In this document: positions 1 through 64,000 of the stretch, in pieces
Position numbering within the stretch: the stretch's first letter is position 1
How the letters are laid out: each line of letters begins with the position of its first letter
Assembly (NCBI RefSeq): GCF_036010505.1
Contig: NZ_CP108569.1
Span: forward strand, 6,712,001-6,776,000
Length of the DNA: 64,000 nucleotides
From: Streptomyces sp. NBC_01197
GTDB taxonomy: Bacteria; Actinomycetota; Actinomycetes; Streptomycetales; Streptomycetaceae
Direction of reading: 5' to 3'
Notes under the pieces: generated by a model
What the model saw: only the letters and a program-made list of their open reading frames with translations
What the model was told of the DNA's origin: nothing
Databases searched by the model: none
Position numbers and translations under genes: made by a program

Positions 1-821
1 TTCTCCAGCTCGCGCGGGTGGCTGAAGTGCGCCATCACGGCGAGCTGCCGCCCGGACGCCACCACGGACTCGAAAAGCCGCAGTACGTCGTCGGCGTCCG
101 GGTCGGTGACGTACCGCTGCGGCCAGTAGGCGACGGACTTGGTCCCGATCCGGACCGTACGGACGGACTCGACGCCGAGCAGCGGTCCGATGTGGCCGCG
201 CAGCCGGTCGGTCGACATCACCATTGGGTCGCCGCCCGTGACCAGGACGTCGTGCACCTCGGGATGGCCGCCCAGGTACTCGATCAGACCCGACGGGTCG
301 GGGGCCGCGAAGCGCAGATCGGCGTCGCCGATGAACTGCGCCCAGCGGAAGCAGTACGTGCAGTACGCGTGACAGGTCTGTCCCTGGCCGGGGAAGTAGA
401 GCACCGTCTCGCGGTACTTGTGCTGGAGGCCGGGCAGCTGGACGCCCTCCTCGCTCGGCACGTTGAGCTGCTGCTGGCCGGACGGATGCGGGTTGAGCCG
501 CTCGCGGATCTCGCGTACGGCCTCGCGGAGCAGGAGCTTGTCCGACGGGTCGCCGGAGAGCTTGGCGAGCTGCTCCTCGTCGGAGCGCGCCAGCATGCCG
601 CTCTGCGGGAACGTCAGCTGGAACATGGGGTCTTCGGGGGCCCGGTCCCAGTCGATGAGGTGCGACAGCACATATTCGTTGACCCGGAACGGCAGCACGA
701 GCGACACCCTGCGCACGGTCTCCGTGATGTCTTCGGGCAGCCCGAACCGCTGGGCGATGTCGTCGATATGGCGTGGCCCGAACGCCCGGAACCTGTCGGG
801 ATCCCTCCGGTCGGCCGGCAT
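1..821 (-). CDS. KamA-family radical SAM protein, 3' end missing (runs off the window)
   Basis: The first 273 residues are visible and the C-terminus lies beyond the left edge. A radical SAM cluster motif C-x3-C-x2-C sits at Cys150/Cys154/Cys157, inside CHAYCTYCFRW, followed by an SAM-binding type GGDP motif at about 197-199. The layout is that of lysine 2,3-aminomutase-like (KamA/COG1509) proteins, which use SAM, a 4Fe-4S cluster and usually PLP to move an amino group between carbons 2 and 3 of an amino acid. The PLP lysine would lie in the missing part, so the substrate and even the aminomutase activity are inferred. The ATG shares one base with the stop of the upstream carbamoyltransferase (TGATG), so the two are translationally coupled. 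Confidence 0.8.
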   Translation of the reverse strand, partial: MPADRRDPDRFRAFGPRHIDDIAQRFGLPEDITETVRRVSLVLPFRVNEYVLSHLIDWDRAPEDPMFQLTFPQSGMLARSDEEQLAKLSGDPSDKLLLREAVREIRERLNPHPSGQQQLNVPSEEGVQLPGLQHKYRETVLYFPGQGQTCHAYCTYCFRWAQFIGDADLRFAAPDPSGLIEYLGGHPEVHDVLVTGGDPMVMSTDRLRGHIGPLLGVESVRTVRIGTKSVAYWPQRYVTDPDADDVLRLFESVVASGRQLAVMAHFSHPRELE

Positions 822-2500
822 CAGACCGGGCCTCCTGTCCGGTTCGGTTTGCGGTACAGCTCGTCGCCCAGCACCAGGAAGTCGAGGTCCATGGAGCGGA
901 ACGCCTTCACCGCGTCGGCCGCGGTGTTGACGACGGGCTCGCCCTTGTCGTTGAAGGAGGTGTTGAGCAGCACCGGGGGGACGCCGTTCCGCCGCAGGCC
1001 GTCCAGGGCCGCTCCCACCGCCGGGGCCTCGTCGCCGCGCAGCACCTGCGGGCGGGTGGTGCCGTCGACGTGCACGACACCGGGCGCGACACTGCGGCCC
1101 AGCCCGGTGGCTCTGGCAGCGCCGAGCATGTAGCGGCTCAGATGCTCCTGCTGCTCCCAGAGCAGGGCGCCGTAGTCGGGCCGGGTGACCCCCGCGAAGG
1201 GGCGCCACTGCTCACGGTTCTTGATGGAGTTCACCCGGGCGTGCACCGCCGCGGTGTCGGGTACGGCGATGATCGACCGGCGGCACAGCGCACGCGGCCC
1301 GACCTCGGCCCGGCCCTGGGCGACCGCGCCGACGTGGCCGTCGATGAGCAGTGCGGTCAGCTCGTCGATATCGAGATCGCTGCGGAGCAGACCCGAAGTG
1401 TCCGGTGTGCCGGGACCGTTGGTGTGGTCGTAGCCGTGGATGTCGGTGCCCAGATAGGGGCTGAGCACCCCGGTCCGCCGCTTCGGCGGCCGTACGGTCC
1501 AGGCGGCTCCGAGCGCGACGCCCGCGTCGTGCGGCACCGGCGGGACGTACAGCGGACCGGGGAGCGTGCCGTTGGTGCTGCAGTTCAGCGCCACGCCGCC
1601 GCTCATGCAGAGCTGTTCGACACCGGACGTCTTGCGGGTCAGCGCCGCGAGATGGCTGACGGTCTCCTCGATGAGCCGCTGCGCGGTGTAGGCGACGAGA
1701 ATCGCGTGGGGATCCTCGGTGAGCGCCTCTTCCGGGGCGCTCGGCGCGCCGGCGCCTGCGATCCGCGTGTAGCGGTCCCGCCACCGGGCGACGGTCGTCT
1801 CGTACTGCTCCTTGATCTCGTCGGCTGTGGCGTGTCCTGTGCTCTCCACCAGCGGCTCGACGGCCAGCCGGAAGTCGTCGGCCCCGATGTCGACCAGCGA
1901 TTCGACGTCGAGCCCCGCGGCGCGGCCGTACGCGGCGAGACCCATGGTCTTGCCCGCGTTGAGGAAGGAGAAGCCGAGCCAGGTGGACGCGGCGTCGTAG
2001 GCGTACCCCAGCGACGCGGTGCGCTGCCAGGTCCGCTCAAGGCGCGGTTCGGCGCCGTCCTCGTACGTCCAGATGGTGGAGGACTCGTTCTCGCCGTGCC
2101 CGTCGACGACCAGGACCCCGGCCTTGGGGAAGGGCGACGCGTAGAACGACGAGGCCGCGTGCGCCTGGTGATGGGGTACGCGCACGACCTCGGGGGTGCG
2201 TTCGCCGAAGTCCAGGCCGACGGCGTACTCCAGGAACTCCGCGTCGGTCGCGAACCGGCGCGGGTACAGCTGCTCGCTGTCCCAGCCGAGAGCGACCACA
2301 TCGATGTCGGCGGCGGAGATCCCGGCCTGCTCAAGGCAGAACCGGGCCGCGCCCAGTGGTTTGCGGTAGAGCGAGTGCCGGCGCCGGTTGCAGCGCTCCT
2401 CCTCGGAGAAGGCGACGATCTCGCCGTTCCCGTCGATGAGGCAGGCGGCGCTGTCGTGCCACCCGGCGGGAGGGGCGTTGACTCCAAGAATCCACGTCAT
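821..2500 (-). CDS. Carbamoyltransferase, CmcH/NodU family
   Basis: A 559-residue protein with the two-domain layout of O-/N-carbamoyltransferases (NodU, CmcH, TobZ). The N-terminal TsaD-like domain carries a metal-binding VPHHQAH motif (His110, His111, His114) and VVDGHGE near 131-137. The C-terminal YrdC-like domain contains EVGPRALCRRS. Family members transfer a carbamoyl group from carbamoyl phosphate, through carbamoyl-AMP, to a hydroxyl or amine of a small metabolite. The start is the ATG at 2500, preceded by AGGAG; a longer reading to 2593 would add residues with no homology-like character. It lies 29 bp after the double ATP-grasp gene and overlaps the radical SAM gene by 1 bp, so it probably tailors the peptide made by this locus. 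The acceptor is unknown. Confidence 0.92.
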   Translation of the reverse strand: MTWILGVNAPPAGWHDSAACLIDGNGEIVAFSEEERCNRRRHSLYRKPLGAARFCLEQAGISAADIDVVALGWDSEQLYPRRFATDAEFLEYAVGLDFGERTPEVVRVPHHQAHAASSFYASPFPKAGVLVVDGHGENESSTIWTYEDGAEPRLERTWQRTASLGYAYDAASTWLGFSFLNAGKTMGLAAYGRAAGLDVESLVDIGADDFRLAVEPLVESTGHATADEIKEQYETTVARWRDRYTRIAGAGAPSAPEEALTEDPHAILVAYTAQRLIEETVSHLAALTRKTSGVEQLCMSGGVALNCSTNGTLPGPLYVPPVPHDAGVALGAAWTVRPPKRRTGVLSPYLGTDIHGYDHTNGPGTPDTSGLLRSDLDIDELTALLIDGHVGAVAQGRAEVGPRALCRRSIIAVPDTAAVHARVNSIKNREQWRPFAGVTRPDYGALLWEQQEHLSRYMLGAARATGLGRSVAPGVVHVDGTTRPQVLRGDEAPAVGAALDGLRRNGVPPVLLNTSFNDKGEPVVNTAADAVKAFRSMDLDFLVLGDELYRKPNRTGGPV

Positions 2501-2529
2501 GCGCGTCTCTCCTCGTTGGCTGTGGTCAG

Positions 2530-4995
2530 TCACGGAAGTCGGGTGAGGGTGTGCCGCACGGCACGCTGGGCGCGGCCGAGCGCGTCCGCGCACTCGTCCG
2601 GGCTGTCGCCGACGGCGATCAGCGCGGCGATGCGGGGCACGATGCCGCGCGGGGGCAGCAGCAGTTCGCTGCCCGGGGCGACGAGCGGGATTGCTTCGAC
2701 GATGCCGGGTTCGGCAGCGGCGTCGGTCAGATCGAGGGAGTCCACGGTGGCGTCGTACTCGGGGTAGACGAAGCGGACCTCGGCGCAGCGGTCCCGGCTG
2801 GGGGTGAGGTCCGGGGTGCGGCCGAGCGCGATGTCCACGGCGGCCGTGACCGGGTCGACGCCGGTGGCGAGCGTGCCGAGCAGCGGTATGAAGTCGCCGC
2901 CGAGCCGGCCGTTCACCTCCACGACGCGCGGCCCGGTGCGGGTGAGACGCAGCTCGGTGTGGGTCAGGCCGGTGCGGACACCGAGGACCGTGTGGGCCCG
3001 CGCCACGACGGACCGCATCTCGTCGGCCCAGGGCTCGTCGCGCCAGGGGACGACCCGGTGGCCGGTCTCCTCGAAGTACGGGGCGAATCCGAGCTGCTTG
3101 CGCGCGACGTTGACGACGCGGACCACCCCGTCGGAAACCGCGCAGTCCACGCTGATCTCCGGGCCCTCCAGATACTCCTCGACGATCGCGCCGTCCAGGG
3201 CGCTGATGCCGGGGAACGAGGAGGTGCGTGCCTGCTCGAAGGCGCGGGCGAGCCGGGCTGGGCCGTCCACGAGGCTGACGCCGATGCTGCCGGCCAGCCC
3301 GCGCGGTTTGACCACGACCGGCCAGCCGAGCGCGTCGGCGGCCTCCAGCGCCTCCGCATGGCTGTGCACATGGCGGTACGCGGCCGACGGGACCCCGGCC
3401 GCGCCGAGCAGCCGCCTGGTGGCCAGCTTGTCGCGGCAGCGGCGGGCCGCCTCGGGGCTCATATGCGGCAGCCGCAGCAGCCTGGCGACCTCGGCGGTGG
3501 TTTCCAGCAGGGTCTCGTCCCAGGTCAGTACGGCGCCGGGGCCGTCATGGCCGTCAAGCAGCTCCGCCACGGCCCGCGCGGTGGCCGGGGCGTCGGAGGT
3601 GTCGGCGGCCCGGAACCGGCCGTCCACGTACGGGCGTTGCCAGTCGATGGCGGTTCTCTGCACGAGTGCGGTGCTGACCCGTGCGGCGACGGCGCTCAGC
3701 GCGTACTTGCGGTAGGGCGGATTGCCGCAGCCCACGACGGCGAGCAGGCCGGGCCGCCGGACGTCGACGGGGGCGCACTCCAGCGAGGCGTCCCGGATCG
3801 TGCGGCGGACGGCCTCCGTGACCCCGGCGCTGTCGCGCCCGTGGAACCGGAACCGGATGCCGGCGTTCTCGTACCCACCCTCGCTCAGCAACGCCCCCTT
3901 GTGCGGCCGTACTTCGGTGTACGGGCCGCGGGCCGCGCCGGGGGCCCGGTGTCCGGTCGCCGAGAGGACCCGGCAGGGCATCGGCACCGAGGGCGGCACC
4001 AGCAGCCAGCCCGCCACTTCGGCTGGTCCTTCGAAGGCCGGGGCGGTCCCGTCCCCGATGCCGGTCTGCTGTGCGACGGCCACCGCCATCAGGTCGATAC
4101 CGTGCACCTCACGCCAGATGAAGGGCACTTCGGCGCCGCCCGGTCTGGCGCCGATCTCCAGGACCGTCAGTGCGCCGCTCGCGCTCTCGAAGAGCTCCAG
4201 ATGGAAGACCGCGGGCCTGGCGAAGAGCGCACCGGCCGTCGCCGCGGTGATCTCTCCTATCCGGCCGAGGAGTTCGGGGTCGTCGATCTCGACCGACCCG
4301 AGCGCGGTGCCGGCGGTGAACTCCAGGCAGGTGCTCAGATAGCGGGAGGCCCGCCAGGCGCCGAGTCCGCCGCCCCCTGCGTCTCCTGCGTCTCCTGAGT
4401 ACACGCCGTCGACATGCAGCACCTCGTCGGGTAGCCACGGTTGAACGAGCATCTCGGTGTCGCGAGGGGAGGCGTACGCCCGGAGCGCCTCGGCGGAGTC
4501 GAGCCGCCGGATTCCGGCGCTGGCCGTGCCCCGCCGCGGTTTGACCAGTACCGGCCAGCCGTGCCGGGCGGCGAAGGACTCGACCGCGGCGTGGTCCGGC
4601 GCGGCGGCCGTCGCGGGCACGGGTACGTCCGCGGCCGTGAGCCGCTGGGCCATCAGCAGCTTGTCCCGCAGGGGTTCGAGGTCCTCGCTGCGCTGTCCGG
4701 GCAGGCCGAACTCGCCGCGCAGATCGGCGGCCAGATCGAGATCGGTCTCCTGGAGCGCCACGATGCGGGTCGGCGGACCGGTCTGCCCGGCCAGCGAGCC
4801 GACCGCGTCGCGGACCTGTTTGACGTTCTCCGTGCTGTCCACGAGCCGTACGCCCGCGGCCTGTTCGTACGGCAGATGACGGGCGGCCCGTTCGGTGGTG
4901 ACGTAGCTGACGCGGTGGACGGCGTGGTCCAGATACGCGGCGTAGTCGGCGTACCGGTCGGTCCAGCGGTGGATGACCATCACGTGTTCGGGCAC
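2530..4995 (-). CDS. Tandem double ATP-grasp ligase
   Basis: An 821-residue protein with two consecutive ATP-grasp modules. The first (about 1-400) shows VLVKPRRGTASAGI in the ATP-binding lobe and FHLELFES...LEIGARPGG as the Mg-binding end. The second (about 430-820) shows VVVKPRGLAGSIGVS and HTELRL...VEVNGRLGGD. ATP-grasp enzymes make acyl phosphates and couple carboxylates to amines, as in dipeptide ligases of the BacD/DdaF type. Two active-looking modules in one chain could add two residues or act on two substrates. The start is GTG at 4995, chosen because AGGAGG lies 7 bases upstream; the reading frame extends further 5' but has no family resemblance. It sits between the condensation gene and the carbamoyltransferase in one leftward operon. 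Confidence 0.88.
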   Translation of the reverse strand: MPEHVMVIHRWTDRYADYAAYLDHAVHRVSYVTTERAARHLPYEQAAGVRLVDSTENVKQVRDAVGSLAGQTGPPTRIVALQETDLDLAADLRGEFGLPGQRSEDLEPLRDKLLMAQRLTAADVPVPATAAAPDHAAVESFAARHGWPVLVKPRRGTASAGIRRLDSAEALRAYASPRDTEMLVQPWLPDEVLHVDGVYSGDAGDAGGGGLGAWRASRYLSTCLEFTAGTALGSVEIDDPELLGRIGEITAATAGALFARPAVFHLELFESASGALTVLEIGARPGGAEVPFIWREVHGIDLMAVAVAQQTGIGDGTAPAFEGPAEVAGWLLVPPSVPMPCRVLSATGHRAPGAARGPYTEVRPHKGALLSEGGYENAGIRFRFHGRDSAGVTEAVRRTIRDASLECAPVDVRRPGLLAVVGCGNPPYRKYALSAVAARVSTALVQRTAIDWQRPYVDGRFRAADTSDAPATARAVAELLDGHDGPGAVLTWDETLLETTAEVARLLRLPHMSPEAARRCRDKLATRRLLGAAGVPSAAYRHVHSHAEALEAADALGWPVVVKPRGLAGSIGVSLVDGPARLARAFEQARTSSFPGISALDGAIVEEYLEGPEISVDCAVSDGVVRVVNVARKQLGFAPYFEETGHRVVPWRDEPWADEMRSVVARAHTVLGVRTGLTHTELRLTRTGPRVVEVNGRLGGDFIPLLGTLATGVDPVTAAVDIALGRTPDLTPSRDRCAEVRFVYPEYDATVDSLDLTDAAAEPGIVEAIPLVAPGSELLLPPRGIVPRIAALIAVGDSPDECADALGRAQRAVRHTLTRLP

Positions 4996-5014
4996 TGAGA
5001 TGCCTCCTGGGGCA

Positions 5015-5046
5015 GGAACGAGCACGGGCGGGAACGAGCACGGGCG
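5015..5046. repeat. Two tandem 16-bp copies of GGAACGAGCACGGGCG
   Basis: Perfect head-to-tail duplication in the 223-bp gap between the condensation gene and the double ATP-grasp gene, just upstream of the latter's ribosome site. The rest of the gap is GC-rich low-complexity sequence with no gene seen. The repeat may be simple slippage or may affect the leader; no function can be assigned. Confidence 0.85.
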
Positions 5047-5218
5047 GGCGGGAAGGCGGTACGGAGGCGGGGGCAGTGCGGGCGCGTGGTGTACGGGCGC
5101 TTGGTGCACGGGCGGGGGTGCGGGGCCCGGTGGCGCCCGCACCGTGGCCCGGGCGGGCGGCGTGCCGGGTGCGCCGGACGTGTCGCTCCGGACGGTGGCT
5201 CGGCTGTCCGTCGTCCGG

Positions 5219-6475
5219 TCAGCACTCTCCGGCGGTGGACAGGAGCGCGTGGTGCATGTCCCACAGCAGTTCGGCGCACCGCTCGCGGCCGACACCCTTG
5301 GCGGTGAGCCGCACGGACAGGCCGGACGCGCTCTCCTCGGCGCGGGCGTAACAGCGCGGGCCGATCGAGGTGAAGGGCTCCTCCCAGGTGATGGCGGGCT
5401 CGGTGAGGGGTGCCGGTTCCCCTGAATCGGGAGCCTGCTGCTCCGGCAGGGCCACGTAGTTGAAGGCGCAGACGGGTTCGGGCGCGCCTGGTCTGCGAGC
5501 GAGCAGCGCGGCGACGGCGGTCACGTCGTGCGCACCGTGGCGGAAGGCGCCGAGGCTGCTCCAGTGCGTGCCGGACGCCAGCCTGCGCAGGTCGTCCTCG
5601 CGGGCACCCTCGATCAGGGCGGGCACCCACTGGTTCATGGAGGTGACCAGGTTCTGCCAGCGGGCGGAGAAGCGGTTGGCGCTCATCAGCTGCACCAGCA
5701 GGGCGTCCGTGCCGCAGATCCTGGCCACGCTGCGGGCGTACGCCGCGAGGACGACACTGGAGACGGAGACCTCCGCCGCCGCCGCGACCTTACGGGCGGC
5801 GGCGCGGGCGGGGCCGGAGCGCAGGGTGGCCTGGACAACGCCCGCACCGGCGCCGGTCGCGGCCGGCAGGGCGATGGGCGGCGCCTGGTCGAGGAGCTGG
5901 TTCCAGTGGCCGAGTGCGGCGGCCTGCCGGCGCAGGCCCGTGGGGGTGAACTGGTCGGCGGCCAGTTCGGCGGGGCCGGGTGCGGTGGCGGGTCCGGCAC
6001 CGGACGGGTCGGTGAGCGCCCCGGTGAACTCCTGGCGCAGGACCTCCTGGGCCCAGGCGTCAGCGGCGATGTGGTGTTTGACGAACAGCAGGTGCGAGGC
6101 GGTCCCCGCGCGGTTCAACAGAGTGGCCCGCCAGCCGTGTTCATGGCCGAGGCGGAAGCGCAGGGAGGCGTGACCCTCGACGAAGTCGCCGGGTGGAGCG
6201 CCACCGGTCTCGACGACCGGCAGCGCGTCGGAGAAGTCGGTGTCGGGCTCCAACTGGATTGGTGAGTCGGGGTCCTGGAGGCCGTAGCGCGTCCTCAGCG
6301 ACGGATGCCGGGCGACGACGGACCGTAAAGCCGTGCGTACCTCCTCCGCGCCGACGCCAGGGGGGAGTGCCCAGAGCGCGGCGTTGTTCGCCTCGTGCCA
6401 CCGGGTGCTCGGCAGATCCCGGATGTCGTGCCAGACCGAGAGCTGGCCCAGCGAAAGCGGTCCCGCCACAGACAT
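5219..6475 (-). CDS. Free-standing NRPS condensation-domain protein
   Basis: A 418-residue protein with the chloramphenicol-acetyltransferase-like fold of NRPS condensation domains. It begins with the LSLGQLSVW (C1-like) motif and has the catalytic HHxxxD motif as HHIAADAW at His134-His135-Asp139; the last position is Trp where Gly is usual. Condensation domains normally form an amide between two carrier-bound acyl groups, or between one carrier-bound group and a free amine. No carrier or adenylation domain is fused, so the protein must work in trans. The start is ATG at 6475 behind GGAGGGG. It is the first gene of the leftward operon, divergent from the adenylation gene at 6962, which suggests that the two are co-regulated partners. 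Confidence 0.87.
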   Translation of the reverse strand: MSVAGPLSLGQLSVWHDIRDLPSTRWHEANNAALWALPPGVGAEEVRTALRSVVARHPSLRTRYGLQDPDSPIQLEPDTDFSDALPVVETGGAPPGDFVEGHASLRFRLGHEHGWRATLLNRAGTASHLLFVKHHIAADAWAQEVLRQEFTGALTDPSGAGPATAPGPAELAADQFTPTGLRRQAAALGHWNQLLDQAPPIALPAATGAGAGVVQATLRSGPARAAARKVAAAAEVSVSSVVLAAYARSVARICGTDALLVQLMSANRFSARWQNLVTSMNQWVPALIEGAREDDLRRLASGTHWSSLGAFRHGAHDVTAVAALLARRPGAPEPVCAFNYVALPEQQAPDSGEPAPLTEPAITWEEPFTSIGPRCYARAEESASGLSVRLTAKGVGRERCAELLWDMHHALLSTAGEC

Positions 6476-6961
6476 ATGCACCCCCTCCATCGATGAACAT
6501 CTTGAATTCCGCATCGTGGAATCTGCCTTCCATGCGGCGCTGACGCTGCCACACACTGTTGAGGCCTGTCCAGATCGAATGCCCTTCCGCCGCCCCTTCG
6601 TTCGCCGTTCGCCACCCGGCAACGCTGCGCAATGGCAAGGGATTTGGGGCTTTACGAAATTTGACCGTTCCCTGTGCTCCCGCGCGTGGCGCGCCCTCGG
6701 TAGTGGCCGAAAAGTGGTCCACATCACATGCCATCCCCGGCATCCGCGTGAGAGTCTGAACTCACCTTCGGAAGTTATTTTCCGCTATGCGAAATGCTCG
6801 GAAGTCGGAGACGTGAAGAGCGCGGGTGGCATCGCCGGCCGGGTCCCGCGTGCCGCAGCTCAGGCACCTGGCGCCGGGCACCCGGCCGCCTGCCGGAGAG
6901 GCGGGAGCGCCGGGCCACTCCCGGACCATCGTGCCCGCACCAGACGAGGGGTCTCATCAAC
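6476..6961. promoter_or_regulatory. Divergent intergenic regulatory region of the biosynthetic locus
   Basis: This 486-bp gap separates the leftward condensation operon from the rightward adenylation operon. Its middle (about 6590-6800) is clearly more AT-rich than the flanking genes, as expected for back-to-back promoters. A 9-bp palindrome CTTCGGAAG lies at 6766-6774, and TCGGAAGT occurs at 6768-6775 and again near 6799. No convincing -35/-10 pair or gene could be assigned by eye, and no regulator gene is present in the locus. Confidence 0.55.
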
Positions 6962-8698
6962 GTGACGCAACAGCCGTACCTCCGGGCCGGTTCCGCCGGG
7001 GAGTTCCTGCACGACTTCCTGCTCGGCGCAGTGGGGGCCACCCCGGACCGCCCGGCTGTCATCGAGTCCGCCCGGGCCGGACAGACCACCGTGACGACCT
7101 ACGGCGAGCTCGGCTCCCTGGTGCACATCTACACAGCGGCGCTGGAGGAACTCGGCGTCGAGACCGGCGCCCGGGTGATCCTGGAGTCCGAGACGACCGC
7201 GCTGTCCATCGCGATGTTCCTCGCCTGCTCACGGGCCGGGCTCACCTTCATTCCGGTGAGCCCCGAAATGCCGGGCGGGCGGCTGCTGTCCATCATCGGG
7301 TCCGCCCGCCCCGCCCTCCATCTGCAGGCGGCGGACGGCGAACGCGCGGACATCCCCCACGAGGTCGGCGCGGCCAGGTTCGGGCCGGGAGGGCTGGCCG
7401 TGGAGCGGGCGCCGGACTGGCGCACCCCCCGGCGGCGCACCCTCTGTGTCACCGACCCCGCCTACATCATCTTCACGTCCGGCACCACGGGGCGGCCCAA
7501 GGGCGTCGTGATGAGCCACCGGGCCGTGGTCGCCTTCTACCGGGGCATGCTGGCCCACCGCCTCGCCACCCCCGACGACCGGATCGCCAGTACCTCGCCC
7601 CTCCAGTTCGACTTCTCGCTGCTCAACATCGGCCTGGCGCTGGGCAGCGGCGCATCCGTCGTCCCCGTCCCGCCGCCACTCGTGCGCTGGCCGAGGCACT
7701 TCCTGCGGGTGCTCCGCGAGACCGGGGCGACCCAGGTCAACGGCGTACCGTCGATCTGGCGCCAGGCGCTGCGGTACGAACCCGAGCGGCTGGCCTCGCT
7801 CCAGGGGCTGCGCCGTGTCCTCTTCTGCGGCGAGGTGTTCCCGCCGGCCGAGCTGCGCCGGCTCCAGGAACTCCTGCCACGAGCGGAGTTCACCAACTGC
7901 TACGGCAGCACCGAGTCGATGGCCTGCTCGTTCGAGCCGGTGCCCCGCCCGCTCCCCGAGACGGCGGACCAACTCTCCATCGGCGTCGCCCATCCCGGCG
8001 CGGAGCTGCTTCTCGTCGACGGCGCGGGCGAGATCGTCGAGGAGCCCGGGGTGCTGGGCGAACTCCATCTGCGCAGCCCCGCGCTGTTCACGGGGTACTG
8101 GGACGACCCGGCGGCCACCCGGGCGGCGCTGGTGCCCGATCCGCTCTCCCCGCAGTCGGGCCGGCTGGTCCTGCGCACCGGCGATCTGGGCGTACGGGGC
8201 AAGGACGGCGAGTTCTACTTCTGTGGCCGGACCGACTCCCAGGTGCAGATCAACGGCAACAGGGTCGAACTGGGCGAGGTCGAACAGCAGTTGCAGGCGC
8301 ACCCCGGGGTCACGACGGCCGCCGTGCTGGCGCTGCCGGGGCCGGACGGCGGACAGCGGCTGACGGCGTTCACCGTGCCGGCCACGGGCCGGGCCACCGC
8401 TGACGGGCCCCACGGAGAGGGGACCCCGGTGGACGCGGGCGTACTGCGGGACTTCTGCGCGCGGACGCTGCCCCCGTATATGGTCCCGCAGGAGTTCCAG
8501 CTGGTGGACACGCTGCCCACGACGGCGAACGGCAAGGTCGACCGCGCGGCGCTGGCAGCGGGAGCCCGCTCCGTACGGGATCCAGCTGCCGGTTCCGTAC
8601 CGGACTCACCGGATTCGGCCGGAGCGCCGGATTCACCGGGAGCGCCGCCCGGGGTTCCTGCCGGGGCCCCGGCGGTGCTGCGCGGGTGCGGTCGCTGA
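6962..8698 (+). CDS. Free-standing NRPS-type adenylation enzyme
   Basis: A 578-residue ANL-superfamily enzyme that activates an amino acid as its aminoacyl-AMP. Motifs appear in order: FTSGTTGRPKG (A3, residues 171-181), a FDFS motif whose Asp is the residue that usually holds the alpha-amino group of amino-acid substrates, NCYGSTES (A5), RTGDL (A7), and PTTANGKVDR with the catalytic Lys (A10) near 530. After A10 comes only a Pro/Ala/Ser-rich tail of about 45 residues with no carrier domain. GTG at 6962 is preferred because GAGGGG lies 10 bases upstream; upstream codons resemble non-coding sequence. It heads a rightward operon with the MFS and ATP-grasp genes. The substrate is not readable by eye with confidence. 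Confidence 0.9.
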   Translation: MTQQPYLRAGSAGEFLHDFLLGAVGATPDRPAVIESARAGQTTVTTYGELGSLVHIYTAALEELGVETGARVILESETTALSIAMFLACSRAGLTFIPVSPEMPGGRLLSIIGSARPALHLQAADGERADIPHEVGAARFGPGGLAVERAPDWRTPRRRTLCVTDPAYIIFTSGTTGRPKGVVMSHRAVVAFYRGMLAHRLATPDDRIASTSPLQFDFSLLNIGLALGSGASVVPVPPPLVRWPRHFLRVLRETGATQVNGVPSIWRQALRYEPERLASLQGLRRVLFCGEVFPPAELRRLQELLPRAEFTNCYGSTESMACSFEPVPRPLPETADQLSIGVAHPGAELLLVDGAGEIVEEPGVLGELHLRSPALFTGYWDDPAATRAALVPDPLSPQSGRLVLRTGDLGVRGKDGEFYFCGRTDSQVQINGNRVELGEVEQQLQAHPGVTTAAVLALPGPDGGQRLTAFTVPATGRATADGPHGEGTPVDAGVLRDFCARTLPPYMVPQEFQLVDTLPTTANGKVDRAALAAGARSVRDPAAGSVPDSPDSAGAPDSPGAPPGVPAGAPAVLRGCGR

Positions 8699-8750
8699 GT
8701 CCGTCCGGTTCGCCACGACCCGGCGCCGACCCGACCCGCAGGAGAGAGCC

Positions 8751-9986
8751 TTGAGCAGAACCGACATGCCCGCCCCGCACCCCACCGAGCCAGCGGAGAG
8801 CCGGCTGCGCACCTTCGTACGGGTCCGCGCGGGCGGACTGCCCGGGGCCTTCTGGGTGCTGTGGGGCGGGACGCTGGTCAACCGGCTCGGCTCCATGGTC
8901 AATCCGTTCCTCAGCCTCTATCTGACCGGGATACGGGGAGTCCCGATCGGCACCACCGGGCTCATCCTCGCCGCGGTCGGGGTGGGATCGGTCATCTCGC
9001 AGCCGCTCGGCGGGTTCATCGCCGACCGCTTCGGCCGCCGGGTGGCCCTGAGCGGCGGCATGCTGGCGAACGGCGCGACCCTCCTGACGCTCGGGCACGC
9101 CCACAGCCTCGGCGTGCTCGTCCCGGCCTGCTTCGTACTCGGCATCACCATCGACTTCTTCCGGCCCGCCGCCCAGGCGCTCGTCGCGGACACCGTCCCC
9201 GCCGCCGACCGGACCCGTGCCTTCGGCCTGCTGCTGTGGTCGGTCAATCTCGGGTTCTCGATGGCGATGGTGCTGGGCGGCTACCTCGCGTCCCACGGCT
9301 ACCAGTTGATCTTCTGGCTGGACGCCGGAGCCTGCTCGGTCTTCGCCGTACTGGTGTGGCTTGCCGTCCCCGAGACCCAGCCGCCGGCCGGGGAGCACAG
9401 TGCGGGCGGCTTCCTCACCCCGGTGCGCGACCGCGCGATGCTGGCCTTCGCCGGCATCATCGTGGTCTACGCGACCGTCTTCCAGCAGGCTTTCGCGACG
9501 CTGCCGCTGGTGATGCGGGGCGAGGGCCTGTCCAGTACCGCGTACGGAACGGTCATGGCGGTCAACGGGCTGGTGGTCATCGCCGCGCAGCCGCTGATCG
9601 GCCACCGGCTCGGGGCCTTCGACAAGAGCCGGGTACTCGCCACCGGCTTCGGCGTCGCCGCCGCCGGCACGACCGTGATGGTGTTCGCCTCCACGACCCT
9701 CATGTACGGGCTCGCCGTCGCGGTGTGGACGCTGGGGGAGATCCTGGTCTTCGCGATGACCTCCTCCGTCGTCGCCGACCTGGCGCCGGCCCGTCTCCGC
9801 GGGCGCTACAACGGGTTGATCGGGATGGCCTGGGGCACGGGCTTCCTGCTGGCGCCGGTCGCCGGCACCCGGCTGCTGCTCGTCGGTTCCACGACGCTCT
9901 GGCTGACGGCCGCTTGTCTGTGCCTCGTCGCGGCAGCGGGCCAGCTCTCGCTCGCGCCGGTCCTGCGCCGCAGAACCGCGCACTGA
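8751..9986 (+). CDS. MFS transporter, probable product exporter
   Basis: A 411-residue major facilitator protein with about 12 hydrophobic helices. The cytoplasmic loop motif between helices 2 and 3 reads GGFIADRFGRRVAL, the classical MFS motif A. The start is a TTG with AGGAGAG placed 6 bases upstream; an in-frame ATG five codons later is the alternative but has a worse ribosome site. It lies 52 bp after the adenylation gene and 47 bp before the ATP-grasp gene, so it is best read as the exporter of this locus's product. The transported compound is inferred from context only. Confidence 0.88.
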   Translation: MSRTDMPAPHPTEPAESRLRTFVRVRAGGLPGAFWVLWGGTLVNRLGSMVNPFLSLYLTGIRGVPIGTTGLILAAVGVGSVISQPLGGFIADRFGRRVALSGGMLANGATLLTLGHAHSLGVLVPACFVLGITIDFFRPAAQALVADTVPAADRTRAFGLLLWSVNLGFSMAMVLGGYLASHGYQLIFWLDAGACSVFAVLVWLAVPETQPPAGEHSAGGFLTPVRDRAMLAFAGIIVVYATVFQQAFATLPLVMRGEGLSSTAYGTVMAVNGLVVIAAQPLIGHRLGAFDKSRVLATGFGVAAAGTTVMVFASTTLMYGLAVAVWTLGEILVFAMTSSVVADLAPARLRGRYNGLIGMAWGTGFLLAPVAGTRLLLVGSTTLWLTAACLCLVAAAGQLSLAPVLRRRTAH

Positions 9987-10033
9987 GCACGTACCTCACC
10001 GAACTCACCGAACTCCTTGAAGGGGCCCCCACC

Positions 10034-11275
10034 GTGCAGAAGGTGCTGCTGATAGAGGCCGACGTATCCGCGGGCGAGGACATACTGACCGCGGCGGCGG
10101 GGCTCGGCCTTGAGGCCCATGTGGCCACCCACGAGGACGTGTTCCGTTCCTACCGGCCCGAGTTGAAAGCGAAGCTCAGCGGCACCGTCTTCACCGACTT
10201 CTCCGATCCACGGACCGCTCTCGACGACCTCGCCCGCTTCTGCCGGGAGACGGGTATCGACGGGATCGTGGCCTGCTGGGAGTTCCTCTCGCCGCTGGCC
10301 ACCCGCCTCGCGGACCGGCTGGGGCTCCCCGGCCACCGCCCCGAACTCGCCGACGCCTGCCGCAACAAGTGGCTCATGGCCGAGGCGTTCGCCGCCCACG
10401 GGGTCCCGGCCCCGCGCACCGTGGTGGCCCAGGACCCGGCGGAGCTGGCCCGGCGCGTGGCGGAGAGCGGCCTGGGCTTCCCCCTCGTCGTCAAGCCGGC
10501 GGAGAACGCGGCATCCATCGGCGTCTCGGTCGTGCGCTCGGCCGCCGAACTCCCCGAAGCCGCCCGGCTGGCCCAGTCGCAGACCCACAAGACTTCGCAC
10601 GGTCTGGCCCTCGACATCACTCTGCTGGCCCAGGAGCACGTGGACGGCGACGAGTTCAGCGTCGAGACCGTCATCTCCCACGGCGAGATCCACCACTTGA
10701 CGATCACCGAGAAACTCACCACCGGAGGAACCAGTCGCGCCGAACTCGGCCACACCGTGCCCGCGGAGAGCGCGCCCGGCGTCGGCGAGGCGCTGTACGC
10801 GGCGGCCACCGCCGCGATCAGGGCGCTGGGGCTGCGCAACGGCGTCGCACACACCGAGGTGAAGATCGGCAGCGGAGGAGCCCCCAAGGTCATCGAGGTG
10901 GGCGCGCGGCCACCCGGCGACCACATCATGAGGCTGGTCAGGGAAGCGCTCGGCATCGACGAGGCACGCGCCTTCCTGCAGACGGTGCTCGGCCGGCGGC
11001 CGGACGTCGAACCCCGGCGCGAGGCGGCCGCCGCCATCCGGTTCATCACCGCACCGGAGGCCGGAGTCCTCCGGTGGACCAGCGCGCCCCCCTGCGGGGA
11101 CCACGTGATCGCGACGGCCATCTCGAAGATGCCGGGGGACGAAGTGGGCGGCCCGTACGACAACATGGGCCGCATCGGACAGATCATGCTCCGTGGAGCC
11201 ACCGCGGCGGAGGTCAACAAGGTGGCGGCCGAGGCCATGGACGCGATCACGGTGGAGATGGTGAGGCAGTGGTGA
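10034..11275 (+). CDS. ATP-grasp ligase, single module
   Basis: A 413-residue protein of the ATP-grasp family (BacD/carbamoyl-phosphate-synthase-like). The N-terminal pre-ATP-grasp domain starts VQKVLLIEAD. The ATP-binding lobe shows PLVVKPAENAASIGVSVV, and the metal-binding end reads HTEVKI...VIEVGARPPGD, with the Glu and Arg expected for Mg-ATP and carboxylate chemistry. Such enzymes join amino acids through an acyl phosphate. With the two modules at 2530-4995 the locus encodes three ATP-grasp units. GTG at 10034, behind GAAGGGG, is taken as the start. It ends the rightward operon; a 119-bp gap follows before the kinase-like gene. Confidence 0.88.
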   Translation: MQKVLLIEADVSAGEDILTAAAGLGLEAHVATHEDVFRSYRPELKAKLSGTVFTDFSDPRTALDDLARFCRETGIDGIVACWEFLSPLATRLADRLGLPGHRPELADACRNKWLMAEAFAAHGVPAPRTVVAQDPAELARRVAESGLGFPLVVKPAENAASIGVSVVRSAAELPEAARLAQSQTHKTSHGLALDITLLAQEHVDGDEFSVETVISHGEIHHLTITEKLTTGGTSRAELGHTVPAESAPGVGEALYAAATAAIRALGLRNGVAHTEVKIGSGGAPKVIEVGARPPGDHIMRLVREALGIDEARAFLQTVLGRRPDVEPRREAAAAIRFITAPEAGVLRWTSAPPCGDHVIATAISKMPGDEVGGPYDNMGRIGQIMLRGATAAEVNKVAAEAMDAITVEMVRQW

Positions 11276-11394
11276 GGGCGTGGCGCCCGTAGACTGACCG
11301 GCCGGTCCCGGACGGGCGGGCTTGGACGCACCCGGGTGGATCTGCCCGCCGTACGGACCTGCCTCCGAGCGGAGAATTGAGGTCGGCAGTCCGG

Positions 11395-12471
11395 ATGGCT
11401 TCGACGATGGAGATCCCCGACCTGGAGCCCGGTGCACGTCAGGCCCGGTACAGCGCTGTTTCCACGTCCCTGGCCCTGCGCGGTGGCAGGCGACTGCGTG
11501 AACTCGTGGCCACCGCCGAACCTCTCGGCTCCGGTATCGGTGGGAGATCGGCGCTGCTCGATGTCGCCGGTACGCCGGTCTTCGTGAAGCGGGTACCCCT
11601 GACGGAGTGGGAGCTCCGTGCGGATCATGTCCGGTCCACCGCGAACCTGTTCGGCCTGCCCGTCTTCTGTCAGTACGGCATCGGCGGGCCGGGTTTCGGG
11701 GCCTGGCGGGAGCTCGCTGCTCACACCATGACCACGAACTGGGTGCTCGCAGGGCAGTACCGGGGCTTCCCGCTGATGTATCACTGGCGCGTGCTGCCGG
11801 ACACGGCACCGGCTCTTCCGGACGAGCTCGCCGACGTGGAGCGGGCGGTGGCCTACTGGGGCGGCGGCCCGGAGATACGCGCTCGTATACAGGCCCTTGA
11901 GCAGTCCCCGGCGAGCATGGTGCTGTTCCTGGAGTACATACCTCAGACGCTGCGCACGTGGCTCACCGAGCAGGTACGGGCCGGTGACGAGAGCGCCGAC
12001 CGGGCCTGTTCCCTGGTGGAGAGGGAACTGGTGGCCGGCACATCCTTCATGAACGACCGCGGACTCGTGCACTTCGACGCCCACTTCGAGAACATCCTGA
12101 CGGACGGCCGAAGCCTCTACTTCGCGGACTACGGCCTGGCTCTCTCGTCCCGGTTCGACCTGTCGCGCCACGAGGCCGACTTCTTCGCGAGACACAGCAC
12201 GTACGACCGCGCCTACACACTCAGTTACCTGGTGAACTGGCTGATCAGTGGCGTGTACGGGTACGAGCGGACAGAGCGGGAGGCGCTGATACGCGCGTGC
12301 GCCGAAGGGGAACGTCCCCCGGCCGGCCCGTCGGGGGCCGCAGCGGTCCTCACCCGCCACGCGCCGCTCGCGGCGGTCGTGACGGACTTCTACGGAAGGC
12401 TGGCGGACGAGAGCCGGGAGACTCCGTACCCACTGGAGGCGATCCGCCGGATCCTTGATTCGCGGGGCTGA
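11395..12471 (+). CDS. Kinase-like (protein-kinase/APH fold) protein
   Basis: A 358-residue protein with the diagnostic catalytic-loop pattern of the protein kinase/aminoglycoside phosphotransferase fold: HFDAHFENIL (H-x-D-x4-N) followed about 15 residues later by FADYGLAL in the position of the DFG metal-binding motif. An N-terminal PVFVKRV matches the ATP-anchoring beta-strand Lys. Proteins like this phosphorylate small molecules or proteins. Next to a peptide locus and an ABC exporter it could be a self-resistance enzyme, but this is inference. ATG at 11395 is chosen with GAGG upstream; TTG 11377 and ATG 11407 are alternatives. Transcription is probably independent of the ATP-grasp gene. 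Confidence 0.72.
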   Translation: MASTMEIPDLEPGARQARYSAVSTSLALRGGRRLRELVATAEPLGSGIGGRSALLDVAGTPVFVKRVPLTEWELRADHVRSTANLFGLPVFCQYGIGGPGFGAWRELAAHTMTTNWVLAGQYRGFPLMYHWRVLPDTAPALPDELADVERAVAYWGGGPEIRARIQALEQSPASMVLFLEYIPQTLRTWLTEQVRAGDESADRACSLVERELVAGTSFMNDRGLVHFDAHFENILTDGRSLYFADYGLALSSRFDLSRHEADFFARHSTYDRAYTLSYLVNWLISGVYGYERTEREALIRACAEGERPPAGPSGAAAVLTRHAPLAAVVTDFYGRLADESRETPYPLEAIRRILDSRG

Positions 12472-12594
12472 GGGCCGTGCTTCAACCGGCAGTTCGAGGC
12501 AGCTGGACAGAACAACCCGAGTGCACTGTGCTCGCTGAGCTGGCAAGGTAGCCGCTCGCCAGTCGATTCGATACCGATCCATGAGTGAGGCAAT

Positions 12595-14304
12595 GTGCGG
12601 CCCTTCGCCGACACGGATCACGGGAAGCCCGACTTACGCGGCCCGTGGCGTTACCTGCTGTGGATGGCGGCCCGACGCCGGCGCCTCCTCCTTCTCGACG
12701 GTGTCTTCAACGTGCTGTGGTCGGGCGGACTGGCGCTGACTCCGGCAGTGATCGGCCAGGCCATCAACACCGGTCTGGTGGCGAAGGACGAGACGGCACT
12801 GGTCCGCTGGGGTCTGGCGGTCATCGCACTGGGCATCGCCACGGCGCTGTCCGCTCTGCTCGTGGAGCGCCTCGAACTGAGGGTCAAGGTCGAGCCCGGG
12901 TACGAGACGATGCGGCTCGTCACCCGCAAGGCCTGTGAACTCGGCACGACGGTCGACCGGAAGTCCTCGGCCGGCGACCTCGTCACGGCCGGCGTCTCGG
13001 ACATCAGCCTCATCGGCCAGACCCTGGAGGTGGGTGCCCGCGGCGTGGGCGGAGCCGTCGCGTTCGTCGTCGTCGCCACACTCATGCTCGTCGCCTCCTG
13101 GCAGGTCGGCCTGCTGGTGCTGATCGCGGTGCCGGCCATCCTCTTCGTCACCACCCGCCTGGCCCGCACCCTGCGCAGCAGACAGAACCGGCTCCGCACA
13201 CAGCAGTGCGAACTCACCGACCAGGCCGTCGACATCGTGCGAGGACTGCGAGTCCTGCGCGGGATCGGCGGCGAGGAACTGTTCAGCGGCCGGTACCGGG
13301 ACGCGTCGCAGCGCCTCCGGTCCGTCGCGCTGCGACAGGCGCGGGCCTCGGCGTTCCTGGGGGCGGCCAGAACGTTCCTGCCCAGCCTGCTGCTCGCCGG
13401 AGTGGTGGCCCTGGCCGGGGAGTTGGTGCTGACGGAGCAGCTGAGCACCGGGCAGATGGTGGCCTTCTACGGGTACGCCACATACCTGGTGATGCCCATC
13501 AACCGGATCACCTTCGCCGTCTCCAAGGCCATGCAGGGCCATGTGGCCGCCGCGAACGTCATCCGGCTGCTCCGGACGGAGCCCGAGGTCGGGCCCGGCC
13601 CCGAATCGGGCGCGGTGCCCGGCACCGGCGTCCTGGCCGACCCCGACTCCGGCCTGCGGGTGCCCGCCGGTGGCCTCACCGCCGTCGTGTGCTCCGCGGA
13701 CGACTCGGCCGTGCTGGCCGACCGGTTGGGGCGCTACGTCGAGTCCGGTGCGACGTACGCCGGACAGCCGCTGGCCGGCCTTCCGCTGGCCGGGGTGCGC
13801 GAGCGGATCCTCGTCACCACCACGGACGAGCACTTGTTCGCGGGCGCGCTGCGCCGCGAGCTGAATCCGGCCGGCTCCGGCTCCGACCCCTCCGACGACC
13901 AGCTGTGGGCGGCCGTCGACGCGGCCGCCGCCCGGGACGTCGTCGAGGCGCTGCCCGAGGGTCTTGACTCCCAAGTATCGGCCGGCGGGCGGGAGTTCTC
14001 CGGCGGCCAGCAGCAGCGCCTGCGGCTGGCCCGCGCGTTGATGGCCGATCCGGAAGTACTGGTCCTGGTCGACCCGACCAGCGCTGTCGACGCGAACACG
14101 GAGAGCAGGATGGCCGAGGGGATCGAGTGCCTGCGCCGGGGCCGGGCCACCGTGGTGTTCACGACGAGCGTCCTGCTGCTGCACCGGGCCGATCACGTGG
14201 CGCTGGTCCTCGACGGCACGGTGGCGGCCGAGGGATCCCACGATTCCCTGATGGCGGACGCGCGCTACCGGTCCCTGGTCGAGCGCTGGACGGCCGCCGT
14301 ATGA
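12595..14304 (+). CDS. ABC exporter half-transporter with degenerate ATP site (subunit 1)
   Basis: A 569-residue fusion of a six-helix exporter membrane domain (about 20-320) and a nucleotide-binding domain. The signature FSGGQQQR (from Phe468) is intact. The place of the Walker A loop holds LTAVVCSADDSA with no GKS/T, the Walker B region ends VLVLVDPTSAVD so the catalytic Glu is Pro, and the H-switch His is absent (VVFTTSVLLL). The subunit therefore cannot hydrolyse ATP at its own Walker site but can donate a signature motif to a partner. GTG at 12595 has GTGAGG 4 bases upstream. Its stop overlaps the partner's start (ATGA), indicating obligate co-expression as a heterodimer. Confidence 0.9.
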   Translation: MRPFADTDHGKPDLRGPWRYLLWMAARRRRLLLLDGVFNVLWSGGLALTPAVIGQAINTGLVAKDETALVRWGLAVIALGIATALSALLVERLELRVKVEPGYETMRLVTRKACELGTTVDRKSSAGDLVTAGVSDISLIGQTLEVGARGVGGAVAFVVVATLMLVASWQVGLLVLIAVPAILFVTTRLARTLRSRQNRLRTQQCELTDQAVDIVRGLRVLRGIGGEELFSGRYRDASQRLRSVALRQARASAFLGAARTFLPSLLLAGVVALAGELVLTEQLSTGQMVAFYGYATYLVMPINRITFAVSKAMQGHVAAANVIRLLRTEPEVGPGPESGAVPGTGVLADPDSGLRVPAGGLTAVVCSADDSAVLADRLGRYVESGATYAGQPLAGLPLAGVRERILVTTTDEHLFAGALRRELNPAGSGSDPSDDQLWAAVDAAAARDVVEALPEGLDSQVSAGGREFSGGQQQRLRLARALMADPEVLVLVDPTSAVDANTESRMAEGIECLRRGRATVVFTTSVLLLHRADHVALVLDGTVAAEGSHDSLMADARYRSLVERWTAAV

Positions 14305-16058
14305 GCGCGCTGCCCGTTGCCACGAACCGCGAACTCCGCGCGTATGTGCGGCGCGCCGTCCTGACCCACCGCGCCGAGTTCGGCCTGGTGATCACCCTGC
14401 AGGCGTGCTCGGCGGCCACCGGGATGTTCGCCCCGTGGCTGCTCGGCACCCTGGTCGCGGACGTGACCCAGGGCAGGGACACGGTGGAACGGATGGTCCT
14501 GCTGATCCTCGGCTGCCTGGCCGGCCAGGCCGTGCTGGTCCATCTCGCGGGGTACGCCGCCGCCGCGCTCGGCGAGAAGATCCTCGCCGGACTGCGCGAG
14601 GAATTCGTGACGGACCTGCTGGCCCTGCCCCCGGAGGTCGTCGAGGACGCGGACAGCGGTGACCTGATCACCCGGACGACCCGGGACGTCGACCTGCTCT
14701 CCAACGCCATCCGGGCCGCGATCCCGGCGACCCTGACCTCGGTCGGCATCGTCGGGTTCACCCTCGGCGCCCTGGCATTGATCAGCCCGGTCCTGCTGCT
14801 GCCGTGCCTGGTCTCGGTCCCGGTGCTGTTCGGCGCCGCCCGCTGGTACCTGCGCCGGGCGCACCAGGGGTATCTGCTCCAGGCCGCCGCCTACTCCCGG
14901 CTGACCGAGAGCCTGGCCGAGACCGCCGAGGGCGCTCGTACCGTCGACGGGCTGCGCCTGACCGCCCGCCGTATGGACCAGCTCAACGAGGACATCGCCC
15001 GCGCCTACGCCGCCGAACGCCACACCCTGCGGCTGCGCAACGTCTTCCTCCCGCTGTGCGACGCCAGTTACGCCCTGCCGGTGGCCGCGATGCTGATCAT
15101 CGGCGGCTCGCTCTACCTGCACGGAGTGGTCTCGCTGGCCGCCGTCACCGCCGGCACGCTGTACGCCTCACAACTGCTCGGCCCGCTGGACCAACTGATG
15201 TTCTGGCTCGACGAGCTCCAGTCGGCGGGCGCCGCACTGGTCCGGCTGCTGGGTCTCGCGCGGTTCCGCGGGGCCCCCTCCGTACCGGCGCCCAGGACCC
15301 TGGCCGCGGCCCCTTCGGACGGGCACGGCGGCGCCCCGCCGCGGGACATCGAGGTACGGGATCTGCGCTACGCGTACCAGCCGGAGCACGAGGTGCTGCG
15401 CGGCATCAACCTGACCATCGGGCAGGGCGAATGGCTCGCCGTCGTCGGGCCATCGGGCGCCGGGAAGTCGACGCTGGCCAAGCTGCTGGCCGGCATTTAC
15501 CGGCCGCCCACCGGAGGCATCACCGTGGGCGGCCGGGACATCGCCGGCCTGACACCCGCCGAGCGGCGGGGCACGGTGGCACTGGTGACCCAGGAGCACC
15601 ACGTCTTCCGCGGCACGCTGCGCGACAACCTGACCATCGCGCGGCCGGACGCCGAAGACGACGAGATGGCGGCCGCATTGAGCGCGGTCGACGCCTGGGA
15701 CTGGGCCGAGGCGATGGGCGTGGACACCGCGGTCGGCCCCGGGGGACAGGCGCTGGACCCGGCGAAGGTGCAGCAACTGGCCCTGGCCCGGCTCATCCTC
15801 GCGAGCCCGGACGTCCTGATCCTGGACGAGGCGACCTCACTGCTCAACCCAACGGCCGCGCGGCACCTGGAGCGCTCGCTGGCCGCCGTCACGACCGGCC
15901 GCACGGTGATCGCGGTGGTGCACCGTCTGCACACCGCCCGGGACGCCGACCGGATCGCGGTTCTCGACGACGGCCGGATCACCGAATTCGGCCCGCACGA
16001 GGAACTCCTCGCCAAGAACGGCGCCTACGCGGGGCTGTGGCGCGCCTGGCAGGGGTAG
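14301..16058 (+). CDS. ABC exporter half-transporter with intact Walker motifs and lost signature (subunit 2)
   Basis: A 585-residue half-transporter: membrane domain about 20-330, nucleotide-binding domain from about 350. Walker A GPSGAGKS is at 383-390, Walker B is DVLILDEATS with the catalytic Glu, and the H-switch His is present (VVHRLHT). The signature motif, normally LSGGQ-x-QR, is replaced by LDPAKVQQ at 485-492. It is the mirror image of subunit 1: together they would build one complete ATP site and one fully dead site. The substrate is unknown; the neighbouring peptide locus makes a role in export or immunity plausible. The gene ends before a strong hairpin terminator. Confidence 0.9.
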   Translation: MSALPVATNRELRAYVRRAVLTHRAEFGLVITLQACSAATGMFAPWLLGTLVADVTQGRDTVERMVLLILGCLAGQAVLVHLAGYAAAALGEKILAGLREEFVTDLLALPPEVVEDADSGDLITRTTRDVDLLSNAIRAAIPATLTSVGIVGFTLGALALISPVLLLPCLVSVPVLFGAARWYLRRAHQGYLLQAAAYSRLTESLAETAEGARTVDGLRLTARRMDQLNEDIARAYAAERHTLRLRNVFLPLCDASYALPVAAMLIIGGSLYLHGVVSLAAVTAGTLYASQLLGPLDQLMFWLDELQSAGAALVRLLGLARFRGAPSVPAPRTLAAAPSDGHGGAPPRDIEVRDLRYAYQPEHEVLRGINLTIGQGEWLAVVGPSGAGKSTLAKLLAGIYRPPTGGITVGGRDIAGLTPAERRGTVALVTQEHHVFRGTLRDNLTIARPDAEDDEMAAALSAVDAWDWAEAMGVDTAVGPGGQALDPAKVQQLALARLILASPDVLILDEATSLLNPTAARHLERSLAAVTTGRTVIAVVHRLHTARDADRIAVLDDGRITEFGPHEELLAKNGAYAGLWRAWQG

Positions 16059-16173
16059 GCGCTTTCTCGGCCCTGGTGGTCGTCTTCGCCCTGCGGGAGA
16101 CCGTATCTCCCGCTGAACCGCACTACGGTCCTGGAGAGCTGATCACGGAGCCGGCGAAGGGCCTTGGCGGCCC

Positions 16174-16219
16174 GGGTAACTGCAGGCCCGGCCCCCGTGG
16201 CCGGGCCTGCAGTGAACCC
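16174..16219. terminator. Strong hairpin terminator between the ABC operon and hutG
   Basis: A perfect 14-bp stem, CTGCAGGCCCGGCC at 16180-16193 pairing with 16199-16212 across a 5-nt loop. A further GGGT/ACCC pairing at 16174-16177 and 16216-16219 lies outside it. It sits between convergent genes and probably ends transcription from both sides. Confidence 0.88.
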
Positions 16220-16245
16220 GCCACCAAGGGCGTCACCCTGCCCCG

Positions 16246-17228
16246 CTACGGCCGCTTGCCCGCCGTGCCTGTCGACGTCAGGATGCGGTGGATCAGACGG
16301 GCGCCCGCCCGTGCCGTGCGGCGGTCGATGTCGAGGCCCGGGCTCAGTTCGGCGACATCGACCAGCAGGGGAGCCCCCGCGGCCGCCACTCGTGCGCAGA
16401 CGTGCTCGATGATCTCCATCTGTACGCCGTAGGCGGCCGGGGCGCTGACCCCGGGAGCCGTGCCGGCGGGCAGCACATCGAGGTCGATGCTCAGGTGGAC
16501 GATGTCGCAGCTCGCCAGGAACGCGTCCACGAACCCGTCGATGCGCGGCAGGTCGAACATGCGGCAGCGGGTGTCCGGCAGATACCGCACGCCGAGCTGG
16601 TCCGCGGTGCGGAACAGCCGCTCGGTGTTGCTCGGCTGGCTCACGCCCAGCACCCAGTAGTTGAGCTTTTCGCCGCGCTGCTGCTCGCCATGTGCCATTT
16701 GCAGGAACGGTGTGCCGGAGCTGGGCTGTATGTCGTCGCGCAGGTCGAAGTGGGCGTCGAGGTTGAGAACCCCGAGGCGGCCGCCCTCGTGCACCGCGCG
16801 CGTCCCGGCCAGCCCGAGGTAACTGCCGTAGGCCACCTCATGGCCGCCGCCGAGCACCACCACCGGATGGCCCCGGTCGATGAGCGGGGTGATCACCTGG
16901 CCCAGGCGGTGCTGCCCCTCTTCGAGGTGGCCGTCGGCCACCTCGATGTCGCCGAGGTCCACCGCCCGTACCGGCCTCGGAAGCGCCATGGGCGCGAGAG
17001 CGGCGCGCAGTTCACGCGGTCCGTCGGCCGCGCCCTGGCGGCCCTTGTTCCGGCGGACGCCCTCGTCGCTGCGGAAGCCGACGAAGGCCACGTCGCCCGG
17101 CTCCGCGTGGCCGGCGCCGAGGCCGACCACATGGTGCCAGCGCAGGTTGTCGGTCCCGGGTCCGTCGTCACGGCCCGTCCAGGGTTCGGGGGCCACGTCC
17201 GTCATCGACAGCGGTGTGGGGGTCGTCG

Positions 17229-17232
<4 letters not shown>
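16246..17232 (-). CDS. hutG: Formimidoylglutamase (histidine utilisation)
   Basis: A 328-residue ureohydrolase of the arginase/agmatinase superfamily. The binuclear manganese ligand motifs are [18 protein letters not shown] and [10 protein letters not shown]. Given its place directly behind hutU, it most likely hydrolyses N-formimidoyl-glutamate to glutamate and formamide, the last step of the direct pathway. The ATG at 17232 overlaps the hutU stop (ATGA), so the pair is translationally coupled as hutU-hutG. Agmatinase or guanidinobutyrase is the alternative by family, but the context favours HutG. Confidence 0.93.
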
Positions 17233-18911
<1,679 letters not shown>

Positions 18912-19019
18912 GGTGCCTCCTGGGGAAGGGTCTGGGGGTGGGAAGCCGGTGGTGACGTACCGGCGTGTTCTCCCATGACAGGCGGCGGGCGGGGCGGGGA
19001 CCAGCCCTGCCGCCCCGGT

Positions 19020-19058
19020 TTCTCGGATCCGAGAACGGGAACCCGGCTCACCTATAAT
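19020..19058. promoter_or_regulatory. hutU/hutC divergent operator and hutC -10 box
   Basis: A perfect 16-bp palindrome, TTCTCGGATCCGAGAA, at 19020-19035 is followed by a consensus -10 hexamer TATAAT at 19053-19058. The -35 region of that promoter would overlap the right arm of the palindrome, so a bound protein should block it. The GGATCC core resembles the palindromes before hutH and hutI. The binding protein (HutC or one of the IclR proteins) is not known. Confidence 0.7.
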
Positions 19059-19097
19059 TTCCGCGGCGGGGCATACGGGGGCGGACTGGTGACAGGG

Positions 19098-19865
19098 ATG
19101 GTGAGCGGCTTGACCGTGAGCGCTGCGGACCTGGCCCGTCTGTACGGGGAGCGTTCGGCCGGCGCCGCCCCGGCGTACCAGCGGATCAAGGACCTGGTGG
19201 CGGAGCAGATCCGCAGCGGACGCTGGCGGGAGGGCGACCCGCTGCCCTCGGAGAGCCAGTTCGTCGCCTCGCTCGGGCTGTCCCGGATGACGGTCAACCG
19301 CGCGCTGCGCGAACTCGCGGCGCAGGGTCTGATCCGGCGGGTGATGGGCGTCGGCAGCTTCGTGGCCCTGGTCAAGGGCAGTTCGGGCCTTGTCGAGGTG
19401 CAGAACATCGCCGAGGAGGTCCGCCGCCGGGGCCACCGCTACGAAGCACGGGTGCTGTCGGTCCGTGACGAGCCCGCCGATGCCAGGGCCGGCGCCGAGC
19501 TCGGAGTCGCCGCCGGGCGGCCCGTGTTCCACTCCCGGGTCGTGCACAGCGAGAACGGCGTGGTCATCCAGTTGGAGGACCGCTACGTCAACCCGGCTTT
19601 CGCCCCTGGGTACTTGGAGCAGGACTTCACCGAGCGGACTCCGTTCGCCTTCCTCTCCGACGTCGCCCCGCTCGACCGCGGGGAGCACATCGTGGAAGCG
19701 GTGCTGCCCAGCGCCGAGGAGTGCGCCCTGCTCGGTGTCGCCGCATCGGAGCCCTGCCTGCTCATACACCGCCGCACCTGGTCGCGGGGCGCCCTGGTGA
19801 GCATCGCGCGACTGCTGCACCCCGGCTCGCGCTACCGGCTCAAGGGCGCCTTCGAGCCGGAGTGA
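19098..19865 (+). CDS. hutC: HutC-type GntR family repressor of histidine utilisation
   Basis: A 255-residue regulator with an N-terminal winged helix typical of GntR proteins ([16 protein letters not shown]...[25 protein letters not shown]) and a C-terminal UTRA ligand domain (about 95-250) as in HutC, which senses urocanate. It is divergent from hutU and its last 26 bp overlap the end of the convergent IclR gene. ATG at 19098 is preferred; GTG codons nearby are possible. A likely target is the TGTATATACA palindrome at 20753-20762, the sequence type reported for HutC in proteobacteria. Confidence 0.88.
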
Positions 19866-20730
19866 CCCCGTCCGGCCCCCGGCCGGGAAGCCCGGCGCGC
19901 GGCGCCGCCTTCGGGCCGTCGGGCACCCGGCCGGAGAGGGCGGAAGTCAGCCGGGACGCGCCCTGCTGGAGAACGTCCCGCACATGGCCGGGGCCGTGCG
20001 GGCTGTGGTGCGTGTGCCAGGTGCTGCTGAGCGCCGCGACCGGACGACCGTGGTGGTCGAAGGCCGCCACACCCAGCGAGCGGAAGCCCCTGGAGACCAG
20101 CTCGGTCTCCTCCGACCACCCCCGTTCCCGGTCCCGGGCCAGCAGGTCCAGCAGCTCCGCCTGCGACCGCGGACCCTTGCCCGTACGGGTGATGAGGTCG
20201 CCCGGCCGCGGGAAGAGCGCCCGCACCTGTGCCTCGGTGGAGTGGGCGAGGATGGCCCGGCCGTTTGCCGTGAGATGGGCCGGCAGCCGGACACCGATGT
20301 CGGTGACGAGGTGGACGTCCACATCGCCGGAACGGCCGGTCGAAGGGCGTTCCTTGAGCAGATAGACCGTCTCGGCGCCATGCAGGATGCCGAGGTGCAC
20401 GGTCTGCCCGAGCCGGCCGGCGAGGGCGTGCAGGACGGGACGGGCGAGCCGCTCAAGGGGCTCGTGGCGCAGATAGGCGGAGCCGATCTCGAAGGCGGCC
20501 ATGCCGAGGCCGTACGCCTGCTCCTTCGGGAGGTACGTGACGAATCCGCGCTCGGCCAGCACCGCGAGGATGTGGTAGGCGGAGGAGCGCGGGATGCCCA
20601 TGTCGCGGGCGATGGCGGCGGTCTTCACTGGTCCCGGGCGCCCGGCCAGGTACACCAGGATGTCCAGCGCGCGGCCGACCGCGGGCGATGTGCTCGACGC
20701 CGGGCCCTGCGTGGTCCCCTGTTCATTCAC
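19840..20730 (-). CDS. IclR family transcriptional regulator (first of two in the hut locus)
   Basis: A 296-residue protein with an N-terminal winged helix ([15 protein letters not shown]...[19 protein letters not shown]) and a C-terminal IclR effector domain containing [18 protein letters not shown] at 20730 is chosen because AAGGGG lies 7 bases upstream; ATG codons at 20751 and 20748 fall in the shared promoter/operator. It is divergent from the permease gene. It is a paralogue of the IclR protein at 24018-24821, with a near-identical [12 protein letters not shown] segment, suggesting duplication. It probably controls the permease and itself, but the effector is not known. Confidence 0.88.
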
Positions 20731-20741
20731 TGGATCACCCC

Positions 20742-20774
20742 TTGACATCACCTGTATATACAGGAATATACAGG
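20742..20774 (+). promoter_or_regulatory. Permease promoter with HutC-like operator
   Basis: TTGACA (20742-20747) and AATATA (20765-20770) are separated by 17 bases. The 14-bp perfect palindrome CCTGTATATACAGG (20751-20764) lies inside the spacer, and a second half-site, ATATACAGG, follows at 20766-20774. The placement is typical of a repressor site. The inner TGTATATACA matches the TGTA-N2-TACA pattern known for HutC, so HutC repression of histidine uptake is inferred; the divergent IclR gene may share control. Confidence 0.75.
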
Positions 20775-20885
20775 GTGCTCCCCGCGGTGCGCGGCGCGCT
20801 CAAGGCCACGAAGAGCCCCCACTCCGCCCTGCCTCCCCCAGCGCCGCGCACCCCCCGTCCCCACTGGTCCCAAGGGAGGACACAG

Positions 20886-22310
20886 TTGGCCACCGAAAAG
20901 GCGACGCTGAGCCGAGGACTCAACTCTCGGCACATACGCTTCATCGCACTGGGTTCGGCGATCGGCACCGGACTCTTCTACGGGTCGTCCGAATCCATCA
21001 AAGCAGCCGGGCCGGCCGTACTCCTGGCCTATCTGATCGGCGGCGCCGCCGTCTTCCTCGTTCTGCGCTCCCTCGGCGAGATGGCTGTCAGCGCCCCGTG
21101 CGCCGGCTCCTTCGGCGAGTACGCCACGAAGCATCTCGGCCCGCTCGCCGGCTTCACCACAGGCTGGACCTACGCCTTCGAGATGGTCATCGTCTGTATC
21201 GCGGACATCACCGCGGTCGGCGTCTATATGGGCTTCTGGTTCCCCGGTGTGCCGCGCTGGATCTGGGTGCTGGCCGCCGTCCTCGTCATCGGCGCGCTCA
21301 ATCTCGTCAGCGTCAAGGTCTTCGGTGAGCTGGAGTTCTGGCTGTCCCTGGTGAAGATCATCGCCATCATCGCGATGATCCTCGGAGGCATCGCGGTGAT
21401 CGCCTTCGGCCTCGGCAGCGGGAGCGCCCACGTCGGCGTCTCGAATCTCTGGGACAACGGCGGCTTCTTCGCCCACGGCGTCCACGGCTTCGTCGTCTCC
21501 TTCGCCGTGGTCATGTTCGCCTTCGGCGGCACGGAGATCATCGGTGTCACGGCAGGAGAGGCCGACTCCCCGGAGAAGACCATTCCGAGCGCGGTCAACT
21601 CCATCCCCGTGCGCATCATTCTCTTCTACGTCCTGACCCTCGCCGTCATCATGTCCGTCAACCCCTGGCAGCACGTCGGCACGTCGGGCAGCCCCTTCGT
21701 CCAGATCTTCACCGGCGTCGGCCTCAAATCCGCCGCCACCGTGCTGAACGCCGTCGTCCTCACCGCTGCCCTCTCGGCGATCAACAGCGACATCTTCGCC
21801 GCGGGCCGCATGATGTTCGGCCTGGCCGAGCGCGGGCAGGGCCCCGCGGTCATGCGCCGGCTCAGCCGCAACGGCGTGCCGTGGGTGACCACCCTCATCA
21901 TGATCGGAGCGCTGCTCCTCGGCGTACTGATGAACTACCTGATGCCCGGCAAGATCTTCCTGATCATCTCCTCGATCGCCACCTTCGCCACGGTCTGGGT
22001 GTGGCTGATGATCCTGCTGACCCAGGTGAAGGCGCGACGGGACATGCCCGGCGAGGAGCAGGCCGCCCTGAAGTTCCCCGTCCCCTGGTGGCCGTACGGG
22101 CAGATCGCCGCCATCGTCTTCATGGTCGGAGTGCTGGTGGTGCTCGGCTTCTACGGGAGCACCCGCGTCGCCCTGGTCGTCGGCGTCGTATGGCTGGCAC
22201 TGCTCGCGGGCGTCCACCAGTTCTGGGTGGGCCCGCGCCTCGCCGTCCGGCCGCAGCCGGACGTGGAGGGGGTGCCCGATCCGGACACCGTTCCGGCCGG
22301 GCAGCGGTAA
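20886..22310 (+). CDS. APC-family amino acid permease, probable histidine uptake
   Basis: A 474-residue permease of the AAT (amino acid/polyamine/organocation) type with about 12 helices. The N-terminal motif [24 protein letters not shown] is the diagnostic unwound helix-1 segment of this family, related to AroP/ProY/CycA. Its position between hut regulators and hutH makes histidine or urocanate the likely substrate (inference). The start is a TTG with GGGAGG 6-7 bases upstream. A 104-bp gap with the hutH operator follows. Confidence 0.9.
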
Positions 22311-22328
22311 CCGAACGGGAACGCCGCG

Positions 22329-22420
22329 TGTCCGGGATCCCAGACAGCATGATGTCTGGGATCCCGGACACATCTGTCTTGTCACCTGTCGCATCCGCCC
22401 CTGACATGCGGCTTCATGGA
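22329..22420 (+). promoter_or_regulatory. hutH operator (18-bp inverted repeat) and conserved upstream element
   Basis: TGTCCGGGATCCCAGACA at 22329-22346 is the exact inverse of TGTCTGGGATCCCGGACA at 22353-22370, with a 6-nt loop. Each arm is itself nearly palindromic around GGGATCCC, so this could be two tandem operators or a hairpin. The second arm is centred 63.5 bp before the hutH ATG; a similar site lies at exactly that distance before hutI. GGCTTCATGGA at 22410-22420 also recurs immediately before hutI. Confidence 0.78.
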
Positions 22421-22424
22421 AGAC

Positions 22425-23960
22425 ATGAACATTGTTGTAGGGATCGGCCCCCTCTCCGCCGAAGATGTTGTCTCCGTCGCACGCCACGACGCCCGGGTCG
22501 AGCTCTCCGCGGAAGCCCTCAAGGAGATCGCGCGCAGCCGCGAGGTGATTGAGGGCCTCGCCGACGACGTGATCCCCCACTACGGCGTCTCCACCGGCTT
22601 CGGCGCCCTGGCCACCCGCCACATCCCCACCGAACTGCGCGCCCAGCTCCAGCGGAGCCTGGTGCGTTCGCACGCCGCCGGTTCCGGCCCGGAGGTGGAG
22701 CGCGAGGTGGTGCGTGCCCTCGTCCTGCTCCGGCTGTCCACGCTGGCCACCGGCCGTACGGGGGTACGCACGGAGACCGCCGAGGCATACGCGGCACTGC
22801 TCAACGCCGGCATCACCCCGGTCGTCCACGAGTACGGCTCCCTCGGCTGCTCCGGTGACCTCGCGCCGCTGGCGCACTGCGCGCTCGCCGTCATGGGCGA
22901 GGGCGAGGTGCGGGACGCGGAGGGCGTACGTAAACCGGCCGGTGAGGCGCTGGCCGAGGCGGGTCTCACCCCGGTCACGCTGCACGAGAAGGAGGGCCTC
23001 GCCCTCATCAACGGCACCGACGGCATGCTCGGCATGCTCGTACTGGCCGCGCACGACTTGCGGAAGCTGCTGCGCACCGCCGACATCGCCGCCGCGATGA
23101 GCGTCGAGGGCCAGCTCGGCACCGACGCCGTTTTCGCCGCCGACCTCCAGGTGCTGCGCCCGCACCCGGGCCAGGCCGACAGCGCGGCGAACCTGCGCGC
23201 TCTGATGGCCGGCTCCGGCATCGTCGCCAGCCACCGCGGCCCGGAGTGCACCCGCGTGCAGGACGCGTACTCGCTGCGCTGCTCCCCGCAGGTGCACGGT
23301 GCGGCCCGCGACACACTCGCCCACGCGGAGACCGTCGCCTCCCGCGAGCTCGCCAGCGCCATCGACAACCCGGTGGTGACCCACGACGGCCGGGTGGAGT
23401 CCAACGGCAACTTCCACGGCGCACCCGTCGCCGCTGTCCTCGACTTCCTCGCCATCTCCGCCGCCGACGTGGCCTCCGTCTCCGAGCGGCGCACCGACCG
23501 CTTCCTCGATGTGGCCCGTAACCACGGTCTGAACCCGTTCCTCGCCGACGACCCCGGCGTCGACTCCGGTCACATGATCGCGCAGTACACGCAGGCGGCG
23601 ATCGTCTCCGAGCTCAAGCGGCTGGCCGCGCCCGCCTCGGTCGACTCCATCCCCTCCAGCGCCATGCAGGAGGACCATGTCTCGATGGGCTGGTCCGCCG
23701 CCCGCAAGCTGCGCCGCGCCGTCGACGGGCTCACCCGCGTCCTCGCCGTCGAGATCTACACCGCTGCCCGCGCGCTCGACCTGCGGGCCCCGCTGACCCC
23801 GGCGCCCGGGACGGGCGCGGTGCTCAGCGCACTGCGGGAGACGGTCGAGGGCCCCGGCCCCGACCGCTGGCTCGCTCCCGAGATCGAGGCGGCCGTGCGC
23901 TACGTCGCCGACGGAACCGCTGTGGCCGCAGCGGAGTCGGCGGTGGGCCGGCTCAGCTGA
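22425..23960 (+). CDS. hutH: Histidine ammonia-lyase
   Basis: A 511-residue enzyme that removes ammonia from L-histidine to give trans-urocanate. The tripeptide that cyclises into the MIO electrophile is Cys142-Ser143-Gly144, in GSLGCSGDLAPLAH; most bacterial enzymes have Ala-Ser-Gly, while Cys-Ser-Gly is the form known from streptomycetes. Other family segments are YGVSTGFGALATRHI, VQDAYSLRC, NGNFHGAPVA and SSAMQEDHVSMGW. ATG at 22425 aligns with the start of related streptomycete enzymes; an in-frame ATG at 22416 is less likely because it lies inside the element shared with hutI. Regulation is probably by the palindromes upstream. Confidence 0.96.
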   Translation: MNIVVGIGPLSAEDVVSVARHDARVELSAEALKEIARSREVIEGLADDVIPHYGVSTGFGALATRHIPTELRAQLQRSLVRSHAAGSGPEVEREVVRALVLLRLSTLATGRTGVRTETAEAYAALLNAGITPVVHEYGSLGCSGDLAPLAHCALAVMGEGEVRDAEGVRKPAGEALAEAGLTPVTLHEKEGLALINGTDGMLGMLVLAAHDLRKLLRTADIAAAMSVEGQLGTDAVFAADLQVLRPHPGQADSAANLRALMAGSGIVASHRGPECTRVQDAYSLRCSPQVHGAARDTLAHAETVASRELASAIDNPVVTHDGRVESNGNFHGAPVAAVLDFLAISAADVASVSERRTDRFLDVARNHGLNPFLADDPGVDSGHMIAQYTQAAIVSELKRLAAPASVDSIPSSAMQEDHVSMGWSAARKLRRAVDGLTRVLAVEIYTAARALDLRAPLTPAPGTGAVLSALRETVEGPGPDRWLAPEIEAAVRYVADGTAVAAAESAVGRLS

Positions 23961-23993
23961 CCGTCGTCGGCCGGTTTCCCGGCGGCGACACAG

Positions 23994-24042
23994 GGGAGGG
24001 CCGGCGCCCGGCGGTGCTCAAACGCCGCGGGCCGGCCCTTCC
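23994..24042. terminator. Bidirectional terminator between hutH and the second IclR gene
   Basis: AGGGCCGGC at 23997-24005 pairs with GCCGGCCCT at 24031-24039. The stem extends to about 12 bp with one G-T pair. The loop contains the stop codon of the convergent IclR gene. Confidence 0.7.
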
Positions 24043-24821
24043 TCCATGCTCCGTGGTGCCTCCAGTACGCCGCCCACGCGGCGCGTCAACTCCCGGGCGG
24101 TGCGGGAGACATGGCCCGCGATCCGCTCCCGCTCCTCCGGGCCGACGGCGGCGCCCGGGAAGGTGACCGCGACGCCCGCGATCGGGTGAGCGCTGTGGTC
24201 GAGTACGGCGGCGGCGACGGAGGAGAAGCCGCGGGTGACCTCGCCCTCCTCTGTCGCGTAACCGCGACGCCGCACCTCGACCAGCAGGTTGCCGAGCGCC
24301 GAGAGCGAGTTCGGCCCGGTCTCGTTACGGGAGACGAACGCCGATGCGTCGGGGAAGAGCGCCCGCACCTGCGCCCGGGAGAGCCGCGCCAGGACGGCCC
24401 GGCCACTGGCGGTGAGGTGGGCCGGAAGCCGCACCCCCACATCGCTGACCAGCGGCGCCCGGCCCGGCGCGCGCTCCTCGATCACGTACAGCACCTCGCG
24501 TCCGTGCAGCAGCGCGAGGTGCGCGTTGTGCCCGGTGCGGTCGACGAGCTGCGCGAGCGGCAGCCGGGCCAGCCGCTCGAAGGGGGCCTGCCGGCTGTAG
24601 CCCGATGCGAGCTCGAAGGCGCTGACGCCCAGCCCGTAACGGCGCTCCTCCGGCAGGTGGATGACGAAGTCCTCGCGGGCGAGAGTGTCGAGCAGGTGGT
24701 ACGTCGTGGACCGGGGAAGCCCGACATCGCGGCTGATCGCGGCGGCGGGCACCGGGCCGGCCTGACGTGCGAGATAGCGCAGGACAGCGAGCACCTGGGC
24801 GGCAGCGGGCACAGTGGACAT
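24018..24821 (-). CDS. IclR family transcriptional regulator (second in the hut locus)
   Basis: A 267-residue IclR protein: winged helix in about the first 65 residues ([14 protein letters not shown]...[19 protein letters not shown]) and an effector-binding domain with [16 protein letters not shown]. It is divergent from hutI and close in sequence to the IclR protein at 19840-20730. The palindromic site at 24874-24889, between this gene and hutI, is a natural candidate for its operator, and the related hutH sites would then be in the same regulon. ATG at 24821 is the only well-placed start; no strong ribosome site is seen. Confidence 0.88.
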
Positions 24822-24873
24822 GCCGCGAGCGTACGCGCGCCCCGCGCCCCCGACGTGGACACAACCGCCACAA

Positions 24874-24889
24874 GTCTCGAATCCCAGAC
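24874..24889 (+). promoter_or_regulatory. hutI operator, imperfect palindrome GTCTCGAATCCCAGAC
   Basis: The outer GTCT/AGAC arms are perfect and the right half, ATCCCAGACA, is identical to half of the hutH operator. Its centre lies 63.5 bp before the hutI ATG, the same distance as at hutH. Between site and gene, GGCTTCATGG at 24931-24940 repeats the hutH element. It lies in the 123-bp divergent region between the second IclR gene and hutI. Confidence 0.7.
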
Positions 24890-24944
24890 AGTAGGTACTC
24901 CGCCGCCGTGGCGGGACGGCCTCCGCCTGGGGCTTCATGGACAC

Positions 24945-26132
24945 ATGGCACATGCGACCACCACCCTCGTCACCAACATCGGCAGCCTCGTGACGAACGA
25001 CCCCTCGCTCGATGCCGGCCCCCTGGGGCTGCTCCGCGACGCCGCCGTCCTGATCGAGGGCACGGACATTGCCTGGGTCGGACCCGCCGGCACGGCGCCG
25101 GCGGCGGAACACCGCGTCGACGCACAGGGGCGCGCCGTGATCCCCGGCTTCGTCGACTCGCACAACCACCTGATCTTCGCGGGCGACCGCACCGAGGAGT
25201 TCAACGCCCGTATGTCGGGCCGCTCCTACAGCGCGGGCGGCATCCGCACCACCGTCGCCGCCACCCGCGAGGCGAGCGACGACGAGCTGGGTTCCAATCT
25301 CGCCCGCTACGTCGCCGAGGCGCTCCGGCAGGGAACGACCACGCTGGAGACGAAGTCCGGTTACGGCCTCACCCCCGAGCAGGAGGCCCGCGCGCTGCGG
25401 GTGGCGGGGGAGCACACGGACGAGGTGACGTATCTGGGTGCGCACATCGTCGCGCCCGAGTACGCCGACGACCCCGCCGGCTACGTCGATCTGGTCACCG
25501 GACCGATGCTGGATGCGTGCGCCCCGTACGCCCGCTGGATCGACGTCTTCTGCGAGAAGGGCGCCTTCGACGGTGACCAGGCCCGCGCGATCCTCACCGC
25601 CGGCGCGGCCAAGGGCCTCATCCCGCGGATGCATGCCAACCAGCTATCCCACGGGCCGGGCGTTCAGCTCGCGGTCGAGCTCGGAGCGGCCTCGGCCGAC
25701 CACTGCACCCACCTGACCGACGCAGACGTCGACGCCCTCGCCAACGGCACCACCGTCGCCACGCTGCTGCCCGGCTGCGAGTTCTCCACCCGCGCCGCCT
25801 ACCCCGACGCCCGGCGACTCCTCGACGCAGGCGCCACCCTCGCTCTTTCCACCGACTGCAACCCCGGCTCCTCCTTCACCAGCTCCATGCCCTTCTGTAT
25901 CGCCATCGCCGTACGTGAGATGGGCATGACCCCCGACGAAGCCCTCTGGGCCGCCACCGCCGGGGGAGCCAGGGCCCTGCGCCGCGACGACATCGGCCGC
26001 CTCGCACCCGGTGCCCGCGCCGACCTCGCCCTTCTCGACGCCCCCTCCCACGTCCACCTCGCCTACCGGCCCGGCGTACCCCTGGTCTCCGCCGTCTGGC
26101 AGGCGGGCCTGCGCCACCTGGACGCCGTGTGA
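24945..26132 (+). CDS. hutI: Imidazolonepropionase
   Basis: A 395-residue amidohydrolase-superfamily enzyme that opens the ring of 4-imidazolone-5-propionate to N-formimidoyl-glutamate. The metal and catalytic motifs are [35 protein letters not shown] and [12 protein letters not shown] at 24945 starts the protein; the ATG eight bases earlier, inside the element shared with hutH, is out of frame. There is no Shine-Dalgarno sequence in the last 15 bases, so the transcript may be leaderless or nearly so. It is followed within 50 bp by the PLP decarboxylase gene. Confidence 0.96.
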
Positions 26133-26182
26133 GCGGCAGCCCGCGGCGAGCCGCACGACCCCACCCGAAGGGAACCACTCAG

Positions 26183-29029
26183 ATGGGCGACGAGGCAGCC
26201 GCCGCAGCATCCGTGAACGCCGGTACGCACACGGGGGATTCACCCGCCGCCGACCAGCCCAACCCCGATCCGCTGACCGCCACCGTCCACAACAGCGTCC
26301 GCCAGCTGCGCGCCGACGCCTGGAGCTCGCTGGGCGAACTCACGCACCGGCCGCCCGGCGAACACGAGGTCGCGCGTCTGGAGGAGCTCTTCCAGCTGCT
26401 CACCCCGATCGAGAACTGCTGGGCCTTCCCCGGCAAGGCCGGCCTCGCCGAACTCCGCGGGCTGCACGAGACGGGCGACCACCGGAGGCTGTCACAGCGC
26501 GCGGAGGAGCTGAACCGGGCGCTGAGCACCGACTCGTACCACCATGCCGCCTCCCCGCCGATACCGGCCGACGGTCCGGCGGAGGCCGACGACACAGCGG
26601 GGTACGACCCGGGCGCGCCGACATCGAAGCCGTACTTCGAGGTCCTGGTCGTCGGTGAACTCGACGACGACGAGGAACGGGCACTGCGCGACGAACTTCG
26701 CCGGCAGCGCCGTGACGAGGACGAGTTCGTCTACAGCCTCGTCATCGCCCCTGGCTTCGAGGACGCGGTGGTCACCGCGCTGGTCAACTCCAGCGTGCAG
26801 GCGGTCGTCATCCGCCACCGCTTCGCCGACCGGTCCGCGCACGACCTTCAGGTGCTGCGGCGCTTCTTCGAGGGCGACGCCGGGCAGTACATCCCATGCG
26901 GCCGACAGCCCGAGCAGCGGGCGCAGTTGCTCGGCGACCGCCTGCTCGCCCTGCGGCCGGAGCTGGACCTCTATCTGATGACGGAGGCATCGGTTGAGCG
27001 GACCGCGGGTTCGCTCAGCCGCCGGTTCGCGAGGGTCTTCCACGCCCGCGAGGGCCTCCTCGAACTGCACCTGTCCATCCTGCACGGCATCGGCGAGCGG
27101 TACCGCGCGCCCTTCTTCAACGCGCTGCGGGCCCACAGCCGGCGGCCCTCCGGCGTCTTCCACGCCCTGCCCATCTCGCGCGGCACCTCCGTGGTCACCT
27201 CCCACTGGATCCCGGACATGGCCCGCTTCTTCGGACTGAACATCCTGCTCGCCGAGACCTCAGCCACCTCCGGCGGCCTGGACTCACTCCTGGAGCCCAC
27301 CGGCCCGCTGCGTGAGGCCCAGGACCTGGCGGCCCGCGCGTTCGGCGCGCGGCAGACGTACTTCGTCACCAACGGCACCTCCACCGCCAACAAGGTCGTC
27401 GTACAGGCCCTGGTCCGGCCCGGCGACGTCGTGCTCGTGGACCGCAACTGCCACAAGTCCCACCACTACGGACTGATGCTGGCCGGCGCCCATGTCGTCT
27501 ACCTCGACGCGTATCCGCTCGACCAGTACGGCATGTACGGCGCGGTGCCGATCGAAGAGATCAAGCGGAAGCTGCTGATGCTGCGCCGCGAGGGCCTCCT
27601 GGACCGGGTGAAACTTCTCCTCCTCACCAACTGCACCTTCGACGGAATCGTCTACAACCCCTCCCGGGTGATGGAGGAGTGTCTGGCTCTCAAGCCGGAC
27701 CTGGCGTTCCTCTGGGACGAGGCGTGGTTCGCCTTCGCCCGCTTCCACCCCGTCTACCGGCGCCGCACCGCGATGGCCGCGGCCCGGGAGCTGACCGACC
27801 GCTACCGGGACGCGGACTACCCCGAGCGGTACGCCGCACACAGGCGGGAGTTGGGGGATGAACCGGACGAAGCGACCTTGCTCAGCCACCGGCTGATGCC
27901 CGACCCGGACACCGTGCGGGTCAGGGTCTACGCCACCCAGTCCACGCACAAGACGCTCACGTCACTGCGCCAGGGGTCGATGATCCACGTCTTCGACCAG
28001 GAGTTCCGGCACAAGGTGGCGGAAACCTTCCGCGAGGCGTACATGACGCACACCTCGACCTCGCCCAACTACCAGATCCTCGCCTCCCTCGACCTCGGCC
28101 GCAGACAGGCCGTGCTGGAGGGTTTCGAACTGGTCCAGAAGCAGCTGGAGCAGGCGGGGGTGCTGCGGGACGCGATCGACCAGCATCCGCTGCTCAGCCG
28201 CTACTTGCACTTCCTCACCACACCCGAGCTGATCCCCGCCCGCTTCCGCTCCTCCGGCGTGGAGCAGCCGCTGCGCACCGGGCTGGCCCGTATGTCCGCC
28301 GCCTGGCAGGAAGACGAGTTCGTCCTCGATCCCACGCGGGCGACGCTGCACATCGGCCGCACCGGGATCGACGGCGACACCTTCAAGCACGAGCACCTCA
28401 TGGACCGTTACGGCGTCCAGGTCAACAAGACCACCCGTAACACGCTGCTGTTCATGACCACGATCGGCACCACGCGCAGCGCGGTCGCCTATCTCATCGA
28501 GGTCCTCGTAAAGATCGTCGAGGAACTCAGGGAGAACATCGAGGAGATGAACCCGCGCGAACGAGCCGTGCACCACAGGCGGAGAGCCGCTCTCAACGAC
28601 CGTTCGGCCGCGCTGCCGGACTTCAGCGAGTTCCACGCCGCTTTCCGTCCGGGTGTGCACACCCCGGAGGGCGACCTGCGCACCGCGTTCTTTCTGGCCT
28701 ACGACGACACCCAGTGCGAATACCTGCCGTCCGACGAGGTCGGAGAGGCCGTCACCGGGGGCCGCGAGGTCGTCTCGGCCACCTTCGTCACCCCCTACCC
28801 TCCGGGCTTCCCCGTACTGGTACCGGGACAGGTGATCAACGAAGCGGTGCTGCGGTACATGGAAGCCCTCGACACCCGTGAGATCCACGGATACCGGCCT
28901 GACACCGGGTACCGGGTGTTCACCGAATCCGCGTTGAAGGAACAGACCGCGCATCCCGGCCACTTGACGACGGGCGGGACCGGACCAACGGCAGCAGACA
29001 CAGGCATACGAGGAAGTGAACGAGCGTGA
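26183..29029 (+). CDS. Large Orn/Lys/Arg-type PLP-dependent decarboxylase
   Basis: A 948-residue fold-type I decarboxylase, clearly longer than the 715-755 residues of the bacterial Lys/Arg/Orn enzymes. The order is an N-terminal extension (about 1-120), a wing/response-regulator-like segment (about 130-260), the PLP core (about 270-700) with FVTNGTSTANK, the PLP-binding DEAWFAF and the Schiff-base Lys590 in STHKT, then the C-terminal domain. Lying between hutI and hutD, it may take histidine or a related amino acid away from, or into, this pathway; the substrate is inferred, not visible. ATG at 26183, behind GAAGGGA, is preferred; a GTG at 26129 overlapping the hutI stop would add 18 residues. 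Confidence 0.87.
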   Translation: MGDEAAAAASVNAGTHTGDSPAADQPNPDPLTATVHNSVRQLRADAWSSLGELTHRPPGEHEVARLEELFQLLTPIENCWAFPGKAGLAELRGLHETGDHRRLSQRAEELNRALSTDSYHHAASPPIPADGPAEADDTAGYDPGAPTSKPYFEVLVVGELDDDEERALRDELRRQRRDEDEFVYSLVIAPGFEDAVVTALVNSSVQAVVIRHRFADRSAHDLQVLRRFFEGDAGQYIPCGRQPEQRAQLLGDRLLALRPELDLYLMTEASVERTAGSLSRRFARVFHAREGLLELHLSILHGIGERYRAPFFNALRAHSRRPSGVFHALPISRGTSVVTSHWIPDMARFFGLNILLAETSATSGGLDSLLEPTGPLREAQDLAARAFGARQTYFVTNGTSTANKVVVQALVRPGDVVLVDRNCHKSHHYGLMLAGAHVVYLDAYPLDQYGMYGAVPIEEIKRKLLMLRREGLLDRVKLLLLTNCTFDGIVYNPSRVMEECLALKPDLAFLWDEAWFAFARFHPVYRRRTAMAAARELTDRYRDADYPERYAAHRRELGDEPDEATLLSHRLMPDPDTVRVRVYATQSTHKTLTSLRQGSMIHVFDQEFRHKVAETFREAYMTHTSTSPNYQILASLDLGRRQAVLEGFELVQKQLEQAGVLRDAIDQHPLLSRYLHFLTTPELIPARFRSSGVEQPLRTGLARMSAAWQEDEFVLDPTRATLHIGRTGIDGDTFKHEHLMDRYGVQVNKTTRNTLLFMTTIGTTRSAVAYLIEVLVKIVEELRENIEEMNPRERAVHHRRRAALNDRSAALPDFSEFHAAFRPGVHTPEGDLRTAFFLAYDDTQCEYLPSDEVGEAVTGGREVVSATFVTPYPPGFPVLVPGQVINEAVLRYMEALDTREIHGYRPDTGYRVFTESALKEQTAHPGHLTTGGTGPTAADTGIRGSERA

Positions 29030-29613
29030 CCAGAGAGTTCAGCGTGCTCCGGGCGCACGACCGGACGGTGACGCCCTGGAAGAACGGCGGCGGCATCACC
29101 CGCGAGGTCGCCGCGGGCCCGGCCGGGGCCGGACTGGACGATTTCTCCTGGCGGGTGAGTCTCGCCGAGGTCGGGCAGGGGGGACCGTTTTCCACCTTCA
29201 CCGGGGTCGACCGGGTCATCACCCTCGTGGAGGGGCCGGGGATGGAGCTCACGGTCGACGGGGCACCGCACACGGTCGCCACCCCCAACCAGCCCTTCGC
29301 CTTTCCGGGAGACGCGACCACCATCTGCCGACTGCTCAGCGGTCCCATCGTCGATTTCAACGTCATGACCCGGCGGACCAGGGCCACCGCGCACGTCGAA
29401 GTGGCCCATGAAGGCTTCTCCCTCGGCACCCGCCGTGGAGAGCTGGTCCTCGTGGTCGCCCTGATGGGCACGGTGACCTTCGACGAGCCAAGCGTGACCC
29501 TCGACCGGTTGGACGCGGCCGTGTTCTCCGGCCAGGACGCCGGCGCGGTGCGTGTCGAAGGGGCGGCAGCGATCGTCACCCTCACCCCGGCCTCCGGCTC
29601 ACCCGGCCTGTGA
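29026..29613 (+). CDS. hutD: HutD family protein
   Basis: A 195-residue cupin-like HutD protein, recognised by TPWKNGGGITRE near the N-terminus, FSWRVSLAEVGQGGPFS and LLSGPIVDFNVM. HutD is thought to limit or tune histidine catabolism, possibly by binding formimidoylglutamate; its biochemical role is not settled. GTG at 29026 overlaps the stop of the decarboxylase gene (GTGA), tying the decarboxylase to hut gene expression. Confidence 0.9.
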   Translation: MTREFSVLRAHDRTVTPWKNGGGITREVAAGPAGAGLDDFSWRVSLAEVGQGGPFSTFTGVDRVITLVEGPGMELTVDGAPHTVATPNQPFAFPGDATTICRLLSGPIVDFNVMTRRTRATAHVEVAHEGFSLGTRRGELVLVVALMGTVTFDEPSVTLDRLDAAVFSGQDAGAVRVEGAAAIVTLTPASGSPGL

Positions 29614-29716
29614 CCGGTGGGACACGAGCGCACGAGGCGATCCGCCGGCCGGCCGGGGCACGCATCAGGCGGGGGGACGGCGGCACCTGTCGCATCCGGC
29701 GGGGGGCGATACGGCC

Positions 29717-30532
29717 GTGCCGGCACCCCAGCACGCTGAGATCCCCAACCCCGTCGCCACCCGGCTGCGGCAGTTGGTGGAGGGCTGTCGGCTGACCCCC
29801 GCGCAGGGGCGCATCGCGCAGAGCATGCTGCGTCGCCCAGCTGAGGTGCCGTTCCTCTCCAGCGTCGCGCTGGCCGAGCTGGCGGGCGTCAGTCAGCCGA
29901 CCGTCACCCGGTTCGCCATGGCTCTGGGCTTCGACGGCTACCCGGCCCTGCGCCGCCACCTGCGGGAGGTCGTCACCGCCGAGCCAGGGTCCGCTGTAGC
30001 AGAAGCAAACGTCTACCAGAAGCTGGTCCATGCCGAGATCGACAACCTCAGCAGCCTGGCCACAGCCCTCGCCGACCCGGTGTCCGTCGTCCGCGCGGGC
30101 CGGCTGCTCGCCGCCTCTCACCCGCTGCCGGTGCTGGGTCTGCGGGCCGCCGCCGCCCAGGCAGGCGACTTCGCCGGTTTCGCTCGTACGGTGCACCCCG
30201 ACATCCGGTTGCTCGACGAGGGAGGAACAGTGCTCACCGACCGCATCGACGCCGCCGTGCGGGCCGGCGCATCAGCCCTGCTGTGCTTCGCCCCGCCCGG
30301 CCACCCGCGCGAGGTTGTCGACGCCCTGGCCTACGCGCGGGGGGCCGGTCTGACCATCGTCACCGTCACCGACAACTCGTTCGCGTCGGTCGTCCCGCAC
30401 ACCGACCTCCTGCTGTTCGCCGCCGGCACGGCGCACGGGTCCGACACCGTCTGCGCCCCTGTGCTGCTCGGCCGCGTACTGCTGCAGGCCACCTGCCGCA
30501 CCCTCCCGGGCGGCCGGGTCCGCCTGGCCTGA
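29717..30532 (+). CDS. RpiR/MurR family regulator (HTH-6 plus SIS domain)
   Basis: A 271-residue protein. The N-terminal HTH-6 domain shows LAELAGVSQPTVTRFAMALGFDGYPALR, and the C-terminal half (about 120-265) has the SIS fold that usually binds phosphosugars. Atypically for a sugar-phosphate sensor, it lies 103 bp after hutD in the same direction, so it may form the end of the hut transcription unit and respond to another ligand. GTG at 29717 has a G-run about 10 bases upstream; the start is uncertain by a few codons. Confidence 0.82.
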   Translation: MPAPQHAEIPNPVATRLRQLVEGCRLTPAQGRIAQSMLRRPAEVPFLSSVALAELAGVSQPTVTRFAMALGFDGYPALRRHLREVVTAEPGSAVAEANVYQKLVHAEIDNLSSLATALADPVSVVRAGRLLAASHPLPVLGLRAAAAQAGDFAGFARTVHPDIRLLDEGGTVLTDRIDAAVRAGASALLCFAPPGHPREVVDALAYARGAGLTIVTVTDNSFASVVPHTDLLLFAAGTAHGSDTVCAPVLLGRVLLQATCRTLPGGRVRLA

Positions 30533-30727
30533 AGGACTCGACGGCAGCCACGCCGCGGGGGCGGGGGCGGGCGAGTGCTGGGGGAGGGCTGGATGAAGAC
30601 CCTCCTGCGGGCTACGGCGTCATCATCGATGGGGCGCCCGGTGCGGATCAGCCCGCGTTCTCCGGACGGATCGTGCTGATGCCGTAGCCGGCGCCTGCCC
30701 GATCCGTCGCCACCGCAGTCACCCGGG

Positions 30728-31561
30728 TCAGCCGTTGGCGAGGGCCTTCACGCGGGCGAGCTTCCCATTGAACCGGTCATGGTCACCGACCGTCGCTCCC
30801 TTGGAGGTGTACTGCCAGAAGGTCTGGACCTTCCAGCCCGCAGGCAGGACTCCGACGGACGAACCGTAGTGCGGCACCCACAGCGGATTGGTCTTGCCGA
30901 ACCCGGAGTTGTTCCCCGTACAGGACTTCCACCAGTTGGTGGAGGTGTACACGACGACATCCCGGCTGGTCTTCGCCCTGTAGGTCCTGGAAAAGTCCCT
31001 GATCCAGTTGACCATGCCCTGGTGGCTCAGTCCGTAACAGGAGGCTCCGTAGGGGTTGTACTCCAGATCCAGGGCGCCGGGCAGGGTCTTGCCGTCCTTG
31101 GACCAGCCGCCGCCGTGAGCGAGGAAGTACTTGGCCTGGGTGGCGCCGCTGGAGGTGTTGGGAGTGGCGAAATGGTAGGAGCCCCGGATGATGCCGGCCC
31201 TGTACGACCCGTTGTACTGCTGGGTGAAAGACGGGTTCTTGTAGCTGGTCGACTCCGTCGCCTTTACGTAGGCAAACCTCACGCCGGCCTTCCGGAGCGT
31301 GGACCATGCGACGTTGTGCTGATAACTGCTGACGTCGACGCCCTCTGTGCCCCAGGCGGCGGCGAGTGCGACGCCACTCCTGCTGGTGTCCTCATGTCTG
31401 AGGATCTGGGAGCCGGCGAAGTCATCCCCGGGGTGGGAGGGCTCGGGGACGCCGGTGGCGGCGCCTGCGGAACTGGACAACACGAGAGCCAGGGCTGGAA
31501 TACCCACGGCCAGAGCGGCCAGGACAGTCGACATCTGGCGAGGTGTGGCGGGCACAGACAT
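30728..31561 (-). CDS. Secreted GH25 muramidase (lysozyme)
   Basis: A 277-residue protein with a Sec-type signal peptide (hydrophobic core at about 12-30, cleavage near SAGA-AT) and a GH25 catalytic domain from about 72. The domain has the family start EGVDVSSYQHNV, the acidic strand LPGALDLEYNPYG carrying the catalytic Asp/Glu pair, and late WQY. It should cleave the MurNAc-GlcNAc bond of peptidoglycan outside the cell, in wall turnover or attack on competitors. ATG at 31561 has GGAGG 6 bases upstream. No neighbouring gene shares its operon. Confidence 0.92.
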   Translation of the reverse strand: MSVPATPRQMSTVLAALAVGIPALALVLSSSAGAATGVPEPSHPGDDFAGSQILRHEDTSRSGVALAAAWGTEGVDVSSYQHNVAWSTLRKAGVRFAYVKATESTSYKNPSFTQQYNGSYRAGIIRGSYHFATPNTSSGATQAKYFLAHGGGWSKDGKTLPGALDLEYNPYGASCYGLSHQGMVNWIRDFSRTYRAKTSRDVVVYTSTNWWKSCTGNNSGFGKTNPLWVPHYGSSVGVLPAGWKVQTFWQYTSKGATVGDHDRFNGKLARVKALANG

Positions 31562-31679
31562 GAGACGCCTCCAAGGGTCAAGCCCAGCCTGCGCGGAGTC
31601 CGGGGGGACACACCGTCAGGCGCGCGGAAGGCGCGGCTCATGTCACCCGATACGCCGTACGGAGGATGGCGGTCGAAGC

Positions 31680-31860
31680 GGCAACCGGGCCCTGACCGAG
31701 ACCGATGGTCTCGGCAACGGGGCTATCTTCGGCTACGACACCGGTGGATTCGAGCACACCGTCACCGACGCCGGCGGGGCGATGACCGTCACAGGCCAGA
31801 CGTGCGCGGCAACGTGGTCTCCTCGACCACCTGTCAGGACCAGGCGGCCAACCACTGCTC
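31680..31860 (+). pseudogene. RHS/YD-repeat fragment, frameshifted
   Basis: One frame reads DGLGNGAIFGYDTGGFEHTVTDAGGAMTVTG until about 31797; another frame continues DVRGNVVSSTTCQDQAANHCS to about 31860. Together they match the YD-repeat pattern of RHS proteins (GYD, TVTD, TGHDVRGN), where one base of the His codon appears to be missing at about 31798. There is no start, no extended frame and no neighbouring RHS module, so this is a relic of a much larger gene. Confidence 0.7.
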
Positions 31861-31874
31861 GCGGCGGTCGTCTG

Positions 31875-32129
31875 CTGAGCACGCCCGTCGACGGCGGTGC
31901 CCTCGATCTGGGTGCCACCTGGTTCTGGCCGGGGGAGGTGCGCGTTGCCGCGCGGGCCGCACGGACCGGGGGACAGCGTCTGTCCGGGAACGCAGTCCTC
32001 CACGACGGAGCGGGCGCTCGTCGTTGCCCGGACAACATGATCGACGTTCCGGCCTGCCGTTTGCTGGCCAGGGCTCAGCGCTCGGCCTTGGTATCCGCGG
32101 CGGCGCTCCCCGAAGGACTGGAGCCATGA
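31875..32129 (+). pseudogene. Flavin amine oxidase fragment
   Basis: An open stretch of about 83 residues reads GGALDLGATWFWPGEVRVAA, then DNMIDVPACRLLARAQ and LPEGLEP, ending at a stop at 32127-32129. This resembles the segment after the FAD-binding fingerprint of monoamine-oxidase-type proteins (GATWFWPGE...IDVPAYRF...AQ). Both the N-terminal FAD motif and the C-terminal half are missing, and it abuts the RHS fragment in the same frame. From 32130 to 32375 nothing recognisable was seen. Confidence 0.6.
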
Positions 32130-32375
32130 GCCCTGGAGTGCCCCGGCCTCCGTGCACGCACCCACCGACTGCTCCCTCTTGGGCCGCCCCTTCGACCGGC
32201 AGCCAGCCCTGGGCGGCCGGACCGGCTGAACCGGGCCTCGACCGAGACGGGCGCCGACCAAGCCGGGCCGAAGGCCCCTGCCTCCGGGGAACGTGCGGCG
32301 CACTCCGTTCTGCCCTCGGCGCGACGCGACGGCGTCACGTCCGGCTGACACGGGGAGCGGGTCCGGGCGTACCGG

Positions 32376-33164
32376 CTACCGCTTGAAGTCCATTTCCTCG
32401 ATGCGTGTCTGCACAGTGCGGCCGCTTTCCCAGGCGTTGGCTCCCGGTGCCACGTCCGGCATGGGGATGTCCGCCCGGTTTTCCCGCTTGCCGGAAGTCG
32501 AGATGCCGAGCCTGTCGTCCCGGGCCTGGACCATCTCGTCCGCGGCCTGCCCGTCCTGGGTGAAGCCCATCATCAGCTGCGGGATTCCGTAGGGGAAGTC
32601 GTCGCGGTCGTACTGCCACGTGTGGAAGGTCTTCCCGTAGGTGGTCACGAGGTCCTCGAAGTAGGCGTGTTCGGCCATATCGGGGATACCGGGGGCGGTG
32701 AGACTGCCGGACTTGACCTCGTAGTGGTGACTGTGCCAAAGCCGCTTCTCGTCATCGGGCAGACCGCGGAAACGTTCCTCGCTGATGATGTACTCGATGC
32801 CGATCAGGCGGGCGTCGGGCGCATTGCGGTCGAAGATCACGCACTGGTGCAGGTCGTGCTGGAGATGGATGCAGAAGTGTGTGGCCTCCACCTGCCGACC
32901 CATGTCGTCGGCGTACATGTGGAAGCCGTTGAGATACGTACTCATCGCGTCGAGGGGGTATTTCGGCTGCATCGCGCCGGCGGCCAGGTCCAGCGCCCGG
33001 TGTTTGAGCGGATGCCCCTTCCCGATCTTGCTGATCGTGGTCATCTTGCGGCCGAACAGGAGGCCGACCGCAGCTGTCACGCCTGCTGCGACGCCGATGC
33101 CTACGGTGGCGGCCGGTCCGAGACCGGAGCGACCCGGGCGATATGTGTTGTGGATGAACCCCAT
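32376..33164 (-). CDS. OBAP-family (DUF1264) protein
   Basis: A 262-residue protein with one hydrophobic N-terminal segment (about 17-38) followed by a DUF1264 domain. Recognisable segments are HMYADDMGRQVEATHFC, QCVIFD, GIEYIISEERF, LWHSHHYEVKSG and PYGIPQLMMGF. In plants the family (oil body-associated proteins) binds lipid bodies; the bacterial function is not known. The gene has no partner in an operon and is flanked on both sides by gene fragments. The ATG at 33164 lacks a clear ribosome site; an internal Met at residue 41 would remove the hydrophobic segment, so the start needs care. Confidence 0.78.
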   Translation of the reverse strand: MGFIHNTYRPGRSGLGPAATVGIGVAAGVTAAVGLLFGRKMTTISKIGKGHPLKHRALDLAAGAMQPKYPLDAMSTYLNGFHMYADDMGRQVEATHFCIHLQHDLHQCVIFDRNAPDARLIGIEYIISEERFRGLPDDEKRLWHSHHYEVKSGSLTAPGIPDMAEHAYFEDLVTTYGKTFHTWQYDRDDFPYGIPQLMMGFTQDGQAADEMVQARDDRLGISTSGKRENRADIPMPDVAPGANAWESGRTVQTRIEEMDFKR

Positions 33165-33326
33165 GCGTGGTTTTGTACCCCTGGCGCTGGACTCGTAACA
33201 GCCTCCGACGCGATCAGGGAACGGAAAGAGCAGCCAAGCCCCGAAAAAATAGCGCTCCGATCGGACGCTGTTGTCCCGTTGCGCCGACTGGCGCTGTCGC
33301 CCCCGGGCACGACGACGTATCCGTAC

Positions 33327-33722
33327 TCACTGGAGTCCTGGGTTGCGCCCCTCGTCGCCTTTCGGCCCGCAGCACCCATTGCTGTTCCTCCAGTTGGGCA
33401 GCGGCTGAAGGCCGGCGGCGTCCTCCGGGTTTGTCAGCACTGTGTGTCGTCTGCCCGCGGAGATGACGAATCCATCTCCGGGGCAGATCACAGGTCCGCG
33501 CGGCTGAGCCGGCTTGGGGTTCTCCTGATCCTCCTGCACGACGTAGGGAGGCCCCCAAGGCTCGGGATCGATCGCGTAGCGGCCCCGGGGAACAGTGGAA
33601 GGTGCCTCGTGTGTCTTCTTCTCCTGCTCGCGTTCGCCGTCCGAAAGCTCAGAGGCAGCGGCAAGCCTGGCCAGCTCCGGCGTGATCGCAGCGCCACACT
33701 TGGAACAGAGGAAGACGGTCAC
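33327..33722 (-). CDS. Conserved small Cys-motif protein, possibly truncated
   Basis: A 131-residue protein that starts VTVFLCSKCGAAITPELA, with a CxxC pair near the N-terminus, then APSTVPRGRYAIDPEPWGPPYV, and GCCGPKG near the end. I recall similar small hypothetical proteins in streptomycetes that continue past this point with more cysteines; here the frame stops soon after GCCG, so the C-terminus may be lost by a frameshift near 33345. A zinc-binding role is plausible but unproven. GTG at 33722 is a best guess, as the G-run lies directly against it. Confidence 0.55.
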   Translation of the reverse strand: MTVFLCSKCGAAITPELARLAAASELSDGEREQEKKTHEAPSTVPRGRYAIDPEPWGPPYVVQEDQENPKPAQPRGPVICPGDGFVISAGRRHTVLTNPEDAAGLQPLPNWRNSNGCCGPKGDEGRNPGLQ

Positions 33723-33910
33723 CCCCTCGTTGTAGCGCTCAGGCCTGATCTGCAGCCGCAGCGGGCAGCCGACCCAGGGACGCGCAGAAGACGGCCGCGG
33801 GCGCCGTGACCGAGCATGCCCAGCCAGGAGCGCTTGGCTTGTCACGGAGTCGATGGTGGACAACGCCTGTGGGGCGAGGGAGGTCACGCGTCTCCCTGGA
33901 AGGACGGCTC

Positions 33911-34157
33911 TCACGTGCTGCGGCCCACCTACGCCACGATTGTGCTGGAGGCCGCAGAGTCTGTCCTGACCCTGGCGCGGTGGCTCGGGCCCTCCTCGCC
34001 TGCGATCACCCTCGGTTACTATGCTCACCTCATGCCGTAGGCCGGAAACAAGGGGCCGGAAGCAAGGGGCGCCGCCATCGACGGACTGCTCGGGGAGTGG
34101 AGGGATCGGCATGCCGGTCGGGACTCCCAGATTCTCCCCACGCCCGTTGAAGGGTGA
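33911..34157 (+). pseudogene. C-terminal remnant of a tyrosine site-specific recombinase (integrase)
   Basis: The frame reads HVLRPTYATIVLEAAESVLTLARWLG, then SSPAITLGYYAHLMP, followed by a TAG at 34038-34040, and then continues in the same frame AGNKGPEARGAAIDGLLGEWRDRHAGRDSQ to a TGA at 34155-34157. This matches the end of actinomycete integrases (HxLRHTYAS, WLGHSSP, GYYAHFMPEAG...AAIDGLLGE). The TAG stands where Glu is usual. The conserved H of LRH and of WLGH are Pro here. No upstream integrase half is present. The remaining sequence in 33723-33910 and 34158-34226 shows nothing recognisable. Confidence 0.78.
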
Positions 34158-34226
34158 TTGCCGCTGCTACGCCCTTCCAGAGTTGGCCGCGGCTCGCAAA
34201 GCTGAAGAAACAGGTGGCCTGGGAAA

Positions 34227-35078
34227 ATGCTGAGAGAGGTCACCGCGACCCGCTACGTCACGCCCCTGCGTGAGGGCGGATCGCTCCCCGGGATCGTCGA
34301 GGCCGACGACCTCGGTACGTATGTCATGAAGTTCACCGGCGCCGGGCAGGGCCGTAAGACGCTCGTGGCCGAGGTCATCTGTGGTCAGCTCGGCCGCAGG
34401 CTCGGGCTGCGTGTGCCCGAGCTCGTACAGATGCAGCTGGACCCCGTCATCGGGCTGTCCGAGCCCGACCAGGAGGTGCAGGAGCTGCTGAAGGCCAGCG
34501 GCGGGCTGAACCTCGGGATGGACTACCTGCCGGGGTCGCTCGGCTTCGATCCGCTCGCTTACCAGGTCGGCCCGGAGGAGGCCGGGCGGATCGTCTGGTT
34601 CGACGCGGTGATCAACAACGTCGACCGCTCCTGGCGCAACCCCAACATGCTTGTCTGGCACGGCGATCTCTGGCTCATCGACCACGGCGCCACCATGATC
34701 TGGCACCACAACTGGCCCTCCGCGAAGAACTACGGCAGCAAGCCGTACGACGCGTCCGACCACGTCCTTGCCACCTTCGCCCCCGATGTGGCGTCCGCCG
34801 CCGCCGAGCTGGCTCCGCTGGTCACCGAGGAGCTGCTCACCGAGGTCGCCGCCGATGTGCCGGAAGCCTGGCTGGAGGAGGAGGCCGGCTTCGGTACCAC
34901 CGATGAGCTGCGGCGCGCGTATGTGGAGGTCCTGCTGGAGAGGGCCGCATCCGTGCACACCCGGATCACGTTCGGGCCGCAGACCCCCACCGGCCCGTCC
35001 CGCGCCCCCGGCTGGCTCGCCGAGCGCCTCGCGCCCCCCGCACGGCAGCAGGACGAGAAGAAGGACGGCACCCGGTGA
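34227..35078 (+). CDS. HipA-like kinase-fold protein
   Basis: A 283-residue protein related to HipA-type kinases. The N-terminal VMKFTGAGQGRKTLVAEV resembles the ATP-lobe Lys strand, and INNVDRSWRNPNMLVW followed by LIDHGATM corresponds to the catalytic D-x5-N and metal-binding D motifs. It lacks the N-terminal Couple-hipA domain. It overlaps the next gene by four bases (GTGA), and HipA-like/DUF3037 pairs recur in bacteria. The role is unknown; a toxin-antitoxin-like or regulatory kinase module is possible. ATG at 34227 follows GGGAAA. Confidence 0.78.
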   Translation: MLREVTATRYVTPLREGGSLPGIVEADDLGTYVMKFTGAGQGRKTLVAEVICGQLGRRLGLRVPELVQMQLDPVIGLSEPDQEVQELLKASGGLNLGMDYLPGSLGFDPLAYQVGPEEAGRIVWFDAVINNVDRSWRNPNMLVWHGDLWLIDHGATMIWHHNWPSAKNYGSKPYDASDHVLATFAPDVASAAAELAPLVTEELLTEVAADVPEAWLEEEAGFGTTDELRRAYVEVLLERAASVHTRITFGPQTPTGPSRAPGWLAERLAPPARQQDEKKDGTR

Positions 35079-35473
35079 CCGGTCGTGATCCCGGTCACCG
35101 GGATGTCTACGAGTACGCGCTGGTGCGGGTGATGCCACGGGTCGACCGCGGCGAGATGTTCAACGCGGGAGTCCTGGTCTACTGCCGGGCCAGGTCGTTC
35201 GTCGTCGCACGCACGCACCTGGACGAGGCGAAGCTGAAGATGCTCGACCCGCACGCAGACGTCGTCGGGGTACGCGCCGCGCTGCGCGCCGTTGAAGGGG
35301 TCTGCCATGGTGGCGAGGCGGCCGGCCAGGCGGGCCCCGACGACGCGGGGCGCCGGTTCCGCTGGCTGATCGCCCCCCGTTCGACGGTCGTACAGCCCGG
35401 TCCTGTGCACACCGGGCTGACCACCGACCCGGGCGCGGAGGCCGACCGGCTGCTCGCGTTGCTGGTGCGCTGA
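35075..35473 (+). CDS. DUF3037 protein
   Basis: A 132-residue protein with the DUF3037 pattern YEYALVRVMPRVDRGEMFNAGVLVYC near the N-terminus and FRWLIAPRSTVVQP later. GTG at 35075 overlaps the HipA-like stop codon, so the two are translationally coupled and probably act together. The biochemical function of DUF3037 is not known. Confidence 0.85.
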   Translation: MTGRDPGHRDVYEYALVRVMPRVDRGEMFNAGVLVYCRARSFVVARTHLDEAKLKMLDPHADVVGVRAALRAVEGVCHGGEAAGQAGPDDAGRRFRWLIAPRSTVVQPGPVHTGLTTDPGAEADRLLALLVR

Positions 35474-35479
35474 CGGGGT

Positions 35480-35533
35480 GGCACCCGGTGTGACGTTCAC
35501 TGCTGATCCCGTGTGCCGTTGACACCGGGTGCC
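35480..35533. repeat. 12-bp inverted repeat GGCACCCGGTGT with 30-nt spacer
   Basis: The left arm at 35480-35491 and right arm at 35522-35533 are exact inverses. It lies just after the DUF3037 stop. The long spacer makes it a weak terminator; it could also be an operator. Confidence 0.6.
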
Positions 35534-35562
35534 AGGCCTTCTAGCGTCTCGTCTGCTGAAGG

Positions 35563-35582
35563 TACTAAGCGGTTGCTCAGTA
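35563..35582 (+). promoter_or_regulatory. TetR-like operator TACTAAGCGGTTGCTCAGTA
   Basis: A 20-bp near-palindrome with outer arms TACT/AGTA and inner CTAAGC/GCTCAG (one mismatch), 36 bp before the fabG-like start. This form is common before actinobacterial fatty-acid and SDR genes controlled by TetR regulators. No TetR gene is in the window. Confidence 0.6.
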
Positions 35583-35618
35583 ATTGGGGGCCGCGATCCG
35601 AGGGCGAGGAGAGCCAGT

Positions 35619-36380
35619 ATGTCCACCACTGAGCAGCGTGTTGCCATCGTGACCGGGGCCGCGCGCGGCATTGGCGCCGCCACCGCTGTACGTCTGGCGG
35701 CGGAGGGCCGCGCCGTCGCCGTACTCGACCTCGACGAGGCGGCCTGCAAGGACACCGTCGAGCAGATCACCTCCGCGGGCGGCCGGTCCATCGCTGTGAG
35801 CTGTGATGTCTCGGACAGCACCCAGGTCGAAGCTGCGGTTGCCCGGGTCGCGGCCGAGCTCGGCGCCCCGACGATCCTCGTCAACAACGCCGGTGTCCTC
35901 CGCGACAACCTGCTCTTCAAGATGAGCGAGTCGGACTGGGACATGGTCATGAACGTCCACCTCAAGGGTGCGTTCCTGATGTCCAAGGCTGTCCAGAAGC
36001 ACATGGTGGATGCCAAGTTCGGCCGGATCGTCAGCCTGTCCTCCAGCTCGGCGCTGGGCAACCGCGGCCAGGCGAACTACTCCGCCGTGAAGGCCGGCCT
36101 CCAGGGCTTCACCAAGACGCTCGCCAAGGAGCTCGGCAAGTTCGGCGTCACCGCCAACGCCGTCGCTCCCGGCTTCATCGTCACCGAGATGACCGCGCAG
36201 ACCGCGGCGCGCGTCGGTATGGGCTTCGAGGAGTTCCAGGCCGCCGCCGCCACCCAGATCCCGGTGCAGCGTGTCGGCAGGCCCGAGGACATCGCCAACG
36301 CCATCGCCTTCTTCACCGGCGAGGACGCGGGCTTCGTGTCCGGACAGGTCATGTACGTCGCCGGCGGACCGCTCAACTGA
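35619..36380 (+). CDS. Short-chain dehydrogenase, FabG-like (3-oxoacyl reductase)
   Basis: A 253-residue classical SDR. The NADP-binding TGAARGIG lies at about 12-19, the structural NNAG motif follows, and the catalytic set is the Ser in SLSSSS plus Tyr and Lys in YSAVK. It should reduce a 3-oxoacyl (ACP or CoA) or related ketone with NAD(P)H. ATG at 35619 follows GAGGAG. It is followed 46 bp later by another SDR in the same direction; both are probably controlled from the TetR-like site upstream. Confidence 0.92.
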   Translation: MSTTEQRVAIVTGAARGIGAATAVRLAAEGRAVAVLDLDEAACKDTVEQITSAGGRSIAVSCDVSDSTQVEAAVARVAAELGAPTILVNNAGVLRDNLLFKMSESDWDMVMNVHLKGAFLMSKAVQKHMVDAKFGRIVSLSSSSALGNRGQANYSAVKAGLQGFTKTLAKELGKFGVTANAVAPGFIVTEMTAQTAARVGMGFEEFQAAAATQIPVQRVGRPEDIANAIAFFTGEDAGFVSGQVMYVAGGPLN

Positions 36381-36426
36381 GCCGGGACTCAAGGGAGTCA
36401 CGGGAATCACAAGGGGATCGACGGAG

Positions 36427-37182
36427 ATGACTGCACAGGACAGCGGGAAGGTCGCGCTGATCACCGGCGCGAGCCGCGGTATCGGATACGGGATCGCCGA
36501 GGCGTTCGTCGCCCGCGGCGACCGGGTCTGCATCACCGGCCGTAACGAGGACGCGCTCAAGGCGGCGGTGGAGCAGCTCGGCGCCGACCGGGCGATCGGC
36601 GTCGCGGGCAAGGCCCATGACGAGGCGCACCAGGCGGCGGCCGTCGAGCGGACCATGGAGGTGTTCGGCAGGGTCGACCACCTGGTCAACAACGCCGGTA
36701 CGAACCCGGTGTTCGGGCCGATGGCCGAGATGGATCTGAACGTGGCGCGCAAGGTCTACGAGACCAATGTCATCTCGGCGCTCGGCTTCGCCCAGCAAAC
36801 CTGGAAGGCGTGGCAGAAGGAGAACGGCGGCGCGATCGTGAACATCGCGTCCGTCGCCGGTGTCTCCGCCTCGCCGTTCATCGGCGCGTACGGCATGAGC
36901 AAGGCCGCGATGGTCAACCTCACCCTCCAGCTGGCGCACGAGTTCGCCCCGGTCGTACGGGTCAACGCCATCGCGCCCGCCGTGGTGAAGACGAAGTTCG
37001 CCGAGGCGCTGTACGAAGGCCGCGAGGCGGAGGCAGCCGCCGCGTACCCGCTGGGCAGGCTCGGAGTGCCCGCGGACATCGGGGGCGCCGCCGCGTTCCT
37101 CACGTCCGACCAGTCGGGCTGGGTCACCGGGCAGACCCTGGTGGTCGACGGCGGGATCTTCCTCAACGCGGGCGTCGGCTGA
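36427..37182 (+). CDS. Short-chain dehydrogenase/reductase
   Basis: A 251-residue classical SDR with TGASRGIG at the cofactor site, NNAGTNP, the catalytic Ser in NIASVAG and Tyr/Lys in YGMSKAA. The C-terminal GQTLVVDGG is typical of 3-oxoacyl-ACP-reductase-like enzymes. The substrate is not predictable. The start is ATG at 36427 behind GGAG. It probably shares a transcript with the FabG-like gene and ends at the hairpin at 37240. Confidence 0.9.
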   Translation: MTAQDSGKVALITGASRGIGYGIAEAFVARGDRVCITGRNEDALKAAVEQLGADRAIGVAGKAHDEAHQAAAVERTMEVFGRVDHLVNNAGTNPVFGPMAEMDLNVARKVYETNVISALGFAQQTWKAWQKENGGAIVNIASVAGVSASPFIGAYGMSKAAMVNLTLQLAHEFAPVVRVNAIAPAVVKTKFAEALYEGREAEAAAAYPLGRLGVPADIGGAAAFLTSDQSGWVTGQTLVVDGGIFLNAGVG

Positions 37183-37239
37183 GTCCCGGCCCGCCCGGGG
37201 CCCCCACCCGCAGCTCCGCCCGCGGAGCCCGCTCACCGC

Positions 37240-37267
37240 ACGGCCCCGGACATCCGTCCGGGGCCGT
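37240..37267. terminator. Hairpin terminator after the SDR pair
   Basis: ACGGCCCCGGAC at 37240-37251 pairs perfectly with 37256-37267 across the 4-nt loop ATCC. The next bases are TGTC rather than a T-run, as is common for GC-rich actinomycete terminators. Confidence 0.82.
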
Positions 37268-37328
37268 TGTCAGAGGTCGCCGGTAGGTTCAGTGAGGAAG
37301 AACGGATCGCACACCGGAGGTTGTTGAC

Positions 37329-38012
37329 GTGACCGGAACCGACATGCTGCCCGCATCCTGGAGCGGCGTCCTCGGCGATGAGCTGGAGAAGCCCTACTTC
37401 AAGGAGCTGACGGCTTTCGTCGAGGAGGAGCGGGCCAAGGGGCCGGTCTACCCGCCGCGCGACGAGGTCTTCGCCGCGCTGGACGCCACGCCGTACGACA
37501 GGGTGAAGGTGCTGATCCTCGGCCAGGACCCGTACCACGGCGAGGGCCAGGGCCACGGGCTCTGCTTCTCGGTGCGCCCGGGGGTCCGGACCCCGCCCTC
37601 CCTGCGGAACATCTACAAGGAGATGAAGGAGGAGCTCGGCCACCCGGTCCCGGACAACGGCTATCTGATGCCGTGGGCCGAGCAGGGCGTCCTTCTGCTC
37701 AACGCGGTGCTCACGGTGCGCGCCTCGGAGGCCAACTCGCACAAGGGAAAGGGCTGGGAAAGGTTCACAGACGCGGTGATCAGCGCTGTGGCCGCGCGCC
37801 CCGACCCCGCGGTCTTCGTCCTCTGGGGCAACTACGCACAGAAGAAACTGCCGCTGATCGACGAGGAGCGTCACGTGGTGGTGAAGGGCGCCCACCCCTC
37901 GCCGCTCTCCGCGAAGAAGTTCTTCGGCTCGCGGCCCTTCACGCAGATCGACAAGGCGGTCGCCGGGCAGGGCCACGCGCCGATCGACTGGCGGATCCCC
38001 GACCTGGGCTGA
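37329..38012 (+). CDS. ung: Uracil-DNA glycosylase
   Basis: A 227-residue family 1 uracil-DNA glycosylase that removes uracil from DNA in base excision repair. The water-activating GQDPYH motif is at 65-70 (Asp67 catalytic), LLLNAVLTV follows at about 122-130, and the DNA-intercalation loop HPSPLS starts at His189. GTG at 37329 has GGAGG 8 bases upstream. It is monocistronic, right after the SDR terminator. Confidence 0.96.
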   Translation: MTGTDMLPASWSGVLGDELEKPYFKELTAFVEEERAKGPVYPPRDEVFAALDATPYDRVKVLILGQDPYHGEGQGHGLCFSVRPGVRTPPSLRNIYKEMKEELGHPVPDNGYLMPWAEQGVLLLNAVLTVRASEANSHKGKGWERFTDAVISAVAARPDPAVFVLWGNYAQKKLPLIDEERHVVVKGAHPSPLSAKKFFGSRPFTQIDKAVAGQGHAPIDWRIPDLG

Positions 38013-38098
38013 CCGGGTTCACCCGAGGTTGCGGCTAGCGTCGGTGGTATGCCGGGACGAACCGGACATCCGTGTGTGGGCGGCTACAGGAGGCAGCG

Positions 38099-38575
38099 GT
38101 GACGGAGGCGCAGCGGGAGACGTCGGGGGACGTCGTCATGAGCAGGATCGGCCAAGTGATCATGCTGCTGCACGGAGGCGACCGGGAGGAGGCCCGCAAC
38201 CGGTTCGCCGGGTTGTGGGACGAGATCGGCGAGTCCGGCGACGCTCTGCACCGCTGCACCCTCGCGCATTACATGGCGGACACCCAGGACGATCCCGAGG
38301 ACGAGCTGCTCTGGGATCTGCGGGCGCTGGCCGCGGCCGAGGGCCTGGACGACGAGCACGTCGGCCGCCCCGACGCCGCGGCAGCCGTCCGCGGCTTCTA
38401 CCCCTCCCTGCACCTCAACCTCGCGGCCGACTACCTGAAGCTGGAGCGCAGAGAGGCCGCGCGTGTGCATCTGGGGCGTGCGCGGTCCGCGACGGGCGAA
38501 CTGGCCGACGACGGTTACGGGGACGGCGTACGGGCGGCGATCGAGCGGTTGGAGTGGCGGCTGGGGGAGGGGTGA
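38099..38575 (+). CDS. Tetratricopeptide-like helical protein
   Basis: A 158-residue, largely alpha-helical acidic protein. Residues such as EARNRFAGLWDEIGESGDALHRCTLAHYMAD and FYPSLHLNLAADYLKLERREAARVHLGRA have the periodicity of tetratricopeptide repeats. It is conserved-looking but has no enzymatic motif; it may be an adaptor. GTG at 38099 has AGGAGG 5 bases upstream and is preferred over an upstream ATG at 38072. No operon partner is seen. Confidence 0.75.
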   Translation: MTEAQRETSGDVVMSRIGQVIMLLHGGDREEARNRFAGLWDEIGESGDALHRCTLAHYMADTQDDPEDELLWDLRALAAAEGLDDEHVGRPDAAAAVRGFYPSLHLNLAADYLKLERREAARVHLGRARSATGELADDGYGDGVRAAIERLEWRLGEG

Positions 38576-38633
38576 GGGGGAGGGGCCGAGGGGGTAGCGG
38601 TGAACGGTGCGGGCGGGTTGAGGGGGCCGTGCA

Positions 38634-39143
38634 TCACCGGCCGTACGTCTGGTGGCAGATCCGCGCCTGGGGGCTGTCCTGCGGCCAGCCTCCGTAGCCC
38701 TCGCCGAGCGCGCAGACATCCGCGTTGGTGCCGGACGGGTGGGCCGCGTGCTTCGGGAGCCGAGGCGGCGCCGACTGCGCGGGTTGGACGCGGCGTGGAT
38801 GCGCCGTACGGGGGTGTGAGGGCCGGACCGTGTGGCGGACCGGTGCCGGGCCGGTACCGGCACTGAGCCCCGGCCCGGCTTCGCCGCCCGGGCGGCGTGC
38901 GGGCGGGCGGCCCGGGGGTGGGACGGCGGTCCGGTGGCCGGGCCCCGTCCCGGGAGGTACGGTCTCCAGCGCTTCGACAGGCGGGCCCTGCACGATCTGC
39001 GGGCCGGTGTCCTGCGCGTGGTGGCCGGGCGTCCGGGACGGTCCGGGCGGGGGCGGGGGCGCCGGGGGGACGGCAACGCAGCCGGTGGCGGCCCAGACGG
39101 CTGCACCCAGCAGGGCCAGAGTGATGATCTTCGTTCGGTGCAC
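38634..39143 (-). CDS. Putative lipoprotein, proline-rich
   Basis: A 169-residue protein with a lipoprotein signal peptide: HRTKIITLALLGAAVWAATGC, where the last Cys (residue 22 by this start) would be lipidated. A long Pro/Gly/Arg-rich low-complexity segment (about 25-135) leads to a short C-terminal domain with two cysteines (ADVCALGEGYGGW...ICHQTYG). The function is unknown; it is probably anchored to the outer face of the membrane. The GTG start at 39143 is set by the signal peptide; no clear ribosome site is seen. Confidence 0.68.
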   Translation of the reverse strand: MHRTKIITLALLGAAVWAATGCVAVPPAPPPPPGPSRTPGHHAQDTGPQIVQGPPVEALETVPPGTGPGHRTAVPPPGRPPARRPGGEAGPGLSAGTGPAPVRHTVRPSHPRTAHPRRVQPAQSAPPRLPKHAAHPSGTNADVCALGEGYGGWPQDSPQARICHQTYGR

Positions 39144-39218
39144 CCGACCAACTCTGCTGCCCGCAGGGGCCGTTCCGGGTGCCGGAAGCCGACATTGCCC
39201 CCGCACGGGTGAGCGCGG

Positions 39219-39731
39219 CTAGGCGCCGGTGACGCCGTCGATACACTCCCGGAGCAGATCCGCGTGACCGTTGTGGCGGGCGTACTCCTCGATCATATGG
39301 GTGTAGATCCACCGCAGGCTGAACTGCTCGCCCTGCCGGCCGAGCCCCTTGGAGAGGTCGTCCAGCGAGTAGCGGGCCGCCACCTCGCGTGCGTAGGCGA
39401 TCTCCCGCTGCCAGGTGCTGTACGCCTCGTCCCAGGTGTCCGCATCGGTGAGGTGGAACTCCCCGTCCGGGTCCTCCTCGCTGAAGTAGAGCGGCGGGGT
39501 GTCCTCGCCCTCCATCATCTCGCGGAACCAGCCTCGTTCCACCTCGACCATATGCCGTACGAGCCCGAGCAGGGACAGCTCCGAAGGCGGCACCGCGGCC
39601 TCACGCAACTGCTTGTCGTCGAGCCCGGCGCACTTGTGAGCCAGGGTGGCGCGGTGGTAGTCCAGCCACCCTTCGAGCATGGTGCGTTCGTCGGCCCTGA
39701 GGGGTGGTTCCTGGCGTTCCTGTGTCGTCAT
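39219..39731 (-). CDS. DinB-family (DUF664) protein
   Basis: A 170-residue four-helix protein of the DinB/DUF664 type. Visible motifs are MLEGWLDYHRATLAHKCAGL, SLLGLVRHMVEVERGWFRE and a late WIYTHMIEEYARHNGHADLLRE; the His residues at the end of helix 2 and the EYARHNGHAD segment form the usual metal triad. Some actinobacterial members are mycothiol-dependent transferases, which is only suggested here. The ATG at 39731 lies face to face with the start of the broken FAD monooxygenase gene. Confidence 0.87.
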   Translation of the reverse strand: MTTQERQEPPLRADERTMLEGWLDYHRATLAHKCAGLDDKQLREAAVPPSELSLLGLVRHMVEVERGWFREMMEGEDTPPLYFSEEDPDGEFHLTDADTWDEAYSTWQREIAYAREVAARYSLDDLSKGLGRQGEQFSLRWIYTHMIEEYARHNGHADLLRECIDGVTGA

Positions 39732-41159
39732 GCGGAGCATCATCACCCGCGGGCCGGCGGCCCCGCTACGCGATATCCGTGCCCGCCCCTGGCGGGCTGT
39801 CAGGCCGGCATTCCGCGAAGCAGCTTCCCTGTCGGGGGCCGCCCCCCAGCCGGAGCCCGACCCGGCCTCCCGGCCGGGAACCGGCTCCCGGGCCGCCCGG
39901 CCCCGCGCCGTCGTGATCGGCGGCGGAATCGGCGGGCTGACGGCCGCCGCGGCTCTGTACGGGATCGGCTGGCAGGTGACCGTGCTGGAGCGCTCGGCCA
40001 CTGTCGCATCCGTCGGATCGGCCATCTCGCTCGCCCCCAATGCCCAGCGCGCTCTCGACGTCATCGGGCTCGGCGACGAGATCCGCGCGTTGGCCGCCTG
40101 GCAGGGGGACGGCGGACTGCGCACACCGGGCGGCCGCTGGCTCTCACGTACCAGCACCGAAGCGGCGCGGCGGGCGTTCGGCGGGTCCGTCGTCCTGCTG
40201 CCCCGCGCCACTCTCGTGGACCGTCTCGCAGCCCAGCTGCCCGCCGGGTGCATACGGGCCGCGAACTGGCCGACCCGGGCACCCCCGGCAGGCCGGCCGT
40301 AGTGCGTACGGTGGACGGGGACATCGAAGCGGAGCTCGTCGTCGGCGCCGACGGCATCAACTCCGCCGTGCGCCGGACGCTCTTCCCCGCCCACCCCGGC
40401 CCCGTCTACGCCGGGTTCACCACCTGGCGTGTCATCGTTCCCGCGCCCGCCCGGCCCTTCCCGCCGCACGAGACCTGGGGCCGCGGGCAGTTGTGGGGCA
40501 GCCAGCCGATGCGGGACGGCCGCGTTTACGGTTACGCCGCCGCGGCGGCGCCCGAAGGCGGTCATGCTCCGGACGACGAGCAGGCCGAACTGCGGCGCCG
40601 TTACGGCGAATGGCACGACCCCGTCCCCGGCCTCATCGAGGCGGCCGAACCGGACCTGGTCCTGCGCCACGACGTCCGGCACCTGGCCGAGCCGCTGCCC
40701 GCCCACCACCGCGGGCGGACCGTACTGGTCGGCGACGCGGCGCACGCCATGACCCCGAGCCTCGGACAAGGCGGTAACCAGGCCATCGAGGACGCCGTCG
40801 TCCTCGCCCACCACGCCACCCCGTCGGCCGAGCTCACGGCCGCCCTCGCCGCGTACACGGCGGAGCGGCTCCCGCGGACGGCGGCGATCGCCCGCCAGGC
40901 CGCCAGGACAGGCCGGCTGACCCTGCTGCGCAGCGCACCGGCGGTAGCCGCGCGCACCGCGCTCATCAGTACGTTCTCCCTGCTGGGGCCCAATCTGGTG
41001 ATGCGATCCTTCGCGGACATCGCGGGCTGGCAGCCGCCGCAGCGCACGTATGCTGCCCAGGCACACGGCACCGGAAACGGCACCGGAACACGACAGGCCG
41101 GTCAGCAGCCGGCCGACAGAGCGACACGTGCACAGAGCGACACATCGACAGACGGATAG
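39730..41159 (+). pseudogene. FAD-dependent monooxygenase, frameshifted
   Basis: The first frame gives the FAD-binding start VVIGGGIGGLTAAAALYGIGWQVTVLE and continues to LAAQLPAGCI, then stops at about 40302. The second frame takes over near 40245 with TGRELADPG, DGINSAVRR and the FAD ribityl motif VLVGDAAHAMTPSLGQGGNQAIEDA, and runs to 41159. Both halves belong to one aromatic-hydroxylase-type (class A) monooxygenase, so 1-2 bases were gained or lost around 40245-40265. A sequencing error could give the same picture. The N-terminal start is uncertain; the ATG at 39730 is the outer limit. Confidence 0.75.
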
Positions 41160-41175
41160 ATCGACAGACGGATAG
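41116..41175. repeat. Short tandem repeats with a 16-bp period
   Basis: ATCGACAGACGGATAG occurs twice head to tail at 41144-41159 and 41160-41175, and ACAGAGCGACAC occurs at 41116-41127 and 41132-41143, also 16 bp apart. The repeats encode the tail of the broken monooxygenase and touch the ribosome site of the next gene, so copy-number change would alter both. Confidence 0.8.
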
Positions 41176-41185
41176 GGAGGCCCCT

Positions 41186-42091
41186 GTGAAGGTCGGCTGC
41201 ATCGGGCTCGGGGACATCGCGCAGAAGGCATATCTGCCGGTACTGACGGCCCTGCCCGGGATCGAACTGCATCTCCAGACCCGGACCCCGGCGACCCTCA
41301 CCCGTACCGCCGAGACCTTCCGCATCCCGGCGGACCGGTGCCACACCGATCTGGACTCCCTGCTCGCGCAGAACCTTGATGCCGCGTTCGTCCACGCACC
41401 GACCGGTGTGCACCCCCAGATCGTGAGCCGGCTGCTCAGGGAGGGGGTGGCGACGTACGTCGACAAGCCGCTCTCGTACGAACTCGCCGAGTCCGAGCGG
41501 CTGGTGGCCCTCGCAGAGGACCGCGGTGTGAGCCTCGCCGTCGGCTTCAACCGGCGGCTGGCACCGGGCTACGCCCAGTGCGCCGACCACCCGCGCGACC
41601 TGATCCTGATGCAGAAGAACCGGACGGACCTCGCGGAGGACCCGCGCACCCTGGTGCTCGACGACTTCATCCACGTCGTCGACACCCTCCGCTTCCTGGC
41701 GCCGGGCCCGGTCGAGCACGTCGATGTGCGGGCCCGGATCCGTGCCGGGCTGATGCACCACGTGGTGCTCCACCTGTCCGGTGACGGTTTCTCCGCGATC
41801 GGCTCGATGAACCGGGTGAGCGGCTCCACCGAGGAGATCCTCGAAGTCTCGGGCCACGGCACCAAGCGACAGGTCGTCAATCTCGCGGAGACCATCGACC
41901 ACAAGGGGCAGCCGACGGTCCGCCGCCGCGGCGACTGGGTGCCGGTGGCACGCCAGCGCGGCATCGAGCAGTGCGTGCTGGGCTTCCTCGAAGCGGTGAC
42001 GGCGGGCAAACTGCTCAGCGCCAGGGACGCCCTGCTGACCCATGAGCTCTGCGAGCGGGTGGTCCTGCGGGCTCAGGCGCAGGCCGTCTGA
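41186..42091 (+). CDS. Gfo/Idh/MocA family oxidoreductase
   Basis: A 301-residue NAD(P)-dependent oxidoreductase. It has an N-terminal Rossmann fold starting KVGCIGLGDIAQKAYLP, the family's (E/D)KP motif as YVDKPLSYE, and a C-terminal alpha/beta domain with LDDFIHVVDTLRF. Members oxidise or reduce sugars, inositols or heme-like substrates; the substrate here is unknown. GTG at 41186 has GGAGG 5-6 bases upstream. Its last 77 bp overlap the 3' end of the convergent lnt gene. Confidence 0.9.
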   Translation: MKVGCIGLGDIAQKAYLPVLTALPGIELHLQTRTPATLTRTAETFRIPADRCHTDLDSLLAQNLDAAFVHAPTGVHPQIVSRLLREGVATYVDKPLSYELAESERLVALAEDRGVSLAVGFNRRLAPGYAQCADHPRDLILMQKNRTDLAEDPRTLVLDDFIHVVDTLRFLAPGPVEHVDVRARIRAGLMHHVVLHLSGDGFSAIGSMNRVSGSTEEILEVSGHGTKRQVVNLAETIDHKGQPTVRRRGDWVPVARQRGIEQCVLGFLEAVTAGKLLSARDALLTHELCERVVLRAQAQAV

Positions 42092-43586
42092 CCGAGCGCA
42101 GCCCTTCGACGGCGCACAGCACGGCGAGTACGGCCAGGGCGCCGTGGACAGGCCAGTCGCCGAACCTGACGTAGAGCGTCGTGCCGTGGGCCAGCGGGAT
42201 GTCGTACACCTGCGAAGTGCTGCGGCCGGTTCCCAGCAGGGGGCCGGCCCGGTCGCCGCCGGGGCCGTACACCGCGCTCACTCCGGTGAGCGTGGCGTGC
42301 ACCATCGGGCGGCCGCTCTCGGCCGCCCGCAGCGCGGCCAGCGACGCGTGCTGCTCGGGCGCCCAGCTGTGCTGGAACGATGAGGTCGACGACTGGGCCA
42401 CCAGGAGTTGCGAGCCGTCCCTCGTCAGCTGCCTGCTCATGTCGGGGAAGGCTGTCTCGAAGCAGATCAGCGGCCCCACCCGCAGTCCGCTGGGCAGCTT
42501 CATGACGACCTGGTGCGTGCCGTGTCTGCGGTCCTCGCCCGCGGCCCGCCCTACCGATGTCGCCCAGCCGAGCAGCGAACGCGCCGGGATGTACTCGCCG
42601 AACGGAACCAGCCGCATCTTGTCGTAGCGGTCGCCGGTCAGCCCGGTGGGACCGACGAGTACGGAACTCTTGTAGATGCCCGGTGCGTCGGACCGCCTGG
42701 CATCCACATTGACCAGGATGTCCGCGCCGGTTTCCCGGGACAGCCGGGCGATACGCGCCGTCAGATCCGGGCGGGCCGCCAGATCCTGGCCGACGCTGCT
42801 CTCACCCCACACCACCAGGCCGACATGGCGGCCCGCCAGTTGCCGGGTCAGCGCCTCACTGCGGGCGAAGCGGGCGTTGACGCCCGGTACGACTCCCGGC
42901 TGGACGACCGCGATCCGCGTGCCGCCCGACGTCTCGGGGCGCGGCACCCACATCCAGACGGCCCCGGTGAGGACGGCGCAGGCCAGCACCCCGGCCGCTG
43001 CCGTCGTACGGGCCGACTCGACCACCAGCAGCGCCACGACTCCGGTGTTGACCGCCACCACGAGGAGGCTCACCAGCCAGACCCCGCCCACCGAGGCGAG
43101 CCGCAGCGCCGGTGCGACCTGCCACTGGCTGGAGCCCAGCAGCCCCCAGGGGCCGCCGAGCCCCTGCCAGGACCTCACCAGCTCGACCATCAGCCACCCG
43201 GAGGGCAGCACGAGCAGAGCGGCCGCCACCCGCGCGGCGCTCGCCGCTCCGCCCAGCATCCAGCGGACCAGCCACCCCCACGGCGCCCAGAGCAGCCCGA
43301 GCAGCGCGGCCAGCACCACGATGAAGACATTCAGGCTCGGAATCAGCCAGTGGTGCACAGTGATCATGAACCCGGTACCGCCGAGCCAGCCGTCCAGGGC
43401 GGCCCGCCGCCCCGTGGGCGCCGCACGTACCAGCAGCATCCAGGGCACCAGGGCCACATAGGCGAACCACCAGAGGGACGGCGCCGGGAAGGCGAACATC
43501 GGCAGCCCGCCGGCCAGCAGCGCCGCGGCGCCGCGCCACCAGGGCGAGCGGCCGGCCCTGCGCAGTCGCTCCAGCGGAATCCGCAT
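42015..43586 (-). CDS. lnt: Apolipoprotein N-acyltransferase
   Basis: A 523-residue membrane enzyme that N-acylates the lipid-modified Cys of lipoproteins. The first 200 residues hold about six membrane helices. The nitrilase-type domain follows with the catalytic triad: Glu in LVVWGESSVG, Lys in YDKMRLVPFGEY and Cys in GPLICFETAFPD. ATG at 43586 has GAGGAGG 7 bases upstream. Many actinomycetes carry two lnt genes; which type this is cannot be told. It overlaps the Gfo/Idh gene tail to tail. Confidence 0.93.
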   Translation of the reverse strand: MRIPLERLRRAGRSPWWRGAAALLAGGLPMFAFPAPSLWWFAYVALVPWMLLVRAAPTGRRAALDGWLGGTGFMITVHHWLIPSLNVFIVVLAALLGLLWAPWGWLVRWMLGGAASAARVAAALLVLPSGWLMVELVRSWQGLGGPWGLLGSSQWQVAPALRLASVGGVWLVSLLVVAVNTGVVALLVVESARTTAAAGVLACAVLTGAVWMWVPRPETSGGTRIAVVQPGVVPGVNARFARSEALTRQLAGRHVGLVVWGESSVGQDLAARPDLTARIARLSRETGADILVNVDARRSDAPGIYKSSVLVGPTGLTGDRYDKMRLVPFGEYIPARSLLGWATSVGRAAGEDRRHGTHQVVMKLPSGLRVGPLICFETAFPDMSRQLTRDGSQLLVAQSSTSSFQHSWAPEQHASLAALRAAESGRPMVHATLTGVSAVYGPGGDRAGPLLGTGRSTSQVYDIPLAHGTTLYVRFGDWPVHGALAVLAVLCAVEGLRSVRRPAPEPAGPPARRAHGSAGRPWR

Positions 43587-43710
43587 CCGGCGCCTCCTCG
43601 CTCCCGCCCGGTGAGCAGCCTCGTGCGGACAGTCTCCGCCGAGTTGTCGCTTCCCACAGTGTGGGGGAGCGAGACGGCTGCCGACAGTGCGCCCGCACAC
43701 GCCCGGCGTG

Positions 43711-44232
43711 TCAGATCCCGCCCGGCGCGCGCCGCCACTTCTCCTGTACGACGACGCCGAGCAGCCGCCAGCCGCTCTCCGTACGCACCAGGCTGAAGGC
43801 GTAGCGGCCGCCCGAGACGAAGTCCGGCGCGGCCGGTGCCGCGGCGCCTCCGGAAGCAGCATCGGTACCCGCACCGTCGGCACCCGCACCGTCGGGCGAC
43901 CGGGACTTCAGCCGCATCGGATTGAGGTAGTCGGCCTGCAGCTCCGCCCGGTCTCCCGGGTAGCCGCCGAGATCCTGGAGCCGCAGCCGCCGGTTGACGA
44001 TGAGGTGCTGGCGTACCGGAAAGAGCCGCATCATGTCCGCGAGCCAGTCGGCGACCTCCGACGCGGGCCCCTCCACCCCGCCGGCCGCGCGGTAGTCGGC
44101 CCGGCCGTCCGGTGCGAACAGGGCCCGGTAGTCGGCCCATTGGCCGTCGTCCACGGCCACCGCGTATCCGGTGATCAGATCGTCGATGTCCAGCCGGTCC
44201 ATCACGGTAGCGAGTTCCACGCGCTGAGTCAT
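43711..44232 (-). CDS. SnoaL-like/NTF2-fold protein
   Basis: A 173-residue protein with the cone-shaped NTF2-like pattern: DRLDIDDLITGYAVAVDDGQWADYRALFAPDG at the N-terminus, RQHLIVNRRLRL in the middle, and a C-terminal strand GRYAFSLVRTESGWRLLGVVVQEKW. An Ala/Gly/Asp-rich insert lies at about 112-137. SnoaL-like proteins are cyclases, isomerases or dehydratases of small molecules, or ligand-binding domains; nothing identifies the ligand. It is divergent from the enoyl-CoA hydratase gene. Confidence 0.82.
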   Translation of the reverse strand: MTQRVELATVMDRLDIDDLITGYAVAVDDGQWADYRALFAPDGRADYRAAGGVEGPASEVADWLADMMRLFPVRQHLIVNRRLRLQDLGGYPGDRAELQADYLNPMRLKSRSPDGAGADGAGTDAASGGAAAPAAPDFVSGGRYAFSLVRTESGWRLLGVVVQEKWRRAPGGI

Positions 44233-44370
44233 CGGATCAGTCTCCGGCACCCGGTGTCCCGGGCCAAGGGGTCTGCAGGACCGCCTCGGCCCCCCGTACG
44301 GGACCGTGACCGGCAGCCCACTTGAACAGCGGCTCGACATCCCACGCCGGCCCCGGGGAGAGTGACGCGG

Positions 44371-45153
44371 ATGACTGTACGCATCGAACGCAACGGCCCC
44401 GTCACCACTGTCGTGCTCGCACGGCCCGAGGCGCGCAACGCCGTCGACGGCCCCACCGCTCTCGCGCTGGCCGACGCCTTCCGCACCTTCGACGCCGACC
44501 CGGACGCGGCGGTGGCCGTGCTCTGGGGCGAAGGTGGCACCTTCTGCGCGGGGGCCGACCTGAAGGCTGTCGGCACCCCGCGCGGCAACACCGTCACCGC
44601 CACCGTCGGCGAAGGGGACGGCCCGATGGGGCCGACCCGGATGCGGCTCGGGAAGCCGGTGATCGCCGCCGTCTCCGGACACGCGGTGGCCGGCGGGCTG
44701 GAACTCGCGCTCTGGTGCGATCTGCGGGTGGCCGACGAGGACGCCGTGTTCGGGGTGTTCTGCCGGCGCTGGGGCGTACCGCTGATCGACGGCGGGACCG
44801 TACGGCTGCCCCGGCTCATCGGTGAGAGCCGGGCGATGGACCTGGTGCTGACCGGGCGCCCGGTCGGCGCGGCCGAGGCGCACACGATCGGTCTGGCCAA
44901 CCGGGTGGTCCCCGCCGGTACCGCACGGGCGGCTGCCGAGGAACTCGCCGCATCCATCGCCGCGTTCCCGCAGACCTGTCTGCGCGAGGACCGGCTCGCG
45001 CTGCTGGAGCAGGGCGGTCTGTCCGAGGACGACGCGCTGGCGGGTGAACTGAGGCACGGGCGGATCTCGCTCACGCGGATGCAGCGCGGAGTGGACGAGT
45101 TCGCCGCCGGTGCGGGAAGGCACGGATCGTTCGGTCCAACGCCCGGCCTGTGA
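44371..45153 (+). CDS. Enoyl-CoA hydratase/isomerase family protein
   Basis: A 260-residue crotonase-fold protein. The oxyanion-hole segments are GGTFCAGADLKAV and VSGHAVAGGLELAL. In the position of the second catalytic Glu there is GVPLIDGG, so the second catalytic acid would be Asp rather than Glu, which may mean a non-hydratase activity. ATG at 44371 lies about 10 bases after GGGGAG; a GTG at 44362 overlaps that site and is less likely. It is monocistronic. Confidence 0.88.
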   Translation: MTVRIERNGPVTTVVLARPEARNAVDGPTALALADAFRTFDADPDAAVAVLWGEGGTFCAGADLKAVGTPRGNTVTATVGEGDGPMGPTRMRLGKPVIAAVSGHAVAGGLELALWCDLRVADEDAVFGVFCRRWGVPLIDGGTVRLPRLIGESRAMDLVLTGRPVGAAEAHTIGLANRVVPAGTARAAAEELAASIAAFPQTCLREDRLALLEQGGLSEDDALAGELRHGRISLTRMQRGVDEFAAGAGRHGSFGPTPGL

Positions 45154-45166
45154 ACCGGCGTTGAGG

Positions 45167-45248
45167 TGCCCGCACATCACCGGGACGACCGCCGCCTGAC
45201 GTGCCCGCACACGACCGGCCGTCCGTTGACCTGCCCGCACGTCACCCG
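45167..45248 (+). repeat. Three direct repeats TGCCCGCACRYSACCSG before the S8 protease
   Basis: Copies start at 45167, 45202 and 45232, each 17 bp (TGCCCGCACATCACCGG, TGCCCGCACACGACCGG, TGCCCGCACGTCACCCG), 35 and 30 bp apart. They fill the gap between the enoyl-CoA hydratase and the protease gene and lie 130-215 bp before its start, fitting an activator or repressor binding array. The protein that binds is unknown. Confidence 0.7.
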
Positions 45249-45379
45249 CTGGCAGTTTGCCGCCATGGCGCCTATCCGCCAGCCCATTCGCCCCACGGCC
45301 GCCGCGAGCACCCCGAGACTCTTCGCAGTGCCCGGGACCACCACCCCCGTCAGCCCGGGCCCCCGGAGAGAGGGGCACC

Positions 45380-48300
45380 ATGACCAGAGCACCCGCGTGG
45401 CGAAGAGCCAGATGGCTCTCCGCCGGACTCGCGCTCGCACTGCTCCCGGCAGGCCAGGCGCTCGCGGCGACAGGAGCGGCCCAGGCCCCCGCGCCGTCCC
45501 GTACCGCGCCGCCGTCCGCCACCGCCCACGCGACGCACACCGTCACACTGATCACCGGTGACCGGGTGACCGTCACCGACCTCGGCGGCGGACACAGCAC
45601 GGTCTCCGTCGAGCGCCCGAAGGGCGCGACCGGAGCCGTCCGCAGTCAGACGTCCAACGGCCGGGTCACCGTGCTGCCCGACGAGGCTCTGCCCTATCTC
45701 CGCTCGGGCGTCCTCGACAAGCGGCTCTTCGACGTCACCGGCCTCATCGAGCAGGGGCTCGGTACGGGCAAGACCGACGGGCTGCCGCTGATCGTCACGT
45801 ACGGCAAGGGCGCCCGCAGCGCCGCACCGAGCGGCGCCACGACCGTCCGGTCCCTGCCGAGCGTCGGCGGCGCCGCCGTGCGGGCCGCCTCGTCCGGCAC
45901 CTTCTGGAAGTCGCTCACCGACTCCCGTACCCGGCAGGCCGGTTCGTTCGCCGACGGGGTCAGGAAGGTCTGGCTCGACGGCCAGGTCAAGGCCGACATG
46001 GCCGAGAGCAACGCGCAGATAGGCACCCCAGCCGCCTGGCAGGCCGGACTCACCGGCAAGGGCGTCAAGGTCGCTGTTCTGGACACCGGCGTGGACGCCG
46101 ACCACCCCGACCTCAAGGGCCGGATCAGCGCGTCCAAGTCGTTCATCGCCGGCGAGGACACCACCGACCGCAACGGCCACGGCACCCACACCACGTCGAC
46201 CGTGGGCGGCAGCGGGGCCGCGTCCGACGGCAAGGAGAAGGGCGTCGCCCCGGACGCCGACCTGGCCGTCGGGAAGGTGCTGTCCGACGAGGGCTCCGGC
46301 ACCGACTCCCAGATCATCGCGGGTATGGAGTGGGCCGCCAAGGACATCCACGCCAAGATCATCAGCATGAGCCTGGGCTCCCAGGAGGCCAGCGACGGCA
46401 CCGACCCCATGGCGGCGGCGGTCAACGCCCTCTCCAAGGACACCGGCGCCCTGTTCGTGATTGCCGCCGGAAACACCGGCACCCCCACCTCCATAGGCTC
46501 GCCCGGCGCTGCCGACTCGGCGCTCACCATCGGCGCGGTGGACTCCGCCGACCAGCCCGCGTACTTCACCAGCCAGGGCCCGCGACTCGGCGACAACGCA
46601 CTCAAGCCCGACCTGTCCGCGCCCGGCGTCGACATCCTCGCCGCCCGCTCGCAGTACGCCGAGGGCACCGGGGCGTACCAGACCATGAGCGGTACGTCGA
46701 TGGCCACCCCGCACGTCGCGGGCGTCGCGGCGCTGCTCGCCCAGAAGCACCCCGACTGGACCGGGCAGCAGCTCAAGGACGCGCTGATGTCGACGTCCAA
46801 GACGCTGCCCGACCCGGTGTACACGCTGGGCGCGGGCCGGGTCGACGTCCCCGCGGCCACCACCGCGAGCATCACCGCCACCGGCAGCGCCGACCTCGGC
46901 TTCTACTCCTGGCCGTACGAGGACGACAAGCCGGTCACCCGCACGGTGACCTACGCCAACTCCTCCGACGCACCGGTGACTCTGGCGCTCGCCGCCGACG
47001 GAGCCGCCGACGGCGTCGTCAAGCTCGCCGACACGAGCCTGACCGTGCCCGCGCACTCCACCGCGCAGACCACCGTCACCGGCGACGGCGCCAAGGCGCC
47101 CGTCGGCAACACCTCGGGGCAGATCACCGCGAGCGCCGGCGGCAAGGTCGTCGCGCACACCGCTTTCGGCCTGGTCAAGGAGGAGGAGCGGTACACCCTC
47201 ACCGTCCATGTGAAGGACCGGGACGGCGCGCCGGCCGCCGCCGGTCTCGTCGTGCAGGAACTTGCCAGGGGGACCGACCCGTACAACGCGGCCGTCGGCG
47301 AGTCCGGCACCCTCACCCTGCGGCTGAAGCCCGGCACCTACTCGGTGGCGTCCTTCCTCGACGTACGCGGAGCCAAGGGCAAGGACTCGCTCGGCCTCGG
47401 CTTCCTCACCGACCCGCAGATCGTCGTCGACCGTAACCGTGAAATCACCCTGGACGGGCGCCAGTTGCACCAGATCACGGCGCAGGTGTCGCGGCGCACC
47501 GAGACCCGGCAGCTGCTGATGGAGTTCGACCGCAAGGCGAACGGCGCCGACTTCGGCGGAGCGGTACAGGTGCCCCTCGCCTACGACAGCATCTTCGCCG
47601 CGCCCACCAAGAAGGTCACCGACGGGACCTTCGAGTACCGCACCGTCTGGCGTCTCGGCAAGCCCCTGCTCGAAGCGGTCGCCGGCGGCAAGCGGATCAG
47701 CGACACCGTCGTACAGGCCGGCTCCAGCCTCCTCGACGGCCGCCACCGGGTCGGCATCGCCGACCTCGGGACCGGCACAGCGGCCGAGTACCAGGGCAAG
47801 AACGTCCGCGGCAAGGCCGTCCTGGTCCGCGCCACGGCCGGCGTCACCCCGCAGCAGCTCACCGCCGCCGCACAGCAGGCCGGAGTCGTCTCGCTCTTCG
47901 TCACCGACGACGCGCCGGGGCGGCTCAGCGCCTGGTTCGGCGCGGACGACGGCTCGGACACGCCTCTCCAGGTGGCGTCCGTGAACGCGGCCGACGGCGC
48001 CCTGCTGGCAGCCACCGCGCGCCGCCAGGGCACGGTGGAGCTCACCGGCACCCGCTACACGCCGTACGTCTACGACCTCTCCGACGGCCACCCCGGGGCG
48101 GTCCCGAAGGACCTGTCGTACAAGCCGGGCAAGAAGGATCTCGCCACTCTGGACACCAAGTTCCACGCCCCCAAGCCTGTCGACGGCGGCGAGTTCCGCT
48201 ACTCGATCACCGGTACCTTCCCGATCGGCTACGGATTCGCGGAGCGTACGCACTACCCGGCCGAGCGGACCGACTACGTCAGCACGGGCACGGGCCAGCT

Positions 48301-49087
48301 CTGGTACCAGTCCGCCACCGCGGGGCCGACCTCGCTGGAGGAGCGCAGCGGTCTGGTCACCTACAAGGGCGGCAGCCGCAGCACACTCGACTGGTTCAAG
48401 CCCGTGCTGCACCCCTGGCTCGGCACCGGACTGGGCTGGGGCCAGCAGCGCGCGGGCAACGACCTTCAGTTCAACACCCCCGGCTGGGGCGACTCCGGTC
48501 CCGACCACACCGGATTCGGCGACGTCTGGAGCGACGACTCCCTGACCCAGACCACCGATGTGTACGCGAACGGGGTCCAGGTCGACCACAAGACCAGCTC
48601 GGGCGCCTACGCCTGGGACGCCGACCCGGCGGAGACCACGTACAAGGTGGTGACCGACACCACGAGCGACCCGGCCACCTGGGTGCTGTCCACGAAGGGC
48701 CACTCCGAGTGGACCTTCAAGTCGGCCGAGACCCCGGCCGACCACTACACCTACCTGCCACTGCTCAACCTGGGCTTCGACGTGAACACCGACCTCGCCG
48801 GTGATGTCCGTGCCGGGCACACTCTGCCCATCTCCATCAGCGCCGAGTACATCGAGGGCGCCACGGACACCGGGACGATCAAGTCGGGGGCGCTGGAGGT
48901 CTCCTACGACGACGGCAAGACCTGGACGTCCGTCGGGCTCAGCACGGCCCACGGCGAATCCACCGTCTGGAAGGGCTCGCTGCGAGTGCCCAAGGACGCC
49001 GGATACATCTCGCTGCGCGCCTCCGCCACCGACGACCGCGGCGGCTCGGTGAAGCAGGAGATCATCCGGGCGGTGGGCGTGAAGTAG
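45380..49087 (+). CDS. Large secreted subtilisin-family (S8) serine protease
   Basis: A 1235-residue secreted protease. The signal peptide (1-29) ends ALA-AT, a propeptide (about 45-205) starts HTVTLITGDRVTV, and the S8 domain has Asp235 in AVLDTGVD, His267 in NGHGTH and Ser440 in GTSMATPHVAG. About 750 residues follow: an Ig-like domain, a carboxypeptidase-regulatory-like segment, a PA-type insert and a late domain with DDGKTWTSV. This is the layout of large streptomycete extracellular subtilases that supply peptides and amino acids. ATG at 45380 has GAGAGGGG upstream. It ends at the hairpin at 49169. Confidence 0.95.
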   Translation: MTRAPAWRRARWLSAGLALALLPAGQALAATGAAQAPAPSRTAPPSATAHATHTVTLITGDRVTVTDLGGGHSTVSVERPKGATGAVRSQTSNGRVTVLPDEALPYLRSGVLDKRLFDVTGLIEQGLGTGKTDGLPLIVTYGKGARSAAPSGATTVRSLPSVGGAAVRAASSGTFWKSLTDSRTRQAGSFADGVRKVWLDGQVKADMAESNAQIGTPAAWQAGLTGKGVKVAVLDTGVDADHPDLKGRISASKSFIAGEDTTDRNGHGTHTTSTVGGSGAASDGKEKGVAPDADLAVGKVLSDEGSGTDSQIIAGMEWAAKDIHAKIISMSLGSQEASDGTDPMAAAVNALSKDTGALFVIAAGNTGTPTSIGSPGAADSALTIGAVDSADQPAYFTSQGPRLGDNALKPDLSAPGVDILAARSQYAEGTGAYQTMSGTSMATPHVAGVAALLAQKHPDWTGQQLKDALMSTSKTLPDPVYTLGAGRVDVPAATTASITATGSADLGFYSWPYEDDKPVTRTVTYANSSDAPVTLALAADGAADGVVKLADTSLTVPAHSTAQTTVTGDGAKAPVGNTSGQITASAGGKVVAHTAFGLVKEEERYTLTVHVKDRDGAPAAAGLVVQELARGTDPYNAAVGESGTLTLRLKPGTYSVASFLDVRGAKGKDSLGLGFLTDPQIVVDRNREITLDGRQLHQITAQVSRRTETRQLLMEFDRKANGADFGGAVQVPLAYDSIFAAPTKKVTDGTFEYRTVWRLGKPLLEAVAGGKRISDTVVQAGSSLLDGRHRVGIADLGTGTAAEYQGKNVRGKAVLVRATAGVTPQQLTAAAQQAGVVSLFVTDDAPGRLSAWFGADDGSDTPLQVASVNAADGALLAATARRQGTVELTGTRYTPYVYDLSDGHPGAVPKDLSYKPGKKDLATLDTKFHAPKPVDGGEFRYSITGTFPIGYGFAERTHYPAERTDYVSTGTGQLWYQSATAGPTSLEERSGLVTYKGGSRSTLDWFKPVLHPWLGTGLGWGQQRAGNDLQFNTPGWGDSGPDHTGFGDVWSDDSLTQTTDVYANGVQVDHKTSSGAYAWDADPAETTYKVVTDTTSDPATWVLSTKGHSEWTFKSAETPADHYTYLPLLNLGFDVNTDLAGDVRAGHTLPISISAEYIEGATDTGTIKSGALEVSYDDGKTWTSVGLSTAHGESTVWKGSLRVPKDAGYISLRASATDDRGGSVKQEIIRAVGVK

Positions 49088-49113
49088 CCCTGTGAAGTAG
49101 CCCTGTGAAGTAG
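49079..49113. repeat. 13-bp tandem repeat GTGAAGTAGCCCT spanning the protease stop codon
   Basis: Two full copies (49079-49091, 49092-49104) and a partial third (49105-49113). The first copy holds the S8 gene's own stop codon, so slippage here would change only sequence after the gene. Confidence 0.85.
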
Positions 49114-49168
49114 CGCGGGGAGCGAAGCAGCAGAATCACCAGCAACCCGGGCCCTCCGCGGTGCGGAC

Positions 49169-49206
49169 CGGGAGCCCGGTGCGGCGCAGGCCGTACCGGG
49201 CTCCCG
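49169..49206. terminator. Hairpin terminator after the S8 protease
   Basis: CGGGAGCCCGGT at 49169-49180 pairs exactly with 49195-49206 across a 14-nt loop, between the protease stop and mutA. Confidence 0.78.
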
Positions 49207-49279
49207 AACGGACGAGAGAGTCCAAGGTCACAGTGGTTCTCCCAACTGCACACCTGGCCCCCTCGCCTAGCATCTGAGC

Positions 49280-51184
49280 ATGACGGTCCTGCCCGACAAC
49301 GGGTTCCCCCTGGCCGCCGGATTCCCGCATGCGACCCATGAGCAGTGGCAGCGCCTTGTGGAAGGTGTACTGCGCAAATCGGGTAAGGATGTCCCGGGTA
49401 CGGCGGCGGAAGCAGCGCTCTCCACCGAACTGGACGACGGCCTTGTAGTCCAGCCGCTCTACACCGCTCCGGACGGCAGCGGGGGTGAGCAGGCCGGGGC
49501 CACGGCCCCGGCGGAGCTCCCGGGGTTCGCACCGTTCACCCGCGGCAGCACTCCGGCCGGCCGTGTGGCCGGTGGCTGGGACGTACGCCAGCGGCACAGC
49601 CGGCCCGATGCCTCGCGCACCAACGCGGCCGTGCTCGCGGACCTGGAGAACGGTGTCTCCTCTGTCTGGCTCACCGTGGGCGATGCGGGTGTCCCGGTGT
49701 CCTCTATCGGCGCGGCTCTCGAAGGCGTCCATCTCGACCTGGCGCCGGTCGTCCTCGACGCGGGCGCCGAATTCGACGGCGCAGCAAGGGGATTGCTGCG
49801 CCTCCTCGACGAGCGCGGTGTCGCCGCCGACGCGGCGCTCGGCGTCCTCGGCGCTGACCCGCTCGGCCATGCGGCCCGTACCGGTGCGTACGACGTCGTG
49901 GCCGGGCACACCGCGCGGGCCGTCGCACTGGCCGAGCTGTGCCACCAGCGGTATCCGCGGATGCGGGCGCTCGTCGTGGACGCGCTGCCGTACCACTCGG
50001 CGGGCGGCTCGGCCGCCCAGGAGCTGGGCTGCTCGCTCGCCACCGCGGTGGCGTACCTCCGCGCACTCACCGCGGCCGGACTCGACGTGGCGGCGGCCTG
50101 CGGACAGCTCGAATTCCGCTACGCGGCCACCGCCGACCAGTTCCTGACGATCGCGAAGCTGCGCGCCGCGCGCCGCCTCTGGGCCCGGGTGGCCGAGGCG
50201 AGCGGCGCTCCGGCGGCCGGGGCGCAGCACCAGCACGCGGTGACATCCCCGGTGATGATGGCGCGGCGCGACCCGTGGGTGAACATGCTGCGTACGACGG
50301 TCGCCTGCCTGGCGGCCGGTACGGGCGGCGCGGACGCGGTGACCGTGCTGCCCTTCGACCACACGCTGGGCCTGCCGGACGACTTCGCCCGCCGTGTCGC
50401 CCGCAACACCTCGACGATCCTGGTCGAGGAGTCGCATCTGGCACGGGTGATCGACCCCGCAGGCGGCTCCTGGTACGTGGAGCGGCTCACCGACGAACTG
50501 GCGCAGGCGGCCTGGGAGTGGTTCCAGGAGATCGAACGCGCCGGGGGCCAGGAGCAGGCCCTGCGGTCCGGGCTGATCGCCGGACGGCTGGCGGCCACCT
50601 GGGAGCGGCGCAGCGAGAAGCTGGCCGGACGGAGCGAACCGGTCACCGGCGTCAGCGAGTTCCCCCAGCTGGTCGAGCGTGCCGTGGTCAGGGACCCCGC
50701 GCCCGCCGCTCCCGGCGGTGGCCTTCCGGTGGTCCACCGCGACGACGCCTTCGAAGCGCTGCGGGCCCGCTCGGACGCCCATCTGGCGGCGACCGGCGCC
50801 CGCCCCCGGGTGTTCCTGGCCGCCCTCGGCCCCGCTGCCGCGCACACCGCGCGGGCCACCTTCGCCGCCAACCTCTTCCAGGCGGGCGGCATCGAACCGG
50901 TTCACGGCCCGGTGCCGGGCGAACCCGGCACGGCCGCCGTGGCGTTCGCCGAGGCGGGCACCACCCTGGCCTGCATCTGTTCAAGCGACGCCGTCTACGC
51001 CGAGCAGGCGCCGGAGACCGCCGGCGCGCTGAAGGCCGCCGGAGCGCGGCAGGTGTTCCTCGCCGGCCGCCCCGGAGACCGGCGCGACGCGTATCTGGCC
51101 GCCGGGGTGGACGAGTTCGTCTTCGCCGGAGGAGACGTGGTGGCCGTGCTGACCTCCGTCCTCGACCGTATGGGAGTGGCGTAA
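49280..51184 (+). CDS. mutA: Methylmalonyl-CoA mutase small subunit
   Basis: A 634-residue non-catalytic partner of MutB, with the mutase barrel domain (about 20-470) and a C-terminal cobalamin-domain-like segment (about 490-634) that lacks the DxHxxG cobalt-ligand motif, as usual for MutA. The heterodimer interconverts succinyl-CoA and (R)-methylmalonyl-CoA, feeding propionate metabolism and polyketide extender units. ATG at 49280; its TAA overlaps the mutB ATG by one base (TAATG). Confidence 0.95.
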
Positions 51185-53385
51185 TGCAGATCCCGGACTT
51201 CACCGAGATCGAACTGGGGCCGGGTGCCTCCGACGGACCCACCGACGAGCAGTGGCGGGCGGCGGTGAAGGAGAGCACCGGCCACAGCGTCGACGAGCTG
51301 GTGTGGCAGACCCCCGAGGGCATCCCCGTCAAACCCCTCTACACCGGCCAGGACACCGAGGGGCTCGACTTCCTCGCCACCTATCCGGGCATCGCGCCGT
51401 ACCTCCGCGGCCCCTACCCGACGATGTACGTCAACCAGCCCTGGACGATCCGTCAGTACGCCGGCTTCTCCACCGCCGAGGAGTCGAACGCCTTCTACCG
51501 CCGCAACCTGGCGGCCGGTCAGAAGGGCCTCTCGGTCGCCTTCGACCTGCCGACGCACCGCGGTTACGACAGCGACCACCCGCGCGTCACCGGCGATGTC
51601 GGTATGGCGGGCGTCGCCATCGACTCGATCTACGACATGCGGCAGCTCTTCGACGGTATCCCGCTGGACAAGATGTCCGTGTCCATGACGATGAACGGAG
51701 CGGTACTGCCCGTACTGGCGCTGTACATCGTCGCCGCCGAGGAGCAGGGCGTACCGCCGGAGAAGCTGGCAGGGACCATCCAGAACGACATCCTCAAGGA
51801 GTTCATGGTCCGCAACACCTACATCTATCCGCCGAAGCCCTCCATGCGGATCATCTCCGACATCTTCGCCTACACCTCGCAGAAGATGCCGCGCTACAAC
51901 TCCATCTCCATCTCCGGGTACCACATCCAGGAAGCGGGCGCGACAGCGGATCTGGAGCTGGCCTACACGCTGGCCGACGGTGTGGAGTACCTGCGGGCCG
52001 GTATCGCCGCAGGTATGGATGTCGACGCCTTCGCACCGAGGCTCTCCTTCTTCTGGGCGATCGGCATGAACTTCTTCATGGAGATCGCGAAGCTGCGCGC
52101 GGCCCGGCTGCTCTGGGCCAGGCTGGTCAAGGAGTTCGACCCGAAGAACGCCAAGTCCCTCTCGCTGCGCACCCATTCGCAGACCTCCGGCTGGTCGCTC
52201 ACCGCGCAGGACGTCTTCAACAACGTGACCCGCACCTGTGTCGAGGCGATGGCCGCCACCCAGGGCCACACCCAGTCGCTGCACACCAACGCACTCGACG
52301 AGGCACTGGCTCTGCCGACCGACTTCTCCGCCCGGATCGCCCGCAACACCCAGCTGCTGCTGCAGCAGGAGTCGGGCACCTGCCGCGTCATCGACCCGTG
52401 GGGCGGCAGTGCGTACGTGGAGAAGCTCACGCACGACCTGGCGCAGCGCGCCTGGCAGCACATCGAGGAGGTCGAGGCGGCCGGCGGTATGGCGCAGGCC
52501 ATCGACGCGGGCATCCCCAAGCTCCGGGTGGAGGAGGCGGCCGCCCGTACCCAGGCCCGTATCGACTCCGGGCGCCAGCCCGTCGTCGGCGTCAACAAGT
52601 ACCGGGTGGAGACCGACGAGGAGATCGACGTACTCAAGGTCGACAACTCCTCGGTGCGCACCCAGCAGGTCGCCAAGCTGAAGCGGCTGCGCGAGGAGCG
52701 CGACGAAGCGGCCTGCCAGGAGGCGCTGCGGGCGCTGACCGCCGCCGCCGGCCGCGAACCCGGGCCTGACCTGGACGGCAATCTGCTGGCCCTCGCGGTC
52801 GACGCGGCGCGGGCGATGGCCACCGTCGGTGAGATCTCCGACGCCCTGGAGAAGGTCTACGGGCGGCACGCGGGGCAGATCCGTACGATCTCCGGTGTGT
52901 ACCGGACCGAGGCAGGGGAGTCGCCCTCCGTGGAGCGGACGCGCCGGCTGGTGGACTCCTTCGAGGAGGCCGAGGGGCGCCGTCCGCGCATCCTCGTCGC
53001 CAAAATGGGCCAGGACGGCCACGACCGCGGCCAGAAGGTGATCGCCACCGCCTTCGCCGACCTGGGCTTCGACGTGGACGTCGGCCCGCTCTTCCAGACG
53101 CCGGGCGAGGTGGCACGGCAGGCCGTCGAAGCGGATGTGCACATCGTCGGGGTCTCCTCGCTCGCCGCGGGACACCTCACGCTCGTGCCCGCGCTCCGGC
53201 AGGAGCTGGCAGCGGAGGGCCGGGAGGACATCATGATCGTGGTCGGCGGGGTCATCCCGCCCCAGGACATCCCGGCCCTGCACGAGGCCGGCGCCGCCGC
53301 GGTCTTCCCGCCGGGCACCGTGATCCCGGACGCCGCCTACGACCTGGTGGTCCGGCTCGCCTCCGCCCTCGGGCACGAGCTCTGA
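51184..53385 (+). CDS. mutB: Methylmalonyl-CoA mutase large (catalytic) subunit
   Basis: A 733-residue adenosylcobalamin enzyme. The N-terminal TIM barrel (about 30-560) binds the CoA ester, with [17 protein letters not shown] and [12 protein letters not shown] as substrate-site segments. The C-terminal domain (about 595-733) carries the base-off cobalt ligand His613 in DGHDRG. It is translationally coupled to mutA and followed after 3 bp by meaB. Confidence 0.97.
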
Positions 53386-53388
53386 ACG

Positions 53389-54384
53389 ATGGCACCGCAC
53401 ATCGATCCGGACCGCTATGCCCAGGGCGTCCTTGACGGGTCACGGGCCACCGTCGCGCGGGCCATCACACTGGTGGAGTCGTCCCGGGCGGACCACCGGG
53501 CCCTCGCCCAGCAGCTCCTGACGGCGCTGCTCCCGCACTCCGGGAAAGCCCGCCGGATCGGGATCAGCGGGGTGCCGGGCGTCGGGAAGTCCACCTTCAT
53601 CGACGCCTTCGGCACTCTGCTCACGGGCCTGGGCCACCGGGTGGCGGTGCTCGCCGTCGACCCCTCGTCCAGCAGGACCGGCGGCTCCATCCTGGGTGAC
53701 AAGACCCGGATGGAGCGGCTGGCTGTGGACCCGGCGGCCTACGTCAGGCCCTCACCGACCGCCGGCACCCTCGGCGGGGTGGCCCGCGCCACCCGGGAGG
53801 CCATGGTCGTGGTGGAGGCGGCCGGGTACGACGTCGTCCTGGTGGAGACCGTCGGGGTCGGCCAGTCCGAGACCGCCGTGTCGGACATGGTGGACTCCTT
53901 CCTGCTGCTCACCCTGGCCCGCACCGGCGACCAGCTGCAGGGCATCAAGAAGGGCGTGCTGGAGCTCGCCGACGTCATCGCCGTCAACAAGGCGGACGGC
54001 CCGCACGAACGCGACGCGCGCTCGGCCGCCCGTGAACTCGCGGGCGCCCTGCGGCTGATGCACCCGGCCGACGCCGCGTGGACCCCGCCGGTGCTCAGCT
54101 GCAGCGCCCGGGAGTCCCTCGGTCTCGACACCGTGTGGGAACGGCTCGAACAGCACCGCAAGGTCCTGGACGCGTCAGGCCGGCTGGCCGCCAAACGGCG
54201 TGACCAGCAGGTCGACTGGGCCTGGACGATGGTGCGCGACGGGCTGCTCAAGGAGCTGCACGACCACCCTGACGTCAAACGTCTCGCCCCGCAGCTCGAA
54301 CAGGAGCTGCGTGGCGGCACCTTGACGCCGACCCTCGCCGCCGAGCGGATCCTCGGCGCGTTCCGGGGGCCGACAGCGGGCTGA
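53389..54384 (+). CDS. meaB: G-protein chaperone of methylmalonyl-CoA mutase
   Basis: A 331-residue G3E-family GTPase that loads and protects the cobalamin of MutAB. Walker A GVPGVGKST is at 61-69, the DPSSSRTGGSILGDKTRM segment is typical of MeaB/ArgK, and the base-specific motif is NKADG. It begins 3 bp after the mutB stop, completing a mutA-mutB-meaB operon. Similar proteins were once called ArgK. Confidence 0.95.
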   Translation: MAPHIDPDRYAQGVLDGSRATVARAITLVESSRADHRALAQQLLTALLPHSGKARRIGISGVPGVGKSTFIDAFGTLLTGLGHRVAVLAVDPSSSRTGGSILGDKTRMERLAVDPAAYVRPSPTAGTLGGVARATREAMVVVEAAGYDVVLVETVGVGQSETAVSDMVDSFLLLTLARTGDQLQGIKKGVLELADVIAVNKADGPHERDARSAARELAGALRLMHPADAAWTPPVLSCSARESLGLDTVWERLEQHRKVLDASGRLAAKRRDQQVDWAWTMVRDGLLKELHDHPDVKRLAPQLEQELRGGTLTPTLAAERILGAFRGPTAG

Positions 54385-54408
54385 GATGCCGGCCGGCGCC
54401 GATGCCGC

Positions 54409-55806
54409 TCACCATGTGGTGAGCAGCAGGTGGTTGACGAGCAGGGCGAGGAGCGCCTGCAGCGTCAGCCAGCGGCGCCGGTCCGCGGCGGGGAGCAGCG
54501 CCGCCGCGGGCAGCATCCAGAGCGCGAAGGGAATCCAGATGCGCTCGGTCTCCGCCTTGCTCATGCCCGACAGATCAGCGATCAGAAGCGCGAACAGGAC
54601 GGCCAGGGCGAGCATCCCGAGCCGGTCGGCGGCGTCCTCCCGCGCCCCGCGCCAGCGGCGGACCGCCCCCGGGAGCGAGCCGCCCGCCCGCCGCAGCCCG
54701 GCCACGGACGCCACTCCGGTGATGATCACGGCGCAGGCGAGGTTGCCCCACACCCAGTAACTCTGCGGCCGGTCGCCTCCCACGCCCTGGTAGTAGCGCT
54801 CCACCAGCAGGCCGTACGCCTCCCACCAGTTGAAGCCCGCGAGCGTGAACACGAGGGCGACGAGCCCCACTCCGGCAAGCGCGGGCCCCAGTGGGCGGGC
54901 GTTGCGGGCGAGGAGGAGGACCGCGACAGCCGGCACCGCGAAGAGAGTCAGCCCGTACGAGAGATAGAGCGCCCAGCCGAAGAGCAGTCCCGCAGCCAGC
55001 GCGACGAGTGCGGGGGCGCGGACCGTACGGGTGGCCGCCAGGGCGAGCAGGGCGACCGCCCAGGCGACGACCGCCGCGAAGTAGCCGTCGGCCGACGTCC
55101 CGATCCAGACGGCGGCCGGTGCCAGGACGAGGAAGGGCGCCGCCCTGCGCGCGGTCCGCTCGCCGGTCAGGGCGCGCAGCGCCACCAGAACGGCGACCGC
55201 CGCCGATCCGCCGGCCGTGATGCACCAGACGCCGGCCCAGCCACCGCCGCCCAGGCCGATCCGGTCCAGCCAGACGAAGGTCAGCGTGGCGCCCGGCGGA
55301 TGCCCCGCCACGTGCGCGGGCCAGTTGTGCGGGTCTCCGATCAGGATGTGCTGGTTGAACTCCCGAAGCGTCGGCCCGATGTGCGCGAACCGGTCGATGA
55401 CACTGAGGTACTCGTTCCTGTTGACGAGCCGGTTCGCGACGCCCCGCTGCCAGCCGTCCACCAGGGCCAGCGACCAGATCCAGACCATCGACGCGGCACA
55501 GACCACCGGCGTCAGCGCCCGCCAGGGCAGCCGGGCGACGAGCACCGGCCCGTAGACGATCACCCCGGCCGCGACGGCGACAGCAGCGGGGGTGCCCAGC
55601 CCCACATGCGGGAGCCAGTAGGCCAGCAGCGGCGGCCACGCCACATGCAGGGTGCCGTCGGCGTTCTGGATGACGGTGCCGACGACGGCGGCCGCGGCGA
55701 CGAGCAGCGCTGCGGCGATCGCGGCGACGACGTCGGTCCGCCGTCCCCGGCGCGCCGGGGACGCGGGCTCGGCGGATTTCTCGGCGAGGGGGGCGGGGGC
55801 TGTCAC
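54409..55806 (-). CDS. Polytopic integral membrane protein (possible GT-C fold)
   Basis: A 465-residue protein with about 11-12 hydrophobic helices and few charged loops. A periplasmic-side loop rich in His, Asn and Asp (HILIGDPHNWPAHVAGHPPGA) and scattered acidic residues early in the chain resemble the lipid-linked mannosyltransferases of the GT-C type in actinobacteria, but no diagnostic motif settles it. The GTG start at 55806 gives a basic cytoplasmic N-terminus. It is convergent with meaB, 24 bp apart. Confidence 0.7.
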   Translation of the reverse strand: MTAPAPLAEKSAEPASPARRGRRTDVVAAIAAALLVAAAAVVGTVIQNADGTLHVAWPPLLAYWLPHVGLGTPAAVAVAAGVIVYGPVLVARLPWRALTPVVCAASMVWIWSLALVDGWQRGVANRLVNRNEYLSVIDRFAHIGPTLREFNQHILIGDPHNWPAHVAGHPPGATLTFVWLDRIGLGGGGWAGVWCITAGGSAAVAVLVALRALTGERTARRAAPFLVLAPAAVWIGTSADGYFAAVVAWAVALLALAATRTVRAPALVALAAGLLFGWALYLSYGLTLFAVPAVAVLLLARNARPLGPALAGVGLVALVFTLAGFNWWEAYGLLVERYYQGVGGDRPQSYWVWGNLACAVIITGVASVAGLRRAGGSLPGAVRRWRGAREDAADRLGMLALAVLFALLIADLSGMSKAETERIWIPFALWMLPAAALLPAADRRRWLTLQALLALLVNHLLLTTW

Positions 55807-56001
55807 AGGCCCACGCTAGGCCGCCGGACGCCGGGAGACACCGAGGCGAAGCCGTCCGTCACCGAACCGTCAGATCTCCTCACGGGGTCCGCCCGACGTC
55901 AGAGTTTCGTCATCGGTTCCGGGCCCCGCGAGGCCGGCGCACCGGCTTAACGTCGGGGCGCGGCCGTGGACGACCACCGCCGGAACCCCCCGGGAAGTGC
56001 C

Positions 56002-57291
56002 ATGCGCGCCAAGCCGAATGCCCCGCAGATCCTCTCGCCCGCCGCCCCCGGCTTCTGGCGCAGTCCGCTGCGCGGGCCGTGGCTGACAGCGCTGCTCGGC
56101 CTCGTCCTGCTGGCCGGGATCACCGTGCTGGTCGTGACCGGGCTGCTGTCCTACGCCGCCTACAACCCGGATCTCGCCGCGGTCAACGACAAGACCCCGG
56201 GCAAGGGGCTGCTCGGCTTCTACCTCTTCGCATGGCCCACCGGCCCGCACTGGCTCTACCGCCTCACCCAGGGCACGCATGTGACGCTCGGCGTCGTGCT
56301 CGTCCCGGTACTGCTCGCCAAGCTCTGGTCCGTCGTCCCGAAGCTCTTCGCGCTGCCGCCCGCCCGGTCGGTGGCCCACGCACTGGAGCGGATCTCGCTG
56401 CTCCTGCTGGTCGGCGGGGTGCTATTCGAGTTCGCCACCGGCCTGCTCAACGTCCAGCTCGACTACCTCTTTCCCGGGTCGTTCTACGCGCTGCACTTCT
56501 ACGGGGCCTGGGTGTTCACCGCCGCCTTCGCCGCGCACGTGGCCCTCCGGCTCCCCATGGCGGTGCGGGTGCTCCGCGAGAGGGGGCTGCGGGCGCCGCT
56601 GCGGGACCCCGCGGCCCGGCAGCAGGAGCCGCGCGACACCTCCGGCCTGGTCACGCCCCACCCGGCGGCCATGACGCTCTCCCGGCGCGGTCTCCTGGGG
56701 CTGACCGGCGGCGGATCACTCCTGCTGCTCGCGGTGACGGCGGGCCAGAGCACCGGCGGACCGCTGCGCCGGGTGGCGCTGCTCGCACCGCACGGCGGCG
56801 AGGAACCCGGGCGCGGCCCGAACGGTTTCCAGATCAACAAGACCGCGGCACTGGCCGGCATCGGAACCCGGGACACCGGCGGTGACTGGCGGCTGGAGGT
56901 GCGGGGCCCCGGGGGATCGGTGCGCCTGACCCGCGAGGAGCTGCTGCGCCTCCCGCAGCACGGCGCGCACCTTCCCATCGCCTGCGTGGAGGGCTGGTCG
57001 ACACCGGACCAGGGCTGGCACGGCGTACGGCTGCGGGACCTGGCCGCCCTGGTCGGCGCGGCGGACCGGCCGCCGGGAGTGCTCGTACGGTCCCTCCAGC
57101 GGCACGGTCCCTTCCGCGAGGCGGCGCTGCGGGACAACCAGGTCCGCGACCCGGACTCGCTGCTGGCCCTGCGTGTCAACGGCGCCGATCTCTCGCCCGA
57201 CCACGGTTACCCGGCACGGATCATCGTCCCGGCGGCTCCGGGCGTCCTCAACACCAAATGGGTGGCCTCGCTGACCTTCGGGGAGCTGTGA
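56002..57291 (+). CDS. Membrane cytochrome-b-like/molybdopterin (sulfite-oxidase type) fusion protein
   Basis: A 429-residue protein. Residues 1-190 hold four membrane helices with His residues (GTHVTLG, ALHFYG, AAHVALR) suited to heme b. Residues 224-248 form a fifth helix preceded by LSRRGLLGL, a twin-arginine motif (Arg228-Arg229). Residues 255-429 are a sulfite-oxidase-like molybdopterin domain with the Mo-ligand Cys328 in IACVEGWS. The membrane part would pass electrons to or from the exported Mo domain; the substrate is unknown. ATG at 56002 is preferred over GTG 55966. Its TGA overlaps the next ATG. Confidence 0.84.
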   Translation: MRAKPNAPQILSPAAPGFWRSPLRGPWLTALLGLVLLAGITVLVVTGLLSYAAYNPDLAAVNDKTPGKGLLGFYLFAWPTGPHWLYRLTQGTHVTLGVVLVPVLLAKLWSVVPKLFALPPARSVAHALERISLLLLVGGVLFEFATGLLNVQLDYLFPGSFYALHFYGAWVFTAAFAAHVALRLPMAVRVLRERGLRAPLRDPAARQQEPRDTSGLVTPHPAAMTLSRRGLLGLTGGGSLLLLAVTAGQSTGGPLRRVALLAPHGGEEPGRGPNGFQINKTAALAGIGTRDTGGDWRLEVRGPGGSVRLTREELLRLPQHGAHLPIACVEGWSTPDQGWHGVRLRDLAALVGAADRPPGVLVRSLQRHGPFREAALRDNQVRDPDSLLALRVNGADLSPDHGYPARIIVPAAPGVLNTKWVASLTFGEL

Positions 57292-57785
57292 TGCGGCGGT
57301 TCGAGCGCTGGTACGGGGCAGGTCCGCTGCAACTCGCCGTGCTGCTCGTCTCCTTCGCCGTGGCGGCATACGCGGGGGTGCGGCTGCTCGCGGGCGACTG
57401 GTCCGGGATCGTCGTCTGGTTCGCCGGCGCCGCCCTGGTGCAGGACCTGGTGCTGATCCCGCTCTACTCGCTGGCCGACCGGGCCCTGCGGGCGCTGCCC
57501 GGCGTGGTCCGCGGGGGGTGGACCAACACCCTCAGAGTGCCGGCGGCGCTGTCCGGACTGCTGCTGCTCGTCTGGTTCCCACTGATCCTCGGGCCGCCGG
57601 AGCGCTACGGGCGCGCCACCGGGCTGCCCGGCGGAGTGTTCCTGACCCGGTGGCTGCTGATCACGGCGGCGCTCTTCGCGCTCGCGGCCGTCCTGCGCGT
57701 GGCCAGATCCCTGCGCCGATCGCCGGGTACGGCATTTGGGGCATATCGTGGGAGACGTAACGACTCGGGCTCTAGGGGGTCGTAA
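57291..57785 (+). CDS. Small integral membrane protein
   Basis: A 164-residue protein with four hydrophobic helices (about 12-30, 35-52, 75-100, 115-138) and a basic C-terminal tail. The start shares a base with the molybdopterin gene's stop (TGATG) and its stop shares a base with the next start (TAATG), so it sits tightly inside a three-gene operon. It may anchor or assist the molybdopterin protein. No family was recognised. Confidence 0.75.
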   Translation: MRRFERWYGAGPLQLAVLLVSFAVAAYAGVRLLAGDWSGIVVWFAGAALVQDLVLIPLYSLADRALRALPGVVRGGWTNTLRVPAALSGLLLLVWFPLILGPPERYGRATGLPGGVFLTRWLLITAALFALAAVLRVARSLRRSPGTAFGAYRGRRNDSGSRGS

Positions 57786-58876
57786 TGGTGGCAGCACTTC
57801 TCACCGCGATAGTGGTGATCCTCTGTTGCGCCGCTGTGTACGGAATCTCCGCGGCGCGCGTGATCAAGCAGTACGAGCGTGGTGTGGTCTTCCGGTTCGG
57901 CCGGCTGCGTGAGGCGGAACGGCTGCCGGGATTCACCACGGTGATCCCGGGCGTCGACCGGCTGCACAAGGTGAATCTGCAGATCGTGACGATGCCGGTC
58001 CCGGCCCAGGAGGGCATCACGCGGGACAACGTGACGGTACGTGTCGACGCCGTCGTCTACTTCAAGGTGGTCAACGCGGCTGATGCGGTCATCGCCGTCG
58101 AGGACTACCGGTTCGCGGTCTCGCAGATGGCGCAGACCTCGCTGCGTTCGATCATCGGTAAGAGCGATCTGGACGATCTGCTGTCGAACCGCGAGAAGCT
58201 GAACCAGGGCCTGGAGCTGATGATCGACAGTCCGGCGATCGGCTGGGGTGTGCAGATCGACCGGGTGGAGATCAAGGACGTGTCGCTGCCCGAGACGATG
58301 AAGCGGTCGATGGCACGGCAGGCGGAGGCGGCCCGTGAACGGCGTGCCCGGGTCATCAACGCCGATGCCGAGCTCCAGGCGTCGAAGAAGCTGGCCCAGG
58401 CCGCCGAAGTGATGTCCGAGCACCCGGCAGCCCTCCAGCTCCGTCTGCTGCAGACAGTCGCCGAGGTCGCGTCCGAGAAGAACTCCACGCTGGTCCTGCC
58501 GTTCCCCGTGGAGCTGCTCCGGTTCCTGGAACGGGCACAGCGCTACCCGCAGATGCCGGGGGCGGAGCCCGAAGGGAAGGCGGCCGGCACCGCGAAGAGC
58601 GATACCCCCGCGGCCGACGGCGTGGAGGCCGCCGTACCCGGGCTCTCCGCCGAAGAGATCGAGGCGGCGAAGGCGGACCTGTCCTCACTCGGAATCCCGC
58701 TGCCGGGGCTGGAGGCGCTGGAGCAGTCCAGGCCAGCGGACTCCGGTCCGTCCACCGAAGCGGATCCCGGCCGCGCCACTGACGCGGAAGCGGAGGCTGG
58801 CCTGCCCGTACCGGATGACACCCCGTCCGGAGAGCGGCTTTCCGGTCCGGACGAGGGGTCCGGAACCGGGAAGTGA
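57785..58876 (+). CDS. SPFH/stomatin-like (slipin) membrane protein
   Basis: A 363-residue protein with one N-terminal membrane helix (about 3-22) and a slipin-type SPFH domain (about 25-215): VIKQYERGVVFRFGR, GFTTVIPGVDRLHKV, VDAVVYFKVV, and the helical GVQIDRVEIKDVSLPETMKRSMARQAEAAR. A Pro/Glu/Ala-rich cytoplasmic tail (about 265-363) contains AAVPGLSAEEIEAAKADL. Such proteins form ring scaffolds in membrane microdomains and often partner with NfeD proteases, but none is adjacent here. ATG at 57785 follows AGGGGG. Confidence 0.92.
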   Translation: MVAALLTAIVVILCCAAVYGISAARVIKQYERGVVFRFGRLREAERLPGFTTVIPGVDRLHKVNLQIVTMPVPAQEGITRDNVTVRVDAVVYFKVVNAADAVIAVEDYRFAVSQMAQTSLRSIIGKSDLDDLLSNREKLNQGLELMIDSPAIGWGVQIDRVEIKDVSLPETMKRSMARQAEAARERRARVINADAELQASKKLAQAAEVMSEHPAALQLRLLQTVAEVASEKNSTLVLPFPVELLRFLERAQRYPQMPGAEPEGKAAGTAKSDTPAADGVEAAVPGLSAEEIEAAKADLSSLGIPLPGLEALEQSRPADSGPSTEADPGRATDAEAEAGLPVPDDTPSGERLSGPDEGSGTGK

Positions 58877-58942
58877 CGGCACGCGCCGTTCAGTAACCGG
58901 TCCACAGCCCGTGTCCCCGCTGACCCCGCCGCCCCCGCGCCC

Positions 58943-59089
58943 TCAGCCCCCGGCCGGGCCCGCGTCCGGGCTCAGTACGCCCGTACCGACCAGGATGAAC
59001 AGGGCGGCACCCAGCAGGATCCGGTAGACCACGAACGGCATGAAGCTCTTCGACGAGATGAACTTCATGAACCAGTTCAAGTCGAGGTT
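58943..59089 (-). pseudogene. 3' end of undecaprenyl-diphosphatase (uppP) only
   Basis: Forty-eight codons reading LNWFMKFISSKSFMPFVVYRILLGAALFILVGTGVLSPD match the last helix region of UppP/BacA. All upstream catalytic parts are missing; just before this point the same frame is occupied by integrase-tail sequence. A full uppP must exist elsewhere if needed. Confidence 0.75.
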
Positions 59090-59370
59090 CTGAGCGGCTC
59101 TGACCTGCTGTTTCCACCACTCATCAAGATTGAATGGGAGAGCAGTGGGAGATGGCACTTTCCAGTGCTCTTCCTCGCCGGCCCCGAAGCGCAGGCACCT
59201 GGTTTGCAGCAAATCGGCGATCTCCTGCTCCATGGTCACTCCATGGTCAGGGGAACGTGCGAGTAGAGACCTTCCACGCCGGCGGCCTCGTGGCCCATGC
59301 GGGTCTCCACGGCTATGCGACTGTGTCGATCTTCGTCCAGCCACTCCTTGCCGCGTGACGAAGCAGGTAC
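59090..59370 (-). pseudogene. C-terminal remnant of a tyrosine recombinase (integrase)
   Basis: From right to left the frame reads KEWLDEDRHSRIAVETRMGHEAAGVEGLYSHVPLTME, then a stop; another frame takes over with MEQEIADLLQTRCLRFG and continues EEEHWKVPS...LDEWWKQQVRAAQ into the uppP fragment. This matches the integrase end R-MGHE-AGV-G-YSHV-P-MEQ. The Tyr of GLYSHV is the nucleophile. The break is an 11-bp tandem duplication. No N-terminal half is present. Confidence 0.75.
59228..59249. repeat. 11-bp tandem duplication that breaks the integrase frame
   Basis: CTCCATGGTCA occurs twice head to tail (59228-59238, 59239-59249). Removing one copy would join PLTME and QEIADLL into one frame on the minus strand. 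Confidence 0.88.
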
Positions 59371-60060
59371 AGCCGCTTCCCGGCGTACGCGGTCGCAGGG
59401 ACCTCCGGAAGGGGACGGCGGGAGGTAACCAACTGGGGCTGGTTCAGGCGAACCCTCGTTGGAACCGGCCGCAAAGGGCACCTGAACTGCGGTTTTACGG
59501 TCAGTGTGGTCGCTCGACCTGTTTCCCGGGGTGCACGACGTGAACGATGTGGCGAGACTGGGAAAGCGGAGCTGACCTGCGCGTTTTCGGACAGAGTGCA
59601 GCGCGAAGGATGCCTTGGCCCTCACTCCGAGAGCGTGGGCGTCAGACGTGCTGACGCTCGTCTGACGCCGGTTCCGACGAATCGTCAGGTATCCCGGCCC
59701 ATGCCGAATAGGGACGGCCGAGTCGCTTGGGGGCGGATGCTCAGTTCCTGAGCCGCAAACGTAGCCCGCTACGGCTTTCCGCTGCCGGTCGGCTGAGCCG
59801 GGTAGTTCGCAGTTGGAGCGGCACGGCGCTGCGGACAGCGCGTAACCGAGATCGTCGTACGCGGTCCGGGCACTTCAAGCAGCGGCTCGCCGACGAGCTC
59901 AACGCCCGCGCTACTTCCCTGGCCGCCCCCGTCGGCCGCCGGAGCAGGCCCCGGCTCCGCGCCGCCGGGCGGCCGTCACCGTGTGTGTCGTCGCCGCGGC
60001 GGCGGCTGTGGCGCTCGCCCTGTCGGGGAGCGCATGGAAGACGTTTCCGGTCTCAGTGGC
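59371..60060. other. Non-coding or decayed stretch with an 11-bp inverted repeat
   Basis: No convincing gene is seen in about 690 bp. GGCGTCAGACG at 59638-59648 is exactly inverted at 59659-59669 across a 10-nt loop, usable as a terminator or protein site. Around 59870-60040 on the plus strand, fragments such as RLADELNARA in one frame and VCVVAAAAAVALALSG in the next look like a decayed one-helix membrane protein, but this is weak. Confidence 0.5.
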
Positions 60061-60064
60061 ACGG

Positions 60065-60499
60065 GTCCGCTCTGGGAGAGGGTGTCGACCGAGAGTAGCG
60101 TCCCGAGCTCGGACACGTGGGAAGTGCATAGGAGTGTGTAGATATTGCAGTGGGGTGTCGGCAACGGCCAGCACTTCGCTATCGCCCAGATCTCGGTCGG
60201 GCTCCCGCCCGGGGAGTACGGCCTTCAACAGCGGTGCGTCGGAGGGGTGGAGCAGGATGGGCGCTCCGATACGGTCGTCCAGCGCCGGGGCGGCGTTGAT
60301 GTGGTCGTTTTATGCGTGAGTGCATACAACGGTGGTCACGCGCCGCTCTCCCCCCCCCGCCGGTGGCGGTCGCCGTCGCGTCGATGCCCCGACCCACCTT
60401 GTTGTTGCCGACCAACCAGACCTTGTTGTCCGCCTCCCCACTGCTGTCGTCCAGCTGGAAGGTTCCGGAGGTGACGAAGCGCTCGACTTGCGCGGTCAC
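60065..60499 (-). pseudogene. MBL-fold hydrolase of the mscR operon, broken
   Basis: The N-terminus, [20 protein letters not shown]...DNKVWLVG, starts with GTG at 60499, overlapping the mscR stop (GTGA). The frame is then lost at a run of nine C's (60350-60358). The metal motif region reads CTHA-stop-NDHINAAPAL: the second His of HxHxDH is a TAA. Downstream, LLHPSDAPLL, DRDLGD and LHTP are MBL-like, and the rest is missing. Metallo-beta-lactamase proteins coupled to MscR occur in many actinobacteria and are thought to act in mycothiol-linked formaldehyde detoxification. Confidence 0.75.
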
Positions 60500-61581
60500 A
60501 GGACCACCACCGAGCGCAGGACCTCGCCGCGATGCATCCTCTCGAATGCTTCCTCCACCTCGGCCAGGGAGATCCTCTCGCTGACGAAGCCGGCCAGGTC
60601 GAAGCGGCCCTGCAGGTAGAGGTCGATCAGGGCGGGGAAGTCGCGGGAAGGCAGGCAGTCGCCGTACCAGGAGGACTTCAGCGCCCCGCCCCGACCGAAG
60701 ACGTCCAGCAAGGGGAGCTCGACGGTCAGCTCCGGGGCGGGGACACCGACGAGGACGGCGGTGCCGGACAGGTCCCGGGCATGGAATGCCTGCTTGTACG
60801 TCTCCGGGCGGCCCACGGCATCGATCACCACGTCGGCGCCGAAGCCACCCGTCAATGCCCTGATCGCCTCGACAGCGTCGTTTTGGGAGGAGTTGACGGT
60901 GTCCGTGGCACCGAACTTCGCGGCCCACTCCAGCTTCCGCTCGTCGACGTCGACAGCGATGATCTTCGAAGCGCCGGCCACCTCGGCGCCCGCGATGGCG
61001 GCCATGCCCACGCCACCGCAGCCGATCACCGCAATAGAGTCGCCCCGGCCAACGGCGCCGGTGTTGACCGCGGCGCCGAAGCCCGCCATCACACCGCACC
61101 CGAGCAGGCCGGCCGCAGCGGGCGCGGCGGCCGGGTCGATCTTGGTGCACTGCCCGGCCGCGACGAGGGTCTTCTCGGCGAAGGCTCCGATGCCCAGGGC
61201 CGGGGAGAGCGGGGTGCCGTCGAGCAGGGTCATCGGCTGGGTGGCGTTCTGAGTGGCGAAGCAGTACCAGGGCTTGCCCTTGCTGCAAGCGCGACACCGG
61301 CCGCAAACGGCACGCCAGTTGAGGACAACGAAGTCGCCGGGGGTGACGTCGGTGACGCCCCCGCCCACCGCTTCGACGACACCGGCGGCCTCGTGGCCGA
61401 GCAGGAAGGGGAATTCGTCGTTGATGCCCCCCTCGCGGTAATGCAGGTCGGTGTGGCAGACGCCGCATGCCTGCACTTGCACCAGCGCCTCACCTGGGCA
61501 GGGGGCCGGCACCAGGATGGTCTCCACCGATACCGGGGCGCCCTTGCCTCGAGCGACCACACCTTGCACTTGCTGAGCCAT
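60496..61581 (-). CDS. mscR: S-(hydroxymethyl)mycothiol dehydrogenase (mycothiol-dependent formaldehyde dehydrogenase)
   Basis: A 361-residue zinc-dependent medium-chain dehydrogenase that oxidises the formaldehyde-mycothiol adduct with NAD. Catalytic zinc ligands lie in CGVCHTDLH and LLGHEAAG, the structural zinc loop is [15 protein letters not shown], and the NAD fold has [11 protein letters not shown] followed by VDVDERK. ATG at 61581 lies after AAGGA; an ATG 21 bp upstream is possible. The downstream partner MBL gene is dead, so any coupled hydrolase step must be supplied elsewhere. Confidence 0.9.
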
Positions 61582-61884
61582 ACGAGGGGTTCCTTCCGCC
61601 ATGGGGTGATGGATCGTGTCAGGCTCTGTGCCATCTGATTTGCGTGCATCTTCGAGTGGAGCCGCTTGATCGCCCAGCAGGTCTTCCACTCGCAGGAGGG
61701 GGCTGATGGCCCAGAAGTCGCTTCGTCGCGGGCCCTGTCGGTCTTGCCGGCTGAGATCCCTTCCAGGGTTGCCTCCTGCTCCGGGGAGGCGGAGTGGTTC
61801 AGGCCGCGCGATCGGGTCGCGAATCGACCGACACCAGTCCACGTTCGGGCGGCCCCGGCTCCTCAGCAGGGACGGAAAGCAGGC

Positions 61885-62245
61885 GGTGGCGCGCAGTTGC
61901 ATCGTGATGGATCAGGGTGTGGGCACCGGTGAGCGGGAGCCCGGAGCCGCCGCGGCGGTTGGCGACGATCTCGGCTGCGATGGACAAGGCCGTCTCCTCG
62001 GTGTCCGGGCACCCATGTCCAGGCCGATCGGCGAGTGCAAGCGGGCCAGTTCCAGCTCCGTGAGGCCCAAGCCTCGGAGGCGGTCCAGACGGTCGAGATG
62101 CGTACGGCGCGAGCCCATGGCGCCTACGTAGGCCGCCGGGAACCTCAGGGCCCGCTCGAGCAATGGCACGTCGAACTTGCGTTGTGGGTGAGCACACAAC
62201 GCACCGTCGCCCAACTCCCCACGCGATGACTGGCCTTGGCCGTCA
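61885..62245 (-). pseudogene. C-terminal part of xdhC, frameshifted
   Basis: One frame reads KFDVPLLERALRFPAAYVGAMGSRRTHLDRLDRL, then LARLHSPIGLDMGARTP; a different frame continues EETALSIAAEIVANRRGGSGLPL. This is the XdhC C-terminal Rossmann domain, with one base lost near 62001 at the PEETA junction. The N-terminal half is absent. XdhC inserts the molybdenum cofactor into xanthine dehydrogenase; no xdhAB is in the window. In 61582-61884 nothing else was recognised. Confidence 0.8.
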
Positions 62246-62286
62246 AGCAGGTCGCTCGGCCTATCCGACTGGTCCTCACATTCAGC

Positions 62287-63663
62287 TCACGGTTTACCGG
62301 TCACGGTCACGGTCGTGGGTGCTTCCTGGTCGCGCGGCACCGTGGCGATGCTGGACAGCGACATTCCCTTGGTCTCCGGCGCCCAGGCCATTGTCACTAG
62401 CCAACCGAGCGCAGAGATTCCGGCGCCGACCGCCAGCACAGTTGCGGAGCCACCGTGGAGCAGTGCAGAGGGAAAGAGGTAGGTGCCGGCTGCCGAGCCG
62501 ATCCGGCTGACGGCAGTGCCGACGCCGACCGCGGTGGCGCGGACTTCGGTCGGGAACAGCTCGCTTGGGTATACCAGTGCGAGGAATCCGGAGGCCCCAT
62601 TGACAAGAGCAAATACTGCGAGTCCCAGGAAAAGGCCGACCGACCCGGCGCCCGGAACGAAGGCCGGGAGCGCAAGGGCCGCTGTGATGATGGCAAATGA
62701 CCAGAGCAGCAGCGGCCGGCGGCCGATCTTCTCTATCAGCCACAAGCCGGGGAAACTGCCCACCACGAACAGCATCATGATGATTACGGAGCCGCCGTAG
62801 AGGTTCGCATCACCGGTCATGCCGAACGAGGAGAGTAGGTCCGGAGCGAAGATGTAGACGGCGAACAGTGGTATGACCTGCGCGGTCCAGAACCCGGACA
62901 CAAATATGGTCCGAGTGAGATGGGGCTTTCGGAAAATCGTGCCGAAAGAGGTGCTGGCAGGCCGTTCGTCGGAAAGATGGCTGACGTTGTACTGAGAGCC
63001 GTAGACTTTTTTGATCGCGGCGTTGGCCTCCTCGACCCGGCCCTTGCTGAGGAGCCAGCGAGCGGACTCCGGCGTACCGAAGCGCAGTAGCAGGGTGATC
63101 ACGGCGAAGAGCGCTGGGCTGGCCAGGAGCCAGCGCCATGTGTCGGGGCCGAGGTCGCGCAGCAGGAAACCGACGGCATAGGCCGCGGCGGCGCCAACAG
63201 TCCAGAAGACGAGGGCCAATCCGAGCAGCCGGCCCCGGTGGCGCCGTGGCAGATACTCGGCGAGCAACGCGGTCGCGATCGGGTAGTCGGCGCCGATGGC
63301 CACGCCTGCTATGAAGCGCAGCGCGATGAGCCACCACGCATTCGGTGCGAACGCCGACCCGACCGACGCCACAGCGAGGACGACGAGATCCGCAACATAC
63401 ATGACCTTCCGGCCGATCAGATCGGTCACATAGCCGAAGACCAGGCCACCGACGAACACGCCGACCAAGCTTGCGGCCCCAACGAGCCCAATTTCAATGT
63501 CCGTCAGGTGCAGCGCGGGTTTTGCTGTAAGGAGGGCTATGCCGATGACCGTGAGTGCATACCCGTCGATGAAGGGGCCGCCGCTCGAGTAGGCGGTCAG
63601 TTTCTTGTGGAACGACGTCAATGGTGCGTCGTCTATCAGGTGAGCCTTGTCAGTGGATTTCAC
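62287..63663 (-). CDS. MFS transporter of the sugar/organic-anion type
   Basis: A 458-residue, 12-helix major facilitator protein. It carries the family signature GYVTDLIGRKVMYV after helix 2, RFIAGVAIGADYPIATALLAEYLPRRHRGR around helices 4-5, and LIEKIGRRPLL in the second half. This motif set is shared by sugar, aromatic-acid and phosphate transporters, so the substrate is open; the adjacent TauD/TfdA dioxygenase hints at a sulfonate, sulfate ester or aromatic ether. GTG at 63663 has GAGAGG about 7 bases upstream. Confidence 0.88.
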   Translation of the reverse strand: MKSTDKAHLIDDAPLTSFHKKLTAYSSGGPFIDGYALTVIGIALLTAKPALHLTDIEIGLVGAASLVGVFVGGLVFGYVTDLIGRKVMYVADLVVLAVASVGSAFAPNAWWLIALRFIAGVAIGADYPIATALLAEYLPRRHRGRLLGLALVFWTVGAAAAYAVGFLLRDLGPDTWRWLLASPALFAVITLLLRFGTPESARWLLSKGRVEEANAAIKKVYGSQYNVSHLSDERPASTSFGTIFRKPHLTRTIFVSGFWTAQVIPLFAVYIFAPDLLSSFGMTGDANLYGGSVIIMMLFVVGSFPGLWLIEKIGRRPLLLWSFAIITAALALPAFVPGAGSVGLFLGLAVFALVNGASGFLALVYPSELFPTEVRATAVGVGTAVSRIGSAAGTYLFPSALLHGGSATVLAVGAGISALGWLVTMAWAPETKGMSLSSIATVPRDQEAPTTVTVTGKP

Positions 63664-63816
63664 GTGTGGCCTCTCTGTCGGCCTACCAGTCGAGAAAGTG
63701 GCACCCGGCTCGAGGTAAGAGCCGGGACCAAAAAGGCACGTGGCACGGCAACACCTGGCAAGCGTCGCGGCAGCCGCACCCACCGCCGATGTCGGCGAAC
63801 GATTAGTCACAGACAG

Positions 63817-63838
63817 CCGGCTGACCACCGGCTGACCA
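63817..63838. repeat. 11-bp tandem repeat CCGGCTGACCA
   Basis: Two exact head-to-tail copies (63817-63827, 63828-63838) in the 187-bp gap between the dioxygenase and the MFS gene, within the likely MFS promoter region. Confidence 0.8.
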
Positions 63839-63850
63839 CCTATCTGTGGC

Positions 63851-64000
63851 CTAGAAGGGTGCGTCACCCTTCAGCGTCACACGGTGCATCTTGCGGTAAT
63901 GCGGGTGGTAGTCACCGACGGCGTAGTGCTGCACCGACCGGTTGTCCCAAATCGCGATCGCATTCGCGTCCCACCGGAAGCGGGCTTGGAACTCCGGGAC
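63851..64000 (-). CDS. TauD/TfdA family 2-oxoglutarate dioxygenase, C-terminal 49 residues only
   Basis: The gene enters from the right edge. The visible end reads [18 protein letters not shown], then [16 protein letters not shown]-x2-QHYA supplies the second iron-binding His, and the Arg of MHRV binds 2-oxoglutarate, as in taurine dioxygenase, alkylsulfatase AtsK and TfdA. These Fe(II) enzymes hydroxylate carbon next to a sulfonate, sulfate ester or ether. The substrate cannot be told. It lies upstream of the MFS gene in the same direction. Confidence 0.88.

Follow-up and report, generated by a model that had tools for sequence, protein, structure and literature searches.

Gene content and conservation of the locus

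The gene cluster described here straddles the left edge of the window, by which we mean the whole 64,000-nt stretch of Streptomyces sp. NBC_01197 that was analysed. Coordinates follow its numbering, and negative values lie left of its position 1. The cluster is about 20 kb long (about -8712 to 11275) and extends ~8.7 kb leftwards past the window edge, from the PLP enzyme through the second adenylating (A) protein, with eight genes and part of kamA lying left of the window. Two arms diverge from an intergenic region at 6476..6961, whose bounds are the chosen start codons. Inspection of ORFs and profiles recovered all seven proteins named in a preliminary description of the window, on the strands it had implied. 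Its picture of divergent, tightly spaced operons holds for the close packing inside each arm, but not for the arms themselves, which are ~486 bp apart.

No modular NRPS, with C, A and T domains on one chain, was found at the locus; instead, the condensation (C) protein, A protein 1 (A1), A protein 2 (A2) and the ACP are separate proteins. The proteins scanned between about -14.2 kb and 19.8 kb in window coordinates included neither a modular PKS nor a VinK-type acyltransferase. A carrier had been expected further left, and two are indeed present there, the carrier domain of a fusion protein (-3831..-2665, minus strand) and a free ACP (-4133..-3870, minus), with both a PF00550 match and a modifiable serine found. 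The fusion as sole carrier was ruled out by the motif scan that revealed the free ACP.

The cluster is collinear in 5 other genomes out of 394 searched, and its gene order is kept in 14/14 named Streptomyces loci with enough flank; these sets partly consist of the same genomes (e.g., genome G309 is locus L084), so their counts must not be summed. L092, a 4.9 kb contig with three genes of the cluster, was excluded from the 14. Gene order is thus conserved far above chance. The two divergent arms occur together in all relatives examined (5/5 and 14/14), and the separation that would have refuted the preliminary description was not seen among them. Below, loci of this cluster's kind are called class I, as opposed to different clusters that share the C protein and the double ATP-grasp protein.

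The NodU/CmcH-type carbamoyltransferase (ORF 821-2593, first Met ~2500, minus; PF02543 131.1 bits, PF16861 155.3 bits) and the MFS exporter (8751..9986, plus; PF07690 193.7 bits) are present in all 14 named loci. The third ATP-grasp ligase, of the L-amino-acid-ligase type (start about 9983-10010, end 11275, plus; PF13535 62.7, PF18603 46.8, PF18130 46.1 bits), was found in 12 of the 14 and is absent from two. An MDMPI/DinB protein (-2590..-1877, minus) is also absent from two of them. The OYE and peptidase genes further left had no match in the 5 genomes or the 14 named loci, and were rejected as cluster members for lack of a counterpart in relatives.

Supply, activation and ligation of the building blocks

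The KamA-family radical SAM protein (-561..821, minus, of which 1..821 is inside the window) and its neighbour, a PLP enzyme (-1880..-558, minus), correspond to the two enzymes that supply 3-aminobutyrate in macrolactam biosynthesis. The CxxxCxxC cluster motif is present in 73/73 KamA family rows, duplicate genes included. The motif of the PLP-binding lysine was found in 69/73 rows; the other four carry a one-residue motif variant, in which the lysine is kept as judged by eye. A by-eye reading with this lysine deleted, which would make KamA a PLP-less enzyme, was rejected, since the residue aligns with the PLP lysine of LAM-type proteins (L201-L203). Against TIGR04368, the NCBIfam equivalog for glutamate 2,3-aminomutase, KamA reaches 82.9 bits with a cut-off of 650, and it stays far under every NCBIfam aminomutase cut-off. 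Because the TIGR04368 cut-off is missed, we class KamA as likely working like a glutamate 2,3-aminomutase of the IdnL4 type, and not as a member of that family. In the trees, which are midpoint-rooted and contain duplicate genomes, it clusters with the KamA of a PKS cluster (L183) and relatives; neighbourhoods were examined for 18 of the 32 listed KamA matches. IdnL4 activity has not been observed in vitro, according to the accessible part of one report (PMC11284099).

A1 (ORF 6794-8698, likely start 6962, plus) is most similar to solved beta-aminoacyl-ACP synthetases, with HitB entries at 592-586 bits, IdnL1 at 565.5 and CmiS6 at 560.7, and the best ordinary NRPS A domain at 304. In the accessible text of PMC11253843, the rule for beta-amino-acid:ACP ligases is an Asp for the amino group followed by a bulky Phe, with a Leu at IdnL1 position 220 indicating a small substrate. 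A1 has both the Asp-Phe pair and this Leu, and the FDFSLL motif recurs in 20/20 class I A1 rows, some genomes being counted twice. A1 is therefore predicted to load a beta-amino acid onto an ACP, like the macrolactam-starter ligases VinN, IdnL1 and HitB. A2 (-8712..-7144, minus) scores 307 bits against 8k4r, which we take to be VinM, 283 against IdnL7 (6akd) and 281 against linear gramicidin synthase, a small lead. Of the residues conserved in VinM/IdnL7 (C217, A285, T318), a hand reading placed a Pro at C217 and a Thr at T318, with A285 not placed. A2 may be a VinM/IdnL7-like adenylating protein, though the narrow lead and the Pro speak against it; with the free ACP and the PPTase, it would complete the macrolactam-type starter set.

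The free-standing C protein (ORF 5219-6727, likely start 6475, minus; PF00668 58.9 bits) carries HHxxxD, a motif found in 36/36 C-protein rows scanned from class I and other clusters, some genomes being represented twice. Next to it lies the double ATP-grasp ligase (ORF 2530-5295, likely start 4980, minus). These two proteins recur as a pair in otherwise different clusters, where the C proteins are just 30-42% identical and nearby A1 matches are weak at most (<=38%). Judged by this distribution, C and the double ATP-grasp form a separate module that is reused by other clusters. The C-terminal half of the double protein is canonical; the N-terminal half is divergent, LEIGARPGG replacing the E-x-N motif, and may for this reason be inactive or altered. 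The L-amino-acid ligases BL00235, BacD and DdaF belong to the same class as the C-terminal half and the third ATP-grasp. Unlike them, the double protein joins two such halves in tandem, the N-terminal one being divergent, and has a free C protein beside it.

The preliminary description had regarded C and A as a minimal NRPS pair. An ordinary pair of this kind, working with ATP-grasp ligases and a KamA that makes beta-lysine or similar, would agree with the presence of C, A and ATP-grasp proteins, yet we consider it very improbable. The score of A1 against beta-amino-acid:ACP ligases exceeds that for the best ordinary A domain by ~290 bits, KamA groups with that of a PKS cluster, and outside class I the C protein travels with the double ATP-grasp while A1 matches nearby are weak. 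The pair itself is not supported, as A1 belongs with the macrolactam-starter ligases, a second A protein lies outside the window, and C pairs with the double ATP-grasp. The broader proposal is supported, namely that the locus makes a small product from amino acids, one of them a beta-amino acid, and employs ATP-grasp ligation and a carbamoyltransferase. The preliminary description had missed the AzicU9-type fusion, the two ACAD-fold proteins and the enzyme pair for 3-aminobutyrate supply.

The flavoprotein pair and the AzicU9-type fusion

A second cassette, all on the minus strand, comprises an AlaD-like ACAD-fold protein (-5308..-4130), a second ACAD-fold protein (-6434..-5301) and the fusion, in which an AziU3/CcbD-fold domain is joined to the carrier domain; an Sfp-type PPTase lies within -7141..-6176. 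The two flavoproteins and the fusion should oxidise and transfer a carrier-bound unit. Among the matches listed, the first flavoprotein is 67% identical to AlaD over 96% of the query, a close homology of the AlaD/AlnG type. In the accessible literature, the role of AlaD is a hypothesis, and the substrate proposed for AlaD/AlnG is the amine on carrier-bound Dap. The best five Foldseek matches include the monooxygenases DszC/TdsC and the N-oxygenase KijD3; the model matches both dehydrogenases and monooxygenases, and their chemistry is not separated by fold.

One reading is that the ACAD pair introduces a double bond into 3-aminobutyrate on the carrier, or into the N-aminoacylated form of this residue, to yield an enamide or 3-aminocrotonyl unit, with the AzicU9-type protein acting as a plain amide-forming acyltransferase and a dehydro-beta-amino-acid peptide as product. 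We rate this as possible but on the unlikely side. The close kinship with AlaD, for which an amine substrate has been proposed, speaks against it, as do the oxygenases among the best Foldseek matches, although fold alone is not decisive. A diazeniumdiolate product like alanosine was also considered for the AlaD homologue and rated low, because the class I proteins scanned include no annotated cupin or SznF-like enzyme.

AziU3 belongs to the azinomycin pathway, and CcbD (celesticetin), CtaG (closthioamide) and BtrH (butirosin) form amides. The enzyme domain of the fusion adopts the fold of AziU3 of Streptomyces sahachiroi, CcbD and CtaG, with Z differences under 1 in the fold search and 10-16% identity in the aligned parts. 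It carries a Cys-His-Asp triad, an arrangement shared with CcbD, CtaG (residues from PDB titles) and BtrH; here, however, the domain is fused to its own carrier. The BtrH_N Pfam match is weak (5/36 members), and the absence of a BtrH structure from the fold search lists is uninformative. Among the matches listed, AzicU9 of Kibdelosporangium sp. MJ126-NF4 shares 50% identity over 94% with the whole fusion. The AzicU9 and AlaD protein searches scored the candidates sharing most words, with 120 listed.

Among 38 AlaD-positive genomes, class I, G052, G098, G130 and 16 further neighbourhoods were examined, the remainder being mostly weaker matches. The ACAD pair, the PPTase and an AzicU9-type protein occur together in 12 of these 16. 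The four misses are L256 (a 4.7 kb contig), L246, L247 and L258; L246 and L247 (AlaD 78-79%) have neighbourhoods without the second ACAD, PPTase and fusion.

This co-occurrence, the identity to AzicU9 and the fold of AziU3, described as functionally an aziridine synthase in the accessible text of PMC12559475, point toward a cluster for an aziridine, as in azicemicin, or for a 2H-azirine, as in azirinomycin. In this reading, 3-aminobutyrate on the ACP would be N-oxygenated at its beta-nitrogen by the ACAD pair, and the fusion would close a three-membered ring. C and the ATP-grasps would attach the resulting 3-methylaziridine- or 3-methyl-2H-azirine-2-carboxyl group to a peptide. Chemical oxidation of enamino esters to 2H-azirine-2-carboxylates is possible, as stated in the accessible part of PMC7497194. 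On the other hand, the amide-forming CcbD and CtaG match the fold just as closely, the triad suits acyl transfer, and the accessible passages on azirinomycin named no cluster for it. We therefore consider this reading unlikely. Its generalisation, which we hold to be quite doubtful, is that the AzicU9-ACAD-PPTase cassette is a general builder of three-membered rings. In such a cassette, a beta-amino acid tethered to the carrier would be oxidised at its beta-nitrogen by an AlaD-like flavoprotein, and the AziU3-fold domain fused to the carrier would join C2 to N. With Glu-derived 3-aminobutyrate, the warhead would be a 3-methylaziridine- or 2H-azirine-2-carboxyl group, the skeleton of azirinomycin. 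The carbamoyltransferase may prime the N-O bond to serve as leaving group, and C and the double ATP-grasp would mount the warhead on a peptide. If true, it would represent a cassette-level route to three-membered rings in many actinomycete clusters.

Proposed pathway and related systems

From gene content, conservation and family placement, which the sequences establish, we infer every reaction and the product. It is fairly likely that this conserved cluster employs beta-amino-acid starter enzymes of the macrolactam type but no PKS, by the following steps. KamA would convert L-Glu to beta-Glu by an amino-group shift, and the PLP enzyme would decarboxylate beta-Glu to (S)-3-aminobutyrate. With the ACP and the carrier domain activated by the PPTase, A1 would load 3-aminobutyrate onto the ACP, and A2 may add a small alpha-amino acid to the carrier-bound amine, as VinM does. 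The two ACAD-fold flavoproteins would oxidise the carrier-bound unit, likeliest at the beta-nitrogen, as proposed for AlaD/AlnG; if A2 acylates this nitrogen early, its N-oxidation is hard to fit. The fusion, through its triad, would either pass the acyl group to an amine or close a ring. The double ATP-grasp would make a short peptide, whose amine the C protein would acylate with the carrier-bound unit, and in most members the third ATP-grasp would add a residue. The carbamoyltransferase may act on the product or an intermediate, and the MFS protein would export the product. This is probably a carbamoylated 3-aminobutyrate-derived peptide and probably an undescribed small molecule, which may be reactive and may contain an aziridine or azirine. 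A strained ring, if the enzymes do form one, would make the cluster an enzymatic route to reactive warheads.

In the open-access literature searched we found no described cluster with the whole gene set, and the characterised systems are matched by sub-cassettes only. The incednine and pretilactam starter sets (IdnL4, IdnL3, IdnL1, IdnL7; plmF-K) have the same kinds of KamA, PLP enzyme, IdnL1-type A protein, second A protein and free ACP. In class I, by contrast, no PKS or VinK-type acyltransferase was seen; the starter genes are accompanied by those for the carrier fusion, the two ACAD-fold proteins, C, the ATP-grasp ligases and the carbamoyltransferase. The angucycline azicemicin is a type II polyketide whose aziridine derives from Asp, and its cluster has two adenylating enzymes and an extra ACP in addition to AzicU9. 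In the present cluster we saw no PKS, and the beta-amino acid is expected to come from Glu. The AlaD/AlnG-type protein is shared with the L-alanosine cluster, but the scanned class I proteins include no annotated cupin N-N enzyme.

Tuberactinomycin clusters have a similar parts list, with a free C (VioM), A (VioO), aminomutase (VioP), carbamoyltransferase (VioL) and an ACAD-like enzyme. In them the core is assembled by a modular NRPS, whereas ATP-grasp ligases and a macrolactam-type A protein are found here. Tuberactinomycin, streptothricin and kasichelin were rejected as models, the parts being alike and the logic different; the beta-aminoisobutyrate of kasichelin, for example, derives from thymine according to the accessible literature.

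Beta-amino-acid starter enzymes, described as PKS feeders in the accessible literature, here occur in a conserved cluster in which no PKS was seen, and genome mining keyed on an adjoining PKS would therefore miss it. The cluster also unites three poorly understood pieces, an IdnL4-like aminomutase, an AlaD-type flavoprotein and an AzicU9-type fusion, at a size that makes their chemistry testable with a handful of soluble proteins.

Gene content and conservation of the cluster

The host genome comprises 7.7 Mb in two contigs, with the window at G000:C1:6712001-6776000. When 20 kb to its left were read, the genes noticed in the preliminary description turned out to form the right end of a cluster of 15 genes, which spans about -8712 to 11275 (negative coordinates lie left of the window) and has eight genes and part of kamA outside the window. 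From right to left, the minus strand carries a free condensation protein (C), a double ATP-grasp protein, a carbamoyltransferase, KamA, a PLP enzyme and an MDMPI/DinB protein, followed by an AzicU9-type fusion (an AziU3/CcbD/CtaG-fold domain with a carrier), a free ACP, ACAD-fold proteins 1 (AlaD-like) and 2, a PPTase and the adenylation protein A2 (-8712 to -7144). The plus strand encodes the adenylation protein A1 (6962-8698), an MFS protein and a third ATP-grasp. The PPTase gene (PF01648, 25.2 bits against a cut-off of 25) was detected as a conserved gap gene, and the free ACP (PF00550, 42.4 bits, GVDSM site) via a motif scan.

Among 394 genomes of the same family, the double ATP-grasp query gave 14 full-length matches, its own included. 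The order from A2 to MFS was identical in five match genomes (G309, G007, G305, G300 and G315), four of which have the third ATP-grasp. The other eight have the C and double ATP-grasp pair in common (30-42% and 54-58% identity, respectively), with weak matches only (≤38%) to the remaining cluster genes. A pattern scan of named genomes retrieved 72 loci, 15 of them of the present cluster type (class I) and all of these from Streptomyces, for example S. lydicus, S. albospinus, S. nigrescens, S. inhibens, S. galbus and S. seoulensis. MFS, A1, C, double ATP-grasp, carbamoyltransferase, KamA, PLP enzyme, fusion, free ACP, both ACAD-fold proteins and PPTase were present in all 14 class I loci with enough flank, and the third ATP-grasp and MDMPI in 12 each. 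A2 sits at the locus edge and was visible in 11 of the 14, mostly cut; all five relatives from the 394-genome search have it.

The flanking OYE and peptidase genes had no match in the class I relatives. On the right, an adjoining ORF (11377-12471), weakly protein-kinase-like (23.2 bits, below the Pfam cut-off of 31.7), gave a match in no relatives but the closest two, L081 and L082. On the same side, at 12595-16058 and 16246-19820, lie an ABC exporter gene pair and then arginase-family and urocanase genes, without class I match in the stretches compared, except for a 30% ABC match in L067.

Predicted supply and activation of a beta-amino acid

The radical SAM protein KamA carries the CxxxCxxC motif, and its alignment to LAM-type proteins of the same genus shows the PLP lysine to be kept. 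At the position corresponding to LAM Asp293 it has an Arg, within a motif, [VI][ED]RDTG, found in 73 of 73 rows; this basic residue would suit an acidic side chain. KamA scores far under the NCBIfam aminomutase cut-offs, so we predict that it works like, rather than is, a glutamate 2,3-aminomutase. Beyond class I, 10 of the 18 neighbourhoods examined place KamA next to this PLP enzyme (63-68% identity). Among these is L183, a macrolactam-type cluster that also encodes a modular PKS, an abhydrolase and a VinK-type transferase. The published pretilactam set for 3-aminobutyrate comprises two AMP ligases and a 450-aa aminomutase beside a 419-aa PLP "aminotransferase" (PMC6631532); IdnL4 and IdnL3 have been assigned in reviews to Glu, beta-Glu and 3-aminobutyrate (PMC11284099, PMC9230918). 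With midpoint rooting, class I formed one clade in the trees of A1 (support 0.988) and the PLP enzyme (1.0); in the KamA tree its clade was weakly supported (0.385) and fell within a wider group (0.997) that also takes in L183 and nine further rows.

Against solved structures, A1 matched HitB entries (592 to 586 bits), 5jjq (565.5) and 5jjp (560.7), compared with 304 bits for the best ordinary NRPS domain. According to PMC11253843, 7DQ5/6M01 are HitB (beta-Phe), 5JJQ is IdnL1 (3-aminobutanoate), 5JJP is CmiS6 and 6AKD is IdnL7. A1 is thus a predicted beta-amino-acid ligase. Its Asp-Phe pair recurs in 20 of 20 class I rows, as does the Leu aligned with IdnL1 position 220; both point to a small beta-substituent, with 3-aminobutyrate or a close relative as putative substrate.

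The free ACP is 35-41% identical to the ACPs of L183 and L186. For A2, the best matches were 8k4r, presumably VinM (307 bits), and 6akd (IdnL7, 283 bits); linear gramicidin synthase followed closely at 281 bits. In PMC11284099, VinM is described as attaching L-Ala to a beta-amino acid on its carrier. A2 has a Pro at the position of IdnL7 Cys217, and its substrate may therefore differ.

The proposed coupling module and the product

The HHxxxD motif of C is kept in 36 of 36 rows scanned. The C and double ATP-grasp pair recurs in clusters otherwise unlike class I; because of this reuse, the most likely role of C is to couple whatever the double ATP-grasp protein makes with an acyl group bound to a carrier. 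In the double protein, the C-terminal half has VE[VL]NGRLGGD and the N-terminal half LE[IV][GA][AG]RPGG (both 14/14); the N-terminal motif is without the Asn, and this half may be altered.

Each sub-cassette has a known relative, and the full combination was not found described in the open-access literature searched. We read the cluster as a predicted macrolactam starter set, used PKS-free and tied to an ATP-grasp/C peptide module. Against this reading stand the small margin of the A2 placement, the difficulty of ordering A2 acylation and N-oxidation of one nitrogen, and the activities of IdnL4 and AlaD, two key ones, unproven in the literature consulted.

A three-membered ring in the product is an attractive reading, because AzicU9 and AziU3 each belong to a pathway for an aziridine, those of azicemicin and azinomycin, respectively. 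CcbD and CtaG share the fold of the fusion, yet their role is amide formation. The ring also draws appeal from azirinomycin, a C4 azirine acid according to PMC8911782.

Related cassettes in other genomes

Pairs similar to C and double ATP-grasp occur in L096-L103. In L098 (Microbispora oryzae, 8511-18564) the pair is accompanied by MFS, SDR, AMP ligase, a CmlS-like halogenase and a 100-aa protein that is ACP-like by eye, with no Pfam match. The L098 type makes up a further cluster family, distinct from class I, that shares the coupling module.

The clusters L104-L115 and L122 (e.g., S. eurocidicus L105 and S. albireticuli L106) have ATP-grasp domains in separate genes that match one half of the double protein at 46-52% identity; 10 of these 13 have a carbamoyltransferase (32-34%), and L106 has an extra ATP-grasp, 67% identical to the third one. 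A KamA relative (52%) is the immediate neighbour of an ATP-grasp in L133 (Nocardia jejuensis, 10001-12400), the latter matching the N-terminal half of the double protein at 40% identity. In L196 and L199 (G009, G122), several A domains lie on one side of a KamA relative (53%) and a carbamoyltransferase (32-33%) on the other, another, NRPS-type setting of KamA and carbamoyltransferase.

The cassette A2-PPTase-ACADs-ACADl-fusion-KamA-PLP-A1 is found in L191 (G130, 2858-13223) and L254 (G121), with no C, ATP-grasp or carbamoyltransferase matches nearby; a very small product is a candidate here. Finally, in L214/L185 (G098) and L215 (G052), the AzicU9-type fusion and ACAD pair adjoin C-A-T NRPS proteins, and the surroundings also hold an extra ACP, an aldehyde-dehydrogenase-like protein and a PALP-family PLP enzyme. 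The 20 kb analysed of G052 include a gene for an Orn/Arg-type decarboxylase and none for KamA.
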